Source: Atriophallophorus winterbourni (Eukaryota > Platyhelminthes > Trematoda > Plagiorchiida > Microphallidae). Taken from it: 64,000 nt of DNA. This document shows, piece after piece, positions 1 through 64,000 of the stretch. The notes below the pieces were generated by a model, which was not told the origin of the DNA, ran no database searches, and worked only from the letters and a program-made list of their open reading frames with translations. The translations under genes were made by a program, and so were the position numbers. Each line of letters begins with the position of its first letter. Positions within the stretch are counted from its first letter, which is position 1. The stretch covers positions 45,800 to 109,799 of the forward strand of contig JACCGJ010000335.1 in the NCBI GenBank assembly GCA_013407085.1, in the 5' to 3' direction.

Positions 1-330
1 CATTTGTAGACACAATTCTATAGATCAGAATTATATCTCGTCGTATCCTCCTTTGAGTAAAGTCGCAATCTTTTGTGTACGCAACATTGCCCTGTGATAA
101 TTTTTTTTAAAGAGAGCAATATCTTTTCGCAGCCAAGGAGCCCAGACTTCGACCGCATACTTCAGAATAGGGCGAAGGTAGATGTTCATTATCCTTGGTA
201 ACTTAACCAGCGAGAATCTACCAAAATTTTCTTCGAAAGATAATTAACAATCTACTTGCCTGTCAATATATATTCGTGGCATTAACGTTAACATTTATAT
301 ATGTTTCAGATACAGAGCCAAAAGAATTGT
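1..330 (-). mobile_element. CR1-like LINE, RT C-terminal fragment (copy A)
   Basis: Homologous to 27945-28320 and to the end of the long LINE at 53.6-54.06 kb. Read on the minus strand it gives the region after the RT active site: a YRRASRLLGI-type segment, a leucine-rich stretch and an RPILKY/VWA-like motif. It lies in AK7 intron 6 in the same orientation as the gene and is shared by both duplicates, so it predates the duplication. It is degenerate, with stops and frameshifts. Confidence 0.7.
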
Positions 331-898
331 ACCTCACTTCACACTCTTTCTCCAATAATCAGTGCGAACAACAAGAAAACAAGTGTAAATTTAACATGCA
401 GTGAACAAAACAACTAATCATTTTTTCGAATAAGCAAACGCCATCATCACCAAGTTGTTTGTACTCAGTAGGCAGGAAAGTATGAATGGGTTCTACGTAA
501 CTGTAGATAAGATGAGAATAACATGAGATCCTAACAGTTAAAGCCACCAGTGAGAGTGTCCTTGTCCTAGTACACGAGAATGGAATGTGGCTTTTAGTAG
601 GCGTTTACTTCAAAGCTTCCGCCACGTGGAAACAGGTTAAATGCAACTATTACATTGATTGCGTTTGACAGCTAATATTGAGTTAAGTTATATTAGCATG
701 CCACTAATGGGAAGACATTGGTCTATGGTGGTTTTTACTCACATTCTTCAGGCATCATTCACTAAATGAACGGGTACTTATTATCGAAAATGAAAACCAG
801 TATTTCACATTTTCCGATTCAGTATCTAAGGCACCTCTATGAACCTAGCGGTTGTTGCTTATGATCAAGTTTGGTGTACAGTGTGAAAACTTGCATAC

Positions 899-3800
899 CT
901 GGCAAGATCATTGATATGGATAGTGGGCACGACATTTTCCCCATCCCCGGGAACATCAATGAACGGTGCATTGTGCCAGGCTTTCTTTAACAAGAAAGAG
1001 AATATGATAAAGCCTTTCTGGATATATAAAGGCCAACGTAGTATTAAAACATCGTTGATTCAAGCTATTTACATATAACTGAGTCACACATGTAAGGTGA
1101 AATGCGGGTAAATTCGACAGCTGTTCGAATGGTGGTTGAGCTAACATGTTAAATTGTGGAAGCTAATATTAAAAAATAGGAACAAATTTATCGTAAAAAT
1201 TTTCGGTTTTGCTTTTGAGGTTTCATAGTATAAGTGAAATGTGATAAATGTGACTCATTGCTTCGACCTCACGGGTTTCACTATCAACTACAATGATAAA
1301 ATGTTTTCCAGCACAGAAACCACGTATGTCGCAACGCATATACAGTTCTAGATCAAGCAATCTCTTACTGGGTTGCGGTAGTCCGATGGCTTAAGAGTGC
1401 GCTGTTCACTCGGAGGTTCGTGATGTGCCCTTTGGGGAATATGTGCTTAGCTCTGATTCCCCCAACACACGCAGGTGTATAGTTGGTGGCTAAAATAATC
1501 GGATAAATACACGTGACATGGTAAAGCCATTTCCAGTGGGTGGCTTATCCCCTTTTCGCGTCAATGAAAGTGAGGTTAAACTCTGGCTCCATGAATCCCA
1601 ATGAATTGACAAGGATTTAAAAAATAGTTTACTGCCATATCCTCTCATACGCTTAAACCACTCAACGAAATTTTTACTGATACATCGTATTTAATAGCAT
1701 TAATTAAGGTTAGCACTAACGGTATGGTAAAAGTGTCATGTTTCACCATAGTCGATGAACCGATAAGTGCACATAGGAATTTTATATCATTTTTGACCTT
1801 GACAACTAAATTTTAGTTACCAGCGTCACCCTGGTTGAAGTTCCTCCGATCCGACTTCGCAAAGTGCACTTTCACTGAAGTGAACGGCTTGAATTCGCAT
1901 TCAATAGGTGGATTATTATGCTCGGCGAGGAAAGCTTGTTATGAAAGCGGCAGTCGTGTTGATGTCATCCCGCTCGCTTACCAACATTGATTGAACACGT
2001 GTGGTAATCGAGGAATAGGCAACTCATGCCATCGCTTGGAACGACACCAACGAAGGCCGTTATCTAAGCGAATTGCACATTGCAAACAGGAATTCATGCT
2101 CAAAACTTCTGTTATCTCCGCTGAAGTAGCAGATCAAAAAGCGCAACTATTTTGCGTGTACTTTTTGCAGATTCTTAGTCACATTTAATCATTGTGAAAA
2201 TGCGAGAATCAAACGTTATTAACACTATCAATTAGCATGCTTAAAGCTAGTTGCATTAGTAAGTTAGGGAAGCGTTAGTATTATATGCACACGTTATTCA
2301 CAAGTATTTCATTAGTTGAAAATAAACTTACTTTGAAAAATGGATGCAGCAAATTTTGTTCCTCACCGTATGTTATTCCAGTGACCACGACGTACGTCAA
2401 TAACTTATATTTATCCTAAGGCTATTTTATACCGGGAATCGCAACAAGTCTTACTGTCCTGCCGTAGTAAATTGTGGTTTTCTCGGCTTCCAAATGGGCT
2501 TTGAAATTCGGATGTGCTTTGCGTCTGACATAGTCCTCGTCTGCGAACGGAAGTTCTGGATCATCCTTTTATCGTATTAATTAGGATTAAGGGGTGAAAT
2601 TTACCTCATCTGGAAGCAATGACCTTGCCCATGTTAAAACACTTGATATTAGGATAAAGATTTTCTGTTTGGGAAGGTTTTCGATGTTGTCATGCAACCG
2701 CTCCAGCATCCACATGGCTTCCTCAATTTGAGATGCATCATCTTTTATATTGTAAATGATGTAATCACATGTGATCAATTGGTTATATAGATCTTTCCTC
2801 TTTTCACTCTGAATAGAAATGGAATATAATGAGTGGGGTTTCAAATGGAGTCATATAACCTGCATATATTATGAAATAAATTCTTTTATAAAAAACCGTT
2901 TTTGATACTTCATCTTCCAAGATGCGCGCGGAATTTAAATCCATTCACTATAAGACACAAATGATTAAAAAAAACATTTTTTTGTTGATGAGATTATATA
3001 GATGATGAATAACTACGATTATGAAATTACTGTAAAATCAAATATGTTTACTTTTAAAAATAACGCAAGTCACAAATTGTCAACCAAAGTTCTGATCGCA
3101 TATTCGATTATACAATACAAGTATATACAACACTGAGACCAGAGGATTTGGATTTTAGTCACTCTATTAAAAGGTTTTCGAACCTCAAACTGGGTAATCC
3201 AACACCGTTTATTTCCGCATGGAAAACATCGTTTGTTTTGTGAACAAATACAATGCACAAAAAACCTAAGAGAAAACATCCTTGTTTGAAGCTTCGGAAG
3301 GTTTCAGAAGCTCCTAAGATGCAATGTTAGAGCGGATTGAATCTTCTGCACCAGAGTGGAAAGACCAAGGTTTTGAATATATTTGGAGAGCAGCATGAAA
3401 CTTAAGAAATTTGCTTAACACAGATCCACATCATAAGCAGGTGTAAAATGAATACCAGCATCATTTGGGAAAATAAATACAAAAGCCTTGCACCCTGTCA
3501 AATTGGTGAAACCATAATGACTATACGCTTCGTGCTAAAAGAACCGAAGGCAAGATAATAAATAAAAAAATCCTTTTCGGAATGCCTAGAAGTCTGTTGC
3601 ATATCGTTAGTATGTATTTGAAACAATAATAGGCGCGGGATATTACCTTGCATGATGCCACTTGTAATGAAAACAGTCATTAACACGACATCAGTGTTAG
3701 CTTAAACTTTATCCGCTGGAAAATCTGATGTGGCATTCAGATCAATAGCTCACATATTTGGGCGGCTCCTTCACGACTGACCCAACACATAATGCAACGC

Positions 3801-6800
3801 AAAGGCCAGTTCAATCAGGAACACTAAATGCTTGATCACGATCAGGCAAAAGGTGAACGGTTATCCAAGCCGTAAGAAGTGGGACTACAATCGTGAAAAT
3901 TGGGGTTTGAGTATCACCAAGGGCAGAGGATATGCACCGCTAATGAGCTTAAATAAGAGCGAAACTAGAGTACAGTTCTTTGTCGGGATCAAATTTGTGA
4001 ATATTCCGAGTAGTCACAAGCACCTAAAGCCGAACAGAGAGGAATGAAATCATGTATCTTCTCAGTTAAACGATATCGCGCACGCGTTCCAAGTAATACT
4101 CCGAGGTTCACTTTAGAGAAAGCTTCAAATAAATTTAACAATACTTCATCAGCCCTGCAGCAATCGTTTAGCGCATTCGGTCAGGTGTCAAGCGGTTGTT
4201 ATGTAACGCACGATATTTGCTTGCGAAAAATGCGACTTTGTGGCTAAAGGGCTAGTATGTAAAGCTTGAAACACAGTTTTTTTTATTAAAATTTTTTCAC
4301 AGCATACAGAAGTGAGGCTTATATTCTTGTGATATTTTATCTTCACGGTTACCGGTTTCACAAAGTTGTTTCAAAACGTAGTCTCCTCATTCGAAAGAGA
4401 CTATTCAATCCAAACTGATTTAATAAATAAAATGTATGTAAAAATGTTCAGAAAAAACAAAAGCAGGTTAATAAGAAAGAAGTGATCCATGCCACTTGGA
4501 AATACGGATTCCACACAGTTTAGGCTGGCGTAATTGTTCAGCTTTGAGTCTAATACTTAAAAGCCATGTGAGTTACATGATTTGAGATCTGTGCTGGCAA
4601 TGAGCAACTTAAAGTGAAGAAGTAGGGAAACAAACTAAGCAATTAGTAGCGTTGTATGTACTGATATAAAAGTAAAAATCTACCATTAGCATATTTTACT
4701 ATAGCTACGTTATAATCTGAACACTAACGTTGTTGTGTAAATAAGTTTATAAGTTTTGGAGCATTGTGGGCTACTTTAATCATATCATCCTTTGTAAGCA
4801 TTACGGTTTCCATTTACAAATTATTAAACACTATAACACAAATCGTATTAATAATGCTTGTATACAGTTTTGAATTGAAATTTCTTGGAATTATCCTTAA
4901 TCACAAACAGTTATCTATCTAACCATGATACAGGTACAATTGCTATCCACTATACCACGTGTACTTGCTGATCGTAAAAATATATGGTAAACTTTTCAAA
5001 GCAATAAATTTCAAATCTACTCACTGTTACTCAGATAGCAACAATTTCTTTGAAGATGCCTCAACCCTTAAGGTTTTAAAATCAGTTTTTTATATATAAA
5101 GTAACGGTTTCTTCGTGGAAAATTTACGCTCAGATATGCTGAAAAATAACCATTTCAATACAATGGCCAGTTTTACAAATTGTTACAGCGCTACCTAAGG
5201 TTTTGATTTGATTTTCGACTCAGATTATTATCATATCGTGAAAAAATCTAATCTGGTTAAAACCTTGTGGATTTCATTACATTTTGTGCAATTATAGATT
5301 CATCAATGATATTGAAGTACAAGTTGCCAATGAGATGTTTTTTCGACAAACATGTTTTCATTACATCAGTTGACATGAGAGAATTTGAAATCACTCTTCC
5401 TAAAATATCTAAAATGACAGAAGTGGCATATTCAGGCTCCGCTAGAACTACATGATATTCACCGGATGGCAAGGATTAGCGACACCATACTTGCCACTTG
5501 CGAGTGCGTATACCGGTACATGTAAACAATTCTACTATTTTATTTATCATATATAGATAAGGTTCAATATGTGATATGCTTTTATTACAGCATGATACCA
5601 CAACTACAACAACAACAACAACATTGTGTAGCAACTCTATCTTCTCAGATGTCTTAAGTTAACTAAGTTTTTCGAATTCGAAAATACGCCCCGTTAAACA
5701 GTTGAGACACTTGTTTCATTGTTATTGTTGAGTAGTTGAGATTAATAAAAATACTATGCAACAGTAATTTTTGCGAAACTTCACTTTGTTATAGTTACAT
5801 TGACTTGCCAATGAAATACGAAATTCATATTATGGGAAAATTTACAGTTCGTAAACCACTTTCACTAATTATGAAACATTACACCAGTTCACACGTGGCC
5901 CCTTCCAATAGTAAGTACATTTATGGATATGTAAACATTGGATTACTTTTGCAGGTGGTGTAAGTTTATCTGGATAAATTGACTTCTTTGGCGACCATGT
6001 TAAAAGCGCAAAAATAAACCGATAAATTTATCAAGCAATAATTCTGTTTGTTTGGGGTCAGACAATCGTTTTTCGAAGTTTTAGATCCTGATCTTTTCCA
6101 GTTATGGCATTTCCATCAGAGCATTTTATTCTACAGAAAACATTATATCAAGGTTTAAAAGAGACACTGTTTGACGCATAAGTTTATTCAATGAATAATA
6201 CGATCATTTAGGTTCAGGCTGGGAATTATTTTTCAGATTATTGAACATATTCTGACATTTCACTCAGCAAATTGTAAGTCTTTGCAAGATGATTGTCCAC
6301 TATCAATGCAACTTTTATAAACGTGAAGAATTTCAAATTTTTTATTTGTGGTATGCTTTTTTGAAGGTGATTTTGCTATGCGTGTTGTTCAAAACGATAA
6401 GGGTTATTGAATCTGCAATCAACTCACACACGAAATGCATTTACTCAGTTAAAATAATGAAAACCAACTACACATTTTATAAGTTACTTATCCGTATAAA
6501 TGTCGAGTGCTACACGTAATAGCCAAAAATGTAAAAGTTCAGAGAGTTCGTATGTATGGAATTGTACCCATTTCACATGTTTCCATTTAGCACTTTTCTT
6601 TATCATCTCGTTGGAGCTTTATCACTAACTTCCCCGGGACGATGAATCCACCAAACCAGGGAATCTCCAAGGAGACAAACAGAGCGGCTAACCATTGTTT
6701 ACTAAATTGACAGAACTTCAATTCTTATTTCAACGACACATCATCTTGCGGCAATGCATATCATGAGTTGACCACTGTAGTGAACAACGTGAATGGCGCT

Positions 6801-8650
6801 GAAAGTCGCAACGTTCTTCGCTATTGCAAATTCAGGCTGTGACCACGAGTTCTTCCATCTTTTGTGACTGAGAAGAACTCTTTTAAGGTCAACCAGTAAC
6901 ATCGCAGAATAATTTGGTGGGTAACGAGGAGATCAAAGCATCTACGTGTATGCTCCATTGGACACCGTTTCGAGAAGATCCTAATAATTGAGAAACTTTT
7001 ACTATTTTCGTTTATATCCGCTGAACTTGCTAGAAAATAGCTTTTTTTCTTTTGATAATGGGTAGCAGGCTTGCAGTCCATATCCAAAAAGAGGTTCGAT
7101 ATGCGAGCCATAGATTATCTGGAACATATCCGGAGTAAGCACTGAATTAGATCGCCACACTGCTAATAAAATCCAATTAGCGGCATGTGCTTTACTAGGG
7201 GTTTCCGCGTTTGTCTTTAACGAGTTTGACACAAGTACTCTCAGATCTCTCTCACATTGCACAGACGTGATAGAAATACCGTCAGTTAAGTACGCACTCA
7301 TCATCTAACCAGATCATATGTGCACACTTTGTTGGATTTATTGAAAGTTGCCAGCGTTTGGACCAGTCTTGAAACTGATTTTATTTCCTCTGCAAGACTT
7401 CCCTGTCCTAACTCGAACCAGCCGAGCCCCACAACTTCAGGCCATAAGCAAAAAGCAAACAGTTTCCATCTAATACAGCGGGTATATCATTGTCAAACAC
7501 ATTGATGAGGAATGGTCCGAAAACTGATGTGGCCAGGGTAGCTTTGGATCGAATTCTATTTTTCCTCCACATGGTTATTTTAACCGCTGACAAAATCTTT
7601 AATCCACTTTTGTACATAACCAGTGACGCTGACCGCCTCAAGCTTGGATAGTAAACGGTTATGTGGAATGTGATCAAAATTCTTTGCTGAAACAAACGAA
7701 TATAAAATCCATTGGAGTCGCAACATCCACCGCGGTGGCCGAAATTTCCCACGCCATAAAAAAGGTACGTATTACATAACAAACCATTGATAGATCGATG
7801 CTGCTCTTGTGCGAACTGGCCCGATGAATGAAGGAAGGCCTCAAATTGATTCTTAACCATTTTCTCTAGCACCTTTCCGATCACCGAAGTAATAGTGACA
7901 GATCTATATTTAACGGCAGACTTGAGTCTCCACCTTTAAACATTGGATTGATGACACCACATTTCTAGTCCTACAGACAGCATTACATCGGTAGTATGCA
8001 CCGAATGCACAAAGGTAAAGTCAAAATAGCATTAATAATCTTCAGCATGGCAGGGTACCAAGCCAACGATAAATGACACATTATTTTTCAACAAATCAAT
8101 GCGATCATAAATTTTTAAAAGCACTGAGCATAAATATCTGGGGAATTCACCGAATATATATGAATTATCTTACAAGCTGGAAATAAATCTCGATTTATCC
8201 AAAACATATTGGCGACTAACTCTTTCTAAGTTCAAAAAGAGTCACAACTGTGATTTAAAAACAGAAATAATTTCTATCTCGAATGAATTTCATTATGCAT
8301 ATAAATGTTTCAGATAAAACGACATCAACAGATTTTAACGCGTTTAAATGTATTACCTTGAAGACATCTTCCAGAAATGCAGGTTTCATGGAAGAATCAG
8401 CACTGAGTGACCCGAAAACCTTGTACCTCGTGCCAATTTTATTTTGAAGTAACTCATCTTCAGCTTCCTCCATTTGTTCACTATCATCTTTGGGAACTGC
8501 GCTTCCAATAAGTGTTTCAGAGAGTTTCTTATAAAACGTCAGCATTCAAATAACTTTACTAACCTTACTGATATGATAATTATCATATTGATCAACATTA
8601 GCAATGAAAATGCGATCTCTTATTGGATTATCTGCAGATAATGGATTCAT
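899..8650 (-). CDS. AK7: Adenylate kinase 7 homologue, copy A, exons 1-6 (partial)
   Basis: AK7 is a ciliary/flagellar adenylate kinase with an N-terminal SDR/epimerase-like domain, a kinase domain and a C-terminal Dpy-30 motif. Only the N-terminal domain is seen here. Exons, 5' to 3': 8564-8650 (ATG at 8650-8648), 8357-8527, 2605-2808, 2455-2565, 2332-2403 and 899-984 (ends in phase 2). All introns are GT-AG; introns 1, 3 and 4 are 36, 39 and 51 bp, and intron 2 is about 5.5 kb and TE-filled. The joined frame is open for 731 bp. Diagnostic stretches in order are RDRIFIANVDQYDNY, CDYIIYNIKDD, SSVLTWARS, DEDYVRRKAHPNF, GITYGEEQNLLHPFFK and DGENVVPTIHINDLA, each with a clear AK7 counterpart at the right spacing. 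Later exons, including the kinase domain, would lie left of the window. Confidence 0.92.
985..2331. other. AK7 intron 5, copy A
   Basis: No coding region is recognised. It holds the tRNA-like SINE remnant at 1379-1438. The remainder is AT-rich intron, closely matched in copy B (28925-30255) with scattered substitutions and small indels. Confidence 0.7.
1379..1438 (+). repeat. tRNA-like SINE remnant (copy A)
   Basis: Contains an A-box-like TGGCTTAAGAG, an anticodon-like TTC in CTGTTCACTC and a GGAGGTTCG segment, the layout of a tRNA-derived SINE head. The B box is degenerate. In copy B (about 29308-29359) 8 bp covering the anticodon-loop position are missing. Family and activity are unknown. 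Confidence 0.35.
3450..3462 (+). other. Empty target site of the copy-B hammerhead element
   Basis: A single copy of GAATACCAGCATC sits at the place where copy B has the 13-bp sequence GAATACCAACGTC on both sides of a 458-bp insert (31621-31633 and 32092-32104). This is the pre-insertion allele of the locus. Confidence 0.88.
4011..7873. other. Segment present only in copy A
   Basis: Copy B jumps from the equivalent of 4010 to that of 7874 (junction at about 32635-32655). The segment holds AT-rich intron sequence, a CAA-rich microsatellite near 5601 and the 3' half of a minus-strand LINE RT. Because copy B keeps only the upstream part of that LINE, a deletion in B is simpler than an insertion in A. 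Confidence 0.8.
5601..5623 (+). repeat. CAA-type microsatellite
   Basis: Runs of ACAACTACAACAACAACAAC near 5601. A short trinucleotide repeat with no coding context. Confidence 0.7.
6800..8100 (-). mobile_element. CR1-like LINE RT remnant
   Basis: On the minus strand, about 7884-7408 encodes an RT segment starting KVLEKMVKNQFEAFL and containing a decayed active-site region (LLFAYGLK where an ADD motif is expected). 7304-7110 encodes the thumb region (ERDLRVLVSNSLK, a YGSHIEPLFGYGLQACYP-like stretch). Several frameshifts and stops are present. Only its upstream part, about 7874-8100, is kept in copy B. Confidence 0.75.
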
Positions 8651-8849
8651 TATAATTATAATTTTTCAAATGTGTACATGTGTTTTCATGACAACGACCT
8701 TCTTTTGGGTTAACTTCAAGTACAAGTTATCACAAGTTATTAGAAGTCAATTAATAACTGAAACGAGATTGATAAACTCATCCATATACTTTCATTCTTA
8801 TTTATGAAAGTTTAAATTATTTGGCGAATACATTTTTGTGATGAAAATT

Positions 8850-9158
8850 TGTAGTGGATACTGAGGCTGCGTGGGTTCCAGTTATATCCACATACAATTT
8901 CGACTCCGAAACAACCACTGAAGAAGGAAGCATGCAAGTGGACAAAAGTATATTGTTATTATTAAGTGAGTTGATTATGTACAACACGTATTCAACAGAT
9001 GAACATCGTTCACTGAGTTAACTAGCAGAAAATCGGTGAAATGTGAGCGATAACGATAAAGGGAAATCGAGAAATCAATATGACGTAATCGGCAATCGAA
9101 AAGAAACGCTAATGTCTGAGTTAACAAATTAAGATGATACAAAATATAAGACTGTACA
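8850..9158 (-). mobile_element. CsRn1-like Gypsy 3' LTR (copy A)
   Basis: On the minus strand it begins TGTACAGTC and ends CCACTACA, giving TG...CA termini and about 309 bp. It directly follows the integrase C-terminal coding region (9890 down to 9187). A second, opposite-strand copy begins at 63735. The LTR ends about 200 bp upstream of the AK7 start codon in the same transcriptional direction and could supply promoter or enhancer sequence (inference). Confidence 0.78.
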
Positions 9159-9186
9159 AATGACTATAGAATTCCCTTACGACTAA

Positions 9187-9906
9187 AACGTTTTTGTCCG
9201 TGGGGGTCGGGTATTTTGAGACACGAAGGTAATGGTGGTTTATCAGGGTAATCAGGGGTATGGTTGGTTTCTAGTGAAGCGCATGAAGAATCGCGTTTGT
9301 CTCGGTTTGACTTCTGTGGAGTAATTTTTCAGGTATTTGGTTTCGCTTCCGATGTTGGTTTTATGTTAGCGACTTTTAAACAAAAGTTAATGACGGTTTC
9401 TTTTGATCCATTCCGGTCTATAACGAAATGGGATGCTTGCTGAGCACTTGTACGGACCAGTGTATGGAAGTTGAAGTGATCCGCGTACATGATCAGCACG
9501 CACAAACACAAGTCACAGGTAGAGATGTCGGCTGGGATGTAGAACGGTTGAGCGTGTTGGCGAGTTGGGATAGCTCGTAATGATTTCATAATGCTGTGAA
9601 GGCGAATGACATATTGTGGAGCTGGAAGATCTTATGATGAATGGGAAGATGTCAGGAATTCGTCAGGTTGGTTGAATGTACTCCCGTACACCATCTCAGT
9701 AGCTGAGCAACCCAGATCGTCTTTCACGGTGGTACTAATACCAAGAAGCACCAATGGCATTGACTCGGACCAACGTTTTGAATTCCCGTGACTCATGATC
9801 GCGGCTTTGATTTGCCGGTGAAATCTTTCAACTGATTTATTTGAAGAAGGATGGTAGGCTGTAGTCTGTATGTGCTTCGTACCGATTGTTCTATTGAATC
9901 CCCGAA
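9187..9906 (-). pseudogene. CsRn1-like Gypsy integrase, C-terminal half (copy A)
   Basis: Minus-strand translation shows the end of the integrase core, with YHPSSN and the catalytic glutamate in VERFHRQIKAAIMSHG, then a DLGCSATEMVYG-type segment. About 9589-9329 gives the domain with FIP-DISTCDLCLCV and the FVIDRNGSKETV-like end typical of CsRn1/Boudicca elements. The 5' half lies at 13661-13960; the ORF is split by the Gypsy element at 9907-13660. Frameshifts occur near 9600. Confidence 0.78.
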
Positions 9907-10127
9907 TGTTAGGAGGGCACGCTCTGTTGTATAGACAATGAACGAACTATCGATTAATCGACCAATCAAGATCGATGGTGAGTTCCAATTGTGATTTTTG
10001 CTCACTGTGATATTCACACATGTGCTCACTTGTGATACTCTTTGCATTCGGTGAATAGACGTGTTGAGTGACGGTTGTGTTATCTCTGACCACACGGCAG
10101 GGCCAACAATAGTACAGCACAGACATA
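9907..10127 (+). repeat. Gypsy 5' LTR (copy A)
   Basis: Begins TGTTAGGAGGGC and ends near AGACATA. Pairs with 13437-13660. A TGGCGACGTGG stretch at about 10134-10144 is in the position of a tRNA primer-binding site; the tRNA is not assigned. Confidence 0.85.
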
Positions 10128-10155
10128 AATACTTGGCGACGTGGTGTTTCCAATC

Positions 10156-10740
10156 ATGTCCGCTGAATCCGAAGTGTTTGTTTTACAAAAGTTGCTCGAA
10201 CCACTACTCTAGATAAAAGAAGCAAATTCTTCTGCGAATGACCCCAAATCTCCATCTATCGAATCTCTCATGTCATCCATAATGGAATTTCACTTCGTCT
10301 AGGAAAATAATGTGATTTTCGACACGTGGTTCCGGCGTTATGAAGATATATTCCGAATAGACCTCAAGGACCTGGGAGATTACTGCAAAGTTCGAATGCT
10401 GTTGCGTAAATTAGGTGCACCGGAATTAGACAAATATTGCAATTTAACTCTTCCTCAGAACCCACGTGACCGTCCATTCGAAGAGATAACCGAATCGCTC
10501 AAGCAATGTTTTGGTGATCAATCATCTTTATTCAGTATTCGTTACCGCTGTCTTAATTTCGTCATGAATGAAACAACTGATTTTGTGACACATATCGGAG
10601 ATGTTAATAGAGAGTGTGAACGCTTCAAATTGCGCTCACTGACTGACGATCAATTTAAATTTCTCATTTTTATCAGCAGTCTGCGATGCTCGCAGATGGC
10701 CTTGGATATTGTTGGAAGACTAGGCAAAGTTGACTTTGAA
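10156..10740 (+). pseudogene. Gypsy gag remnant (copy A)
   Basis: ATG at 10156 follows the LTR/PBS region. Two in-frame stops occur, near 10210 and 10299, after which the frame is open through 10740. The WFRRYEDIFRID...DYCKVRMLLRKLG region is a typical Gypsy capsid-like segment. The capsid sequence runs straight into an RT-leading KRPVPYA motif, with no CCHC zinc knuckle and no aspartic protease DSG motif between them. This suggests an internal deletion. Confidence 0.8.
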
Positions 10741-10745
10741 GCCGA

Positions 10746-11545
10746 ATGCGAACTCCACGTTTTGACCAAACGCCCTGTACCGTACGCTCTTTTGGGAAGC
10801 GTCAACAAAAACTTGTCAGACTGCAAGCTGCCGGAGTAATCAGACCCGTCAACTACTCAGCATGGGCAGCACCAATTGTGATTGTCAAAAAACCGAATGA
10901 TAGTCTGAGAGTTTGTGCAGATTATTCGACTGGTCTCAATGCATCCTTGGCAGATCATCAATACCCACTACCTTTCCCTGAGGATCTCTTCGCCAGATTA
11001 AATGGTGGTCAGCGTTTTGCAAACTGGTCCTATAGGAAGCTTATCTTCAGATTGAGGTCACTGGAGAATCAAGAGAGCTATTAACCATCAACACTCACCA
11101 TGGGCTCTTCGAGTACCAACGCTTGCCGTTTGGTGTCAAGACTGCACCTGCTATCTTCCAACAGATCATGGATACCGTGCTCCAAGGTTTACCCTATGCT
11201 GCTGCCTATCTCGACGATATAATTATATAAATGTAGATGAACTACATGATCGTATAAAGGAAGTTCTCAAACGCGTAAACAAATATGGCTTCCGTTTACA
11301 GGGCCCAAAAATGTGAATTTTTCATGGAGTCTATTAGATATCTCCGATTTATCATTAATCATCATGGTCGACCCTCGGACCCATCAAACATTGATGCAAT
11401 TCAGAATATGCCAACTCCACATGATACCCAAACATTGCGATCATTCATCGGGTTGGTCAGCCACTATGGCGAATTTTCAACATCAATGCACAAATTACGC
11501 GGCCCTCTCAATAATCTACTGAAGAAGGATGTTCCTTGGATATAG
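10746..11545 (+). pseudogene. Gypsy reverse transcriptase, frameshifted (copy A)
   Basis: Shows [20 protein letters not shown] and [12 protein letters not shown], then after a frameshift FEYQRLPFGVKTAPAIFQQ and the catalytic YLDDI at about 11208-11222. A stop follows, then the thumb/connection segment (KCEFFMESIRYL, TQTLRSFIGLVSHY). At least three frame disruptions are present, so it is inactive as written. Confidence 0.85.
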
Positions 11546-11572
11546 TCAGAAGAGACCCAACAAGCTTTCGAG

Positions 11573-12935
11573 ATGATGACGTCAATGCTGACTTCACACC
11601 TATTACTGACACATAACGACCCAAGGCTCCCAAGCATTCTAGCCTCGGACGCTTCCAGCTACGGTATTGGTGCAGTTATCTCACATGTCTTCAAGGATGG
11701 AACCGAGAAAGCCATTGCTCACGCAGTACGATCACTCACCTCAGCTAAACGGAATTACAGCCAAATCGAGAAAGAGGCGCTCGCCATCATCTTCGCGGTC
11801 AAGAAATTTCATAAGATCCTATACGGCTGGAAATTCACACTGCTGACAGACAATAAACCGTTGCTTGCTATTTTGCATCAAAAAGGGCATTCCTGTCTAC
11901 ACAGCAAACAGGCTACAGCGATGGTCAACCATCCTGCTGGGCTATAATTTCGACATAAAGTACATCTCCACCGGGAAAATCGGACAAGCGGATGCACTCT
12001 CAAGACTGATAACAGAAAACACTATAGAAGAAGACATGGTAGCCCAAACAACTCTGGATGCTGACGTCAGTTGTTTACTTTCCACCACTATGATGAAACT
12101 GCCGGTAACAGTTGACCAAATTCGAGATGCAACATTAGAAGACCCCGTACTCCAAAAGGTATTTGAATACCACAAATCCAGATGGCCAATATCTGTACAA
12201 GACCCAGAACTACAACAATTCCGACATCGTCAGAATTCCCTTTCAATCGTGGACGGGTGTCTCATGTTTTCGGATAGAGTGGTAATTCCAAAGAAACTCC
12301 GTTCGACAGTACTCAAACAATTCCACACAAGTCATCCCGGGATAAATCGTATGAAGGCGCTAGCGCGCAGCTTCGTGTACTGGCCCCTTATGGATTCACA
12401 CATTGAGAACCTGGTTAGCTCGTGTTCTAAATGTCAATCGGCATTAAAATCACCGACAAAGTGTGAACCACACCCATGGCCCAATCCCACAGAACCCTGG
12501 TCAAGAATTCACTTGGATTTCGCGGGCCCACTGAACGGAATATCGTATCTCCTACTGGTGGACTCACACAGCAAATGGCCAGAAGTTTTCCCTCTCACCA
12601 ACACAACAACTCGGACGACAATCAAAAAGCTGCAAGAAACGTTCGCTAGATTTGGTTATCCAAAGACATTGGTGACCGATAATGGAAGCCAATTTACGTC
12701 GAATGAGTTCGGCTCATTTTGCCGACAACATGGTATGAAGCACATCCGCACACCGCCATATCACCCACAATCGAACGGACAAGTGGAGAGGTTTGTGGAC
12801 ACTTTCAAGCGAGCAATGCTCAAAGCAGCGGGGGAAGGGAATACGGAAGACGTTCTGCAGAATGTTTTGATGTTCTACCGAATCACACCTAATCCTAATG
12901 TACCTGGAGCCATATCACCTACGAAGTCATGCTAA
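11573..12935 (+). pseudogene. Gypsy RNase H and integrase (copy A)
   Basis: RNase H residues are visible: SDASSYGIGAV, QIEKEALAII and TDNKPLLAIL. A frameshift near 11880 leads into a 356-codon open frame with the integrase HHCC zinc finger (HTSHPGINRMK...CSKCQ). The DDE core follows: the first Asp in HLDFAGP, the second in VTDNGSQF and the Glu in NGQVERFVDTFKRA. A stop at 12933 interrupts the ORF before the C-terminal domain. Confidence 0.88.
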
Positions 12936-13098
12936 GGCAAACACCGAAAACCATCTTCGATCTCATGCGTCCAAATACGGTGGAGCATACCGATAAAAAT
13001 ATTGGAATGGATCCCAATACAATATACATAATGGTGCAAAACCCCGTAAATTTATGGTCAGACAAAATGTCCTCGCCAAGGATTACCGTGGTGATTAG

Positions 13099-13377
13099 AT
13101 GAAATGGACCGCAGGGATCGTTAGCAAGATCGTGGGCCACGTTTGTTACGAGATAATGGTTGGAAAAGAAACATGGGTACGACATGCAAACCAACTAAGG
13201 GCGTCAGGTGCAAAATGGAATTCTCCAAGTATGCAGGAAACTCCATTGGAAATCCTACTGGGTGAATTCAACCTCAAGAGCCCAGAAAAGAGAAAGCCAA
13301 TGGGAGAAGATCCCCTCGAATTAATTCACCGGAATGCAGACAAAGAAGACGGACAGATCGAATACGTGTTCCAGTAA
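13099..13377 (+). pseudogene. Gypsy integrase C-terminal domain remnant (copy A)
   Basis: Continues the pol reading after frame breaks at 12935-13099. The WTAGIVSKIVGHVCYEIMVG and WVRHANQLR segments match the usual GPY/F-like C-terminal DNA-binding region. It ends about 60 bp before the 3' LTR. Confidence 0.65.
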
Positions 13378-13436
13378 CCCGCCTGCATGTGAATCCAAAA
13401 CAGAAGTCATACGACAGCCAAGCTCAAATGGGGAGT

Positions 13437-13660
13437 TGTTAGAAGGGCATCCTCTGTCGTACAGACAGTGAACGAACTATCGATTAATCGACCAATCAAG
13501 ATCGATTGTGAGTTTCAACTGTGATTTTTACTCACTGTGATCTTCGCACACTTGATCACTTGTGATAATCTTTGCATTCGGTGAATAGACGAGTTGAGTG
13601 ACGGTTGTGTTATTTCTGATCACACGGAGGGGCCAACAATAGTACAGCACAGACATAACA
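13437..13660 (+). repeat. Gypsy 3' LTR (copy A)
   Basis: Begins TGTTAGAAGGGC and ends CATAACA, preceded by a purine tract. Pairs with 9907-10127. Confidence 0.85.
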
Positions 13661-13960
13661 CCAAAAAAGTGATGACTGAAATTGGGAACCTGTGTCAGTG
13701 TTAATAGTGTTTGGTACACTAAAGTTGCTGATCCAATGTTGAACGAAACAATCGATTGGAATAGGTTTGGGACCGATCATGTATTCATAATGCAAGGAAA
13801 TTTGAGTGCAATCGGTTAGAGTGGTTTTTGGGTAACGTGTCACTTCTGACACAGAAGCTTTGTCAGACCAAGTGTGATAGTCAGGACAGGGAACATGACT
13901 AAGTAGCATTCGACCCACAACCAATTTGAAAATGTATGATTACCCAGCTCAGTGCTGGAT
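13661..13960 (-). pseudogene. CsRn1-like Gypsy integrase, N-terminal part of the core (copy A)
   Basis: Minus-strand translation has WPKPIPIDCFVQHWI-like and VPNTINTDTGSQFQSSLFW segments, i.e. the second catalytic Asp region. If the 3.75-kb nested element and one 5-bp duplicate are ignored, the frame continues into 9906-9600. This confirms a single split ORF. Confidence 0.75.
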
Positions 13961-13964
13961 AAGA

Positions 13965-14170
13965 GTTCTTCACAAGGTTTTTTCATTATATTCTTTGGTA
14001 TACTTGCTGTTGAGCAAGAGTACTCTGCATTTCGAAGCATTCAGTGGAATTTCGTTGTCTAGGGACCAGGTGTAAATTATATCGAGATCCCGTTGCAGTT
14101 TCTGCGTGTCGGCTGTGGAGTTTATTTTGCGCCAAGTCTTTGCGTCATCCGCAAAAATAAGCACCGACTA
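13965..14170 (-). mobile_element. CR1-like LINE RT fragment (copy A)
   Basis: 64-codon minus-strand segment starting LIFADDAKTWRKINS, with the RT active-site FADD and the PLNASKCRVLLL motif. It is the same family as the plus-strand RT at 15398-15610, giving an inverted pair about 1.2 kb apart. Confidence 0.8.
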
Positions 14171-14195
14171 CTGCGCTAGAATAGGCAAGTCGTTT

Positions 14196-14228
14196 ATATA
14201 TATATATATATATTATATATATAAATAA
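14196..14228 (+). repeat. TA microsatellite (copy A)
   Basis: About 30 bp of alternating TA. The copy B equivalent (38977-39043) is about twice as long and interrupted. Confidence 0.9.
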
Positions 14229-14469
14229 AAACAAAAGCGGTCCAAGGAGTTATCCTGATTGGACACCCCGGGCAGCTATCCCACGCACCATCTCAAAACG
14301 CAAAATCCACTCTTCATTGAACCTACAAGCTAGCAACGGTACTTGAATAACTACAAACGGCGAACGATCACTCTCTATAGACCTCGGTCTGCAAAGTAAC
14401 ACTCGATGGATTTTCACTGTTGCCGATGTCAAAACCTTTATCTTTGTAGCCGATTTCCTGCCACACTTT

Positions 14470-15828
14470 AATCTTTCAGCCAACATGAGTACACGAAAAC
14501 TCATTAACAATGTCACAAACATGAACGCCATGATTCATTTGTGTAATCAAACCATACAAACTATTCGAGTTCTGATTGCGATACTGCACGAAATTAAGCT
14601 TCTCTCATTAGGGAATCTTCGGATATCTTCAAACCCTTTGTACACGACACTCTTAGGATGCATGATTCATGGACATTCTTTAAACTCTGACTGCTGCAAC
14701 CTGCCAATTCTACACTGGGTGGAATGTCACTCCAACGTTGTTCAAACAAAATTATGACGATGAAGAAAATACGTTCACCCAGTATAGATAATATACACCT
14801 AAACATTTTGTATAATCTTTCTTCCCAGTTGGCTATGCTGACGTCAGACGTGTTCACCATAATGTTTGAGCAGAGCTTTGTGCCAGAAACTTGGAAAGCT
14901 GCCCTGATTAGTTCCATACACAAGGATGGTGGGAAAAAATCCATTAAACTATCGTCCGATAGCTTTATTACCAGTGCTATGAAAAGTACTGGAGTCCATC
15001 ATAGCTGATGCATCGCGAAATCACTTTGAGAATAATATTTCAATATCCGAAGCACAGCATGAATTTAGGAAAAAACGATGTTGTCTGACAAACTTGCTGT
15101 TCACAAAAGAAGCTTGGTCTGAGCTACTTGATGCCGGCAACTCCGCGGACGTGATTTATATCGATTTCTTAAAAGCTTTCGATCGTGTCAATCACCAAAT
15201 ACTTTCGTCGAAAATACTCACCTACGGAGTACAGGGTACACTCCATGCATCAATTAAAGATTGGTTGATATCTTTTGAGATGTACGTGAGATTCAAGAAT
15301 TTACTATCCGAGTCGATTATAGTTGCCTGTTGTAACCCACAAGGAATTGTCCTCGGACAGGTTTTATTTTAAATATATATAAGCGACGCCTACACTTGTG
15401 CAGTCGTCGGTGCTTATTTTCGTGGATGACGCTAAGTTTCGGCGCCAGATAAACTCCACAGCCGGAATGCAGAACCTGCAACGGGATCTTGATATGATTT
15501 ACAGCTGGTCCCTAGACATTGAAATGCCACTGAATGCATCGAGATGCAGCCTATTGTCGCTAAAAAAGCCATTGGAGAAAATATATTTGTCTAGGTCGTA
15601 CTGTTATTAAACCTGAAATCCTCCGAAAAAGATTTAAGCGTGATCATCCAAACTGATTTAGGAAACTCAACGAAATGTCGAGTCGCTGCCAGCAAAGCCG
15701 AAAGTAACTTGGGCATCATTTTAAGAGTCTTAGGTTAGTTTGACCCCAACATTGTTTGCAAATTGATATCAACCCACATCCGTCCTCATATAGAATATGC
15801 TAATGCAAGTATACGAGTAACGTATACA
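14470..15828 (+). mobile_element. CR1-like LINE reverse transcriptase remnant (copy A)
   Basis: Plus-strand RT in pieces: IRSPSIDNIHLNILYNL and FVPETWKAALISSIHKDGGK (14760-14940), QHEFRKKRCCLTNLLF (15058-15105), YIDFLKAFDRVNHQ (15157-15195), a degenerate FVDDAK active site (15416-15433), MPLNASRCSL (15520-15550) and the thumb segment ending STHIRPHIEYANA (15765-15810). Frameshifts separate most blocks. The sequence switches at about 15828 into a Penelope-like endonuclease. Confidence 0.82.
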
Positions 15829-16300
15829 AGGCGTAGAACGCTCCGTCACTTATTAACACACCTCAAGGATAAAACCCATTCGGGCTGCGCGACGAATTGC
15901 GTATATAAAAGCAACTGCAAGGGTTTCTCTGGAGTATATATCGGGCAAACATCCAGATAACTCAGTACTAGGATATGTGAACACATAAATCGAATCGGTA
16001 AGCAGCCACTCAATTCCAGTGAATATCAATCACCGATTAGAGATTCAGCACTAGCTGAACACGTGTTTTTACAAAGGTCACGCGTTGATCTTGATAAGGT
16101 GGAAGTGATAAGGCGGGGAATAAACAATACATAGAAAGACTTCTCGCTGAGGCGGTTAAGATAACAAAGGCTGGTATGAATACAGTCAATAAAGTGGATG
16201 AGGCTGATATCTCCACAATCTGGCGTCTGGTTCTGCAGAGGATAAACATTAACGTGCGTGACCCCCTATTTTGCACACCGAGTACACAATCGAGCTAATC
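15829..16300 (+). mobile_element. Penelope-like element: GIY-YIG endonuclease fragment (copy A)
   Basis: Reads LRHLLTHLKDK...CATNCVYKSNCKGFSGVYIGQTSR, where VYIGQT is the YIG half of a GIY-YIG nuclease in the style of Penelope-like elements. After a stop it continues as RICEHINRIGK, ALAEHVF and a FLQRSRVDLDKVEVI tail. Penelope-like elements carry this endonuclease C-terminal to their RT; no Penelope RT precedes it here, the upstream RT being LINE type. A hammerhead-like motif follows about 210 bp downstream. Confidence 0.75.
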
Positions 16301-16507
16301 GGTCACCTGATGTCATTCCCACCGGCCAAGACAAAAATATTTGAGGGATTATGCGGCACGTAGGGGTGGTGGTGCTTTAGTTGATATTGATCACGCCTGT
16401 CCATCTTAACTGGCGCAGATTCCACTATTGACCGTGCAGTTCTTAATCAGCTTAGGATTGGTCAGGTAAATTAAACTTATGCTTACTATACGTTCGTACT
16501 GACTCCC

Positions 16508-16549
16508 TTGGTCTGACGAAGTTTCTGAGTCATAAGCAAAACGTTACCA
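16508..16549 (+). ncRNA. Degenerate hammerhead-like motif downstream of Penelope-like EN (copy A)
   Basis: CTGACGA, a GTTT/AAGC stem with loop, AAAA in place of GAAA, then a CG-closed minimal helix III with GTT as the cleavage triplet. TGGT before the core pairs with ACCA after it as helix I. Penelope-like elements are known to carry type I hammerheads in their terminal repeats, which supports the reading. The core changes suggest it is inactive. Confidence 0.42.
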
Positions 16550-16679
16550 TTTAACTGCTCTCACCGATTCATTACAAACTTTCTGTTTCATGATTATGAT
16601 CCCCTGATCTGTCACGAACATTTTCCATACATTGATTGAAGGACGTGATTCGACGTGATATTGATTTCTCTCATTTGAA

Positions 16680-19400
16680 CTGTGGTTGAAATGGTTTGAC
16701 TAGTGATGCAAGTTGCATATTCTCTCATGCTGAATACAGATGAATGAATCGTCGCTAAATCTTCAGCATTTTCTGATGCAGTTGTTGTTAGTCCAGCTGA
16801 CGTGACATGAACGCAACTCCAGGTTATACCTTAGCTTGATCGTTAACAATGCGATAAAGTATTTCGGGGTTGAGCTTTATCATGCGAGATATTTCTTCTT
16901 TGAAGTAAAAATTGTCTTGGATGAAATTTTTTTTACTTTGTTCCCCAGAAAAAAGAATGTTTCCCATGTTTATGATGATGGGTTTTGCCGATGGTGATTA
17001 CAAGCAGTTTCGTACTTTTGACCACGAGTTCGGGTTATTAGTTTAAATTCGAGGTTTTTTCTTGATTTCCTGAGGGCAAATTCGGAGCTCAGGTCGATTG
17101 AATTATAGAGATTAGATATCAGCCATAGCCAAAACTCATGTACGTTGCAAGTTTTCGGTTGGCAGTTAATTATGATTTTATGACAATAACTCAAAGTCAT
17201 GATGTTGATAAATCTAACTGTTTTACGGCCATAATTTGTCTTACATCTTCCAACAGATAGTCAAACTAGATCTCGATGTGATGACTTAGTCAAAGTGGAC
17301 TTTTGTAAGAAACGTTATCAATGTCGTGTTCATTGCTTGCCAGAACAAGATCTAAGAGTGAAAGCAAATTGGGTCTGACATGGAATGTGGTTATTAAGAG
17401 GAATTTTGTTCAAAAATTCACCGAATACGCGTTGCAGAGAGTGTTTTGGGTGAATGGAATTACTCTGCATATTCGGTAAATTGAAGTTACATAAATTAAA
17501 TATTCAGAAGTGAATCTGGAAGTACCATGCAAATTCCGTCGAGTAAGGCAATATTGTAAGTTTTTTGTGCAGACGGTGGGCGATATACTATTCCAAAACA
17601 CACTCTTTGCCGTTATCTAATCGTACTGAGCACCAGAGTGTATCCTGTAACACTATGTCCGGATAGGTAATCTCACGGCACAGAAGGTTTTGGTCATAAT
17701 ACAAAGCTAATCCTCATCTCATTTCACTGTCATGGCGAATAAGTGACATTCTAGTTCACTATTTGTTTGGTGAGTATGTAGCCACTTTTCCATTACGGCG
17801 ATGATGTCTGGTGAACATTAAAGCAACACTGCACGCACTTCACTGATTTTGTTTCCGAGTCATTGTGCGTTGGTGTAGATGCACTTCATAGTTGTTATTC
17901 TCAACAAGGATGAGGTGGGGGAAGGAGGCTAGCGGAGTGCAGAATATCTGTTAGGCCGACTCGTCCAGAGTCGGCATCTAAAGGAGTTTTGCTTGCAAGG
18001 ATGCCTGATCGTTTTGAGGTTGTACAATTGGAATACAGTGATCTATAGTATCGACTGAATTTGCTTCTGGCTCGTCAATTACTAATTAACTTGGTGGTGA
18101 TTCTATTGGACTTTGTGGTGCATCTATCTGTCCAATATGAAGTTTCGATCCGCTTGGTCTAATTTCTAGTGGCATTAGTCTGCAGCCATTTTCTCAACGA
18201 ATTTGGACCTGTTCAACATATCTTTACTCAAGAACGTTATCTTAAGGGGCTTAGGACCGATGACATAAAAATTCGTAGATTTGGGGATGCTGGAAGTGTT
18301 CGCACAGCTACTTCATGTAAGCCAAGTATATCACCGAGGAATCTCCATTGTTGTTGATCTTGATTGCGCCGCACCGCTTTATGAGTTGCTTCTTCTGCTT
18401 TTTGACTCTCAAATGGATTAAAATTTGATTATCTCACTGCTTTGTTTGGGCTTGTGCTGAGCGTTTCTGTCCCCTTTCCACCAGGGCACATCAGCGAAGA
18501 TCCTTGAAGTTGTCTCCGAACGATGCATCCCAGGAAATGAGCGGATAGTATGATGTTATCTAGATCCCTTTCAGAGTTGACCGTGATTTTAACCACTCTT
18601 GGCTGGTCAACAATTGATAAAGCATTTTTACGATTCAGTCGTATCATTGATTGTGTTTCAACTGTCTCTAACTCCATGCTGCTGCAAAACATTCTCCATT
18701 CTTCTTTATAGTGCTTTATCTTGTCCCCAATTAAGTTGGCACTCATTACCTCTACGTTAGTGCAAATGACGCTTAGTCCACAGATAGAATTTTGTCTGTC
18801 GCTTTTGTTGGTTGCGAGACGTTTCAACTTCCTTAGATTGAATAGCAATCGTGTCCACTTTAGGAATATTTTGCATCGTGACATTTGGTTTTGAACATTA
18901 GGGTTTTCGCTGAACCTGCAAGCGATCATGTGGCTTTGTCTCCGTAAATTGTTGCAAGCCAGGGAAGTTTTGTGCACACAGGCCATTAACAGTCACATTT
19001 TTAACTGTGGCATCTTCATAAAAAGAACACACTTCAAAACTCTCCGGCACATTTGCAACATCTGAACCTTCGTGTTGAATGATCTGCAAGTATGGAGCTT
19101 TTATCTAAAAGGTATTATCGTAAATGGTTTTCGATTTATTGAAACCTATACGGGCAAACGAGAATTCTGAGTGGTGACGAGAGTCTCTACTGACGACTTC
19201 AACGTTGGTATCCGATCATTTAGGTTGCCTTGCTGGACACTTGTTCCTCCAGCAAAATCTGCGTTAGGTTTAGTACGACAAATTTACACACGTAGCATAG
19301 ACAAGGTATGGTTTCATCATTCAAGATCTATATCACATCTGCGGTCAATGATTTGTTATATTGATCATGCTTAGCATGCCTTGGAAATCCAAGAATAAAA
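16680..19400 (-). mobile_element. CR1-like LINE ORF1 and endonuclease remnant (copy A)
   Basis: On the minus strand, 19380-18429 encodes an ORF1-like protein. It has a PHD-like cysteine tail (IPCLCYVC), a basic middle and a C-terminal RVVKITVNSERDLDNIILSAHFL segment whose pattern recurs in the LINE at 56.8 kb. About 17830-17400 encodes the APE endonuclease start (SPDIIAVMEKW) and VYRPP-like motif. 17200-16970 is the linker. Many stops. The duplication ends at 19452, just upstream of this ORF1. Confidence 0.72.
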
Positions 19401-19452
19401 CATTTATTTATTTATATATTGCACATGTTTAGGCACGTGTATAAATCGTTGA

Positions 19453-19769
19453 GACACGTGACAGATTTGACCTTAGCACTGACGACTTCATTTAGGCGAA
19501 GCATGGTTAACGAACACGTGATCGTTTCATGTTAACCGGGCCAACAAATATTACAAATCAAAGCACAAAAATCGATACGTACGCGGTCGGTTTTTGTGTG
19601 GTATTGAGTGGAGCTTACGAGAAGTGACGAGTTGTAAAAAATTTCGTTACCCGATTCAGCCTCCAAATAAGAATGATAGTGTTGAGTATTTCTCCGAGTA
19701 GTTCCCGACATCGGTAAACAACGATTGGTTGATCTAACAGCTGAAACAAAAAAGCGATTTCTGTGAAAA
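19453..19769. other. No gene seen
   Basis: Sequence unique to copy A's right flank. CACGTG-containing stretches occur at 19457 and 19516. Probably the 5' part of the RTE-like element that follows, but no coding evidence is seen. Confidence 0.5.
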
Positions 19770-21115
19770 TAATAGGGGTATCAGTCTCATTCAAGTAGCT
19801 CCTACATCCTGCTTCACCGGTTGAGTACCAAACAGAAAAAGCAAATCCGCGAGGAGCAAACTGGGTTTCGTGCTGATCGGGGATGTACAGATTAAATCTT
19901 CACACGCTGTCAGTTACAGAAGCAACACCTCCCATATTGTAGGCCAAATATCGTGGTATTCCTTGACATCAGAGCAGCGTTCGATTCAATCGATCGCGAA
20001 AGTCTTTGGAACTGTCTGCTGAGACATGGAGTGATCGAGAAGTATGTTCGGATAATAAAAGAATTTTAGCTCCAAACCTCAGGCATGGTTCCAGCGTACG
20101 GAAAAAATGACGTCCTTGTTCACTATCTCCAGTGGGAGCAGCAGGGCAACCCTATCTCGCCGTTCCGTTTTAACATCGTGATCGACGATGTCCTCAGGAA
20201 ACCTTTAGCTGGTCTGACGGGCGCAGGTTTTGAAATTCTGCCGTGTGAGAGCCACCGATCTACAGTGTGCGGATGACATCGCACTTCTCGGAGATGATCC
20301 TCATATAATTCAACAAGCTCTAGACCGTCTGGAACGTGAAGCTTCGAGGTATGGCATGTGCTTTGCGCCTAACAATTGTAAAAAACTTGCGCAGGACTGG
20401 AGCGGCTCTCTTACAAATCTAACCGTGAGTGATGTCAATCTTAAATTGGTAGATAGCAATTTTTACGTTGCCAGTTGTATCTCTTTTGACGATCGTGTCG
20501 AGGGCGAGATCTCACGTGTTTGCAAAGCGGGTGTAACGTTTGTTAAACTTCGCCATTTTTGAGGTCGGCGCGATGTTTAACTCCCTACTAAAAGCCGAGT
20601 GTACAACACAGTGGTGTGATACACTACTTTATGGCTGCCGAACCTGGTCTATCCGAGAGTAAAACGTCCGTTAGTTTTCTGTTTTTGACACATGTTGTCT
20701 GCGTAGGATTCCTCGCATTCGGTGGCAGCATCGCGTTACAAATATAGATGTCTGCAAGCGTGTGTTAGGACCTGGTGGCCACGGAGTGAGAGATTTGCTG
20801 ATGCTTGCTCGTTTGCGGTGGTTGGGACATGTTTTAAAATGTCTCCTCACCGTTTACCGTACCGTGCCTTATTCGCAGAGCCTTGCAAAAGCTGGGAGAA
20901 ACGATTGGGTGGTCTGTCCATGACGTGGCGCTTTGGGATAAAGAAACTCACGGAAGGTCTAGGCTCAGTTGGGCGTATTCGTTTGCCTGGGTGGGGTCCA
21001 AGAGCTCCACTTAATAGTTGGCTGGAAACCTTACGAGATATGGCTGCAAACCGAAGGCAGTGGCGCCAGTGTATTTAATAATGTGCCCTCAACTTTTGTC
21101 CGGCATATTATAATA
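19770..21115 (+). mobile_element. RTE-like LINE reverse transcriptase remnant
   Basis: VVFLDIRAAFDSIDRESLWN (palm motif A), QQGNPISPFRFNIVIDDVL (motif B), then after a frameshift CADDIALLGDDPH (degenerate YADD) and KLVDSNFYVASCI. The C-terminal part has LLYGCRTWSIRE, RRI-R-RWQHRVTN, LRWLGHVLKMSPHRLPYRAL and ends ETLRDMAANRRQWRQC, then stop. Interrupted by stops and frameshifts. A second copy of its 3' end lies at 23410-23510. Confidence 0.82.
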
Positions 21116-21129
21116 ATAATACATTTGAT

Positions 21130-21275
21130 GAACAAATAACAAACAAAGCAGAACAAAAAACTAAATCGCATGTAGTGAAACTACAAAACAAGCTGCTTTT
21201 TGAGCATTTGTTTTGCATATTCCGCTTGCCTGCTTTCTATTTTCGCTCACTTGCTTATCTGCCCGCGCCCGGTTT
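21130..21275 (+). repeat. Repeat shared with 23510-23650
   Basis: Sequence downstream of the RTE-like 3' end: AATCGCATG, AAACTACAAAA, CAAGCTGCTTTTTG, CATATTCCGCTTGCCTGC. It recurs at 23510-23650 after the second RTE-like 3' end. Either a 3' UTR or a duplicated insertion junction. Confidence 0.7.
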
Positions 21276-21329
21276 GAATTTTGGTCAAATTTTCGAAATT
21301 ATTTCATTTTGTGAGTTCATCGTTTAAAT

Positions 21330-22200
21330 GTGCAAAATGATTCAAATTTCTTTTCTTTGCCTCTACTCTAGCTGCAACAAAAAGGTTTCTAAAGGTATAA
21401 AGTGCGACGGGTGCCTGCGTTGGCCACATCCCAAATGCTCTGGACTGTTTCTCCTCACCTAGTGGTAAGGGGAGTTTTTCTGTTGCATTCAAGATTACTC
21501 TCATACCAGAAGATATTTGTGAAGATATTGTTTGAAGTGGTGCACGCTCTTCTGTGGCATACCACCGAAAGAAATCTGGACGCTCGATTGGCTCGTTAGC
21601 CACATACAGTCCTGTGCCAACTGAACTGAACTGAACTGTCGCCAACTTAATGCAAGGTTTATGCAGTCCATCGATGTTTTACATGGCTATGCACTGACTG
21701 CATGAAGTTCGTAGAAACTTTGGTTGAGGGGCAAAAGCGTCTTGAGGAACGTAAGCATTCTTCTCCACGTCCGTCTCCGAAGCCCAATACCTTTGCCTAA
21801 GTAGCTAGGTCTGTCGTCCCGTCTACCTCCAACCAGCATACCACTCCCTTGAGACCACAGAAGGCGAAACCATCGCAATCCTTCTTTCCTCCGAAGGCTC
21901 CCTGGCTCCCAAGTAATGGAAAATTGAGGTGGTCATACTAGCCCAAAAAGGATATCCGCGCACTTTCCCGGGAAATCCACAACTTGGGAAAAGTGGTTGC
22001 TGAGCTGCAAGCTAGCAACCGAGGTAGCTCAACGCCGTCAAAAATGTCTTTATCTTGACGCAGATTGAGCCTTTCATCCGAGACTCAAAGGCTCATAAGA
22101 AAAGTGACCGAAGCAAGGTTATCGACCTACTCCGTTCTTCAGGCATGCGCCCGACTACTCCGCTGAAGCGGGTTCACTGGGTCGCCAAATGAAGGAGTGG
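21330..22200 (+). pseudogene. LINE ORF1 remnant with PHD finger
   Basis: CLYSSCNKKVSKGIKCDGC followed by RWPHPKCSG fits the first part of a PHD/RING-like zinc finger, as found in ORF1 of CR1-like LINEs. A charged, coiled-coil-prone stretch follows (ETLVEGQKRLEERK at about 21718-21760; ALSREIHNLGKVVAELQAS at about 21960-22015). Frame is broken repeatedly. Probably the ORF1 belonging to the endonuclease at 22730-23410. Confidence 0.6.
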
Positions 22201-22204
22201 CCCA

Positions 22205-22445
22205 ATGTATGAATGTATGAAAGCACAAGCCTGATCCAGGCAAAGTGCCGCACAGTCAGAGACTGCACGTGGGCTAAGATACTGACAGGTTGCCCAGGCC
22301 TAGACAGATATGAGGAAGGAAAAAGAACAGGAAATGATAGTGAGACACCAGCCTGTTTCAACATGCAGCTCACTACCTCTGGCCAATCAATTTAGCACGG
22401 TGTTAGCCGCACAGCACAGAGTACTGCACGATTGCACATCCGGCG
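22205..22445 (+). repeat. SINE-like repeat, inverted partner of 24058-24268
   Basis: Shares CACAAGCCTGATCC, AGGTTGCCCAGGCCTAGACA, TAGTGAGAC and GCCAATCAATTTAGCAC with the reverse complement of 24058-24268. It interrupts the LINE ORF1/EN unit. No clear tRNA A or B box was found, so the origin of the family is open. Confidence 0.7.
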
Positions 22446-22729
22446 AAACTCAGTAAATGACAGTAGTGTGGTAATGACATTAACTCAAGAAAATTGTACT
22501 CCAACATTGAAGAGCGCCACCCTCGAGCTACGCCCTTTAGAGGATGAATCGTGGCTGAGCTGTCGTGACTCGGACAACTAAGAAAAAAATGGATGCCAGG
22601 AGTTGTCATCCGTTTAAAAAACGAATGATCTGTCTCGATGAAATAAAGCCTTCAAAAAACGCGAAGCAGCCTCGGGTATTACGCTAGAGGACAAAGAGCT
22701 CTTAGGTAGCCCTAACACCGGGAGTCTGG

Positions 22730-23410
22730 CCGCTTATGATAGTGCTCTTCTGTTCTATACAAACGCTTGTAGAATTAGAAATAGATGGGCCAAACTCCTC
22801 TGTAAAGTTGATGAACCCAATACAAAATTGTGGGTGTCACGGAATTATTGTTGTCTCATGATGACCACATACCAGCTATAATAGCTGACAGGTTTAGCGC
22901 CGTAAGAAGTGATCGACCTCTTGGTAAGCTAGCAGGAGGGGCGCTGCTCCTTATTGATAATGCTATTCCTTTCAACGAACGTGCAGATAATATCTGCCTT
23001 GTTGCATGCATGGATGCACGCGTATAGTGGTAAGCTGCGTCTACGGTAGTCCGAACACTAGTTTGGGAGAAGATGCTCTTTTGCAAATTAAGCTTACGTC
23101 TCTTTTGACCATAGCACCACGTGTTGTAATCTTCGGTGATTTTAATCTACCCGAAATAAACGGAGAGTACCAAACCTCGCATGCTCCAGGGAACGCGAAC
23201 GACTTTCTGGACTGGCTACACTCCCATGCACTTCACCAATACGTAAACGAACCAACTATATTCCGCGAGAGTCAGTCTCCGTCTACTCTTGATCTAGTGA
23301 TTTCAACTGCTAAAAGCGGTATAGAAAATTTGGTCTTCCTACCACCACTAAGAAAGAGCGACCATGTAGTGTTAGCCTGCGAGTTACTCTTGTCATTTGA
23401 TAAACCCTCA
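22730..23410 (+). pseudogene. CR1-like LINE APE endonuclease
   Basis: LLFYTNACRIRNRWAKLLCKVDEPN start, GGALLLIDNAIPF, VSCVYGSPN, the catalytic VVIFGDFNLPEI (about 23127-23160), STLDLVIS and SDHVVL near 23360 are the ordered motifs of an APE-type endonuclease. A frameshift near 22850 and another near 23020 split it. The RT domain is lost: RTE-like 3' sequence abuts at about 23410. Confidence 0.85.
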
Positions 23411-23650
23411 CTTAAGCTGGAAACCTTACGAGATATGGCTGAAAACCGAAGTCAGTGGCGGCAGTGTATTTTATTATGTGTCATAATTTTTTATCGGATA
23501 TTATTTTATATAAAAAAACAAAAACAGAAAAACAAAATCGCATGCAGTAAAACTACAAAAACAAGCTGCTTTTTGCGCATTTGCTTTTGCATATTCCGCT
23601 TGCCTGCTTTCCCCTTTTTCACGCGCTTGATGATCTGCTTTTCCTGCCTC
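23410..23650 (+). mobile_element. RTE-like LINE 3'-end fragment
   Basis: ETLRDMAENRSQWRQC followed by the same 3' sequence as at 21020-21275. Truncated 5'. It replaces the RT part of the upstream LINE. Confidence 0.75.
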
Positions 23651-23689
23651 ATATTGCTTGGTACTTTGTCTGGCTCCAGACTTATGCTT

Positions 23690-23960
23690 CACGATGATGA
23701 TGATGACACTATCATCGCTTTAGATTTAGCGAGGAAGTCACTCATCTCAGATATGATCTTTAAGGATCGTACAAACTTGACTGTACAAAAAATTATCAAC
23801 GCTGTAACAACTTGTCTAAAGATGTACCATTTAGTTAATGGACAGCTATACAAACAAAACGATGGTTTAGTGATGGGTCCGACTATTTCCCCGGCGCTAG
23901 CGAATATGTACATGGGACATTTCGAAGAAATAGCTTTGAAAAACGAAGCCTTCTTCTTTT
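23690..23960 (+). mobile_element. Penelope-like element RT fragment
   Basis: About 85 codons without a break, containing SLISDMIFKDRTNLTV, VNGQLYKQNDGLVMG and ISPALANMYMGHFEEIAL. The GL-MG--ISP-LAN--M-HFE pattern is the Penelope-like RT signature. The 5' and 3' parts are absent. It shows that a Penelope-like family, a possible mobiliser of the hammerhead repeats, exists in this genome. Confidence 0.82.
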
Positions 23961-24057
23961 TCTTCTGAATTGAAAGCTGAAGGGATAAAATCCCGTTTAA
24001 ACTTCATCACAGCAATAAACATGGGTAACTTATGCTGACAAACAAAAAAACCCTTTC

Positions 24058-24268
24058 GTGCACGGATGTGCAATCGTGCAGCATTTCTGTGCTATGCGGC
24101 TAACACAGTGCTAAATTGATTGGCTAACGGTAGTGAACTTCATGCTGAAACACGCTGGAGTCTCACTACCATTTCTATTCCCCCTCATATCTGTCTAGGC
24201 CTGGGCAACCTGACGTGTAGTGTACGGGACATTTCCAGGATCAGGCTTGTGCTTTCATACCATACCAT
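24058..24268 (-). repeat. SINE-like repeat (inverted copy)
   Basis: Reverse complement of the repeat at 22205-22445 with moderate divergence. It ends near a CATACCATACCATAATAAA stretch. Confidence 0.7.
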
Positions 24269-24425
24269 AATAAATCACTCCGGTGAACAGCTCCACCCGT
24301 CTCAACAATTTATTATTATTTATTTATTTATTCACACAAGTCTTTACAGACGATGTGCCAACAAGTATACCATGAAGAAGGTACATGATGAGAGAAAAAA
24401 GAAAAAAAAAGAGGGTGATTTTTTG

Positions 24426-25425
24426 NNNNNNNNNNNNNNNNNNNNNNNNNNNNNNNNNNNNNNNNNNNNNNNNNNNNNNNNNNNNNNNNNNNNNNNNNNN
24501 NNNNNNNNNNNNNNNNNNNNNNNNNNNNNNNNNNNNNNNNNNNNNNNNNNNNNNNNNNNNNNNNNNNNNNNNNNNNNNNNNNNNNNNNNNNNNNNNNNNN
24601 NNNNNNNNNNNNNNNNNNNNNNNNNNNNNNNNNNNNNNNNNNNNNNNNNNNNNNNNNNNNNNNNNNNNNNNNNNNNNNNNNNNNNNNNNNNNNNNNNNNN
24701 NNNNNNNNNNNNNNNNNNNNNNNNNNNNNNNNNNNNNNNNNNNNNNNNNNNNNNNNNNNNNNNNNNNNNNNNNNNNNNNNNNNNNNNNNNNNNNNNNNNN
24801 NNNNNNNNNNNNNNNNNNNNNNNNNNNNNNNNNNNNNNNNNNNNNNNNNNNNNNNNNNNNNNNNNNNNNNNNNNNNNNNNNNNNNNNNNNNNNNNNNNNN
24901 NNNNNNNNNNNNNNNNNNNNNNNNNNNNNNNNNNNNNNNNNNNNNNNNNNNNNNNNNNNNNNNNNNNNNNNNNNNNNNNNNNNNNNNNNNNNNNNNNNNN
25001 NNNNNNNNNNNNNNNNNNNNNNNNNNNNNNNNNNNNNNNNNNNNNNNNNNNNNNNNNNNNNNNNNNNNNNNNNNNNNNNNNNNNNNNNNNNNNNNNNNNN
25101 NNNNNNNNNNNNNNNNNNNNNNNNNNNNNNNNNNNNNNNNNNNNNNNNNNNNNNNNNNNNNNNNNNNNNNNNNNNNNNNNNNNNNNNNNNNNNNNNNNNN
25201 NNNNNNNNNNNNNNNNNNNNNNNNNNNNNNNNNNNNNNNNNNNNNNNNNNNNNNNNNNNNNNNNNNNNNNNNNNNNNNNNNNNNNNNNNNNNNNNNNNNN
25301 NNNNNNNNNNNNNNNNNNNNNNNNNNNNNNNNNNNNNNNNNNNNNNNNNNNNNNNNNNNNNNNNNNNNNNNNNNNNNNNNNNNNNNNNNNNNNNNNNNNN
25401 NNNNNNNNNNNNNNNNNNNNNNNNN
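24426..25425. other. Assembly gap (1000 N)
   Basis: Exactly 1000 unknown bases between the two AK7 copies. The round size suggests a placeholder, so the true distance and content are unknown. Confidence 1.
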
Positions 25426-26713
25426 AATCTGACTTTAAACAAATGAATATTTTTGTCTAGACTTTGATTCGATGAGGATGTCTAATTGCATCTGATTTAA
25501 GATTTACAATAAAAAAGCAAACAGTTGTACAATATCATAAGATAAACGTATAAAAGTTACACAAATAGTATTTCATGTTTGCCTTCCCATGTACCGCAAG
25601 TTTCCGTTCCGTTTTCGGAGATGATTGACATGACATGTCAATATTGGTTGCTGACTGTTATGTAGCATGTTTCACATGTAAACCTAAACCCCAACGTAAA
25701 TTGATATCCGTTTTGTGCCATTATACTTGTTGAAATGCCGTCCCATTTCGTTATAATGTTGCTAAGGTTAAACAAATGCCATGTTTTATGGCATAAAACG
25801 TAAACCTGTTTCCTCCTAAAAATAGTTTTGCGAGTGATCTGGTCATAGCATGCATTGCCGTTGATTCTGTATAAGAAAAGGATCGTGTGACATTTTCTGT
25901 CGAACTTTGATTTTGCTACCACTAATTTCAATGTGACAAAACACGTTCAACCAGTCCGATTGACTGCTGCTGGTAGGCGGGCAAGCATACATGTTTTGTT
26001 CTAATTGTGGCTAAAAATGTTCAAATTCTGCGAATTTAAATTACGAACCGTTTTCGGACAACATTTTCTCAGGTATCACAACTTTGAGAATGATTCTTTT
26101 AATAGAGACGGAGCCAAGTAAATTGAAGCACCATTCATTAGGATAGTTTAGGGACACTGTGAATATGCATCAATGCTGAAGTAGCGATAGATGCGGAACC
26201 TGCAAAATCAATGTGTATTTTCAACCCTTTCAACATCAAAGGGAACAACACCTTTTTGGACTCGAGTCACTTATACAGAACCAATGGAGATACAGCATAT
26301 TAGTTGAGTAAATATTCGTCTAATGTGTTGTTTGCCTCGCTTATACTGCGACGCCAGTTTCTGACTGTTTGTTTTTATTAGAAGAAGACAGCAAGCTCAA
26401 GTTAAAGTGTGTTCATTACCGAACCATTAGGAAGCGCATAACTGTTTTACATTACAATTTAAGTAACCCTAATCTGAACGGAATAGTTGTTTGCATCGAT
26501 TGGATAGAGTATTAATCTCTCGCGTTTATTTTGTCGATATCTGCAGGCATTCACGTATACACTCAGGTTCGGATAAGATTGCGAGAGCATTTACCAACTT
26601 TGCACTGCAAAATCTTGACCAGAAGCTCTCAGGCATAGGTGGATCACGCATTTCCTTATAAGAAAATAAAAGCACGGCAACAGAAGAATCGGAAACGTAA
26701 CTAAGTAACTTAC
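25426..26713. other. No gene seen (downstream of AK7 copy B exon 8)
   Basis: Expected to hold further AK7 exons if copy B were complete. I see no P-loop or adenylate kinase motif on the minus strand. AT-rich, without recognisable repeats. Confidence 0.5.
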
Positions 26714-29700
26714 CGTAAACTCTGGATCCAAGAACGCTTCTTCACGATCTACGCTCCTCAACTTTCCCGTACTCAAGCTTTGAGATATAGCCTGCATTGG
26801 AAAACATTTTTTTGTATTTTCAAAATCAACTATTGGTGGCAAACGGACATAGTTCTAGGGTACTTACTTTTAACAACTCAGCCAACGTGTTCTGGGATTC
26901 GTCTTTTGCTATAATATAGTGCTTTAATGGACGCATTTCCATAATCGTATGAAGGGCACTGAAAGACAATGAGTTGCAATAGGAATTCTACGGTGAACAT
27001 AAGAGATTTATTTTTGTGTGTTTGAATCATTGTGATAATTTCAGTGAAAACAATTGTACTGGTAACCATATTTTGTGCTTGTACATATTTTTCCACAAAC
27101 TGCATTTACGCCAAGTTTAAATGTTATTTTACTAGCTTGACAAACAATAGGATTACTTTTTGATGATCTATTAGACACTCGTTTTCATATATTTGTGGGT
27201 GCTAAGTTGAATTCCTTGCCGTTCCCTACGGTCCCGGCTTGACCACCCCCGTTAATGCATTGGATATTAGACAGTGGGTCTGGCGATTGCGCAGTCTTAC
27301 TATTGGTCGACACGGAGTGCGCACGATGTGCAATGCACATTATAAAAATCGATTTAGCCAATCAGCTTATGCGTTGTTAGTTGTGCTTCAACCAATCACG
27401 TGGTTGTGGTCGTGCCAGCTGTGCGATTCACCAGAAGCCGTTAATCGATTACGTTATCGATGTTGCAGGGGTTTCCAACAAAAGATATCATTGAATTAGC
27501 AGATGCCCATTTAAACATGCATTTTTAATTAGGCTATCATTGCAGATATACTAATATCAAGAGCTAGATTGTTTTTAGTCACAATTTGACAACTAACTTA
27601 GACAAAAATTGAATAAATGCAGCAAAAACAAAAATGGACTAAACAATGCTATAATAAATGCCATTTTTAATTAGGGATTACGGTATCAACAAAAATGTGA
27701 AAAATAATAGTAGATAACGAATAGAGTATATCACAAATGTTCTTTTGTATATATAAGTCCAATTTTGCTTTAAATATCACCATGCAAGGAGAGTTAAGGT
27801 AGGGGATTCCAAAAGAATGTGGCATGAACGGCAAAAAATAACGCTGCCAATCAATACGGGAATTTAGGAATTGGGATAGGGTATGTCTACGAGTCACTTG
27901 CTCGTCACACTTGAAACTAGTGTCTAAGTGGATGTCCTTTGGTAGACACAATTCTATAGGTCAGAATTATATCGCGTCATAACCTCCTTTGGGTAAAGTC
28001 GCAATCTTTTGTGTACGCAACATTGCACTGTGATAGATTTCTTCAAAGAGAGCAATATTTTTTCACAGCCAATGAGCCCAGACTTTGACCGCATACTTCA
28101 GAATAGGGCGAAGGTAGATGTTCATTAGCCTTAGTAACTTAACCAGCGAGAATCTTCCAAATTTTCTTCGAAATATGACTAACAATCTACTGGCCTGTCG
28201 ATATATATTCGTGGCCATAACGTTAACATTTATATATGATTCACATACCGTGCCAACGGAATTGTACCTCATTTAACACTTTCTCCAATATTCAGTGCAA
28301 ACAACAAGAAAACAAGCGTAAATTGGACATGAAGTGAACAAAACAACTAATCGTTTTTTCGGATAAGCAAACGCAATCATCTCCGAGTTGTTTGTACTCA
28401 GTCGGCAGGAAAGTATGGATGGGTTCCACGTAACTGTAGGTAATATGAGAATAACAGGAGATCTTGACAGTTTAAGTCACCAGTGAGAGTGTCCATGTCC
28501 TAGTACATGAGAATGGAATGAAGCCATCTAGTAGGCAATTACTTCAAAGCTTCCGCCACTTAAAAAAGGGTAAATACAACTATTACATTGATTACTTTTG
28601 GCAGCAAAGATTGAGTTAAGTTATATCAGCATGGCACTAATGGGAGGACATTGGTCTATGGTGGTTTTTACTCACATTCTTCGGGCATCATTCACTAAAT
28701 GAACGGGTACTTATTATCGAAAATGGAAACCAGTATTTTACAGTTTCCGATCCAGTATCTAGGGCACCCCTATGAACCTAGCGGTTGTTGCTTATGATCA
28801 AGTTTGGTGTACAGGGTGAAAACTGAAAACGTGCATACCTGGCAAGATCATTGATATGAATAGTGGGCACGACATTTTCTCCATCCCCGGGAACATCAAG
28901 GAACGGTGCGTTGTGCCAGGCTTTCTTTAACAAGAAAGAGAATATGATAAAGCCTTTCTGGATATATAAAGGCCAACGTAGTATTAAAACGTCGTTGATT
29001 CAAGCTATTTACATATAACTGAGTCACGCCTGTAAGTTGAAATGCGGGTAACTTCGACAGCTGTTCGAATGGTGGTTGAGCTAACATGTTAAATTGTGCA
29101 AGCTTATATAAAAAAATAAGAACAAATTTATCGTAGACATTTTCGGTATTGCGCTTGAGGTTTCATAGTATAAATAAGTGAAATGTGATAAATGTTACTC
29201 ATTGCTTCGACCTCACGGGTTTCTACTATCAACTACAATGATAAAATGTTTTCCAGCACAGAAACCACGTATGTCGCAACGCAAGTAATCTCTTACTGGG
29301 TTGCGGGTAGTCCGATGGCTTAAGAGTGCGCTCGGAGGTTCGTGATGTGCCCTTTGGGGAATATGTGCTTAGCTCTGATTCCCCAACACACGCAGGTGTA
29401 TAGTTGGTGGCTAAAATAATCGGATAAATACACGTGACATGGTAAAGCCATTTCCAGTGGGTGGCTCATCCCCTTTTCGCGTCAATGAAAGTGAGGTTGA
29501 ACTCTGGCTCCATGACTCCCAATGAGTTGACAAGGATTTAAAAAATAGTTTACTGCCATATCCTCTCATACGCTTGAACCACTAAACGAAATTTTTCATG
29601 ATACGTCGTACTTAATAGAATTAATTGAGATTATCACTAACGGTACGGTAATAGTGTCATGTTCCACCGTAGTCGATGAACCGATAAGCGAACATAGGTA

Positions 29701-32700
29701 TTTTTATATATCATTTTTGACCTTGACAACTAAATTTTAGTTAACAGCGTCACCCTGGTTGAAGTTCCTCCGATCCGACTTCGCAAAGTGAACTTTCACT
29801 GAAGTGAACGGCTTGAATTCGCATTCAATAGGTGGATTATTATGCTCGGCGAGGAAAGCTTGTTATGAAAGCGGCAGTCGTGTTGATGTCATCCCGCTCG
29901 CTTACCAACATTGATTGAACACGTGTGGTAATCGAGGAATAGGCAACTCATGACATCGCTTGGAACGACACCAACGAAGGCCGTTATCTAAGCGAATTGC
30001 ACATTGCAAACAGGAATTCATGCTCAAAACTTCTGTTATCTCCGCTGAAGTAGCAGATCAAAAAGCGCAACTATTTTGCGTGTACTTTTTGCAGATTCTT
30101 AGTCACATTTAATCATTGTGAAAATGCGAGAATCAAACGTTATTAACACTATCAATTAGCATGCTTGAAGCTAGTTGCATTAGTAAGTTAGGGAAGCGTT
30201 AGTATTATATGCACACGTTATTCACAAGTATTTCATTAGTTGAAAATAAACTTACTTTGAAAAATGGATGCAGCAAATTTTGTTCCTCACCGTATGTTAT
30301 TCCAGTGACCACGACGTACGTCAATAACTTATATTTATCCTAAGGCTATTTTATACCGGGAATCGCAACAAGTCTTACTGTCCTGCCGTAGTAAATTGTC
30401 GTTTTCTCGGCTTCCAAATGAGCCTTGAAATTCGGATGTGCTTTGCGTCTGACATAGTCCTCGTCTGCGAACGGAAGTTCTGGATCATCCTTTTATCGTA
30501 TTAATTAGGATTAAGGGGTGAATTTTACCTCATCTGGAAGCAATGACCTTGCCCATGTTAAAACACTTGATAGTAGGATAAAGATTTTCTGTTTGGGAAG
30601 GTTTTCGATGTTGTCATGCAACCGCTCCAGCATCCACATGGCTTCCTCAATTTGAGATGCATCATCTTTTATATTGTAAATGATATAATCACACGTGATC
30701 AGTTGGTTATATAGATCTTTCCTCTTTTCACACTGTATAGAAATGGAATACAATGAGTGAGATTTTAAATCGAGTCATATAACATGCATATATTATGCAA
30801 TAAATTCTGTTATAAAAAACATTTTGATACTTCATCTTCCAAGATGCGCGTAGAATTTAAATCCATTCACTATAAGACACAGATGATTAAAAAACCATTT
30901 ATTGTTGATGAGATTATATAGATGATGAATAACTACGATTATGAAATTACTGTTAAATCAAATATATGCTTACTTTTAAAAATAACGCAACTCACAAATT
31001 GTCAACGAAAATTCTGCTCGCATATACATTAAAAGTATATGCAACACTGAGACCAGAGGATTTGGATTTTAGTCACTCTATTAAAAGGTTTTCGAACCTC
31101 AAACTGGGTAATCCAAAAACGTTTATTTCCGCATTGAAATTATCGTTTGTTTTTTGAACAAATACCAGGCACAAACAAACTAAGAGAAAACATCCTTGTT
31201 TGAAGCTTCGGAAGGTTCCAGAAGCTCCTAATATGCAGTGTTAGAGTGGGTTGAATCTTCTGTACCAGAGTGGAGAGACAGAGGTTTTGAATAGATTTGG
31301 AGAGCAGCATGAAACTTAAGAAATTTGATGACCCCTCCCTACTAACGTAATCAAAATCTACAAATTATTTTTTCAAATCAAAACTTCTCTTGAATGTTTC
31401 ACAGAAAACGATGTCATTATACATACCATGAAATTTAAAATTATTCACTGCTTTTGAATACCGTTGATTTTTGTCCAGTAGCCATTTGCACGGGCCTCAC
31501 AGTGGCAAAGCAAAAATAACGTTTGACTTTCAATCAAGTGGTTCAAGTTCAAATCCAGCTGGGTTACACGTTTCTAGAAATATTTTCAGCACAGATCCAC
31601 ATTATAAGCAGGTGTAAAATGAATACCAACGTCGGGTAAGGTTGGTACGACCAACCTGTTCAATCACATGAATACCCACTCAAGTAGACTGGGTTTAAAA
31701 CTCATGATCATGAATATAAAAGATCATTTGCATGCATCTCCATCACACACACCCCACGACCGGTTTCGTGCTGTTTGCACTCATCAGGTAGGGACAGTAG
31801 GATCAGGATCCGCATGCGCTTAAAACAGTGGAAAAATGGTAAACAAGTTATATTCATGGTCATGGGTTTTAAACCCAGTCTACATGAGTGGGGACTCATG
31901 TGATTGAACAGGTTGGTCGGACCAACCTTACCCAACAGTGGCATACAAGCTCAACTTGTTAACCATTGTTTCACTGTTTCAAGGGCATGCGGATCTTGAT
32001 CCAACTGTCCCTATCGGATGAGTGCAAACAGCACGAAACCGGTCGTGGTGTGTGTGTGTGATGGAGATGCATGCAAATGAGCTTTTATATTGAATACCAA
32101 CGTCATTTGGGAAAACAAACACATTGTCAAATTGGTGAAACTATAATGACAATACGCTTCATGCTAAAGGAACCGAAGACAAAATAAGAAATAAAAAATC
32201 ATTTTTGGAATGCCTAAAAGTCTGTTGCATATCGTTAGTATGTATTTGAAACAATAATAGGCACGGGATATTACCTTGCATAATGCCACTTGTAATAAAA
32301 ACAGTCATTAACACAACATCAGTGTCAGCTTACACTTTATCCGATGGAAAATCTGATGTGGCATTCAGATCAATGGCTCACATATTTGTTCAAGTCTTTC
32401 ACGACTAGCCCAACATATAATGCAACGCAAAGGGCCAATTCAAATAGGAACACTAAATGCTTCGTCATGATCAGGCAAAGGTGAACGCATATCTAAGCCG
32501 TAAGACGTGGGACTACAATCATGAAAATCGGGGGTTTGAGTATCACCAAAGGCAGAGGATATGCACCGCTAATGAGCTCAAATAAGAGCGAAACTAGAGT
32601 ACAGTGCTTTGTCGTGACCAAATTTGTGAATATTCCAAAGGATCGGATACTTCCTTTCCGATCACCGAAGTAATGGTGACAGATCTATATTTAACGGCAG

Positions 32701-33430
32701 ACTTGAGTCTCCACCTTTGAACATAGGATTGATGACACCACATTTTTAGTCCTACAGACAGCATTACATCGGTAGTATGCACCGAATGCACAAAGGTAAA
32801 GTCAAAATAGCATTAATAATCTTCAGCATGGCAGGGTACCAAGCCAACGATAAATGACACATTATTTTTCAACAAATCAATGCGATCATAAATTTTTAAA
32901 AGCACTGAGCATAAATATCTGGGGAATTCACCGAATATATATGAATTATCTTACAAGCTGGAAATAAATCTCGATTTATCCAAAACATATTGGCGACTAA
33001 CTCTTTCTAAGTTCAAAAAGAGTCACAACTGTGATTTAAAACAGAAATAATTTCTATCTCGAATAAATTTCATTATGCATATAAATCTTTCAGATAAAAC
33101 GACATGAACAGATTTTAACGCGTTTAAATGTATTACCTTGAAGACATCTTCCAGAAATGCAGGTTTTATGGATGAATCAGCACTGAGTGACCCAAAAACC
33201 TTGTACCTCGTGCCAATTTTATTTTGAACTAACTCATCTTCAGCTTCCTCCATTTGTTCACTATCATCTTTGGGAACTGCGCTTCCAATAAGTGTTTCAG
33301 AGAGTTTCTTATAAAAAGTCAGCATTCAAATAACTTTACTAACCTTACTGATATGATAATTATCATATTGATCAACATTAGCAATGAAAATGCGATCTCT
33401 TATTGGATTATCTGCAGATAATGGATTCAT
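26714..33430 (-). CDS. AK7: Adenylate kinase 7 homologue, copy B, exons 1-8 (3' incomplete)
   Basis: Exons, 5' to 3': 33344-33430, 33137-33307, 30529-30732, 30379-30489, 30256-30327, 28839-28924, 26868-26958 and 26714-26791. All have GT-AG borders and compatible phases, giving 900 bp of open frame. Exons 7-8 carry KHYIIAKDESQNTLAELLK and ISQSLSTGKLRSVDREEAF, matching the end of the AK7 SDR-like domain. Differences from copy A are mostly single substitutions: Ser to Cys at the exon 3 start, Ile to Leu, Leu to Val, Met to Ile. No kinase-domain exon (P-loop) is seen between 26714 and the N gap at 25425. The copy is therefore either 3' truncated or continues into unresolved sequence. Intron 2 contains a hammerhead element inserted after the duplication. 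Confidence 0.92.
26959..27664. other. AK7 intron 6, copy B, unassigned part
   Basis: AT-rich intron. 27220-27480 is more GC-rich, with CCAATCA and ATTGGT elements, but no coding or repeat identity is clear. Confidence 0.45.
27665..28330 (-). mobile_element. CR1-like LINE 3' fragment (copy B, AK7 intron 6)
   Basis: On the minus strand: YRQASRLLVIFRRKFGRFSLVKLLRLMNIYL with RPILKY, then a C-terminal ADSRI/SFGIPYLNSP...FKAKLDLYI segment. It is the same family as the 53.6-57.4 kb LINE and as window positions 1-330. Truncated at both ends with frame breaks. Confidence 0.78.
28925..30255. other. AK7 intron 5, copy B
   Basis: Counterpart of 985-2331. No gene beyond the tRNA-like remnant at 29308-29359. 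Confidence 0.7.
29308..29359 (+). repeat. tRNA-like SINE remnant (copy B)
   Basis: Counterpart of 1379-1438 with the TGTTCAC segment deleted, so GAGTGCGC runs straight into TCGGAGG. It is a decayed copy in AK7 intron 5. Confidence 0.3.
31328..31588 (+). repeat. Copy-B-only segment with tRNA-like promoter boxes
   Basis: Absent from copy A, where position 3412 joins the equivalent of 31589. At 31504 there is an A-box-like TGGCAAAGC, and 43 bp later a B box AGTTCAAATCC (31547-31557), the tRNA spacing. A 5-bp anticodon-type stem with loop CTTTCAA (TTC anticodon position) lies between them. The T stem is weak, so this is more likely a SINE head than a functional tRNA. It could also be a deletion in A. 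Confidence 0.5.
31752..31793 (-). ncRNA. Hammerhead ribozyme, type I, complete core
   Basis: On the minus strand: CCCTAC, CTGATGA, stem II GTGC-AAACA-GCAC, GAAA, then ACCGGT forming a minimal helix III, C as the cleavage base (GTC), and GTGGGG. Helix I pairs CCCTAC with GTGGGG (six pairs, one U-G). Every conserved core position is present. Hammerheads with such a short helix III usually act as dimers. It lies on the AK7 sense strand. Confidence 0.88.
32009..32050 (+). ncRNA. Hammerhead ribozyme, core-mutated partner
   Basis: CCCTAT, CGGATGA (CTGATGA with U4 changed to G), GTGC-AAACA-GCAC, GAAA, ACCGGTC, GTGGTG. The U4 change hits an essential core base, so cleavage is unlikely. Confidence 0.82.
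32640..32905 (-). mobile_element. LINE fragment at the copy B deletion junction
   Basis: Matches 7874-8130. The left junction has about 15 bp of filler (AAAGGATCGGATACT) between sequences equivalent to 4010 and 7874. Part of the filler is the reverse complement of the adjoining TTTCCGATC. Confidence 0.7.
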
Positions 33431-33629
33431 TTTAATTTTAATTTTTCAAATGTGTACATGTGTTTTCATGACAACGACCTTCTTTTGGGTTAACTTCAAG
33501 TACAAGTTATCAGAAGTTATTAGAAGTCAATTAATAACTGAGACGAGATTGATAAACTCATTCATATACTTTCATTCTTATTTATGAAAGTTTAAATTAT
33601 TTGGCGAATACATTTTTCTGATGAAAATT

Positions 33630-33938
33630 TGTAGTGGATACTGAGGCTTCGTGGGTTCCAGTTATATCCACATACAATTTCGACTCCGAAACAACCACTG
33701 AAGAAGAAAGCATGCAAGTGGACGGAAGTATATTGTAATTATTAAGTGAGTTGATTATGTACAACACGTATTCAACAGATGAACATCGTTCACTGAGTTA
33801 ACTAGCAGAAAATAGGTGAAATGTGAGCGATAACGATAAAGGGAAATCGAGAAATCAATATGACGTAATCGGCAATCGAAACGAAACGCTAATGTCTGAG
33901 TTCACATATTAAGATGATACAAAATATAACACTGTACA
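33630..33938 (-). mobile_element. CsRn1-like Gypsy 3' LTR (copy B)
   Basis: Counterpart of 8850-9158, again ending about 200 bp upstream of the AK7 ATG (33430) on the same strand. Confidence 0.78.
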
Positions 33939-33966
33939 AATGACTATAGAATTCCCTTACGACTAG

Positions 33967-34686
33967 AACGTTTTTGTCCGTGGGGGTCGGGTATTTTGAG
34001 ACACGAAGGTAATGGTGGTTTATCAGGGTAATCAGGGGTATGGTTGGTTTCTAGTGAAGCGCATGAAGAATCGCGTTTGTCTCGGTTTGACTTCTGTGGA
34101 GTAATTTTTCAGGTATTTGGTTTCGCTTCCGATGTTGGTTTTATGTTAGCGACTTTTAAACAAAAGTTAATGACGGTTTCTTTTGATCCATTCCGGTCTA
34201 TAACGAAATGGGATGCTTGCTGAGCACTTGTACGGACCAGTGTATGGAAGTTGAAGTGATCCGCGTACATGATCAGCACGCACAAACACAAGTCACAGGT
34301 AGAGATGTCGGCTGGGATGTAGAACGGTTGAGCGTGTTGGCGAGTTGGGATAGCTCGTAATGATTTCATAATGCTGTGAAGGCGAATGACATATTGTGGA
34401 GCTGGAAGATCTTATGATGAATGGGAAGATGTCAGGAATTCGTCAGGTTGGTTGAATGTACTCCCGTACACCATCTCAGTAGCTGAGCAACCCAGATCGT
34501 CTTTCACGGTGGTACTAATACCAAGAAGCACCAATGGCATTGACTCGGACCAACGTTTTGAATTCCCGTGACTCATGATCGCGGCTTTGATTTGCCGGTG
34601 AAATCTTTCAACTGATTTATTTGAAGAAGGATGGTAGGCTGTAGTCTGTATGTGCTTCGTACCGATTGTTCTATTGAATCCCCGAA
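33967..34686 (-). pseudogene. CsRn1-like integrase, C-terminal half (copy B)
   Basis: Counterpart of 9187-9906; by eye identical in sequence. Confidence 0.78.
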
Positions 34687-37600
34687 TGTTAGGAGGGCAC
34701 GCTCTGTTGTATAGACAATGAACGAACTATCGATTAATCGACCAATCAAGATCGATGGTGAGTTCCAATTGTGATTTTTGCTCACTGTGATATTCACACA
34801 TGTGCTCACTTGTGATACTCTTTGCATTCGGTGAATAGACGTGTTGAGTGACGGTTGTGTTATCTCTGACCACACGGCAGGGCCAACAATAGTACAGCAC
34901 AGACATAAATACTTGGCGACGTGGTGTTTCCAATCATGTCCGCTGAATCCGAAGTGTTTGTTTTACAAAAGTTGCTCGAACCACTACTCTAGATAAAAGA
35001 AGCAAATTCTTCTGCGAATGACCCCAAATCTCCATCTATCGAATCTCTCATGTCATCCATAATGGAATTTCACTTCGTCTAGGAAAATAATGTGATTTTC
35101 GACACGTGGTTCCGGCGTTATGAAGATATATTCCGAATAGACCTCAAGGACCTGGGAGATTACTGCAAAGTTCGAATGCTGTTGCGTAAATTAGGTGCAC
35201 CGGAATTAGACAAATATTGCAATTTAACTCTTCCTCAGAACCCACGTGACCGTCCATTCGAAGAGATAACCGAATCGCTCAAGCAATGTTTTGGTGATCA
35301 ATCATCTTTATTCAGTATTCGTTACCGCTGTCTTAATTTCGTCATGAATGAAACAACTGATTTTGTGACACATATCGGAGATGTTAATAGAGAGTGTGAA
35401 CGCTTCAAATTGCGCTCACTGACTGACGATCAATTTAAATTTCTCATTTTTATCAGCAGTCTGCGATGCTCGCAGATGGCCTTGGATATTGTTGGAAGAC
35501 TAGGCAAAGTTGACTTTGAAGCCGAATGCGAACTCCACGTTTTGACCAAACGCCCTGTACCGTACGCTCTTTTGGGAAGCGTCAACAAAAACTTGTCAGA
35601 CTGCAAGCTGCCGGAGTAATCAGACCCGTCAACTACTCAGCATGGGCAGCACCAATTGTGATTGTCAAAAAACCGAATGATAGTCTGAGAGTTTGTGCAG
35701 ATTATTCGACTGGTCTCAATGCATCCTTGGCAGATCATCAATACCCACTACCTTTCCCTGAGGATCTCTTCGCCAGATTAAATGGTGGTCAGCGTTTTGC
35801 AAACTGGTCCTATAGGAAGCTTATCTTCAGATTGAGGTCACTGGAGAATCAAGAGAGCTATTAACCATCAACACTCACCATGGGCTCTTCGAGTACCAAC
35901 GCTTGCCGTTTGGTGTCAAGACTGCACCTGCTATCTTCCAACAGATCATGGATACCGTGCTCCAAGGTTTACCCTATGCTGCTGCCTATCTCGACGATAT
36001 AATTATATAAATGTAGATGAACTACATGATCGTATAAAGGAAGTTCTCAAACGCGTAAACAAATATGGCTTCCGTTTACAGGGCCCAAAAATGTGAATTT
36101 TTCATGGAGTCTATTAGATATCTCCGATTTATCATTAATCATCATGGTCGACCCTCGGACCCATCAAACATTGATGCAATTCAGAATATGCCAACTCCAC
36201 ATGATACCCAAACATTGCGATCATTCATCGGGTTGGTCAGCCACTATGGCGAATTTTCAACATCAATGCACAAATTACGCGGCCCTCTCAATAATCTACT
36301 GAAGAAGGATGTTCCTTGGATATAGTCAGAAGAGACCCAACAAGCTTTCGAGATGATGACGTCAATGCTGACTTCACACCTATTACTGACACATAACGAC
36401 CCAAGGCTCCCAAGCATTCTAGCCTCGGACGCTTCCAGCTACGGTATTGGTGCAGTTATCTCACATGTCTTCAAGGATGGAACCGAGAAAGCCATTGCTC
36501 ACGCAGTACGATCACTCACCTCAGCTAAACGGAATTACAGCCAAATCGAGAAAGAGGCGCTCGCCATCATCTTCGCGGTCAAGAAATTTCATAAGATCCT
36601 ATACGGCTGGAAATTCACACTGCTGACAGACAATAAACCGTTGCTTGCTATTTTGCATCAAAAAGGGCATTCCTGTCTACACAGCAAACAGGCTACAGCG
36701 ATGGTCAACCATCCTGCTGGGCTATAATTTCGACATAAAGTACATCTCCACCGGGAAAATCGGACAAGCGGATGCACTCTCAAGACTGATAACAGAAAAC
36801 ACTATAGAAGAAGACATGGTAGCCCAAACAACTCTGGATGCTGACATCAGTTGTTTACTTTCCACCACCATGATGAAACTGCCGGTAACAGTTGACCAAA
36901 TTCGAGATGCAACATTAGAAGACCCCGTACTCCAAAAGGTATTTGAATACCATAAATCCAGATGGCCAGTATCTGTACAAGACCCAGAACTACAACAATT
37001 CCGACATCGTCAGAATTCCCTTTCAATCGTGGACGGGTGTCTCATGTTTTCGGATAGAGTGGTAATTCCAAAGAAACTCCGTTCGACAGTACTCAAACAA
37101 TTCCACACAAGTCATCCCGGGATAAATCGTATGAAGGCGCTAGCGCGCAGCTTCGTTTACTGGCCCCTTATGGATTCACACATTGAGAACCTGGTTAGAT
37201 CGTGTTCTAAATGTCAATCGGCATTAAAATCACCGACAAAGTGTGAACCACACTCATGGCCCAATCCCACCGAACCCTGGTCAAGAATTCACTTGGATAT
37301 CGCGGGCCCACTGAACGGAATATCGTATCTCCTACTGGTGGACTCACACAGCAAATGGCCAGAGATTTTCCCCCTCACCAACACAACAACTCGGACGACA
37401 ATCAAAAAGCTGCAAGAAACTTTCGCTAGATTTGGTTATCCAAAGACATTGGTGACCGATAATGGAAGCCAATTTACGTCGAATGAGTTCGGCTCATTTT
37501 GCCGACAACATGGTATGAAGCACATCCGCACACCACCATATCACCCACAATCGAACGGACAAGTGGAGAGGTTTGTGGACACTTTCAAGCGAGCAATGCT

Positions 37601-38440
37601 CAAAGCAGCGGGGGAAGGGAATACGGAAGACGTTCTGCAGAATGTTTTGATGTTCTACCGAATCACACCTAATCCTAATGTACCTGGAGCCATATCACCT
37701 ACGAAGTCATGCTAAGGCAAACACCGAAAACCATCTTCGATCTCATGCGTCCAAATACGGTGGAGCATACCGATAAAAATATTGGAATGGATCCCAATAC
37801 AATATACATAATGGTGCAAAACCCCGTAAATTTATGGTCAGACAAAATGTCCTCGCCAAGGATTACCGTGGTGATTAGATGAAATGGACCGCAGGGATCG
37901 TTAGCAAGATCGTGGGCCACGTTTGTTACGAGATAATGGTTGGAAAAGAAACATGGGTACGACATGCAAACCAACTAAGGGCGTCAGGTGCAAAATGGAA
38001 TTCTCCAAGTATGCAGGAAACTCCATTGGAAATCCTACTGGGTGAATTCAACCTCAAGAGCCCAGAAAAGAGAAAGCCAATGGGAGAAGATCCCCTCGAA
38101 TTAATTCACCGGAATGCAGACAAAGAAGACGGACAGATCGAATACGTGTTCCAGTAACCCGCCTGCATGTGAATCCAAAACAGAAGTCATACGACAGCCA
38201 AGCTCAAATGGGGAGTTGTTAGAAGGGCATCCTCTGTCGTACAGACAGTGAACGAACTATCGATTAATCGACCAATCAAGATCGATTGTGAGTTTCAACT
38301 GTGATTTTTACTCACTGTGATCTTCGCACACTTGATCACTTGTGATAATCTTTGCATTCGGTGAATAGACGAGTTGAGTGACGGTTGTGTTATTTCTGAT
38401 CACACGGAGGGGCCAACAATAGTACAGCACAGACATAACA
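34687..38440 (+). mobile_element. Nested Gypsy LTR retrotransposon (copy B)
   Basis: Counterpart of 9907-13660 with the same stops, frameshifts and flanking pentamers. LTRs at 34687-34907 and 38217-38440, gag remnant 34936-35520, RT 35526-36325, RNase H/integrase 36353-37715, integrase C-terminus 37879-38157. By eye the differences from copy A cluster in 36845-37540 (about a dozen, for instance LDIAGP against LDFAGP beside the first catalytic Asp). The rest looks identical. Confidence 0.9.
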
Positions 38441-38740
38441 CCAAAAAAGTGATGACTGAAATTGGGAACCTGTGTCAGTGTTAATAGTGTTTGGTACACT
38501 AAAGTTGCTGATCCAATGTTGAACGAAACAATCGATTGGAATAGGTTTGGGACCGATCATGTATTCATAATGCAAGGAAATTTGAGTGCAATCGGTTAGA
38601 GTGGTTTTTGGGTAACGTGTCACTTCTGACACAGAAGCTTTGTCAGACCAAGTGTGATAGTCAGGACAGGGAACATGACTAAGTAGCATTCGACCCACAA
38701 CCAATTTGAAAATGTATGATTACCCAGCTCAGTGCTGGAT
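38441..38740 (-). pseudogene. CsRn1-like integrase, N-terminal part of the core (copy B)
   Basis: Counterpart of 13661-13960, with the same VPNTINTDTGSQF motif. Confidence 0.75.
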
Positions 38741-38744
38741 AAGA

Positions 38745-38950
38745 GTTCTTCACAAGGTTTTTTCATTATATTCTTTGGTATACTTGCTGTTGAGCAAGAG
38801 TACTCTGCATTTCGAAGCATTCAGTGGAATTTCGTTGTCTAGGGACCAGGTGTAAATTATATCGAGATCCCGTTGCAGTTTCTGCGTGTCGGCTGTGGAG
38901 TTTATTTTGCGCCAAGTCTTTGCGTCATCCGCAAAAATAAGCACCGACTA
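38745..38950 (-). mobile_element. CR1-like LINE RT fragment (copy B)
   Basis: Counterpart of 13965-14170, with FADDAK and PLNASKC motifs. Confidence 0.8.
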
Positions 38951-38976
38951 CTGCGCTAGAATAGGCAAGTCGTTTA

Positions 38977-39043
38977 TATATATGATATATATATATATAT
39001 AGATTATATATATAATCGAATATAATAGAGATATATAATTAAA
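38977..39043 (+). repeat. TA microsatellite (copy B)
   Basis: Interrupted TATA/GATATA tract, about 35 bp longer than in copy A. It accounts for the change of duplicate offset from 24780 to about 24815. Confidence 0.85.
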
Positions 39044-39283
39044 AACAAAAGCGGTCCAAGGAGTTATCCTGATGGGACACCCCGGGCAGCTATCCCACGC
39101 ACCATCTCAAAACGCAAAATCCACTCTTCATTGAACCTACAAGCTAGCAACGGTACTTGAATAACTACAAACGGCGAACGATCACTCTCTATAGACCTCG
39201 GTCTGCAAAGTAACACTCGATGGATTTTCACTGTTGCCGATGTCAAAACCTTTATCTTTGTAGCCGATTTCCTGCCACACTTT

Positions 39284-40642
39284 AATCTTTCAGCCAACAT
39301 GAGTACACGAAAACTCATTAACAATGTCACAAACATGAACGCCATGATTCATTTGTGTAATCAAACCATACAAACTATTCGAGTTCTGATTGCGATACTG
39401 CACGAAATTAAGCTTCTCTCATTAGGGAATCTTCGGATATCTTCAAACCCTTTGTACACGACACTCTTAGGATGCATGATTCATGGACATTCTTTAAACT
39501 CTGACTGCTGCAACCTGCCAATTCTACACTGGGTGGAATGTCACTCCAACGTTGTTCAAACAAAATTATGACGATGAAGAAAATACGTTCACCCAGTATA
39601 GATAATATACACCTAAACATTTTGTATAATCTTTCTTCCCAGTTGGCTATGCTGACGTCAGACGTGTTCACCATAATGTTTGAGCAGAGCTTTGTGCCAG
39701 AAACTTGGAAAGCTGCCCTGATTAGTTCCATCCACAAGGATGGTGGGAAAAAATCCATTAAACTATCGTCCGATAGCTTTATTACCAGTGCTATGAAAAG
39801 TACTGGAGTCCATCATAGCTGATGCATCGCGGAATCACTTTGAGAATAATATTTCAATATCCGAAGCACAGCATGGATTCAGGAAAAAACGATGTTGTCT
39901 GACAAACTTGCTGTTCACAAAAGAAGTTTGGTCTGAGCTACTTGATGCCGGCAACTCCGCGGACGTGATTTATATCCATTTCTTAAAAGCTTTCGATCGT
40001 GTCAATCACCAAATACTTTCGTCGAAAATACTCACCTACGGAGTACAGGGTACACTCCATGCATCAATTAAAGATTGGTTGATATCTTTTGAGATGTACG
40101 TGAGATTCAAGAATTTACTATCCGAGTCGATTATAGTTGCCTGTTGTAACCCACAAGGAATTGTCCTCGGACAGGTTTTATTTTAAATATATATAAGCGA
40201 CGCCTACACTTGTGCAGTCGTCGGTGCTTATTTTCGTGGATGACGCTAAGTTTCGGCGCCAGATAAACTCCACAGCCGAAATGCAGAACCTGCAACGGGA
40301 TCTTGATATGATTTACAGCTGGTCCCTAGACATTGAAATGCCACTGAATGCATCGAGATGCAGCCTATTGTCGCTAAAAAAGCCATTGGAGAAAATATAT
40401 TTGTCTAGGTCGTACTGTTATTAAACCTGAAATCCTCCGAAAAAGATTTAAGCGTGATCATCCAAACTGATTTAGGAAACTCAACGAAATGTCGAGTCGC
40501 TGCCAGCAAAGCCGAAAGTAACTTGGGCATGATTTTAAGAGTCTTAGGTTAGTTTGACCCCAACATTGTTTGCAAATTGATATCAACCCACATCCGTCCT
40601 CATATAGAATATGCTAATGCAAGTATACGAGTAACGTATACA
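39284..40642 (+). mobile_element. CR1-like LINE reverse transcriptase remnant (copy B)
   Basis: Counterpart of 14470-15828. A few substitutions, including YIHFLKAFDRVNH in place of YIDFLKAFDRVNH, i.e. loss of the first catalytic Asp of RT motif A in copy B. Confidence 0.82.
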
Positions 40643-41115
40643 AGGCGTAGAACGCTCCGTCACTTATTAACACACCTCAAGGATAAAACACCTTCGGGCT
40701 GCGCGACGAATTGCGTATATAAAAGCAACTGCAAGGGTTTCTCTGGAGTATATATCGGGCAAACATCCAGATAACTCAGTACTAGGATATGTGAACACAT
40801 AAATCGAATCGGTAAGCAGCCACTCAATTCCAGTGAATATCAATCACCGATTAGAGATTCAGCACTAGCTGAACACGTGTTTTTACAAAGGTCACGCGTT
40901 GATCTTGATAAGGTGGAAGTGATAGGGCGGGGAATAAACAATACATAGAACGACTTCTCGCTGAGGCGGTTAGGATAACAAAGGCTGGTATGAATACAGT
41001 CAATAAAGTGGATGAGGCTGATATCTCCACAATCTGGCGTCTGGTTCTGCAGAGGATAAACATTAACGTGCGTGACCACCTAGTTTGCACACCGAGTACA
41101 CAATCGAGCTAATCG
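40643..41115 (+). mobile_element. Penelope-like GIY-YIG endonuclease fragment (copy B)
   Basis: Counterpart of 15829-16300; KDKTPSGCATNCVYK and VYIGQTSR are preserved. Confidence 0.75.
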
Positions 41116-41321
41116 GTCACCTGATGTCATTCCCACCGGCCAAGACAAAAATATTTGAGGGATTATGCGGCACGTAGGGGTGTTGGTGCTTCAGTTGATA
41201 TTGATCACGCCTGTTCATCTTAACTGGCGCAGATTCCACTATTGACCGTGCAGTTCTTAATCAGCTTAGGATTGGTCAGGTAAATTAAATTTATGCTTAC
41301 TATATGTTCGTACTGACTCCC

Positions 41322-41363
41322 TTGGTCTGACGAAGTTTCTGAGTCATAAGCAAAACGCTACCA
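41322..41363 (+). ncRNA. Degenerate hammerhead-like motif (copy B)
   Basis: Counterpart of 16508-16549. Here AAAACGCTACC replaces AAAACGTTACC, which destroys the GTT triplet. Confidence 0.35.
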
Positions 41364-41494
41364 TTTAACTGCTCTCACCGATTCATTACAAACTTTCTGT
41401 TTCATGATAATGATCCCCTGATCTGTCACGAACATTTTCCATGACATTCATTGAAGGACGTGATTCGACGTGATATTGATTTCTCTCATTTGAA

Positions 41495-44216
41495 CTGTGG
41501 TTGAAATGGTTTGACTAGTGATGCAAGTTGCATATTCTCTCATGCTGAATACAGATGAATAAATCGTCGCTAAATCTTCAGCATTTTCTGATGCAGTTGT
41601 TGTTAGTCCAGCTGACGTGACATGAACGCAACTCCAGGTTATACCTTAGCTTGATCGTTAACAATACGATAAAGTATTTCGGGGTTGAGCTTCATCATGC
41701 GTGATATTTCTTCTTTGAAGTAAAAATTGTCTTGGATGAAAATGTTTTTTACTTTGTTCCCCAGAAAAAAGAATGTTTCCCATGTTTATGATGATGGGTT
41801 TTGCCGATGGTGATTACAAGCAGTTTCGTACTTTTGACCACGAGTTCGGGTTATTAGTTTAGATTCGAGGTTTTTTCTTGATTTCCTGAGGGCAAATTCG
41901 GAGCTCATGTCGATTGAATTATAGAGAGTAGATATCAGCCATAGCCAAAACTCATGTACGTTGCAAGTTTTCGGTTGACAGTTAATTATGATTTTATGAT
42001 AATAACTCAAAGCCATGATGTTGATAAGTCTAACTGTTTTACGGCCATAATTTGTCTTACATCTTCAAACAGATAGTCAAACTAGATCTCGATGTGATGA
42101 CTTAGTCAAAGTGGACTTTTGTAAGAAACGTTATCAATGTCGTGTTCATTGCTTGCCAGAACAATATCTAAGAGTGAAAGCAAATTGGGTCTGGCATGGA
42201 ATGTGGTTATTAAAAGGAATTTTGTTCAAAAATTCACCGAATACGCGTTCCAGAGAGTGTTTTGGGTGAATGGAATTACTCTGCATATTCGGTAAATTGA
42301 AGTTACATAAATTAAATATTCAGAAGTGAATCTGGAAGTACCATGCAAATTCCGTCGAGTAAGGCAATATTGTAAGTTTTTTGTGCAGACGGTGGGCGAT
42401 ATACTATTCCAAAACACACTCTTTGCCGTTATCTAATCGTACTGAGCACCAGAGTGTATCCTGTAACACTATGTCCGGATAGGTAATCTCACGGCACAGA
42501 AGGTTTTGGTCATAATACAAAGCTAATCCTCATCTCATTTCACTGTCATGGCGAATAAGTGACATTCTAGTTCACTATTTGTTTGGTGAGTATGTAGCCA
42601 CTTTTCCATTACGGCGATGATGTCTGGTGAACATTAAAGCAACACTGCACGCACTTCACTGATTTTGTTTCCGAGTCATTGTGCGTTGGTGTAGATGCAC
42701 TTCATAGTTGTTATTCTCAACAAGGATGAGGTGGGGGAAGGAGGCTAGCGGAGTGCAGAATATCTGTTAGGCCGACTCGTCCAGAGTCGGCATCTAAAGG
42801 AGTTTTGCTTGCAAGGATGCCTGATCGTTTTGAGGTTGTACAATTGGAATACAGTGATCTATAGTATCGACTGAATTTGCTTCTGGCTCGTCAATTACTG
42901 ATTAACTTGGTGGTGTTTCTTTCGGACTTTGTGGTGCATCTATCTGTCCAATATGAAGTTTCGATCCGCTTGGTCTAATTTCTAGTGGCATTAGTCTGCA
43001 GCCATTTTCTCAACGAATTTGGACCTGTTCAACATATCTTTACTCAAGAACGTTATCTTAAGGGGCTTAGGACCGATGACATAAAAATTCGTAGATTTGG
43101 GGATGCTGGAAGTGTTCGCACAGCTACTTCATGTAAGCCAAGTATATCACCGAGGAATCTCCATTGTTGTTGATCTTGATTGCGCCGCACCGCTTTATGA
43201 GTTGCTTCTTCTGCTTTTTGACTCTCAAATGGATTAAAATTTGATTATCTCACTGCTTTGTTTGGGCTTGTGCTGAGCGTTTCTGTCCCCTTTCCACCAG
43301 GGCACATCAGCGAAGATCCTTGAAGTTGTCTCCGAACGATGCATCCCAGGAAATGAGCGGATAGTATGATGTTATCTAGATCCCTTTCAGAGTTGACCGT
43401 GATTTTAACCACTCTTGGCTGGTCAACAATTGATAAAGCATTTTTACGATTCAGTCGTATCATTGATTGTGTTTCAACTGTCTCTAACTCCATGCTGCTG
43501 CAAAACATTCTCCATTCTTCTTTATAGTGCTTTATCTTGTCCCCAATTAAGGTGGCACTCGTTACCTCCACGTTGGTGCAAATGACGCTTAGTCCACAGA
43601 TAGACTTTATGTCTGTCGCTTTTGTTGGTTGCGAGACGTTTCAACTTCCTTAGATTGAATAGCAATCGTGTCCACTTTAGGAATATTTTGCATCGTGACA
43701 TTTGGTTTTGAACATTAGGGTTTTCGCTGAACCTGCAAGCGATGATGTGGCTTTGTCTCCGTTAATTGTTGCAAGCCAGGGAAGTTTTGTGCACACAGGC
43801 CATTAACAGTCACATTTTTAACTGTGGCATCTTCATAAAAAGAACACACTTCAAAACTCTCCGGCACATTTGCAACATCTGAACCTTCGTGTTGAATGAT
43901 CTGCAAGTATGGAGCTTTTATCTAAAAGGTATTATCGTAAATGGTTTTCGATTTATTGAAACCTATACGGGCAAACGAGAATTCTGAGTGGTGACGAGAG
44001 TCTCTACTGACGACTTCAACGTTGGTATCCGATCATTTAGGTTGCCTTGCTAGACACTTGTTCCTCCAGCAAAATCTGCGTTAGGTTTAGTACGACAAAT
44101 TTACACACGTAGCATAGACAAGGTATGGTTTCATCATTCAAGATCTATATCACATCCGCGGTCAATGATTTGTTATATTGATCATGCTTAGCATGCCTTG
44201 GAAATCCAAGAATAAA
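41495..44216 (-). mobile_element. CR1-like LINE ORF1 and endonuclease remnant (copy B)
   Basis: Counterpart of 16680-19400. The ORF1 open frame is shorter here (43571-43245) because of small indels near 43600. Confidence 0.72.
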
Positions 44217-44268
44217 ACATTTATTTATTTATATATTGCACATGTTTAGGCACGTGTATAAATCGTTG

Positions 44269-44807
44269 ATTCAAGATTCAAGATTCAAGAATTTATGGTC
44301 ACAAAAAGCACATAGCTTCACAATTACCATATCATAGAAAATATACATTCAGGAAATAGGTATAAAATAATCATGTAATGTCAAGTATAGTCAAGTTGTA
44401 TAGTTACCATGAATCAATACGCAGGTGTCGTCAAATCGGTATGCAACAAATAAGTATCCAAATTTCGAATAAACGTTCCGATGCTGGGAGAGATGACAAG
44501 AGTTTCGGGTAGGGAATTCCAAAGGAAACAGACACGTACACAATAAAAATATCGGCGACCGCTGATACGGGAGTGGGGAATTTGTAGTGTCGCTGAGTGG
44601 CTGCGTGTATGACGTGACTCACGGTATTCGAATAAATGTTTTAAGGGATGATGTGGGGTATTTAATATTTTGTATGTTAGTATCACATCGCTTTGAAAGC
44701 TTCTTCGAAGGGGAGTGGGGAGCCTCAGTTTTTGCAATCGTTCCTCGATCGTCAGTTTCCCGAAAACCTCTTACGATTTTGATTGCGCGATGGTATAATT
44801 TGTCAAT
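44269..44807 (-). mobile_element. CR1-like LINE 3' fragment with tail repeats
   Basis: On the minus strand: DKLYHRAIKIVRGF, LRLPTPLRRSFQSDVILTYK, RISGRRYFYCVRVCFLWNSL and SIGTFIRNLDTYLLH, the RT C-terminal end. It closes with a (TTCAAGA) tail repeat at 44269-44290. The tail abuts the right end of duplication copy B, and the 5' side abuts a hammerhead repeat at 44808. Confidence 0.82.
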
Positions 44808-44885
44808 GAGATGACGGCAAATAGTCAGAAACCAGTAGTGGTGTGTAAGGGATGGGGATGTGAGCACCACAATACATTGAGAATT
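44808..44885 (+). mobile_element. Hammerhead repeat remnant (family 2)
   Basis: GATGACGGC, loop, GTCAGAAACCAGTAGTGGTG then the family tail AAGGGATGGGGATGTGAGCA. The CTGATGA box is broken (GAGATGA). Truncated copy. Confidence 0.6.
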
Positions 44886-45118
44886 TATATTGTTCTCAAC
44901 TTGAAATGCTCTTAGGTTGAGAGTGTGCATTACAAAACATTCAACATTACGCTACTTAAAACACCGTTATCGATTGAATTTGGTTTATTCTTTAGTGGGG
45001 AATTGATTCTAGTGTCATAAAATTGTGAATCGTTCCAGGAGAAACTCTAACTAAATTCTGTTTCGAAACAACTAAAAATAAATTTGATACGGTGCTCACG
45101 TCTCCGGCACCTACGCTT

Positions 45119-45160
45119 TGCAACCGGTTTCTAAATGTTTTGCAGTCATCAGGTAGAGAC
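45119..45160 (-). ncRNA. Hammerhead remnant (family 2-like)
   Basis: Minus strand: CTCTAC, CTGATGA, CTGCAAAACATTTA, GAAA, ACCGGTT. The core boxes CTGATGA and GAAA survive, but stem II is poorly paired. Confidence 0.55.
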
Positions 45161-46991
45161 AGTATGATTAGTTTTAGTGAGCTCAAAATAAAAATAGGAT
45201 TTAAATGGTACCTTTGAGGAAAGAAAGAAATTGAGGTTAAAATCGTAGAATCTGGAAAAAAAGATCGACAAAAAGCAAATCAACGAAAAAATAATTAATT
45301 ACGTTTTTACGATTGACAGAAACTCTCTTGATATTCCGCGATTAAAATGGCGGAATAGCGATTTTCAAAGTAACGGGTGTGTATCCAGAAAACGGCGAAA
45401 ACCTTATACCGATTTCAGGATGTAATCGATTTAGACTTTATTGCTTATCAACAATAGACAGATTCCGACAGGAATACCTTCGTATTGATGCTTTCATTTA
45501 TTGTATGTCGATCTCAACTATGAACGTGATGGTCTGATGCGTTAAGTCGCGCGGTTTCAATGTGGGTTTGGAGGAGCGTACTGTTGGCGAGGTGACCAAC
45601 ACGATAATCTCACCAAATTAATTCATGATTTTTAAGGTACGAGGTCATATTTTATGTGATTATACGCTCTATATTCACAGCAAAATTCTTCAATAATGTA
45701 ACGGGGCGATCGTGAACTCGAGGAAGACCTATGAATTTTCATGATATCAAACCGGACTTCTAATCTTGTTTCTCCAATTCTTTTGCAACAAATATTTAAA
45801 CTTACTGGAAAGCTGTTGGTAAAGCTAGAATTGAGTAAAACTAATGATATCCGGTATGAATCCACTCACAACTAGAGATTTCCTAACATTTAGTTTGACT
45901 GAGTGATGTGTTAAGATCCCATGGATTATTTAATACTTCACTCAATTTTTCGATTCTCCAGTCACCTAAATTCGCATAAAGTGCCATTCAAACCTTTGTC
46001 TTAAAGAATTTGTAATTAAAATTTGCGGGATCATTTGCTGTTCAGTAAGTCATTAGCCATTATTGACAGCGACTGTATACCTGGATCGACTTTCCCTTTT
46101 GCATTCATGTTTTTTACAGTAACGTGAGTGCTTCACAATTTTGAAAGCAGCATCACACGGTGCTTTCGTTTATTTTCTCGAATAAGTGAAGTTATTTTCG
46201 GTATTCAAAAAATTTAACCAAATGGCACGAACGTTATCAGTTTTGTGCGGCATACACGTTGCTCGCTTCAAAGCTATCCATTTTAGTCTTGTTGAGAAGA
46301 ATACAACAATTTTTCTAAAATAATCTTCGGTGTTGTTGATTTCTCTGAGCTGAGAATTCTCGTCAATCTTCAGCCTCAAAAATCCCAATTTTTTCAGTTT
46401 TGAATCCTATCTCATATAATCACTTTACCAATAATGAAGTTGCATGAGCGTTCCCTTCAATTTATCTCCCCTACGAACGATTTAATTCTGAATACACAAT
46501 TTGTTTTTGCTACATACCTAATCGAACGCAAGCGCTGAATGGTCACTCAGTGTAGCCTGGAATGTGAGCGCGTCTTCTTCTGACTTTAAATCTAAATCAA
46601 AACGCAGTGGCAATTAGATGCTCTTCTCCGAACGCATTCGCGGACCTGGTTTTACAATATAAACAGCGTCCCGATTCGGTATTAGAGCGTTTATATGAAG
46701 TGATCATCACTCACACACACGCACACATCCTGAGTATTGATGCTCGCTGAATGTCTTGCGTGAGAGCACTTGTATCAACCATTCATTATAAGACTGTATA
46801 GATAATTGTGAGCAGTAAACCACACCAAGTCTGTAAACATTTCATTTATTATCGATATTATTATTATGATTTCTATCAACAACTCTATTGCATTAACCAC
46901 TGTTTTGGTGCTCATCTCATTCAAACAAAACTTGATTGCACAACATGAATTCTGATTTTCAAAAATTTTGCCAAACTTTTTTATCACTCAC
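45161..46991. other. No gene seen
   Basis: AT-rich. Parts (about 45620-46390) resemble on the minus strand the linker region of the LINE family at 55-55.3 kb (GATTCTCCAGTCACCTAAATTC, GTAACGTGAGTGC), so an old LINE fragment is possible but unproven. Confidence 0.4.
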
Positions 46992-47461
46992 TGTGATCTC
47001 CGGTTCTGGCAAATAATTGTACATAACCGTATTGATAGCTGGGGTCCCCACAATAGATTCTCGCGTATGTCTGGCTTGAAGTAAGTTAGGATAGAACGCT
47101 TGCATTGTTCCTGGATAAGACGTCTGATATGACATGTCGCAAAACGCAATTTTTTGATTGTTTAGTGGTTTGTGTCCAGCCATTTGTGTGATCGAAATTG
47201 GTGAGGACAATTCTTGGGAATTGAGCAAATATGAGCACGCATTGAATGGAAGTTGTGCCGGTTGTTGAGTAGCTTGTAATAAGCATGCGTTTGAGCAGTT
47301 TGCAATAAAATTGTTCTGACTAGAGCATTCGGGATTCACAGATCCAGAGATTACATCGAAGTTGGACGATGTGTTGGTCGGAAAGGTAATTCCTCTGGCT
47401 TCGGGAGACTCTGGAATAGTCTTGGACACAGGAGCTTGGTACATACTGGATACATTGTGTC
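46992..47461 (-). CDS. Candidate internal exon of an unknown gene
   Basis: A 470-bp open stretch on the minus strand, bounded by a possible AG acceptor (CCCTTTATAAAG) and a good donor (ACA followed by GTGAGT). The product is rich in Ser, Gln, Pro and Asn (for instance ACLLQATQQPAQLPFNACSY and SSPISITQMAGHKPL), with no TE motif and no recognised domain. Low-complexity composition of this type is common in transcription-factor activation regions, but no function is assigned. It is much longer than neighbouring chance ORFs. Confidence 0.45.
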
Positions 47462-49560
47462 CTTTATAAAGGGGTAATATACTTACAATAAAATCTCAGA
47501 ACAACAAACTACTGAAACATATATAGTAGAAGTTATGATATTTTATTTCAAGCTGAATTTATTATTAATTTTATTACTATTTGTACCAAGGTTAATGATA
47601 TCTCAAATCAAAGCATATTTTCCATAGAGGTAATTAAAGTTCACCGCGAAAAAATAGTGAGAGGTCTCATTGAACGTACATTGCTTGCTATTTTAGTAAT
47701 ATCCCGTTAAGGATTCACATTGTAGCTGTAAAATTTTGTTGGTTAGAATTATATTCGGTTGATGAAATTTCATGCTCATTCAAAAGCTATTTTATAATTA
47801 ATTCAAACAAAATAATTCAAATTTCATCCAAATATTTTCTTTCTCCAAACCTTGGGCTAAAGGGGAACGTTTCTATTGGACCGATCCAAGCGAAGCGAAC
47901 CCTATTTCTATTGGTTCGTAGTCAGCTGACGATCAAGGCCGAAATTCACGCCAAGCCCACAGATGGGCAGAATTAACCACGACCTGATAAGTGGACATAA
48001 GCGAGAGAAAACTGCACTTTTGTTAGCTGTATTTCAACGCGGAACATTGAGTGTTGGGTAGTCCGTTGCCATGTTGTGGGATTATGAAACAGCACAATTG
48101 TTCACCGCATGGCGTTGGTGACCCGATATGATGCATTTACATTTAGCGAAATAATTTGGTCGCGAAAGAACATCTGATGTGTGTAACAATCGTACAATGA
48201 AAATTTTGGCGCCAAAATCTTTTCCGCTTCAGGTGCTGAGAATAATGCAAATACATGGAAAGCTTATTTCCCTGGTAGCTAAAATTATGTGTCGAAAGTG
48301 CATCTAAATTGAATAATGAATTTATGTTGTTCTGTTTAATTGTTACGTGATGATTATTTAATAAGGCTGATAAAAATGTATATATAGTTTAATACACGGG
48401 GTAAAATTATTCTAATACTGATAGGCCTAGTGTATGGCAAAGATTCGATTCTTGCACGAAATGTTTTCGAATCGTTGAAGTCTTTGTCTTATAGAAATGC
48501 ATCAGTTTAAATTAATTTTGCTTGTAGTCCATTAAGTGACCTCACTTGAGTTGATTGGACAAGGGAAACTGAGAAAATATTATCATCTGGAAATATTTCA
48601 CAGACTGCCGATTACTGATTTGTATTTGGAAAATCTGACAATGCTGCAGCTAGAGCCTATTCAGCAGACTCTGCTTGATAACAAACTGGCATACACTGGA
48701 AACCAGCCCTTCAATTTCACGGTTTGAGATTGATGAAATAGCTGCTTCCATTTTACTCTGTTTTACAATTGCATTCGGTAAAACAATTTTTCATAATTAT
48801 ATCTGCCAGGGACGAAGAAATATCCGATTGCTGAAACATATCGATATCTCTACGTGCTTGATAAATTATCGCTGTCGCATAATTCATTCCTACGAGAAGG
48901 CAAACACAGAGATTGTATTTTGTGACGCATCTCTCAGAACAAATAGCAAAACTTTTCTCTTTTTATGGCAATAGGCAAGTCAACACAGCAGTTACAAGCA
49001 ATCGGATCACATGTGATCTTACACATGAATGAACAAGATATCTGGCAAAATATTCAGATCATTATTAAAATATCATGTAGGATTTGATGCATTAAGGTAT
49101 TAAGGAGAGTTTCGAATATTTTCTAGAATAATAACCTTGCCAATCGTTTCTCCATCCCTATGATTGCTACATAACAAAACGCTCACAACATTTCAAAACT
49201 CATTAAAATTATTGATGGTTCTTGTAACGAGTGGACGTATGGGGAGACATGTAATTTTGAATTCGGAATTTAAAATAATTCCGCGCCTCTGTAAAATGAA
49301 CGCCAGGTATTTTCGGTTATTCCATTTTTCCGACAGACGCACTTAGGTGTTTTGTTTAACTGAACGACGAAGTAGGTACCAAAAGGGATGTGGAAGACAA
49401 TGGTGCCAGGTTTTAAAATGATTTTAACAGATGACTAGCTTAGCGTGAAATTAAGAAAACCACTGAAACGCGTTTCTTTAAAGAACCGGGTGATAAAAGT
49501 GAGAAATTTGTCGATCTATTGTCAGATATCCATAACTAGATGATCGAAACACACTAGAAG
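47462..49560. other. No gene seen
   Basis: AT-rich intergenic or intronic DNA. 47880-48240 is less AT-rich but carries no recognisable ORF or repeat. Short ORFs at 48536-48974 lack domains. Confidence 0.45.
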
Positions 49561-49569
49561 CCGTATTTG

Positions 49570-49870
49570 TATGCATTTTCATCACAACCATCCCAAACGA
49601 GCGGTTTCATGATGACAGTACGTTCAAGATCACATGCTGTGGAGAAACGGGTTTCACCTAATTAACATGTGCATTGACACGTGAAAGAACCGGTTGATCG
49701 TACCAACTTTATCACAAAGTGGATTTAAGAAAATCCAGACCTCGAATACTATTTCTTAAGTGTGTCAAGGCATGTGAATCCTCATCATAATGTCACTATC
49801 GTGCAAACAGCACGAAATCAGTGGATGTTTGTGTTAGTGTGATGAAAATGCAAGCAAATGAGGATGTTTT
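49570..49870. mobile_element. Hammerhead element, degenerate inverted dimer
   Basis: Left half on minus: GCATTTTCATCACA, then GCGGTTTCATGATGACAGTA, where stem II has been lost. Right half on plus: CTATC directly followed by GTGCAAACAGCACGAAATC, where CTGATGA has been deleted, then the GTGTGATGAAAATGCAAGCA tail. Spacer arms with AACCGGTTGATCGTACCAAC lie between. Same architecture as 31634-32091 but both ribozymes are dead. Confidence 0.62.
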
Positions 49871-50088
49871 CAAGTCTAAGGTTTTAACTCATCAGCATAT
49901 GTATGGGCACACAATCGAACAACTTGATCATGCAAAGCCTATTCAAAAGTGGCGTACAAGTTCAGAACCTGTAACCGCTTTGTGCTACGTAATTATCGTC
50001 AAAACGATGTGCATGATTTAATGAAGAACCAACCGGAAAGAACAGAAACCGACATTATATTCATTTTCATGCTTTTCCGTCATACACA

Positions 50089-50130
50089 CCCCACGACCGG
50101 TTTCGAGCTGTTTGCACTCAGCAGGTAGGG
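50089..50130 (-). ncRNA. Hammerhead remnant (family 1)
   Basis: Minus strand: CCCTAC, CTGCTGA (A6 changed to C), GTGC-AAACA-GCTC, GAAA, ACCGGTC, GTGGGG. One core mutation and one stem II mismatch. Confidence 0.75.
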
Positions 50131-50954
50131 ACAGTAAGATCAGCATCCGCATGCGCTTGAAACCGACATTGTTTTGTATATTAAACATATAAATATACGT
50201 CGAAGCAATGGATCAGTGTTTTAGTAGTACAGCAATCGAGTGTCGATGTTCCATTTGCGTGGCGGAAACACTAAAGTTGCATGAAAAAGGAAAACTACTT
50301 GGACTATGCTGCATAGTTGCATCGGTGTGACAGTTAAGATGGATGAACAGCATCGAATTTTTAGCGAAACCCAATTGTTTACATTCCGGTTATCGTAAAT
50401 AATCAGGCGATGTTTAGGCAATAAATTGGCTCCGTTCTGTTCGAATTCGCGTATCCGAGATTAATTAGCACCTCCGGTTGACACAATAAGCATGAACCAT
50501 GTATTGTTTAAGTTTATTTACTAACTTTTTTTCAATGTCACATTGAAAGTAGCAAATTTAAGTCGCCACATTTCCGGTTGAAATGTGATAGGCATCTCGT
50601 TTGTTATGAAGTTGTATCTTGTGAGGCGGCATGCTATGTATAAGTTAGAGCCGGCTGATTTTGTGAACGAAAATTAGATCGGACTGTGAGACGTTTGTTT
50701 GGTGTAGCATTTCTGCGATCTGCTTTGTTGACGCCACGAGTGCAAGGGTTGAAAACTGTCGCCTACATCTGACAAACTGCTATCAACAACACGAGTATCA
50801 ACATTTTCAATTGGATAGCCTTAGCAACATGTGTATTGTGTGTGCTTGAATTGGAATAAAACTAAAGAACATAAATGGCACAGCTTTTATTTTGTATTGA
50901 ACAATATTTTCTGAAATAAGGGCCAGGTGAGAAAATGCTAATTTGCATGCATTT

Positions 50955-51008
50955 CCATCCCACCCCGAAAACGGCTTCCTGCTGTTTGTACAAATTAGGT
51001 AGGGAGAG
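50955..51008 (-). ncRNA. Hammerhead remnant (family 1), strongly decayed
   Basis: Minus strand: CTCCCTACCTAATTTGTA, CAAACAGCAGGAAGC and GGGGTGGGATGGAAATGCA retain the family layout. Core lost. Confidence 0.5.
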
Positions 51009-52175
51009 TACGATCAAGATCTGTCTACCCGTTACATTTTATTTTATTTTTCATTCTACGGCCTATGCTATTCGGTTCGTTTGACGTTGAAATAGATGCT
51101 ACACAGTAATCAACTGTACAGTGATGTATGATAGATAAATAAGTCTTTATTTAATGCCGCACAACGGACTGTAAACAAGTTTTTTTCAAATTTTAGAAGT
51201 ACTATCAGCCAATCAACGAAGCGTATCAATATACACAGAAAACCGACAGAACTAATTTTCACCAATTTATTCCTCATGTCGAACTATACCATATACTCTG
51301 GTCATAAAACTATTCAAATGTACTAAACATTAGTGGTGAACCAGCACTGGCGTTACGACTCACAAATTTAAATTACTAAATGCAGATGCAAATTAAATTT
51401 CGTAGAACGGTGAATGAAAATCTTCCGTGAATGATATTCAAGATTTCCGGGATGAATACCCGTCAAGCCCGGGCGAGAGGTGTCTTCTTTCAAACATTTA
51501 TACTAGCATGTAGCCTAAATATAGAATACTAGTTGATTCAACGAATAGAACTAATCTAGGGATGTTATCAAGGCATCAGTATCAGTATGAGGGAGAAAAT
51601 ATCTGCTATACGAAGACAAGATTTATTCGATCTGATTGAAGATTTGTAAGTATTCAATGAGTCATAATTTGTTTCTTGGGAAGCAGTGGACCCCTACGTA
51701 TATAGGTCATGTTGAGTGCTAACAATCAATGTGTCAAAGGAAATTGCACACATCAATTCACTATAATATTTCATCAATATGAACGGGAGCTGGTAGATCA
51801 AATGAAGTAAAATGTAGAAAGTAAAATACTTAAAACCAGACATTGCTAATGATTTTTTAGTGGCAGACTGACTCTTTACCAAGGCAAATCTATGATAAAT
51901 TTTCTGGCCTTCGTAGTTTTACCTACATTATGAATATAGCCGTGCCTCCCTCTCATTGTCTAGTCGAAGCGAACAACCTTGAACTTTCTCTGTCTAGCCG
52001 AACTCAATGTTGAAAAATATCGATTGTCCGTAGGGGAAGTGGGTTGAAGGCGTAGACTAGGAGTGTGTTGCGACAACTTTAGATCAATGAACTAAAAGCG
52101 TATCGTATCTAAATCTAACGGAATTGATGGATCATAGCAATCATCATCAATGGCGTATGAAATGGGTTTTCTTAG
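51009..52175. other. No gene seen
   Basis: AT-rich with no recognisable coding region, repeat or RNA. Confidence 0.45.
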
Positions 52176-52400
52176 GATTCCAGGATTCCAGGATTTATGG
52201 TTGAAAATGATAATACTGTACAACACCACAGGATTACTGTATGAATGAAAATGTGAAACATATGATAGTATGCAAGGAATAGAGGCTCGCGAATATGTAA
52301 GTCCAATTTCGCTTTAAACACCGCCAGGCAAGGAGAGTCCACCACATGTTGGGGTAGGGAATTCCAAAGAAATATAGCACAAAACTGCATTTGTGTATGT
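52176..52400 (-). mobile_element. CR1-like LINE 3' fragment
   Basis: Minus strand: FLWNSLPQHVVDSP then FKAKLDLHI, and a 3' tail of repeated GGATTCCA at 52178-52195. 5' truncated. Confidence 0.75.
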
Positions 52401-52482
52401 AACTTTCGTGATTGATATTACTTGGGGTTAATTGAAATTTAGCAATATTTACGTTTAGACAAACTGCTGGCCATTTCAGGTG

Positions 52483-52900
52483 TTTCTGGTGTTTCTGACT
52501 GCTTATCGTCGTCAGGTGGAGACTGTAAGACTAGGTTGAGTGCTTGACAAGGCAACAGTATGTGATTCTGTGTTTGAACACCGTGGTTCGTTGTACGAAC
52601 CCTATGCAACAGTGGCATTCAAGTATAACATTATTTACCGTTTATCCACTGTATCAAGGCTCACTGAGACTAATATTACCGTCTCTACCTGATGACGGCA
52701 CACTGCCAGAAACCGGTAGTGGTGTTTGATTTCAGGGGATGTGAGCAACACATCACTTTGGTCGTCCATAAGCGCCTTGGGTACTTTACCAGGTATCACT
52801 ATGGGATTCAGTGTTTGAACAGCGTTGTTCGTTGTACAAACCCTGTGAAACAGTGGTATTCAATTATAACTTTGGTTTGCAATAAATTAGGAAAGTATTA
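52483..52900. mobile_element. Hammerhead element, family 2, with inverted and direct repeats
   Basis: A minus-strand hammerhead remnant (52483-52520, CTGACGA) and a plus-strand one (52683-52724) face outwards from a central unit. The segment GATTC-GTGTTTGAAC...GTTCGTTGTAC...AACAGTGGTATTCAA occurs twice directly (about 52550-52620 and 52806-52870). The unit is thus a compound of about 1.7 copies. Confidence 0.7.
52683..52724 (+). ncRNA. Hammerhead ribozyme, family 2
   Basis: CTCTAC, CTGATGA, C-GGCA-CAC-TGCC-A, GAAA, ACCGGTA, GTGGTG. CTGATGA and GAAA are intact and helix I pairs CTAC with GTGG. The first stem II pair would be C-A, and the cleavage triplet is GTA rather than GTC. Possibly weakly active or inactive. 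Confidence 0.68.
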
Positions 52901-53091
52901 AAAAACTCACAAATAACTATGAGCGGAAAATTGTCATCATATTACGTGCTGGAATGATTGGAATAAGTCGTTACCTTTGGCAACGAATTAGAGATTGTAC
53001 TCAAAAAACGATAAACTGACGCAGTCATCAATTTTATTCCGATCAAACAGTTTTAGCCGTAAAATGTAAACTCAGTCAACATTTCCTTCAC

Positions 53092-53140
53092 ACATACAAC
53101 ACAACCGGTTTTGTATGGTTTGCACTCATCATGAATGGAC
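53092..53140 (-). ncRNA. Hammerhead remnant (family 1)
   Basis: Minus strand: GTCCATTCATGATGAGTGC, AAACCATACAAAACCGGTTG. Stem II pairs partly (GTGC with ATAC) and GAAA is changed to AAAA. Confidence 0.6.
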
Positions 53141-53632
53141 AGTATACTGAGAATCCACATGCATATAGAACCAAGATGTTTACGTTATCCAGGGAAACAA
53201 ACAGTTTTTACGAAAGGATTATACGAATTTTCGGAGGAATATCATAGCTTTACCATGAAAATCAAAACTTCATTTGTGTTACAGCTATTCAATTGTTCGA
53301 TTACGTGTCATTTAATCGGACACCTGAATTATGATATTATAAATGTGAAATCCCACATACAATTGGATCGATTTTGGTCACGTGGTACGATTCGAACGGT
53401 AATAATTCCAGATTAGTTGCATTGCCATTTGGAGCTCAGGCTAATTTAATTGGTGAATACACGGTCGAAAGCTAACGAAGCTCACAAGCCCTAAATAGTT
53501 CTCTGATTTAAATGTTTGAGAAAATTTTTCGTTGATTAAATATACGACGAAAGGTTCATTGAAATCCAACTTTGGCGACAGTCAGTTTTTGAGTATGATT
53601 GGTTTTTTTCAAGAAAGTGCTGCTTAGCATCA

Positions 53633-56600
53633 TGGATTCAAGGATTTATGGTTAAAAAGTCACTACCTTGCAACATCGCAGGATTACGGTTTGACAATCA
53701 ATTCGGGAACTTGAGACGTAAAGGGATAAGTTATGTTCGCGTGTCACTTTCTCATCACACACCTCAAACAAGTGTCTTAGTGGATGTCCTTCGGTAGATG
53801 GATCCGAATAATATCGCGCTGTATCCTTCTTGGATAAAGTCATATAGACTCAGACTTCGCAAACTTTCGGTGTACGGAACACTGCGAAGACCCATCACTA
53901 ACTTTGTTGCTCTGTGATAGATTTTATCAAAGAGAGCAATATCTCTTCGCAGCCGAAGAGATCATACCTCTATCACACACAGCGAGATTCTTCAAAATAT
54001 TCTTTGAATTATACCTAACAATCTGCTGGCCCGTCGATATATATTCTGGCAGTGCACTGTGCTCTTCAGGTTACCGCTAATCCACACTCCAAGATCTTTT
54101 TCTAACGAGCTCCATTCTAGGTTTTCAGTTCCCAATCGATATGTCCAAGGAACATTCTTGCCAAGATGGAGAATCTTACATTTCTGTATGTTGAATGACT
54201 TGTTTTTCATGGCCGCCCAATTTGGCGCGCTGTTCATAACCCTTTGCAGTTTCTCACAGTCATCTACAGAACTAATCGGCGTCCAAATTTTCATATCATC
54301 CGCGAACAGGCCCATTTTAGAACATATGAGGGGAGGTAAATCGTTTATGTATAACAGATAGAGGACGGGCCTAACTCAGATCCTTGTGGGACTCCACTCG
54401 TGGTTTTGAACCTTTGTGATAGCACTCCGTTAACTTTAACTCTGGCGTTTCGATCTGACAAATAGTCACACAACCATGAGAGAAGTGGTTCACATATTCC
54501 TGAACGCATCAGTTTTTGGAAAAGCAGATGATTGACTCTGTCAAAAGCTTTAGAAATGTCTAGGTAACAGACGTGGATGCAAGAACTTCTATCTTTCGTC
54601 CAGTCGTCTAATGCTATGAGAAGATTTGTGAGACAGGATCGGTGAGATCGAGATCCATGCTGCGCTGGTGAAAACAAATTAAGCGATTCAAAGCGTGCAA
54701 TCATTTTTCTGAGACTGTGCGTTCCATGACCTTACCAATATCATGTAATAGTGTGACGGGACGAAAATTTGCAGCGTCAGATCAGCAGCTGCCTTTGAAG
54801 ATAAGTGTAATCCCGCCGGACTTCAAATCTTTTGGTACCACTAACTTAAGCAGTGAATAGTTAAACAGGCTGGAAAGCGGTTCACAAAGCTGACGATGAC
54901 AGAGCCAGAGTACATCCGTTGTGATGCCATGCGTACCTGGGAATATTCTTACATTCAGTTTAAGCAATTGACTTCCGACAATTTCTGTGTTTATCAACAT
55001 TTCGCCCAATGATTCGATTCCGGAGTCGCCTAAATATTCACAACGTTCACACAAAAACTTTTGGCACGAACGCTTTAGATTAATAAATCGCGAGAGCATT
55101 TGCGGATTCCGACGCAATCTCAGAGATTTTATCAACATTCTGGAGGACAAAAATACCTCGTTCGACTTTCGCTTTCGCGTTTATGATTTTTTATAGTTAG
55201 TAAAGTTTGTATTCCAATTTTGACAGCAGCCTTTATCCTCTCGAATAATTGAAGTCATTTTGTTGCATAAAATGCGAAAATCAGAAGTATTGTTAGTTTT
55301 ATGCTGCATCTACGCTGCTCGCTTCAGCGCTATCCACTTTTAATTTCTGCTGCGGTCAATAAAACGAAGTTCATGTTCGGATCTTTTAGGAACGATCTGC
55401 AAGTTCTCGTCAAAATTCCGTTTCAGATAATTTACAAGTTCGTTGAGTTGCGAGTCATGGCTTATGTGGTCCTTCTGCCAATTCTGAATATGCGCGAGCG
55501 ATTTACTCAGGGCCAATTTGTCTAACCGACGAACCACCCCATTCAGAGCAAGCGATTTGTGAGTACTACAAACATAGTTGAACAAGAGTAACGAACGGTC
55601 ACTAAGACCCAGCGGAGCCTGGAATCCGATCGTTTCGACAAATTGTTCTTCAGATGTTAACACTAAATCCAAGACGGAGGGGCGGTCAGAACCTCTTCAC
55701 CGAGTGCTTTCGTGAACATGGTTTTATAAAAGGACAGAATCTAGCACCTCTCTAAATCGGTATTCGAGCTTTTGTGGGGAGTGAACGTCTCTAAGATAAA
55801 GGAAGGCAAGTTAAAATCACCCATAATAAGTATTGCTGCTTGCTGAGTGCGAGTCAAGCGCTGAAGCACTTGGATCAACCTTTTGTTGTACGATTCCGTA
55901 GATGAAAGAGACCGGTAGACCACAATAATCATGCAAACTCCACCAGATATTAGGGCTAAAGAACACCAAATTGTATCCTAGAAATGGGATTCTGTGTTGT
56001 CTATTGGACGACAACGGAGGTGATTATGATAATGAAAAGCAACGCCACCACCAATTCTCTCTCGATCATTTCTTATCAGATTCATATTGGAAATACATAT
56101 CTCCATTCCAATCAATTGGGAAGAATACCATGTTTCTGTAATGGCGATAATATCAGGTGAGTGGTGCAAGCATATTCAAGTTAACTCCGCCAATTTGTCC
56201 GAAAGACTTTGCGCATTTGTATATAAACATCTTAGAAAGTTTTTAGTGTTCAAGTCATTAAATGTTATCAATAGACCGACTCGGCTAGAGTAGGAATGCT
56301 CAAGTTTTTTGAAGCTATCGCATAAGATTCCGTTCGAACCGCATCAGTAGGCGTTGGTTGAAAAGTACTATCCGTTTGCTTGCCTCCGGTTATTATCCTG
56401 GTGAAGCTTAACTCGATGTTTTGGGGTAAGTTTCTTCTATAAGCTTTTGATTCATGTTCGGTAATATCCGTCATTTCGGTTGTCAAGAGGGTTAGCTTTA
56501 AAGGGCTAGAACCTTGCCCTTAGAGTTGGCAGACCGCGGTATCCTGTAAGCGTCCACAAGAATGTCTTTTATAATATCTATTGTTTCGGCTAGGTATTTT

Positions 56601-57400
56601 CACTGTTTGTGATCGTGCTCAAACATTTCTTGAGAAGGAAAGTCAGCAGCATCTTTCGGAACGTCTAGACGTACAATACTTCTTGGATTATTTTCTTCTC
56701 GATATTAATTCAATGACATTCGCCAACCACCATGGTAGATTTGCATGAATACGACATGTAATCTCTGGAACATCAAAGAGTACATTTTGCACGTCCTCCG
56801 CAGATTGCAGCGTTATTCGTCAAAGGCGAGGATGATCTTTGTGAGGAGAATTCAGGTGGCAGTTCAGCCGAACTATTGATGAGGGAGTAATTGCGGCCAT
56901 TCTCATCTGACTACAGAGTTTATACCATATCACCATGTCATCTTTTCGCTTAGATTCTAACAGCGTTTCCCGCGAGTAACGGCGGATTTTGATTTATAAT
57001 GTGAGTCGGTCTTTTTAGAAATGGTTTTGCTGAATCCTTTCTCGTTTCCGTTAAGTTTAGTAGTCACTGGCAGTAGCCGCTAAGTCGAGCAACAATGGTA
57101 CAATAATGACGTTTATTATCTTTTCATTCAGTTTTGTATGCCGGATGCTAGTCCATTTAGACGCGTCTCAATTTCGTTCTCAAGAATTTTTGCTATCACT
57201 GTTTATTTGGCCTTACAAGGCGGGCAAACGTAGCAAGCACCGGGACAAATATCTCCATTAATAATTGCTATCAAATCCGAGGTCAGCGATTTGTCGCATT
57301 TTGCTGCACTTTATACAAGCAAGATAACAGGTAACAGACTTCGCCTTAGGATTTACCGACTTGGCAAAGCGTACACATAAAGCCCGATGTGCTTTGTTTA
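53633..57400 (-). mobile_element. Nearly full-length degenerate CR1-like LINE
   Basis: Minus strand, 5' to 3'. ORF1 region (about 57400-56300): cysteine pairs CTLCQVGK and CIKCSK, and after a frameshift INGDICPGACYVCPPCKAK form a PHD finger; ITLQSAEDVQNVLFDVPEI follows. APE endonuclease (56169-55340): SPDIIAITETW, IIMGDFNLPSF, GLSDRSLLL. RT (55150-53990): GTHGITTDVLW, AQHGSRSHRSCLTNLL, YLDISKAFDRVNH, SGVPQGSELGPS, and the active-site FADDMK. 3' end with a GGATTCAAGGATTTATGGTTA tail at 53634-53654. Several frameshifts and stops make it inactive. Other LINE 3' fragments in the window belong to this family or a close relative. Confidence 0.87.
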
Positions 57401-58014
57401 ATTTTCGGGGTCATCCGGTCAAGGTTGTGAGCAGCACTGTTCAGTGGTGTGTGCACAAGCAGTGGTTCAGCCGAGCGATCGATCATGAATATTGTGAGCG
57501 CGACAAAAATGCGGTGCTCACAAATAGGAGCCAAATCAAAATTGAATGCGGCGATACGCTTCGGTAGTTGATCGCACGATTTTGAATATATAACCAGCCG
57601 ATGGCGATGACGTTAATCCCTTTGAGGACTTGGTGAGTATTATCAGCGTTGCACGCTTAGAGCACATATGGGAAAATCATGGGAAATCCAAATTTGCTCG
57701 TATTATTGAATACCGCTACGAGATTGGGATATCCAGAAAGCTGACTTCGAGGGGATTCCGACAAGGTACAATATATCCACACATGTGCCAGTGTAAGAAA
57801 AATATAATCAGGAGCTCAATATAATGCGAACGCATGGCACGGTGGTAGACGTTAAAGACGGAAATTAAAGTTAAGAAGTAGAAGAAGAAGTTAACGTTTT
57901 CGAGTTCCAAAAGCAGGTTGATTAAATAAATCGGTTCGAGATTGAGGTTGTGTAATGCATTTTTGTTTCCTTATTCATAATTGTTCCAAATTTGGAATTT
58001 GCAGCCACTGGTTA
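57401..58014. other. Possible LINE 5' UTR, otherwise no gene
   Basis: 57400-57640 is relatively GC-rich and sits immediately 5' of the LINE ORF1, so it may be its internal promoter/5' UTR (inference). 57640-58014 shows nothing recognisable. Confidence 0.4.
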
Positions 58015-58180
58015 ATAGGGTTAATGAAACAACATGATGTTCAAACACAGAATCACGTAGTGCTTCCTGGTCAAGCGCTTGAGGTGCTGATGAATAAGCA
58101 AAGTGAAGCGTTGCTCACATACCCCGCAGATACACACCACTATCGGTTTCTGGCTGTTTGCCGGCATCAGGTGAAAACAT
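58015..58180 (-). mobile_element. Hammerhead repeat, family 2, single unit
   Basis: Carries the family segments GTTCAAACACAGAATCAC, GGTCAAGCGCTTGAGG and GTTGCTCACAT. The hammerhead remnant at 58136-58173 (minus strand) reads CTGATGC, CGGCAAACAGCC, AGAAA, ACCGATA, GTGG. The last core A of CTGATGA is changed. Confidence 0.68.
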
Positions 58181-58419
58181 TTAGTTGAAGACATTGATCA
58201 TGATAGTTCTCTTACGATGAACCACAGAAACCCATAGTAATCGGTTATCGAGCGTTCAGGTGGATCATGTGTGATGTGACAACAGATAACTTTGTAAAAT
58301 CATGGAAAATCACATAAAAATCGTTTCTTCGTCATGTAACAATCTGGAACCGTGATAAAATAAGCAACACGTGTTCTATATCTACTCAAACGTGTATTTG
58401 GGAAATTTTCGCCCAAGAT

Positions 58420-58911
58420 ATTCCCAAGGATTATGAATACATACTTGAGACTAGTCATGGAATACGGTGTGCAGTCATGGTCTCCGTGGCTCAAAAGGGA
58501 TGTGGAACTTATGCAGCGAATCCATCACCGCTCAACAAAACTAGTTCTCAGCATTCGAAACAAACCATTTTAAAAAGGATAGCTCAACTGAATCTGTTCG
58601 ATTTTCCATATCGACGAATCAGAGGAGATCTTATCTTACTTTACAAAACATTCCATACCCCGAACCATCCCTTACAGGATTTATTCACGCGAAGGGATAC
58701 GAGGAATTATCGGACCCATAAATATGTGCTGGTCGTACCCCATTCCCGCCTGAACTGTAGAAGGTATTTTTACTCTGTCCGTGTCTCTTTTACTTGAAAC
58801 AGTTTGCCTTCAACCGTTGCTCACGCCACTAGCTTGCATGACTTTAAAACGAAATTAGACGAATTTTTATTGCATTATTCGTTTCCAGAACACTTATATA
58901 CCGTTTAATCT
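58420..58911 (+). mobile_element. CR1-like LINE 3' fragment
   Basis: Plus strand: MQRIHHRSTKLV-type start near 58510, RIAQLNLFDFPYRRIRGDLI, LLYKTFHTPNHPLQDLF, SRLNCRRYFYSVRVSF, then SLPSTVAHATSLHDFKTKLDEF. A repeat-rich CCTTGAATTACCTTGAA tail follows near 59047. Interrupted by a 32-bp hammerhead-family insertion at 58925. Confidence 0.78.
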
Positions 58912-58924
58912 ATGTTCTTATATT

Positions 58925-58956
58925 AAGGGATGGGGATGTGAGCAACACATTACTGC
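58925..58956 (+). mobile_element. 32-bp insertion of a hammerhead-repeat fragment with 13-bp target duplication
   Basis: AAGGGATGGGGATGTGAGCA plus 12 more bases, flanked on both sides by ATGTTCTTATATT (58912-58924 and 58957-58969). The insert matches the segment just downstream of family 2 hammerheads (44848, 52734, 60573). Confidence 0.8.
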
Positions 58957-59833
58957 ATGTTCTTATATTGTTTATACACCTAAATTTCAATTTTTACCAT
59001 CCTATGGTTGTTGTTAAGCTTGTTGCTTTTTAGACCATTAAAAACCTTGAATTACCTTGAAAATACGCCAGTTTGCCATTTACCAATACTAACTAACCAT
59101 TCCATGAGCGTATTATCAAAGTATGTCATCAGATGTCGAGCCATTAAACATGGATTTAAACATACTAAATTTCTTGTTACAATGCATTTAACAAATTACT
59201 TTTAAATCTTTTTTTAAATCAACGGATCAGTATGATTGCTCTGAACAAATTCAACTTTCCGTCGGATGTCATTATTAAGCGTAGCGTTCAGAGATCGCCC
59301 GGCGTTTATGCATTTCTAGCAATTAAACCTGATTTTAATGAAAACTCACTCATGTCGAACAAATTATTCATTCTGTGTGTGACTGCTGATCTATTATGGT
59401 GGTCAGTCACTACATGTTTAATCGTTGTTCAGCGGGTACCTGCAGATCAGTATGTGACATGCTACAGGTCAGAGCATATGTGACATTTTGTACAAAGCAG
59501 GCAGCATATGTGGTTCTAATTTCGTGCCATGATTATCGACCCATATTCACTGCAATGTTAAACAAGTGACTTGTGAATTTTTTATGAATAGCGAAAGTGA
59601 AATCAGATTAGTTAAAGGCGTGATCCACGTTCAAGTCCATTCAATTTTAATTGTCTAAAGAGCATATCGCTTTAGAGAAAAACATAGAATAACATGGGTT
59701 AATACGAACACTGTAACAAGCAAAAACGGGATTTGGTTGCTCACTGAAAAGTTCAATAATCTGGTAAAAATCCAAATAACAGAAATTGCATTCAAGAAAG
59801 CTCATTTGCATGCATTTGCTTCATACTCACACA

Positions 59834-59875
59834 CCCCACGACCGGTTTCGTGCTGTTTGCACTCATCAGGTAGGG
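59834..59875 (-). ncRNA. Hammerhead ribozyme, type I, complete core
   Basis: Minus strand: CCCTAC, CTGATGA, GTGC-AAACA-GCAC, GAAA, ACCGGTC, GTGGGG. Same in every base as the copy at 31752-31793. All conserved residues are present and helix I has six pairs. Confidence 0.88.
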
Positions 59876-60066
59876 ACAGTGGGATCAGAATTTGCATGTG
59901 CTTGAAACAGTGGAAGAATAGTAAACAAGTATCGCTTGTATGCCACTGATGGATAAGGCTGGTACGACCAACCTGTTCAATCACGAACCGAAACTCATTT
60001 AGAAAGGGTTTGAACCGATTCTCATGAAAAAAACACTCATTTGCATTTATTTTCATCACACACACA

Positions 60067-60108
60067 CCCCACGACCGGTTTTGTGCTGTTTGCAGTCATC
60101 AGGTAGGG
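60067..60108 (-). ncRNA. Hammerhead ribozyme, mutated partner
   Basis: CTGATGA intact, but the first stem II pair is lost (CTGC against GCAC) and GAAA has become AAAA (G12 to A). Likely inactive. Confidence 0.8.
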
Positions 60109-60229
60109 ACAGCGGAATCAGAATTTGCATGTGCTTGAAACAGTGGAAGAATGGTAAACAAGTTGCGCTTGTATTCTACTGTTGGATAATTGTTTTCAAT
60201 TGCACAAAGGAGTGACATTTATAGATGCA

Positions 60230-60460
60230 AGTGGTTGGAATGTATGGTTTTCTTCGTTGCATATGTCAAGGTCCTAAAGATTTCTCTTAAACATGTTTTG
60301 TTTTACTGAGCTCGCAACATACTCAGGAGTATTGTTCCATGTAAAAGAAACACGCATGGCAAAAAATGTTACCTAAATTTGAGCCGTCAGTAAGATACAG
60401 TTCAAAGTAATTCAATGTAATTCAAAGTTTTAAACAAAGTTAAACACATATGCCACTGTT
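60230..60460 (-). mobile_element. LINE 3' fragment
   Basis: Minus strand: FFAMRVSFTWNNTPEYVAS followed by a FKRNL-type segment, the RT C-terminal end. Flanked by ATTCAAAGTAATTCAATGTA short repeats at 60410-60430. Confidence 0.6.
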
Positions 60461-60607
60461 ATATAGGGCTCTTACAAAGAACCACGATGTTCAAACACAG
60501 AATCACAGAGTGATTCTTTGTCAAGCACTCAGGGCGCTTATGGATGATCAAAGTAATGTGTTGCTCACAGTAAGGGATGGGGATGTGAGCAACACATTAC
60601 TTTGGTC
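60460..60607. mobile_element. Family 2 hammerhead-repeat spacer ending in a 23-bp foldback
   Basis: Family 2 spacer segments on the minus strand (GTTCAAACACAGAATCAC at 60490, GTCAAGCACTCAGGGCGC). Then an inverted repeat: 60546-60568 pairs with 60585-60607 across a 16-base loop, with one mismatch in 23. The ribozyme part itself is missing. Confidence 0.78.
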
Positions 60608-62050
60608 AAAGTTTTAATGTTCGAAAAAGCAAATACTTTACAGTAAACATAGATTAAATATATAGGGAATGGCCAACATATCGTTGTCAATTTTAGCCTT
60701 GAACATGTTCTGGATTGATGCATAAATGATATGTGGCGGCAGATAGTTCCATATAAAACAAACTCGGACAGCAAAGAATAACCTTCGAAAAAAGACCGAG
60801 AGTGTGGAATGATTCACTTGTATCCACGAGATCTGCTAACGCGTGCTTATTGCCGATGAAACAAGTGTTCAAGTGGTTAATCCACTGTATGTAGACCGGT
60901 TACCATTTTTGTAGCGCGGTGGTATACGTGTTGCAGCAAGTAACCATAACGACCATGCTTGTAAAGCGCACTCCATTGTTGGCCGGATATAGGTGTTATT
61001 TATCCTAGACATTATGCGAGCCCTTGTCGGATGCGAGCCCCGAATATTTAAAAAAGCATTGCAAAATGTGATTTGTGGTAGTCGTAAGACGATGATGATG
61101 GATATTTGAAAACATTTAGACTCACGACTAAGTCACTATACGTCTCTCCCTACTGAGTTCAGCGACAAAATTTGTAGCACGATGGTATAATCTCTTATAA
61201 AGCAATAGCGACCACGCTCGAATCGAATATTTAATCGTTGGTCTCACACACGGTTTTGTTATACAAGGAATCGCCTTTTTGAGAATCTTTTTAAAATTCT
61301 CATTAGAAGTACATTGGTAAAATGATAGACAGTGTTGATCGTCACACCAGTGTGGTCCCACGGAGGAGTGTGCCACTAATAGCATATTAGAACTCACATA
61401 TATTCTCAAGGTTCAGTATGCGACACTTTTAAAAATTGAACAATATGTATTTTTAGGGACCGAGCGTGTATATTGTCCTGATCCTTTTATAACAGTGCGC
61501 CATGCTCTGGCTTATTGAACCAAGACCACACTTTCGTATCGTCCCCGAACAATACTATCTAACACTCGGTAAAAGTCGGTAGGTTATGAGCATAAAGTAT
61601 GAAGCCAATCGGAGCGAGGACAGATCCCTGAGGCACTTCAGTTGTCAAGGCCACCGGTTTCGGCAAAGCACGATAGAAAGGGACTTAAAAATGCCGATCT
61701 CGCAGGAAATTTTTCAACCCGGCTAATATTCTACCAGCGATTATACGACGTTCCAGCTTCTGCAATATTTTACTGTGGTTAACACGGCCAAAGGCTATTG
61801 ACATATCCAGGTAGCATTCATGGGTGATATGTTCAACATCTACTTCTCGATTCCAATATTCGAGGGTAAGGAGAAGGTTAGTAGGGCAGGAATACCCATT
61901 TATACAGCCGGAATTCGCTCCGAAAATAGCCTATTATCTACAAGGCATATGCTCAGATTGGTCGCTGAAATCTCGTAGTTTGCTGGTTCTGAACGCGTGC
62001 CGCATTTTAAAATAGGAGAGTTAATACCAGATTTCAAGTTCTACGGTGTG
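60608..62050 (-). mobile_element. CR1-like LINE RT remnant
   Basis: Minus strand, 5' to 3': CYLDMSIAFGRVNHSKILQKLERR (about 61815-61745), TEVPQGSVLAPIGFILYA (about 61650-61590), KPCVRPTIKYSIRAW and KRLYHRATNFVAELSRERR (61250-61140), then CFIWNYLPPHIIYASIQNMFKAK (about 60750-60690). Frame broken many times. The 3' end abuts the foldback at 60607. Confidence 0.78.
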
Positions 62051-62790
62051 ACACGTTGAAACAGCGTTTCGAAGAAAAAAACTATGTCAGAAATTCACAG
62101 AGATAGTATACACAATGCCAGAGTATGGTCAGGGTAATTTCATTAGCACCATGTTATTTTCTGGTACACAATGATGGTTGAGTACCTAGCACCTCTACTC
62201 TGGTAAAAGATATGGTGTCCAAGGAACAGGAGTCGTCATTTGTCAGTGTGTTCTTTTGGGCAAAATATTGTGACGTAATATTTGTCGAGATCTTCCACAG
62301 CTGCATTGATGGCTATTCTAGCGTGCGTCTGCATAGCTGCAACTCCAGGTTTTACGGAACACTGCTTGTTTACTATCCGGGAACGAATATTTGGATTTCG
62401 CTCTAATTTAGACAGTAAATGAACAGAGTACTGTAGTTTGTCTTCAGCGATAATTTTGCTGGCATGATTTCTTGATGATTAAAAGGCATTCCACGTGGTT
62501 TCGGTTGCTAACTGGCGATGATTGTTTTAAGCCATATTCTAACCATATTTCCGAGTTTGGCTACGATTTTTGAATGCGAATACTTTTCCACACCGTTCAG
62601 ATACAAAACTCAGAGTTAGAGTTGATTTTCATCTTAAGTTTCTTCAAAATGCTGCATAACTGCGTTTGTGCTCCGGTGCCTTCATTTCGCTAGTTGTTGA
62701 TCAACCTCTGGCGCTTGACTGTTTGGATAGACATACCACTTTGATGATTTTTGGTTCTTGTTTCGATGATTGAGAATAATCTCTTACTAT
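62051..62790. other. No gene seen
   Basis: Short ORFs only. No recognisable domain. Confidence 0.4.
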
Positions 62791-62799
62791 ATACGGATA

Positions 62800-63330
62800 T
62801 TGATAAGCGAATTAACAGAGTAGCGACCATATTCTCCAGATTAAAATCTACTTTCTGGAGAAACCGCAAGTTTGCTGTGAATACAAGATGATGGTATACT
62901 GCGCGTGCGTACTAAACGCTTTAATATACGGCAGTGAAACCTGAACTATCCACGCAAAAAACAAACGGAAGCTAATTGCTTTCCAACAGAGAAGCATCGG
63001 CCGTTATAGGACAAAGTGAAAAATGCTGGAGTGTTTTTCGAAGCTGGTCTACACAGCGTGGTAACCATACTGAGTCAGCGCTCCCTCCACTGGTTGGTTC
63101 ATGCGTAAAAAAAGAACATGGTCGTATTCCAAAATGTCTACTCTATGGTGAATTGAAATCAGGAATTCGACCATTGGGTAGATCACGGTACGAAGAGGTT
63201 TCCCAAAAATATGAACGCTTTTAAATTGACCCTATGAGTATGGAAGAACTTGCTCTTGATTTCTCACTTCGAACGCACTGTGTAAAGCGTCGCCCGCAAG
63301 CCCGGGAGGAGCAAATATTACAATAAGGCG
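62800..63330 (+). mobile_element. RTE/Jockey-like LINE, C-terminal fragment
   Basis: ALIYGSET-TIHAKNKRKLIAF followed by GRIPKCLLYGELKSGIRPL, GRSRYEEVSQKYERF and DPMSMEELALDFSLR. These match the end of RT proteins of the type ending in a GRP-xRY-D...W--LA-DR-xWR pattern. Different from the 19.8-21.1 kb element. Frameshifted. Confidence 0.7.
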
Positions 63331-63734
63331 CTAATCATAGGTCACATCGTCAGCTTGCAACTAACTTTGATCTCCCGATTACTGATTATCGATGTTAGTG
63401 CGGTGAGAGAGATTGCTTCTCCCGAATCGGACTGTTTATTCAACCTGAAATCTGGTGAGCATTAAACAATCATGCGCTTATGATGTACATCCATAGTTAA
63501 CATCGAAGAACGAGGCCAACTAACGCTCAGATCAACACAAGTAGTCGAAATTCAAGACGAAATGGTTGCTCGATCCAAGCGGCCTATTATATATGATGTT
63601 TTTGACGGAATTTTCTTCAGTTGTCAATATTAGATCTAGCATTTAAGACACATCTGCCCCTTTGCATCTTGTTTTACTCTCGACATGATTACAAAAGAGA
63701 ATCTCTTCAAGAAGCCGCTAAAAGTATAGTAATT

Positions 63735-64000
63735 TGTACAGTCTTATATTTTGTATCATCTTAATTTGTTGGCTTAGATATTATCGTTTCTTTTCGATTG
63801 TTGAGAACACCATATTGATTTATCGATTTCTTTTTTTCGTTATCATTCACATTTCACCGATTTTCTGTTCGTTAACTCAGTGAACGATGTTCACCTGTTG
63901 AATACCATTTGTACATAATCAACTCACTCACTATTAACAATATACTCTTTGTCCATGCACGGTCTTTGTTCTTCTGTGTTTGTCTGGGAGTCAAAATTGT
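63735..64000 (+). mobile_element. CsRn1-like Gypsy LTR, cut by window end
   Basis: Begins TGTACAGTCTTATATTTTG and follows the reverse complement of 9158-8890, with GTTAACTCAGTGAACGATGT and ATAATCAACTCACT in common. The last bases still align with the LTR. Whether it is a solo LTR or a 5' LTR cannot be told. Confidence 0.78.

Follow-up and report, generated by a model that had tools for sequence, protein, structure and literature searches.

Head-to-head arms of a hammerhead retrozyme as a recurrent insertion outcome, probably produced by a Penelope-type enzyme

Background

Penelope-like elements (PLEs) are candidate movers of the animal retrozymes (PMC7229834 and PMC7761336, as far as their accessible text goes), and according to the available part of a 2020 review no conserved motif in animal retrozymes betrays the machinery mobilising them (PMC7761336). 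A hammerhead of the axolotl, whose helix III is comparable to that of the elements described here, showed poor activity alone and was far more efficient as a dimer (accessible portion of PMC7229834). In rotifer Penelope elements the head-to-head arrangement is the commonest one and has been attributed to self-priming; one of the inverted pLTRs optionally carries a tail of 31 bp, and the target repeats comprise 8-10 bp (PMC3846280, available sections). The protein of an anole PLE cleaves and extends both target strands in vitro. Synthesis begins within the RNA at two neighbouring positions, mainly at an AC-rich stem-loop, the tail being the stretch between these positions; the start sites are the same on both strands, and cleavage by the ribozyme is unnecessary (PMC11167929, in those parts of the text that are accessible). 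No report of inverted retrozymes was found in the open-access literature searched: the available portions of PMC8490949, PMC12910113, PMC4918200, and PMC11722881 contain nothing on them, and the word "inverted" is absent from the main text of PMC7229834.

Results and discussion

A head-to-head insert and its empty site

The window, that is the whole 64-kb stretch of DNA that was analysed, contains a non-coding insert of 458 bp with the following features (positions are those of the window; "reference" denotes the 237-bp monomer L023).

31621 to 31633, no strand: left target-site duplication GAATACCAACGTC, by direct sequence comparison
31634 to 32091, no strand: whole insert, two retrozyme arms joined head-to-head, by family matches, inverted repeats, and monomer mapping
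31634 to 31849, minus strand: left arm (S, H) of 218 nt, covering reference 20 to 237, 93% identical to L023
31848 to 31849, no strand: inner junction, reference 20 joined to 152, arms overlapping by 2 bp
31848 to 32091, plus strand: right arm (S', H') of 244 nt, running from reference 152 through one full circuit to 158, 91% identical to L023
32092 to 32104, no strand: right target-site duplication GAATACCAACGTC, by direct sequence comparison
3450 to 3462, no strand: empty site GAATACCAGCATC in the paralogous segment, a single copy with 2/13 bases different

The original prediction, made from the window alone, had proposed a mobile retrozyme-like insertion of this length between identical 13-bp repeats, with a single target in duplicate A. 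The repeats are indeed identical over 13 bp, or over 14 bp when the T preceding both is included, and the target is present once at the predicted place. Its two mismatches are expected because the neighbouring duplicate blocks around the insert and the empty site are only 88-93% identical; further to the right the identity rises to 98.7-99.3%. The insertion is thus younger than the split of the duplicates, provided that the segments are duplicates and not joined haplotypes. The segments at 7872-19452 and 32653-44269 form a segmental duplicate of 98.7-99.3% identity beside the 88-93% blocks, a stretch of N separating the copies. Alternatively, the scaffold may have joined two haplotypes, and the empty site would then be allelic.

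The predicted block order S-H-S'-H' emerges from three inverted repeats: 31744-31849 with 31953-32058 (I1, 91% complementary), 31620-31719 with 31848-31947 (I2, 89%), and 31713-31752 with 32052-32091 (I3, 98%). As a single strand the insert is predicted to fold with -281.8 kcal/mol (z -27), and 0 of 100 shuffled sequences fold equally well. No open frame of at least 120 aa overlaps the insert, and neither a reverse transcriptase (RT) nor a GIY-YIG endonuclease is encoded; the insert is therefore not itself a Penelope-like element.

Each arm contains one hammerhead.

31752 to 31793, minus strand: type I hammerhead with intact core, helix III with an A-U pair and a CCGG loop (RF00163, 32.9 bits, E 4.3e-6)
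32009 to 32050, plus strand: degenerate type I hammerhead, core CGGATGA (RF00163, 17.5 bits, E 0.53)

Both score below the Rfam gathering score of 34 for RF00163, and the gathering-level Rfam scan of the 64-kb window found no hammerhead, whereas five members of this family elsewhere in the genome reach the threshold (L057-L059, L061, and L063). Cleavage of the minus-strand hammerhead is predicted between 31758 and 31757, a position which we place by motif. The plus-strand hammerhead reads CGGATGA in place of the core CUGAUGA, the changed base being presumably the conserved U4. Because of this alteration only the minus-strand hammerhead looks intact. Thus, two hammerheads on opposite strands are present as predicted, both being matched by RF00163, but the further claim of a ribozyme in the transcript of either strand is weak, the plus-strand core being mutated. 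It is also weakened by the helix III type, which has been published as poorly active alone, and by the geometry, as an inverted pair has one hammerhead per strand and no same-strand dimer. Matches to MIR172, snoR99, SNORA50, and snoU13 in the same search are far under the respective gathering scores and were regarded as chance.

Two hammerhead families in one genome

The genome searched comprises 537 Mb in 15840 contigs. With the insert as query at least 174 matches were obtained from the best 40 of 5740 candidates scored, and with one hammerhead unit at least 40 matches from the best 40 of 1519 candidates scored. A search for further S-H-S'-H' copies, suggested together with the original prediction, yielded several full-length ones at 80-88% identity. 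RF00163 gave 32 matches in the genome, 27 of them above the cut-off, which divide into 5 of family 1 and 22 of family 2.

Family 1, to which the insert belongs, is an abundant group of retrozymes. Its type I hammerhead has a helix III of just one A-U pair with a CCGG cap, and its monomer measures 237 bp (L023); in the long direct arrays L033-L035 the monomer has about 233 bp. The fetched family-1 loci were mapped onto the L023 monomer (positions 1-237). After removal of duplicates 73 clusters were distinguished, 41 in single orientation and 32 with a strand change. In the 24 focal clusters, a sample found by one hammerhead unit and thus not picked for inversion, six are inverted; L015, L017, and L021 were left out of this sample as too short or at a contig end. 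The duplicate loci L005, L009, L029, L072, L075, L076, and L090 were left out of the polarity, junction, arm, and collinearity counts, and clusters with less than 150 matched bases out of the target-repeat and polarity tally. The count of end positions additionally omits L026, the long arrays L033-L035 and L066, and the contig-end copies L017 and L057. The window itself holds a further family-1 copy.

59797 to 60189, minus strand: family-1 copy in single orientation with its 3' end close to site B (defined below), 84% identical to the reference

Seven further family-1 fragments lie in the window within 49678-53162 and 58132-60189.

Family 2 also has a hammerhead but is distinct from family 1; its monomer measures 422 bp, and it comprises 22 loci (L039-L056, L060, L062, L065, and L068; L064 was removed as a duplicate of L065). 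It carries a B-box-like stretch, GGTTCGAGTCC, and ARAGORN found no tRNA in the loci L053, L045, and L039. By its type I hammerhead and B-box-like stretch we take it to be reminiscent of the schistosome hammerhead SINE Sm-alpha. Fragments of family 2 are found in the window at 32318-32347, 32501-32609, 3690-3715, and 3856-4009.

The original prediction had proposed to tabulate the lengths of the target duplications. Exact target repeats of at least 9 bp (range 9-14) are found at 18/80 clusters, duplicates included, compared to 9/588 mismatched pairings. Such exact repeats of 9-14 bp flank 11 of the 32 inverted clusters, although in L088 the repeat resembles element sequence.

Strand changes have a prevailing polarity

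In family 1, with duplicates removed, the strand changes from minus to plus (head-to-head) in 32 cases and from plus to minus in two, many of these loci having been picked with the inverted element itself as query. Restricted to family-1 loci that were found with one hammerhead unit or with RF00163, the count is 9 to 0 for head-to-head, and family 2 gives 7 to 0, so that the fetched loci of both families that were not picked for inversion amount to 16 to 0 (p 3e-5). All fetched loci of both families together show 39 head-to-head cases versus 2. Pieces more than 35 bp apart are uncounted in the 34 family-1 junctions, for example L020, which is plus then minus over a distance of 92 bp. A coordinate table built with a single-orientation query, covering contigs that were not fetched and pieces within 60 bp, contains eight head-to-head pairs and one tail-to-tail pair:

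Head-to-head: C9553, C4438, C8064, C419, C10241, C15336, C11346, and C1025
Tail-to-tail: C3992

The original prediction had itself named a local inversion or an assembly join as the alternative, should all other copies be direct; instead, dozens of inverted relatives exist. The assembly is split into many contigs, which would favour erroneous joins. However, an inversion after insertion or a join would generate both polarities, contrary to the 16 to 0 and 8 to 1 just given, and exact target repeats of at least 9 bp flank 11/32 of the inverted clusters. This explanation therefore has very little probability.

Outer ends are start-type ends

The ends of the copies were compared with two intervals of the reference, site A (15-45) and site B (140-166), which were chosen after inspecting the inverted copies. 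In 33 single-orientation clusters the 3' end is at A or B in 24 cases, with 24% expected, and the 5' end in only 4. In the 29 two-part inverted clusters 51 of the 58 outer ends fall into these two intervals, where the 3' ends of single copies lie. Inverted copies thus carry start-type ends on both sides and lack a free 5' end; the 5' sides of both arms meet inside the insert. In addition, the two arms tend to use different sites. In the strict set of 23 copies, which omits nine of the 32 junctions (gap of more than 15 bp or identity below 78%), 16 copies combine an A end with a B end (8.9 expected, p 2e-4), two are B/B, and none is A/A. All 32 inverted copies comprise 19 A/B, 4 B/B, 1 A/A, and 8 other combinations. 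The insert of the window is an exception in this respect, because its right arm ends at reference 158, within site B, and its left arm at 237, which fits neither A nor B. Such mixed A/B ends are not predicted by the anole study, because there the start sites are equal between the strands and ribozyme cleavage is dispensable. In family 2 the 3' ends of single-orientation copies cluster around the origin of the monomer (11/14 between 407 and 7). Its seven inverted copies have their 14 outer ends at 415-422, 2-14, or 22-36 of 422. Some arms reach 22-36 and are thus about 30 nt longer. These extensions, like the mixed A/B ends of family 1, recall the tail that one of two inverted pLTRs may carry in Penelope elements (PMC3846280).

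Inverted arms between target repeats would also be produced by a fold-back or TIR DNA transposon. However, the ends of the insert, GGGTAAGGTT... and AATATAAAAG..., are not inverted repeats of each other, and with 41/73 clusters in single orientation and scattered 5' ends the family does not behave like such a transposon, which was rejected for the missing terminal inverted repeats and whose probability is practically nil.

Inner junctions differ between copies

The reference positions joined at the centre vary by copy, being 20|152 in the window and 150|10, 23|150, 110|57, 157|23, and others elsewhere. Therefore, duplicates apart, the inverted copies arose repeatedly and not as one lineage. 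Because the inner junctions differ, and because direct and inverted copies share their 3' ends, the inverted pair is a recurrent insertion outcome and not the element's own form. This is where we depart from the original prediction, which had regarded the inverted dimer as the form of the element itself. Several full-length S-H-S'-H' matches at 80-88% do resemble what a stable inverted-dimer replicon moving as a unit would leave behind. However, besides the differing junctions and the single-orientation copies with the same 3' ends, a dimer of this kind has one hammerhead per strand, and the few shared junctions appear to be segmental duplicates (L003/L005, L028/L029, and L071/L072/L075/L076). 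Such a replicon is thus highly improbable.

At the junctions of the strict set the arms overlap by -13 (a gap) to 9 bases, so that few bases are shared. The two junction coordinates are mirror-related, their sum being near 174 of 237 (R 0.78 versus 0.19 for shuffled pairs, 23 strict cases). This sum holds in most inverted copies, including those with outer ends outside A and B. The family-1 monomer is strongly self-paired in the predicted fold; that the junctions track the paired arms of the RNA fold was not adopted, because the strongest pairing axis is at 190-196 and the sum at about 174. Plain end-joining does not predict mirror-related coordinates.

In twin priming of L1 the 5' part becomes inverted and target repeats are made. 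If a LINE had moved the retrozymes in this way, with the second primer annealing within the same RNA, the same polarity and target repeats would be obtained, and the two parts should be collinear, which they are in 11 of the 23 strict copies. However, shuffled pairings already give 9.5 collinear cases of 23 (p 0.30), and twin priming should scatter the outer ends of inverted parts, while 51 of 58 outer ends fall on two sites. Twin priming is therefore an unlikely explanation.

Arm differences favour two templates

Whether the arms were copied from one template is reflected in their differences. The 28 arm pairs compared (the other four of the 32 share fewer than 60 positions) differ at 503 of 3505 shared positions (14.4%); the mismatch rate of consecutive units within one arm is 8.9%, and that of random copies 15.8%. 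The result rests on a test of diagnostic differences, those in which both states are common elsewhere; it replaced a less rigorous comparison with the best other match. Between arms 72 diagnostic differences were observed. One template would be expected to yield 18.5 +- 3.9, or 30.1 +- 4.5 if transition and CpG bias are allowed for; the worst case is 48.9 +- 6.0. In 14 of the 28 pairs p is individually below 0.05, and the arms of the insert in the window show three diagnostic differences versus 0.39 expected (p 0.003). Per 100 positions there are 2.05 diagnostic differences between arms, 1.63 between consecutive units, and 4.86 between random pairs. As judged from these sequences, the two templates of one insert would thus tend to be related, the arms being nearer to consecutive units than to random pairs, and both could belong to the same multimeric RNA as two of its units.

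This bears on self-priming, in which a single cDNA or antisense RNA folds back and copies itself, and which has been proposed for the same head-to-head geometry in rotifer Penelope (available text of PMC3846280). The mirror-related junctions, the strongly self-paired monomer, and the nearness of the arms to consecutive units fit this proposal. However, the arms should then be identical at birth, and the inherited differences exceed even the worst case; they should also share their end site, and 16 of the 23 strict pairs end at both A and B. The arm differences therefore argue against fold-back copying of a single template, which we regard as improbable.

Matches to Penelope-type machinery in the genome

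An RT peptide from 23708-23950 of the window has at least 150 matches in the genome (the best 150 of 3182 candidates scored), several of them in tandem about 2.75 kb apart and with frames of up to 878 codons. The RT adjoining L023 found 34 relatives; one Schistosoma mattheei protein matches with 49% identity over 43% of the query. By their motifs we take both RTs to be of the Penelope type. Direct tandems of Penelope-type RTs with a period of about 2.75 kb are seen on C7100 at 14316-20064 and on other contigs. The GIY-YIG endonuclease has 17 matches at E <=0.001 and at least 150 at E up to 10. Among the matches listed for RT and for GIY-YIG the only shared contig is C1461, where a GIY-YIG match (24.0 bits, E 0.02) is located 600 bp downstream of a same-strand RT match. 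An endonuclease within the RT arrays would thus be hypothetical.

The GIY-YIG matches also occur in opposite-strand pairs. Among those listed, nine of the nine pairs within 2 kb are minus-then-plus, seven of them with a spacing of 557-558 bp and hence non-independent, and among the RT matches listed two pairs within 5 kb (C7379 and C11328) are likewise minus-then-plus. The head-to-head GIY-YIG pairs with 557-558 bp spacing are on C13518 (two places), C3257, C11857, C11839, C13450, and C3643. They may all go back to one inverted element that was copied or duplicated as a whole.

A proposed course of insertion

Taken together, we consider it probable (about two in three) that the insert results from a single integration event of a non-autonomous hammerhead retrozyme, in which both cut strands primed cDNA via a Penelope-type enzyme and the products were then joined. 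A Penelope-like RT, supplied in trans, would cut both target strands with a stagger of about 13 bp. From each of the 3' ends thus freed, cDNA would be primed at an internal start site of a retrozyme RNA, which could be multimeric or circular. The two cDNAs, made on two retrozyme templates, would be joined end to end, and filling in the stagger would generate the 13-bp target repeats. A more specific version, two-ended target-primed reverse transcription in which an RT dimer extends both strands, each with a separate RNA and start site, and the joining occurs at mirror-related positions, is tentative and in our estimate falls somewhat short of an even chance. That a Penelope enzyme moves family 1 is suggested by the anatomy of the copies, by co-occurrence in the genome, and by the literature.

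The product would presumably be a dead end, each strand carrying one hammerhead of a type that acts poorly alone, inside a long hairpin. The insert in the window can therefore probably not seed new copies through ribozyme-made circles. As a single locus it is ordinary; as a clean example of a recurrent event it is informative as a class. Comparison with its dozens of relatives suggests Penelope-type enzymes as movers of such elements, so that the anatomy of the insertion itself, in two hammerhead families of one genome, would carry the signature of the machinery. It also bears on the question of why Penelope elements insert head-to-head, for which the arms favour two templates over self-priming. 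If true, the two-ended reading would account for the head-to-head signature of Penelope in general, replace self-priming, and name the enzyme that moves animal retrozymes.

Comparison with known systems

The closest described systems are the metazoan non-LTR retrozymes, with which family 1 shares the type I hammerhead (below the gathering score in the insert, above it in five relatives), a monomer within 170-400 bp, target repeats of more than 4 bp (13 bp at the insert), and direct tandems (available text of PMC7229834). Their GC content is given there as below 50% in the text and below 45% in the legend of Figure 1; it is 0.448 in the insert and 0.464 in the L023 monomer. The helix III of HHR_Amex1, one pair with a palindromic tetraloop, resembles that of family 1 (same source, accessible part). 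Linear and circular RNAs of monomer size are a further trait of these retrozymes and would be expected of family 1 as well. The insert differs from these retrozymes in being an inverted pair with its arms on opposite strands, and the original prediction was right to set this layout apart from the direct tandems described for animals. From L1 twin priming family 1 differs by outer ends at two sites on both sides, and its collinear cases (11 versus 9.5 of 23 in shuffled pairings) show no clear excess.

With endonuclease-bearing PLEs (PMC3846280 and PMC11167929, in their accessible parts) family 1 shares the head-to-head inverted 5' part and a tail that one of the arms may carry. Short target repeats, partial tandems, and internal start sites are likewise common to PLEs and the retrozyme copies, and the extension of both target strands by PLEs in vitro is what we liken to the inverted insertion of retrozymes (same sources and parts). 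The tail-like extension would measure about 107 nt in family 1 (from B to A) and about 30 nt in family 2, compared to the 31 bp of the rotifer elements (PMC3846280, available sections). PLEs encode a protein, whereas the insert codes for none.
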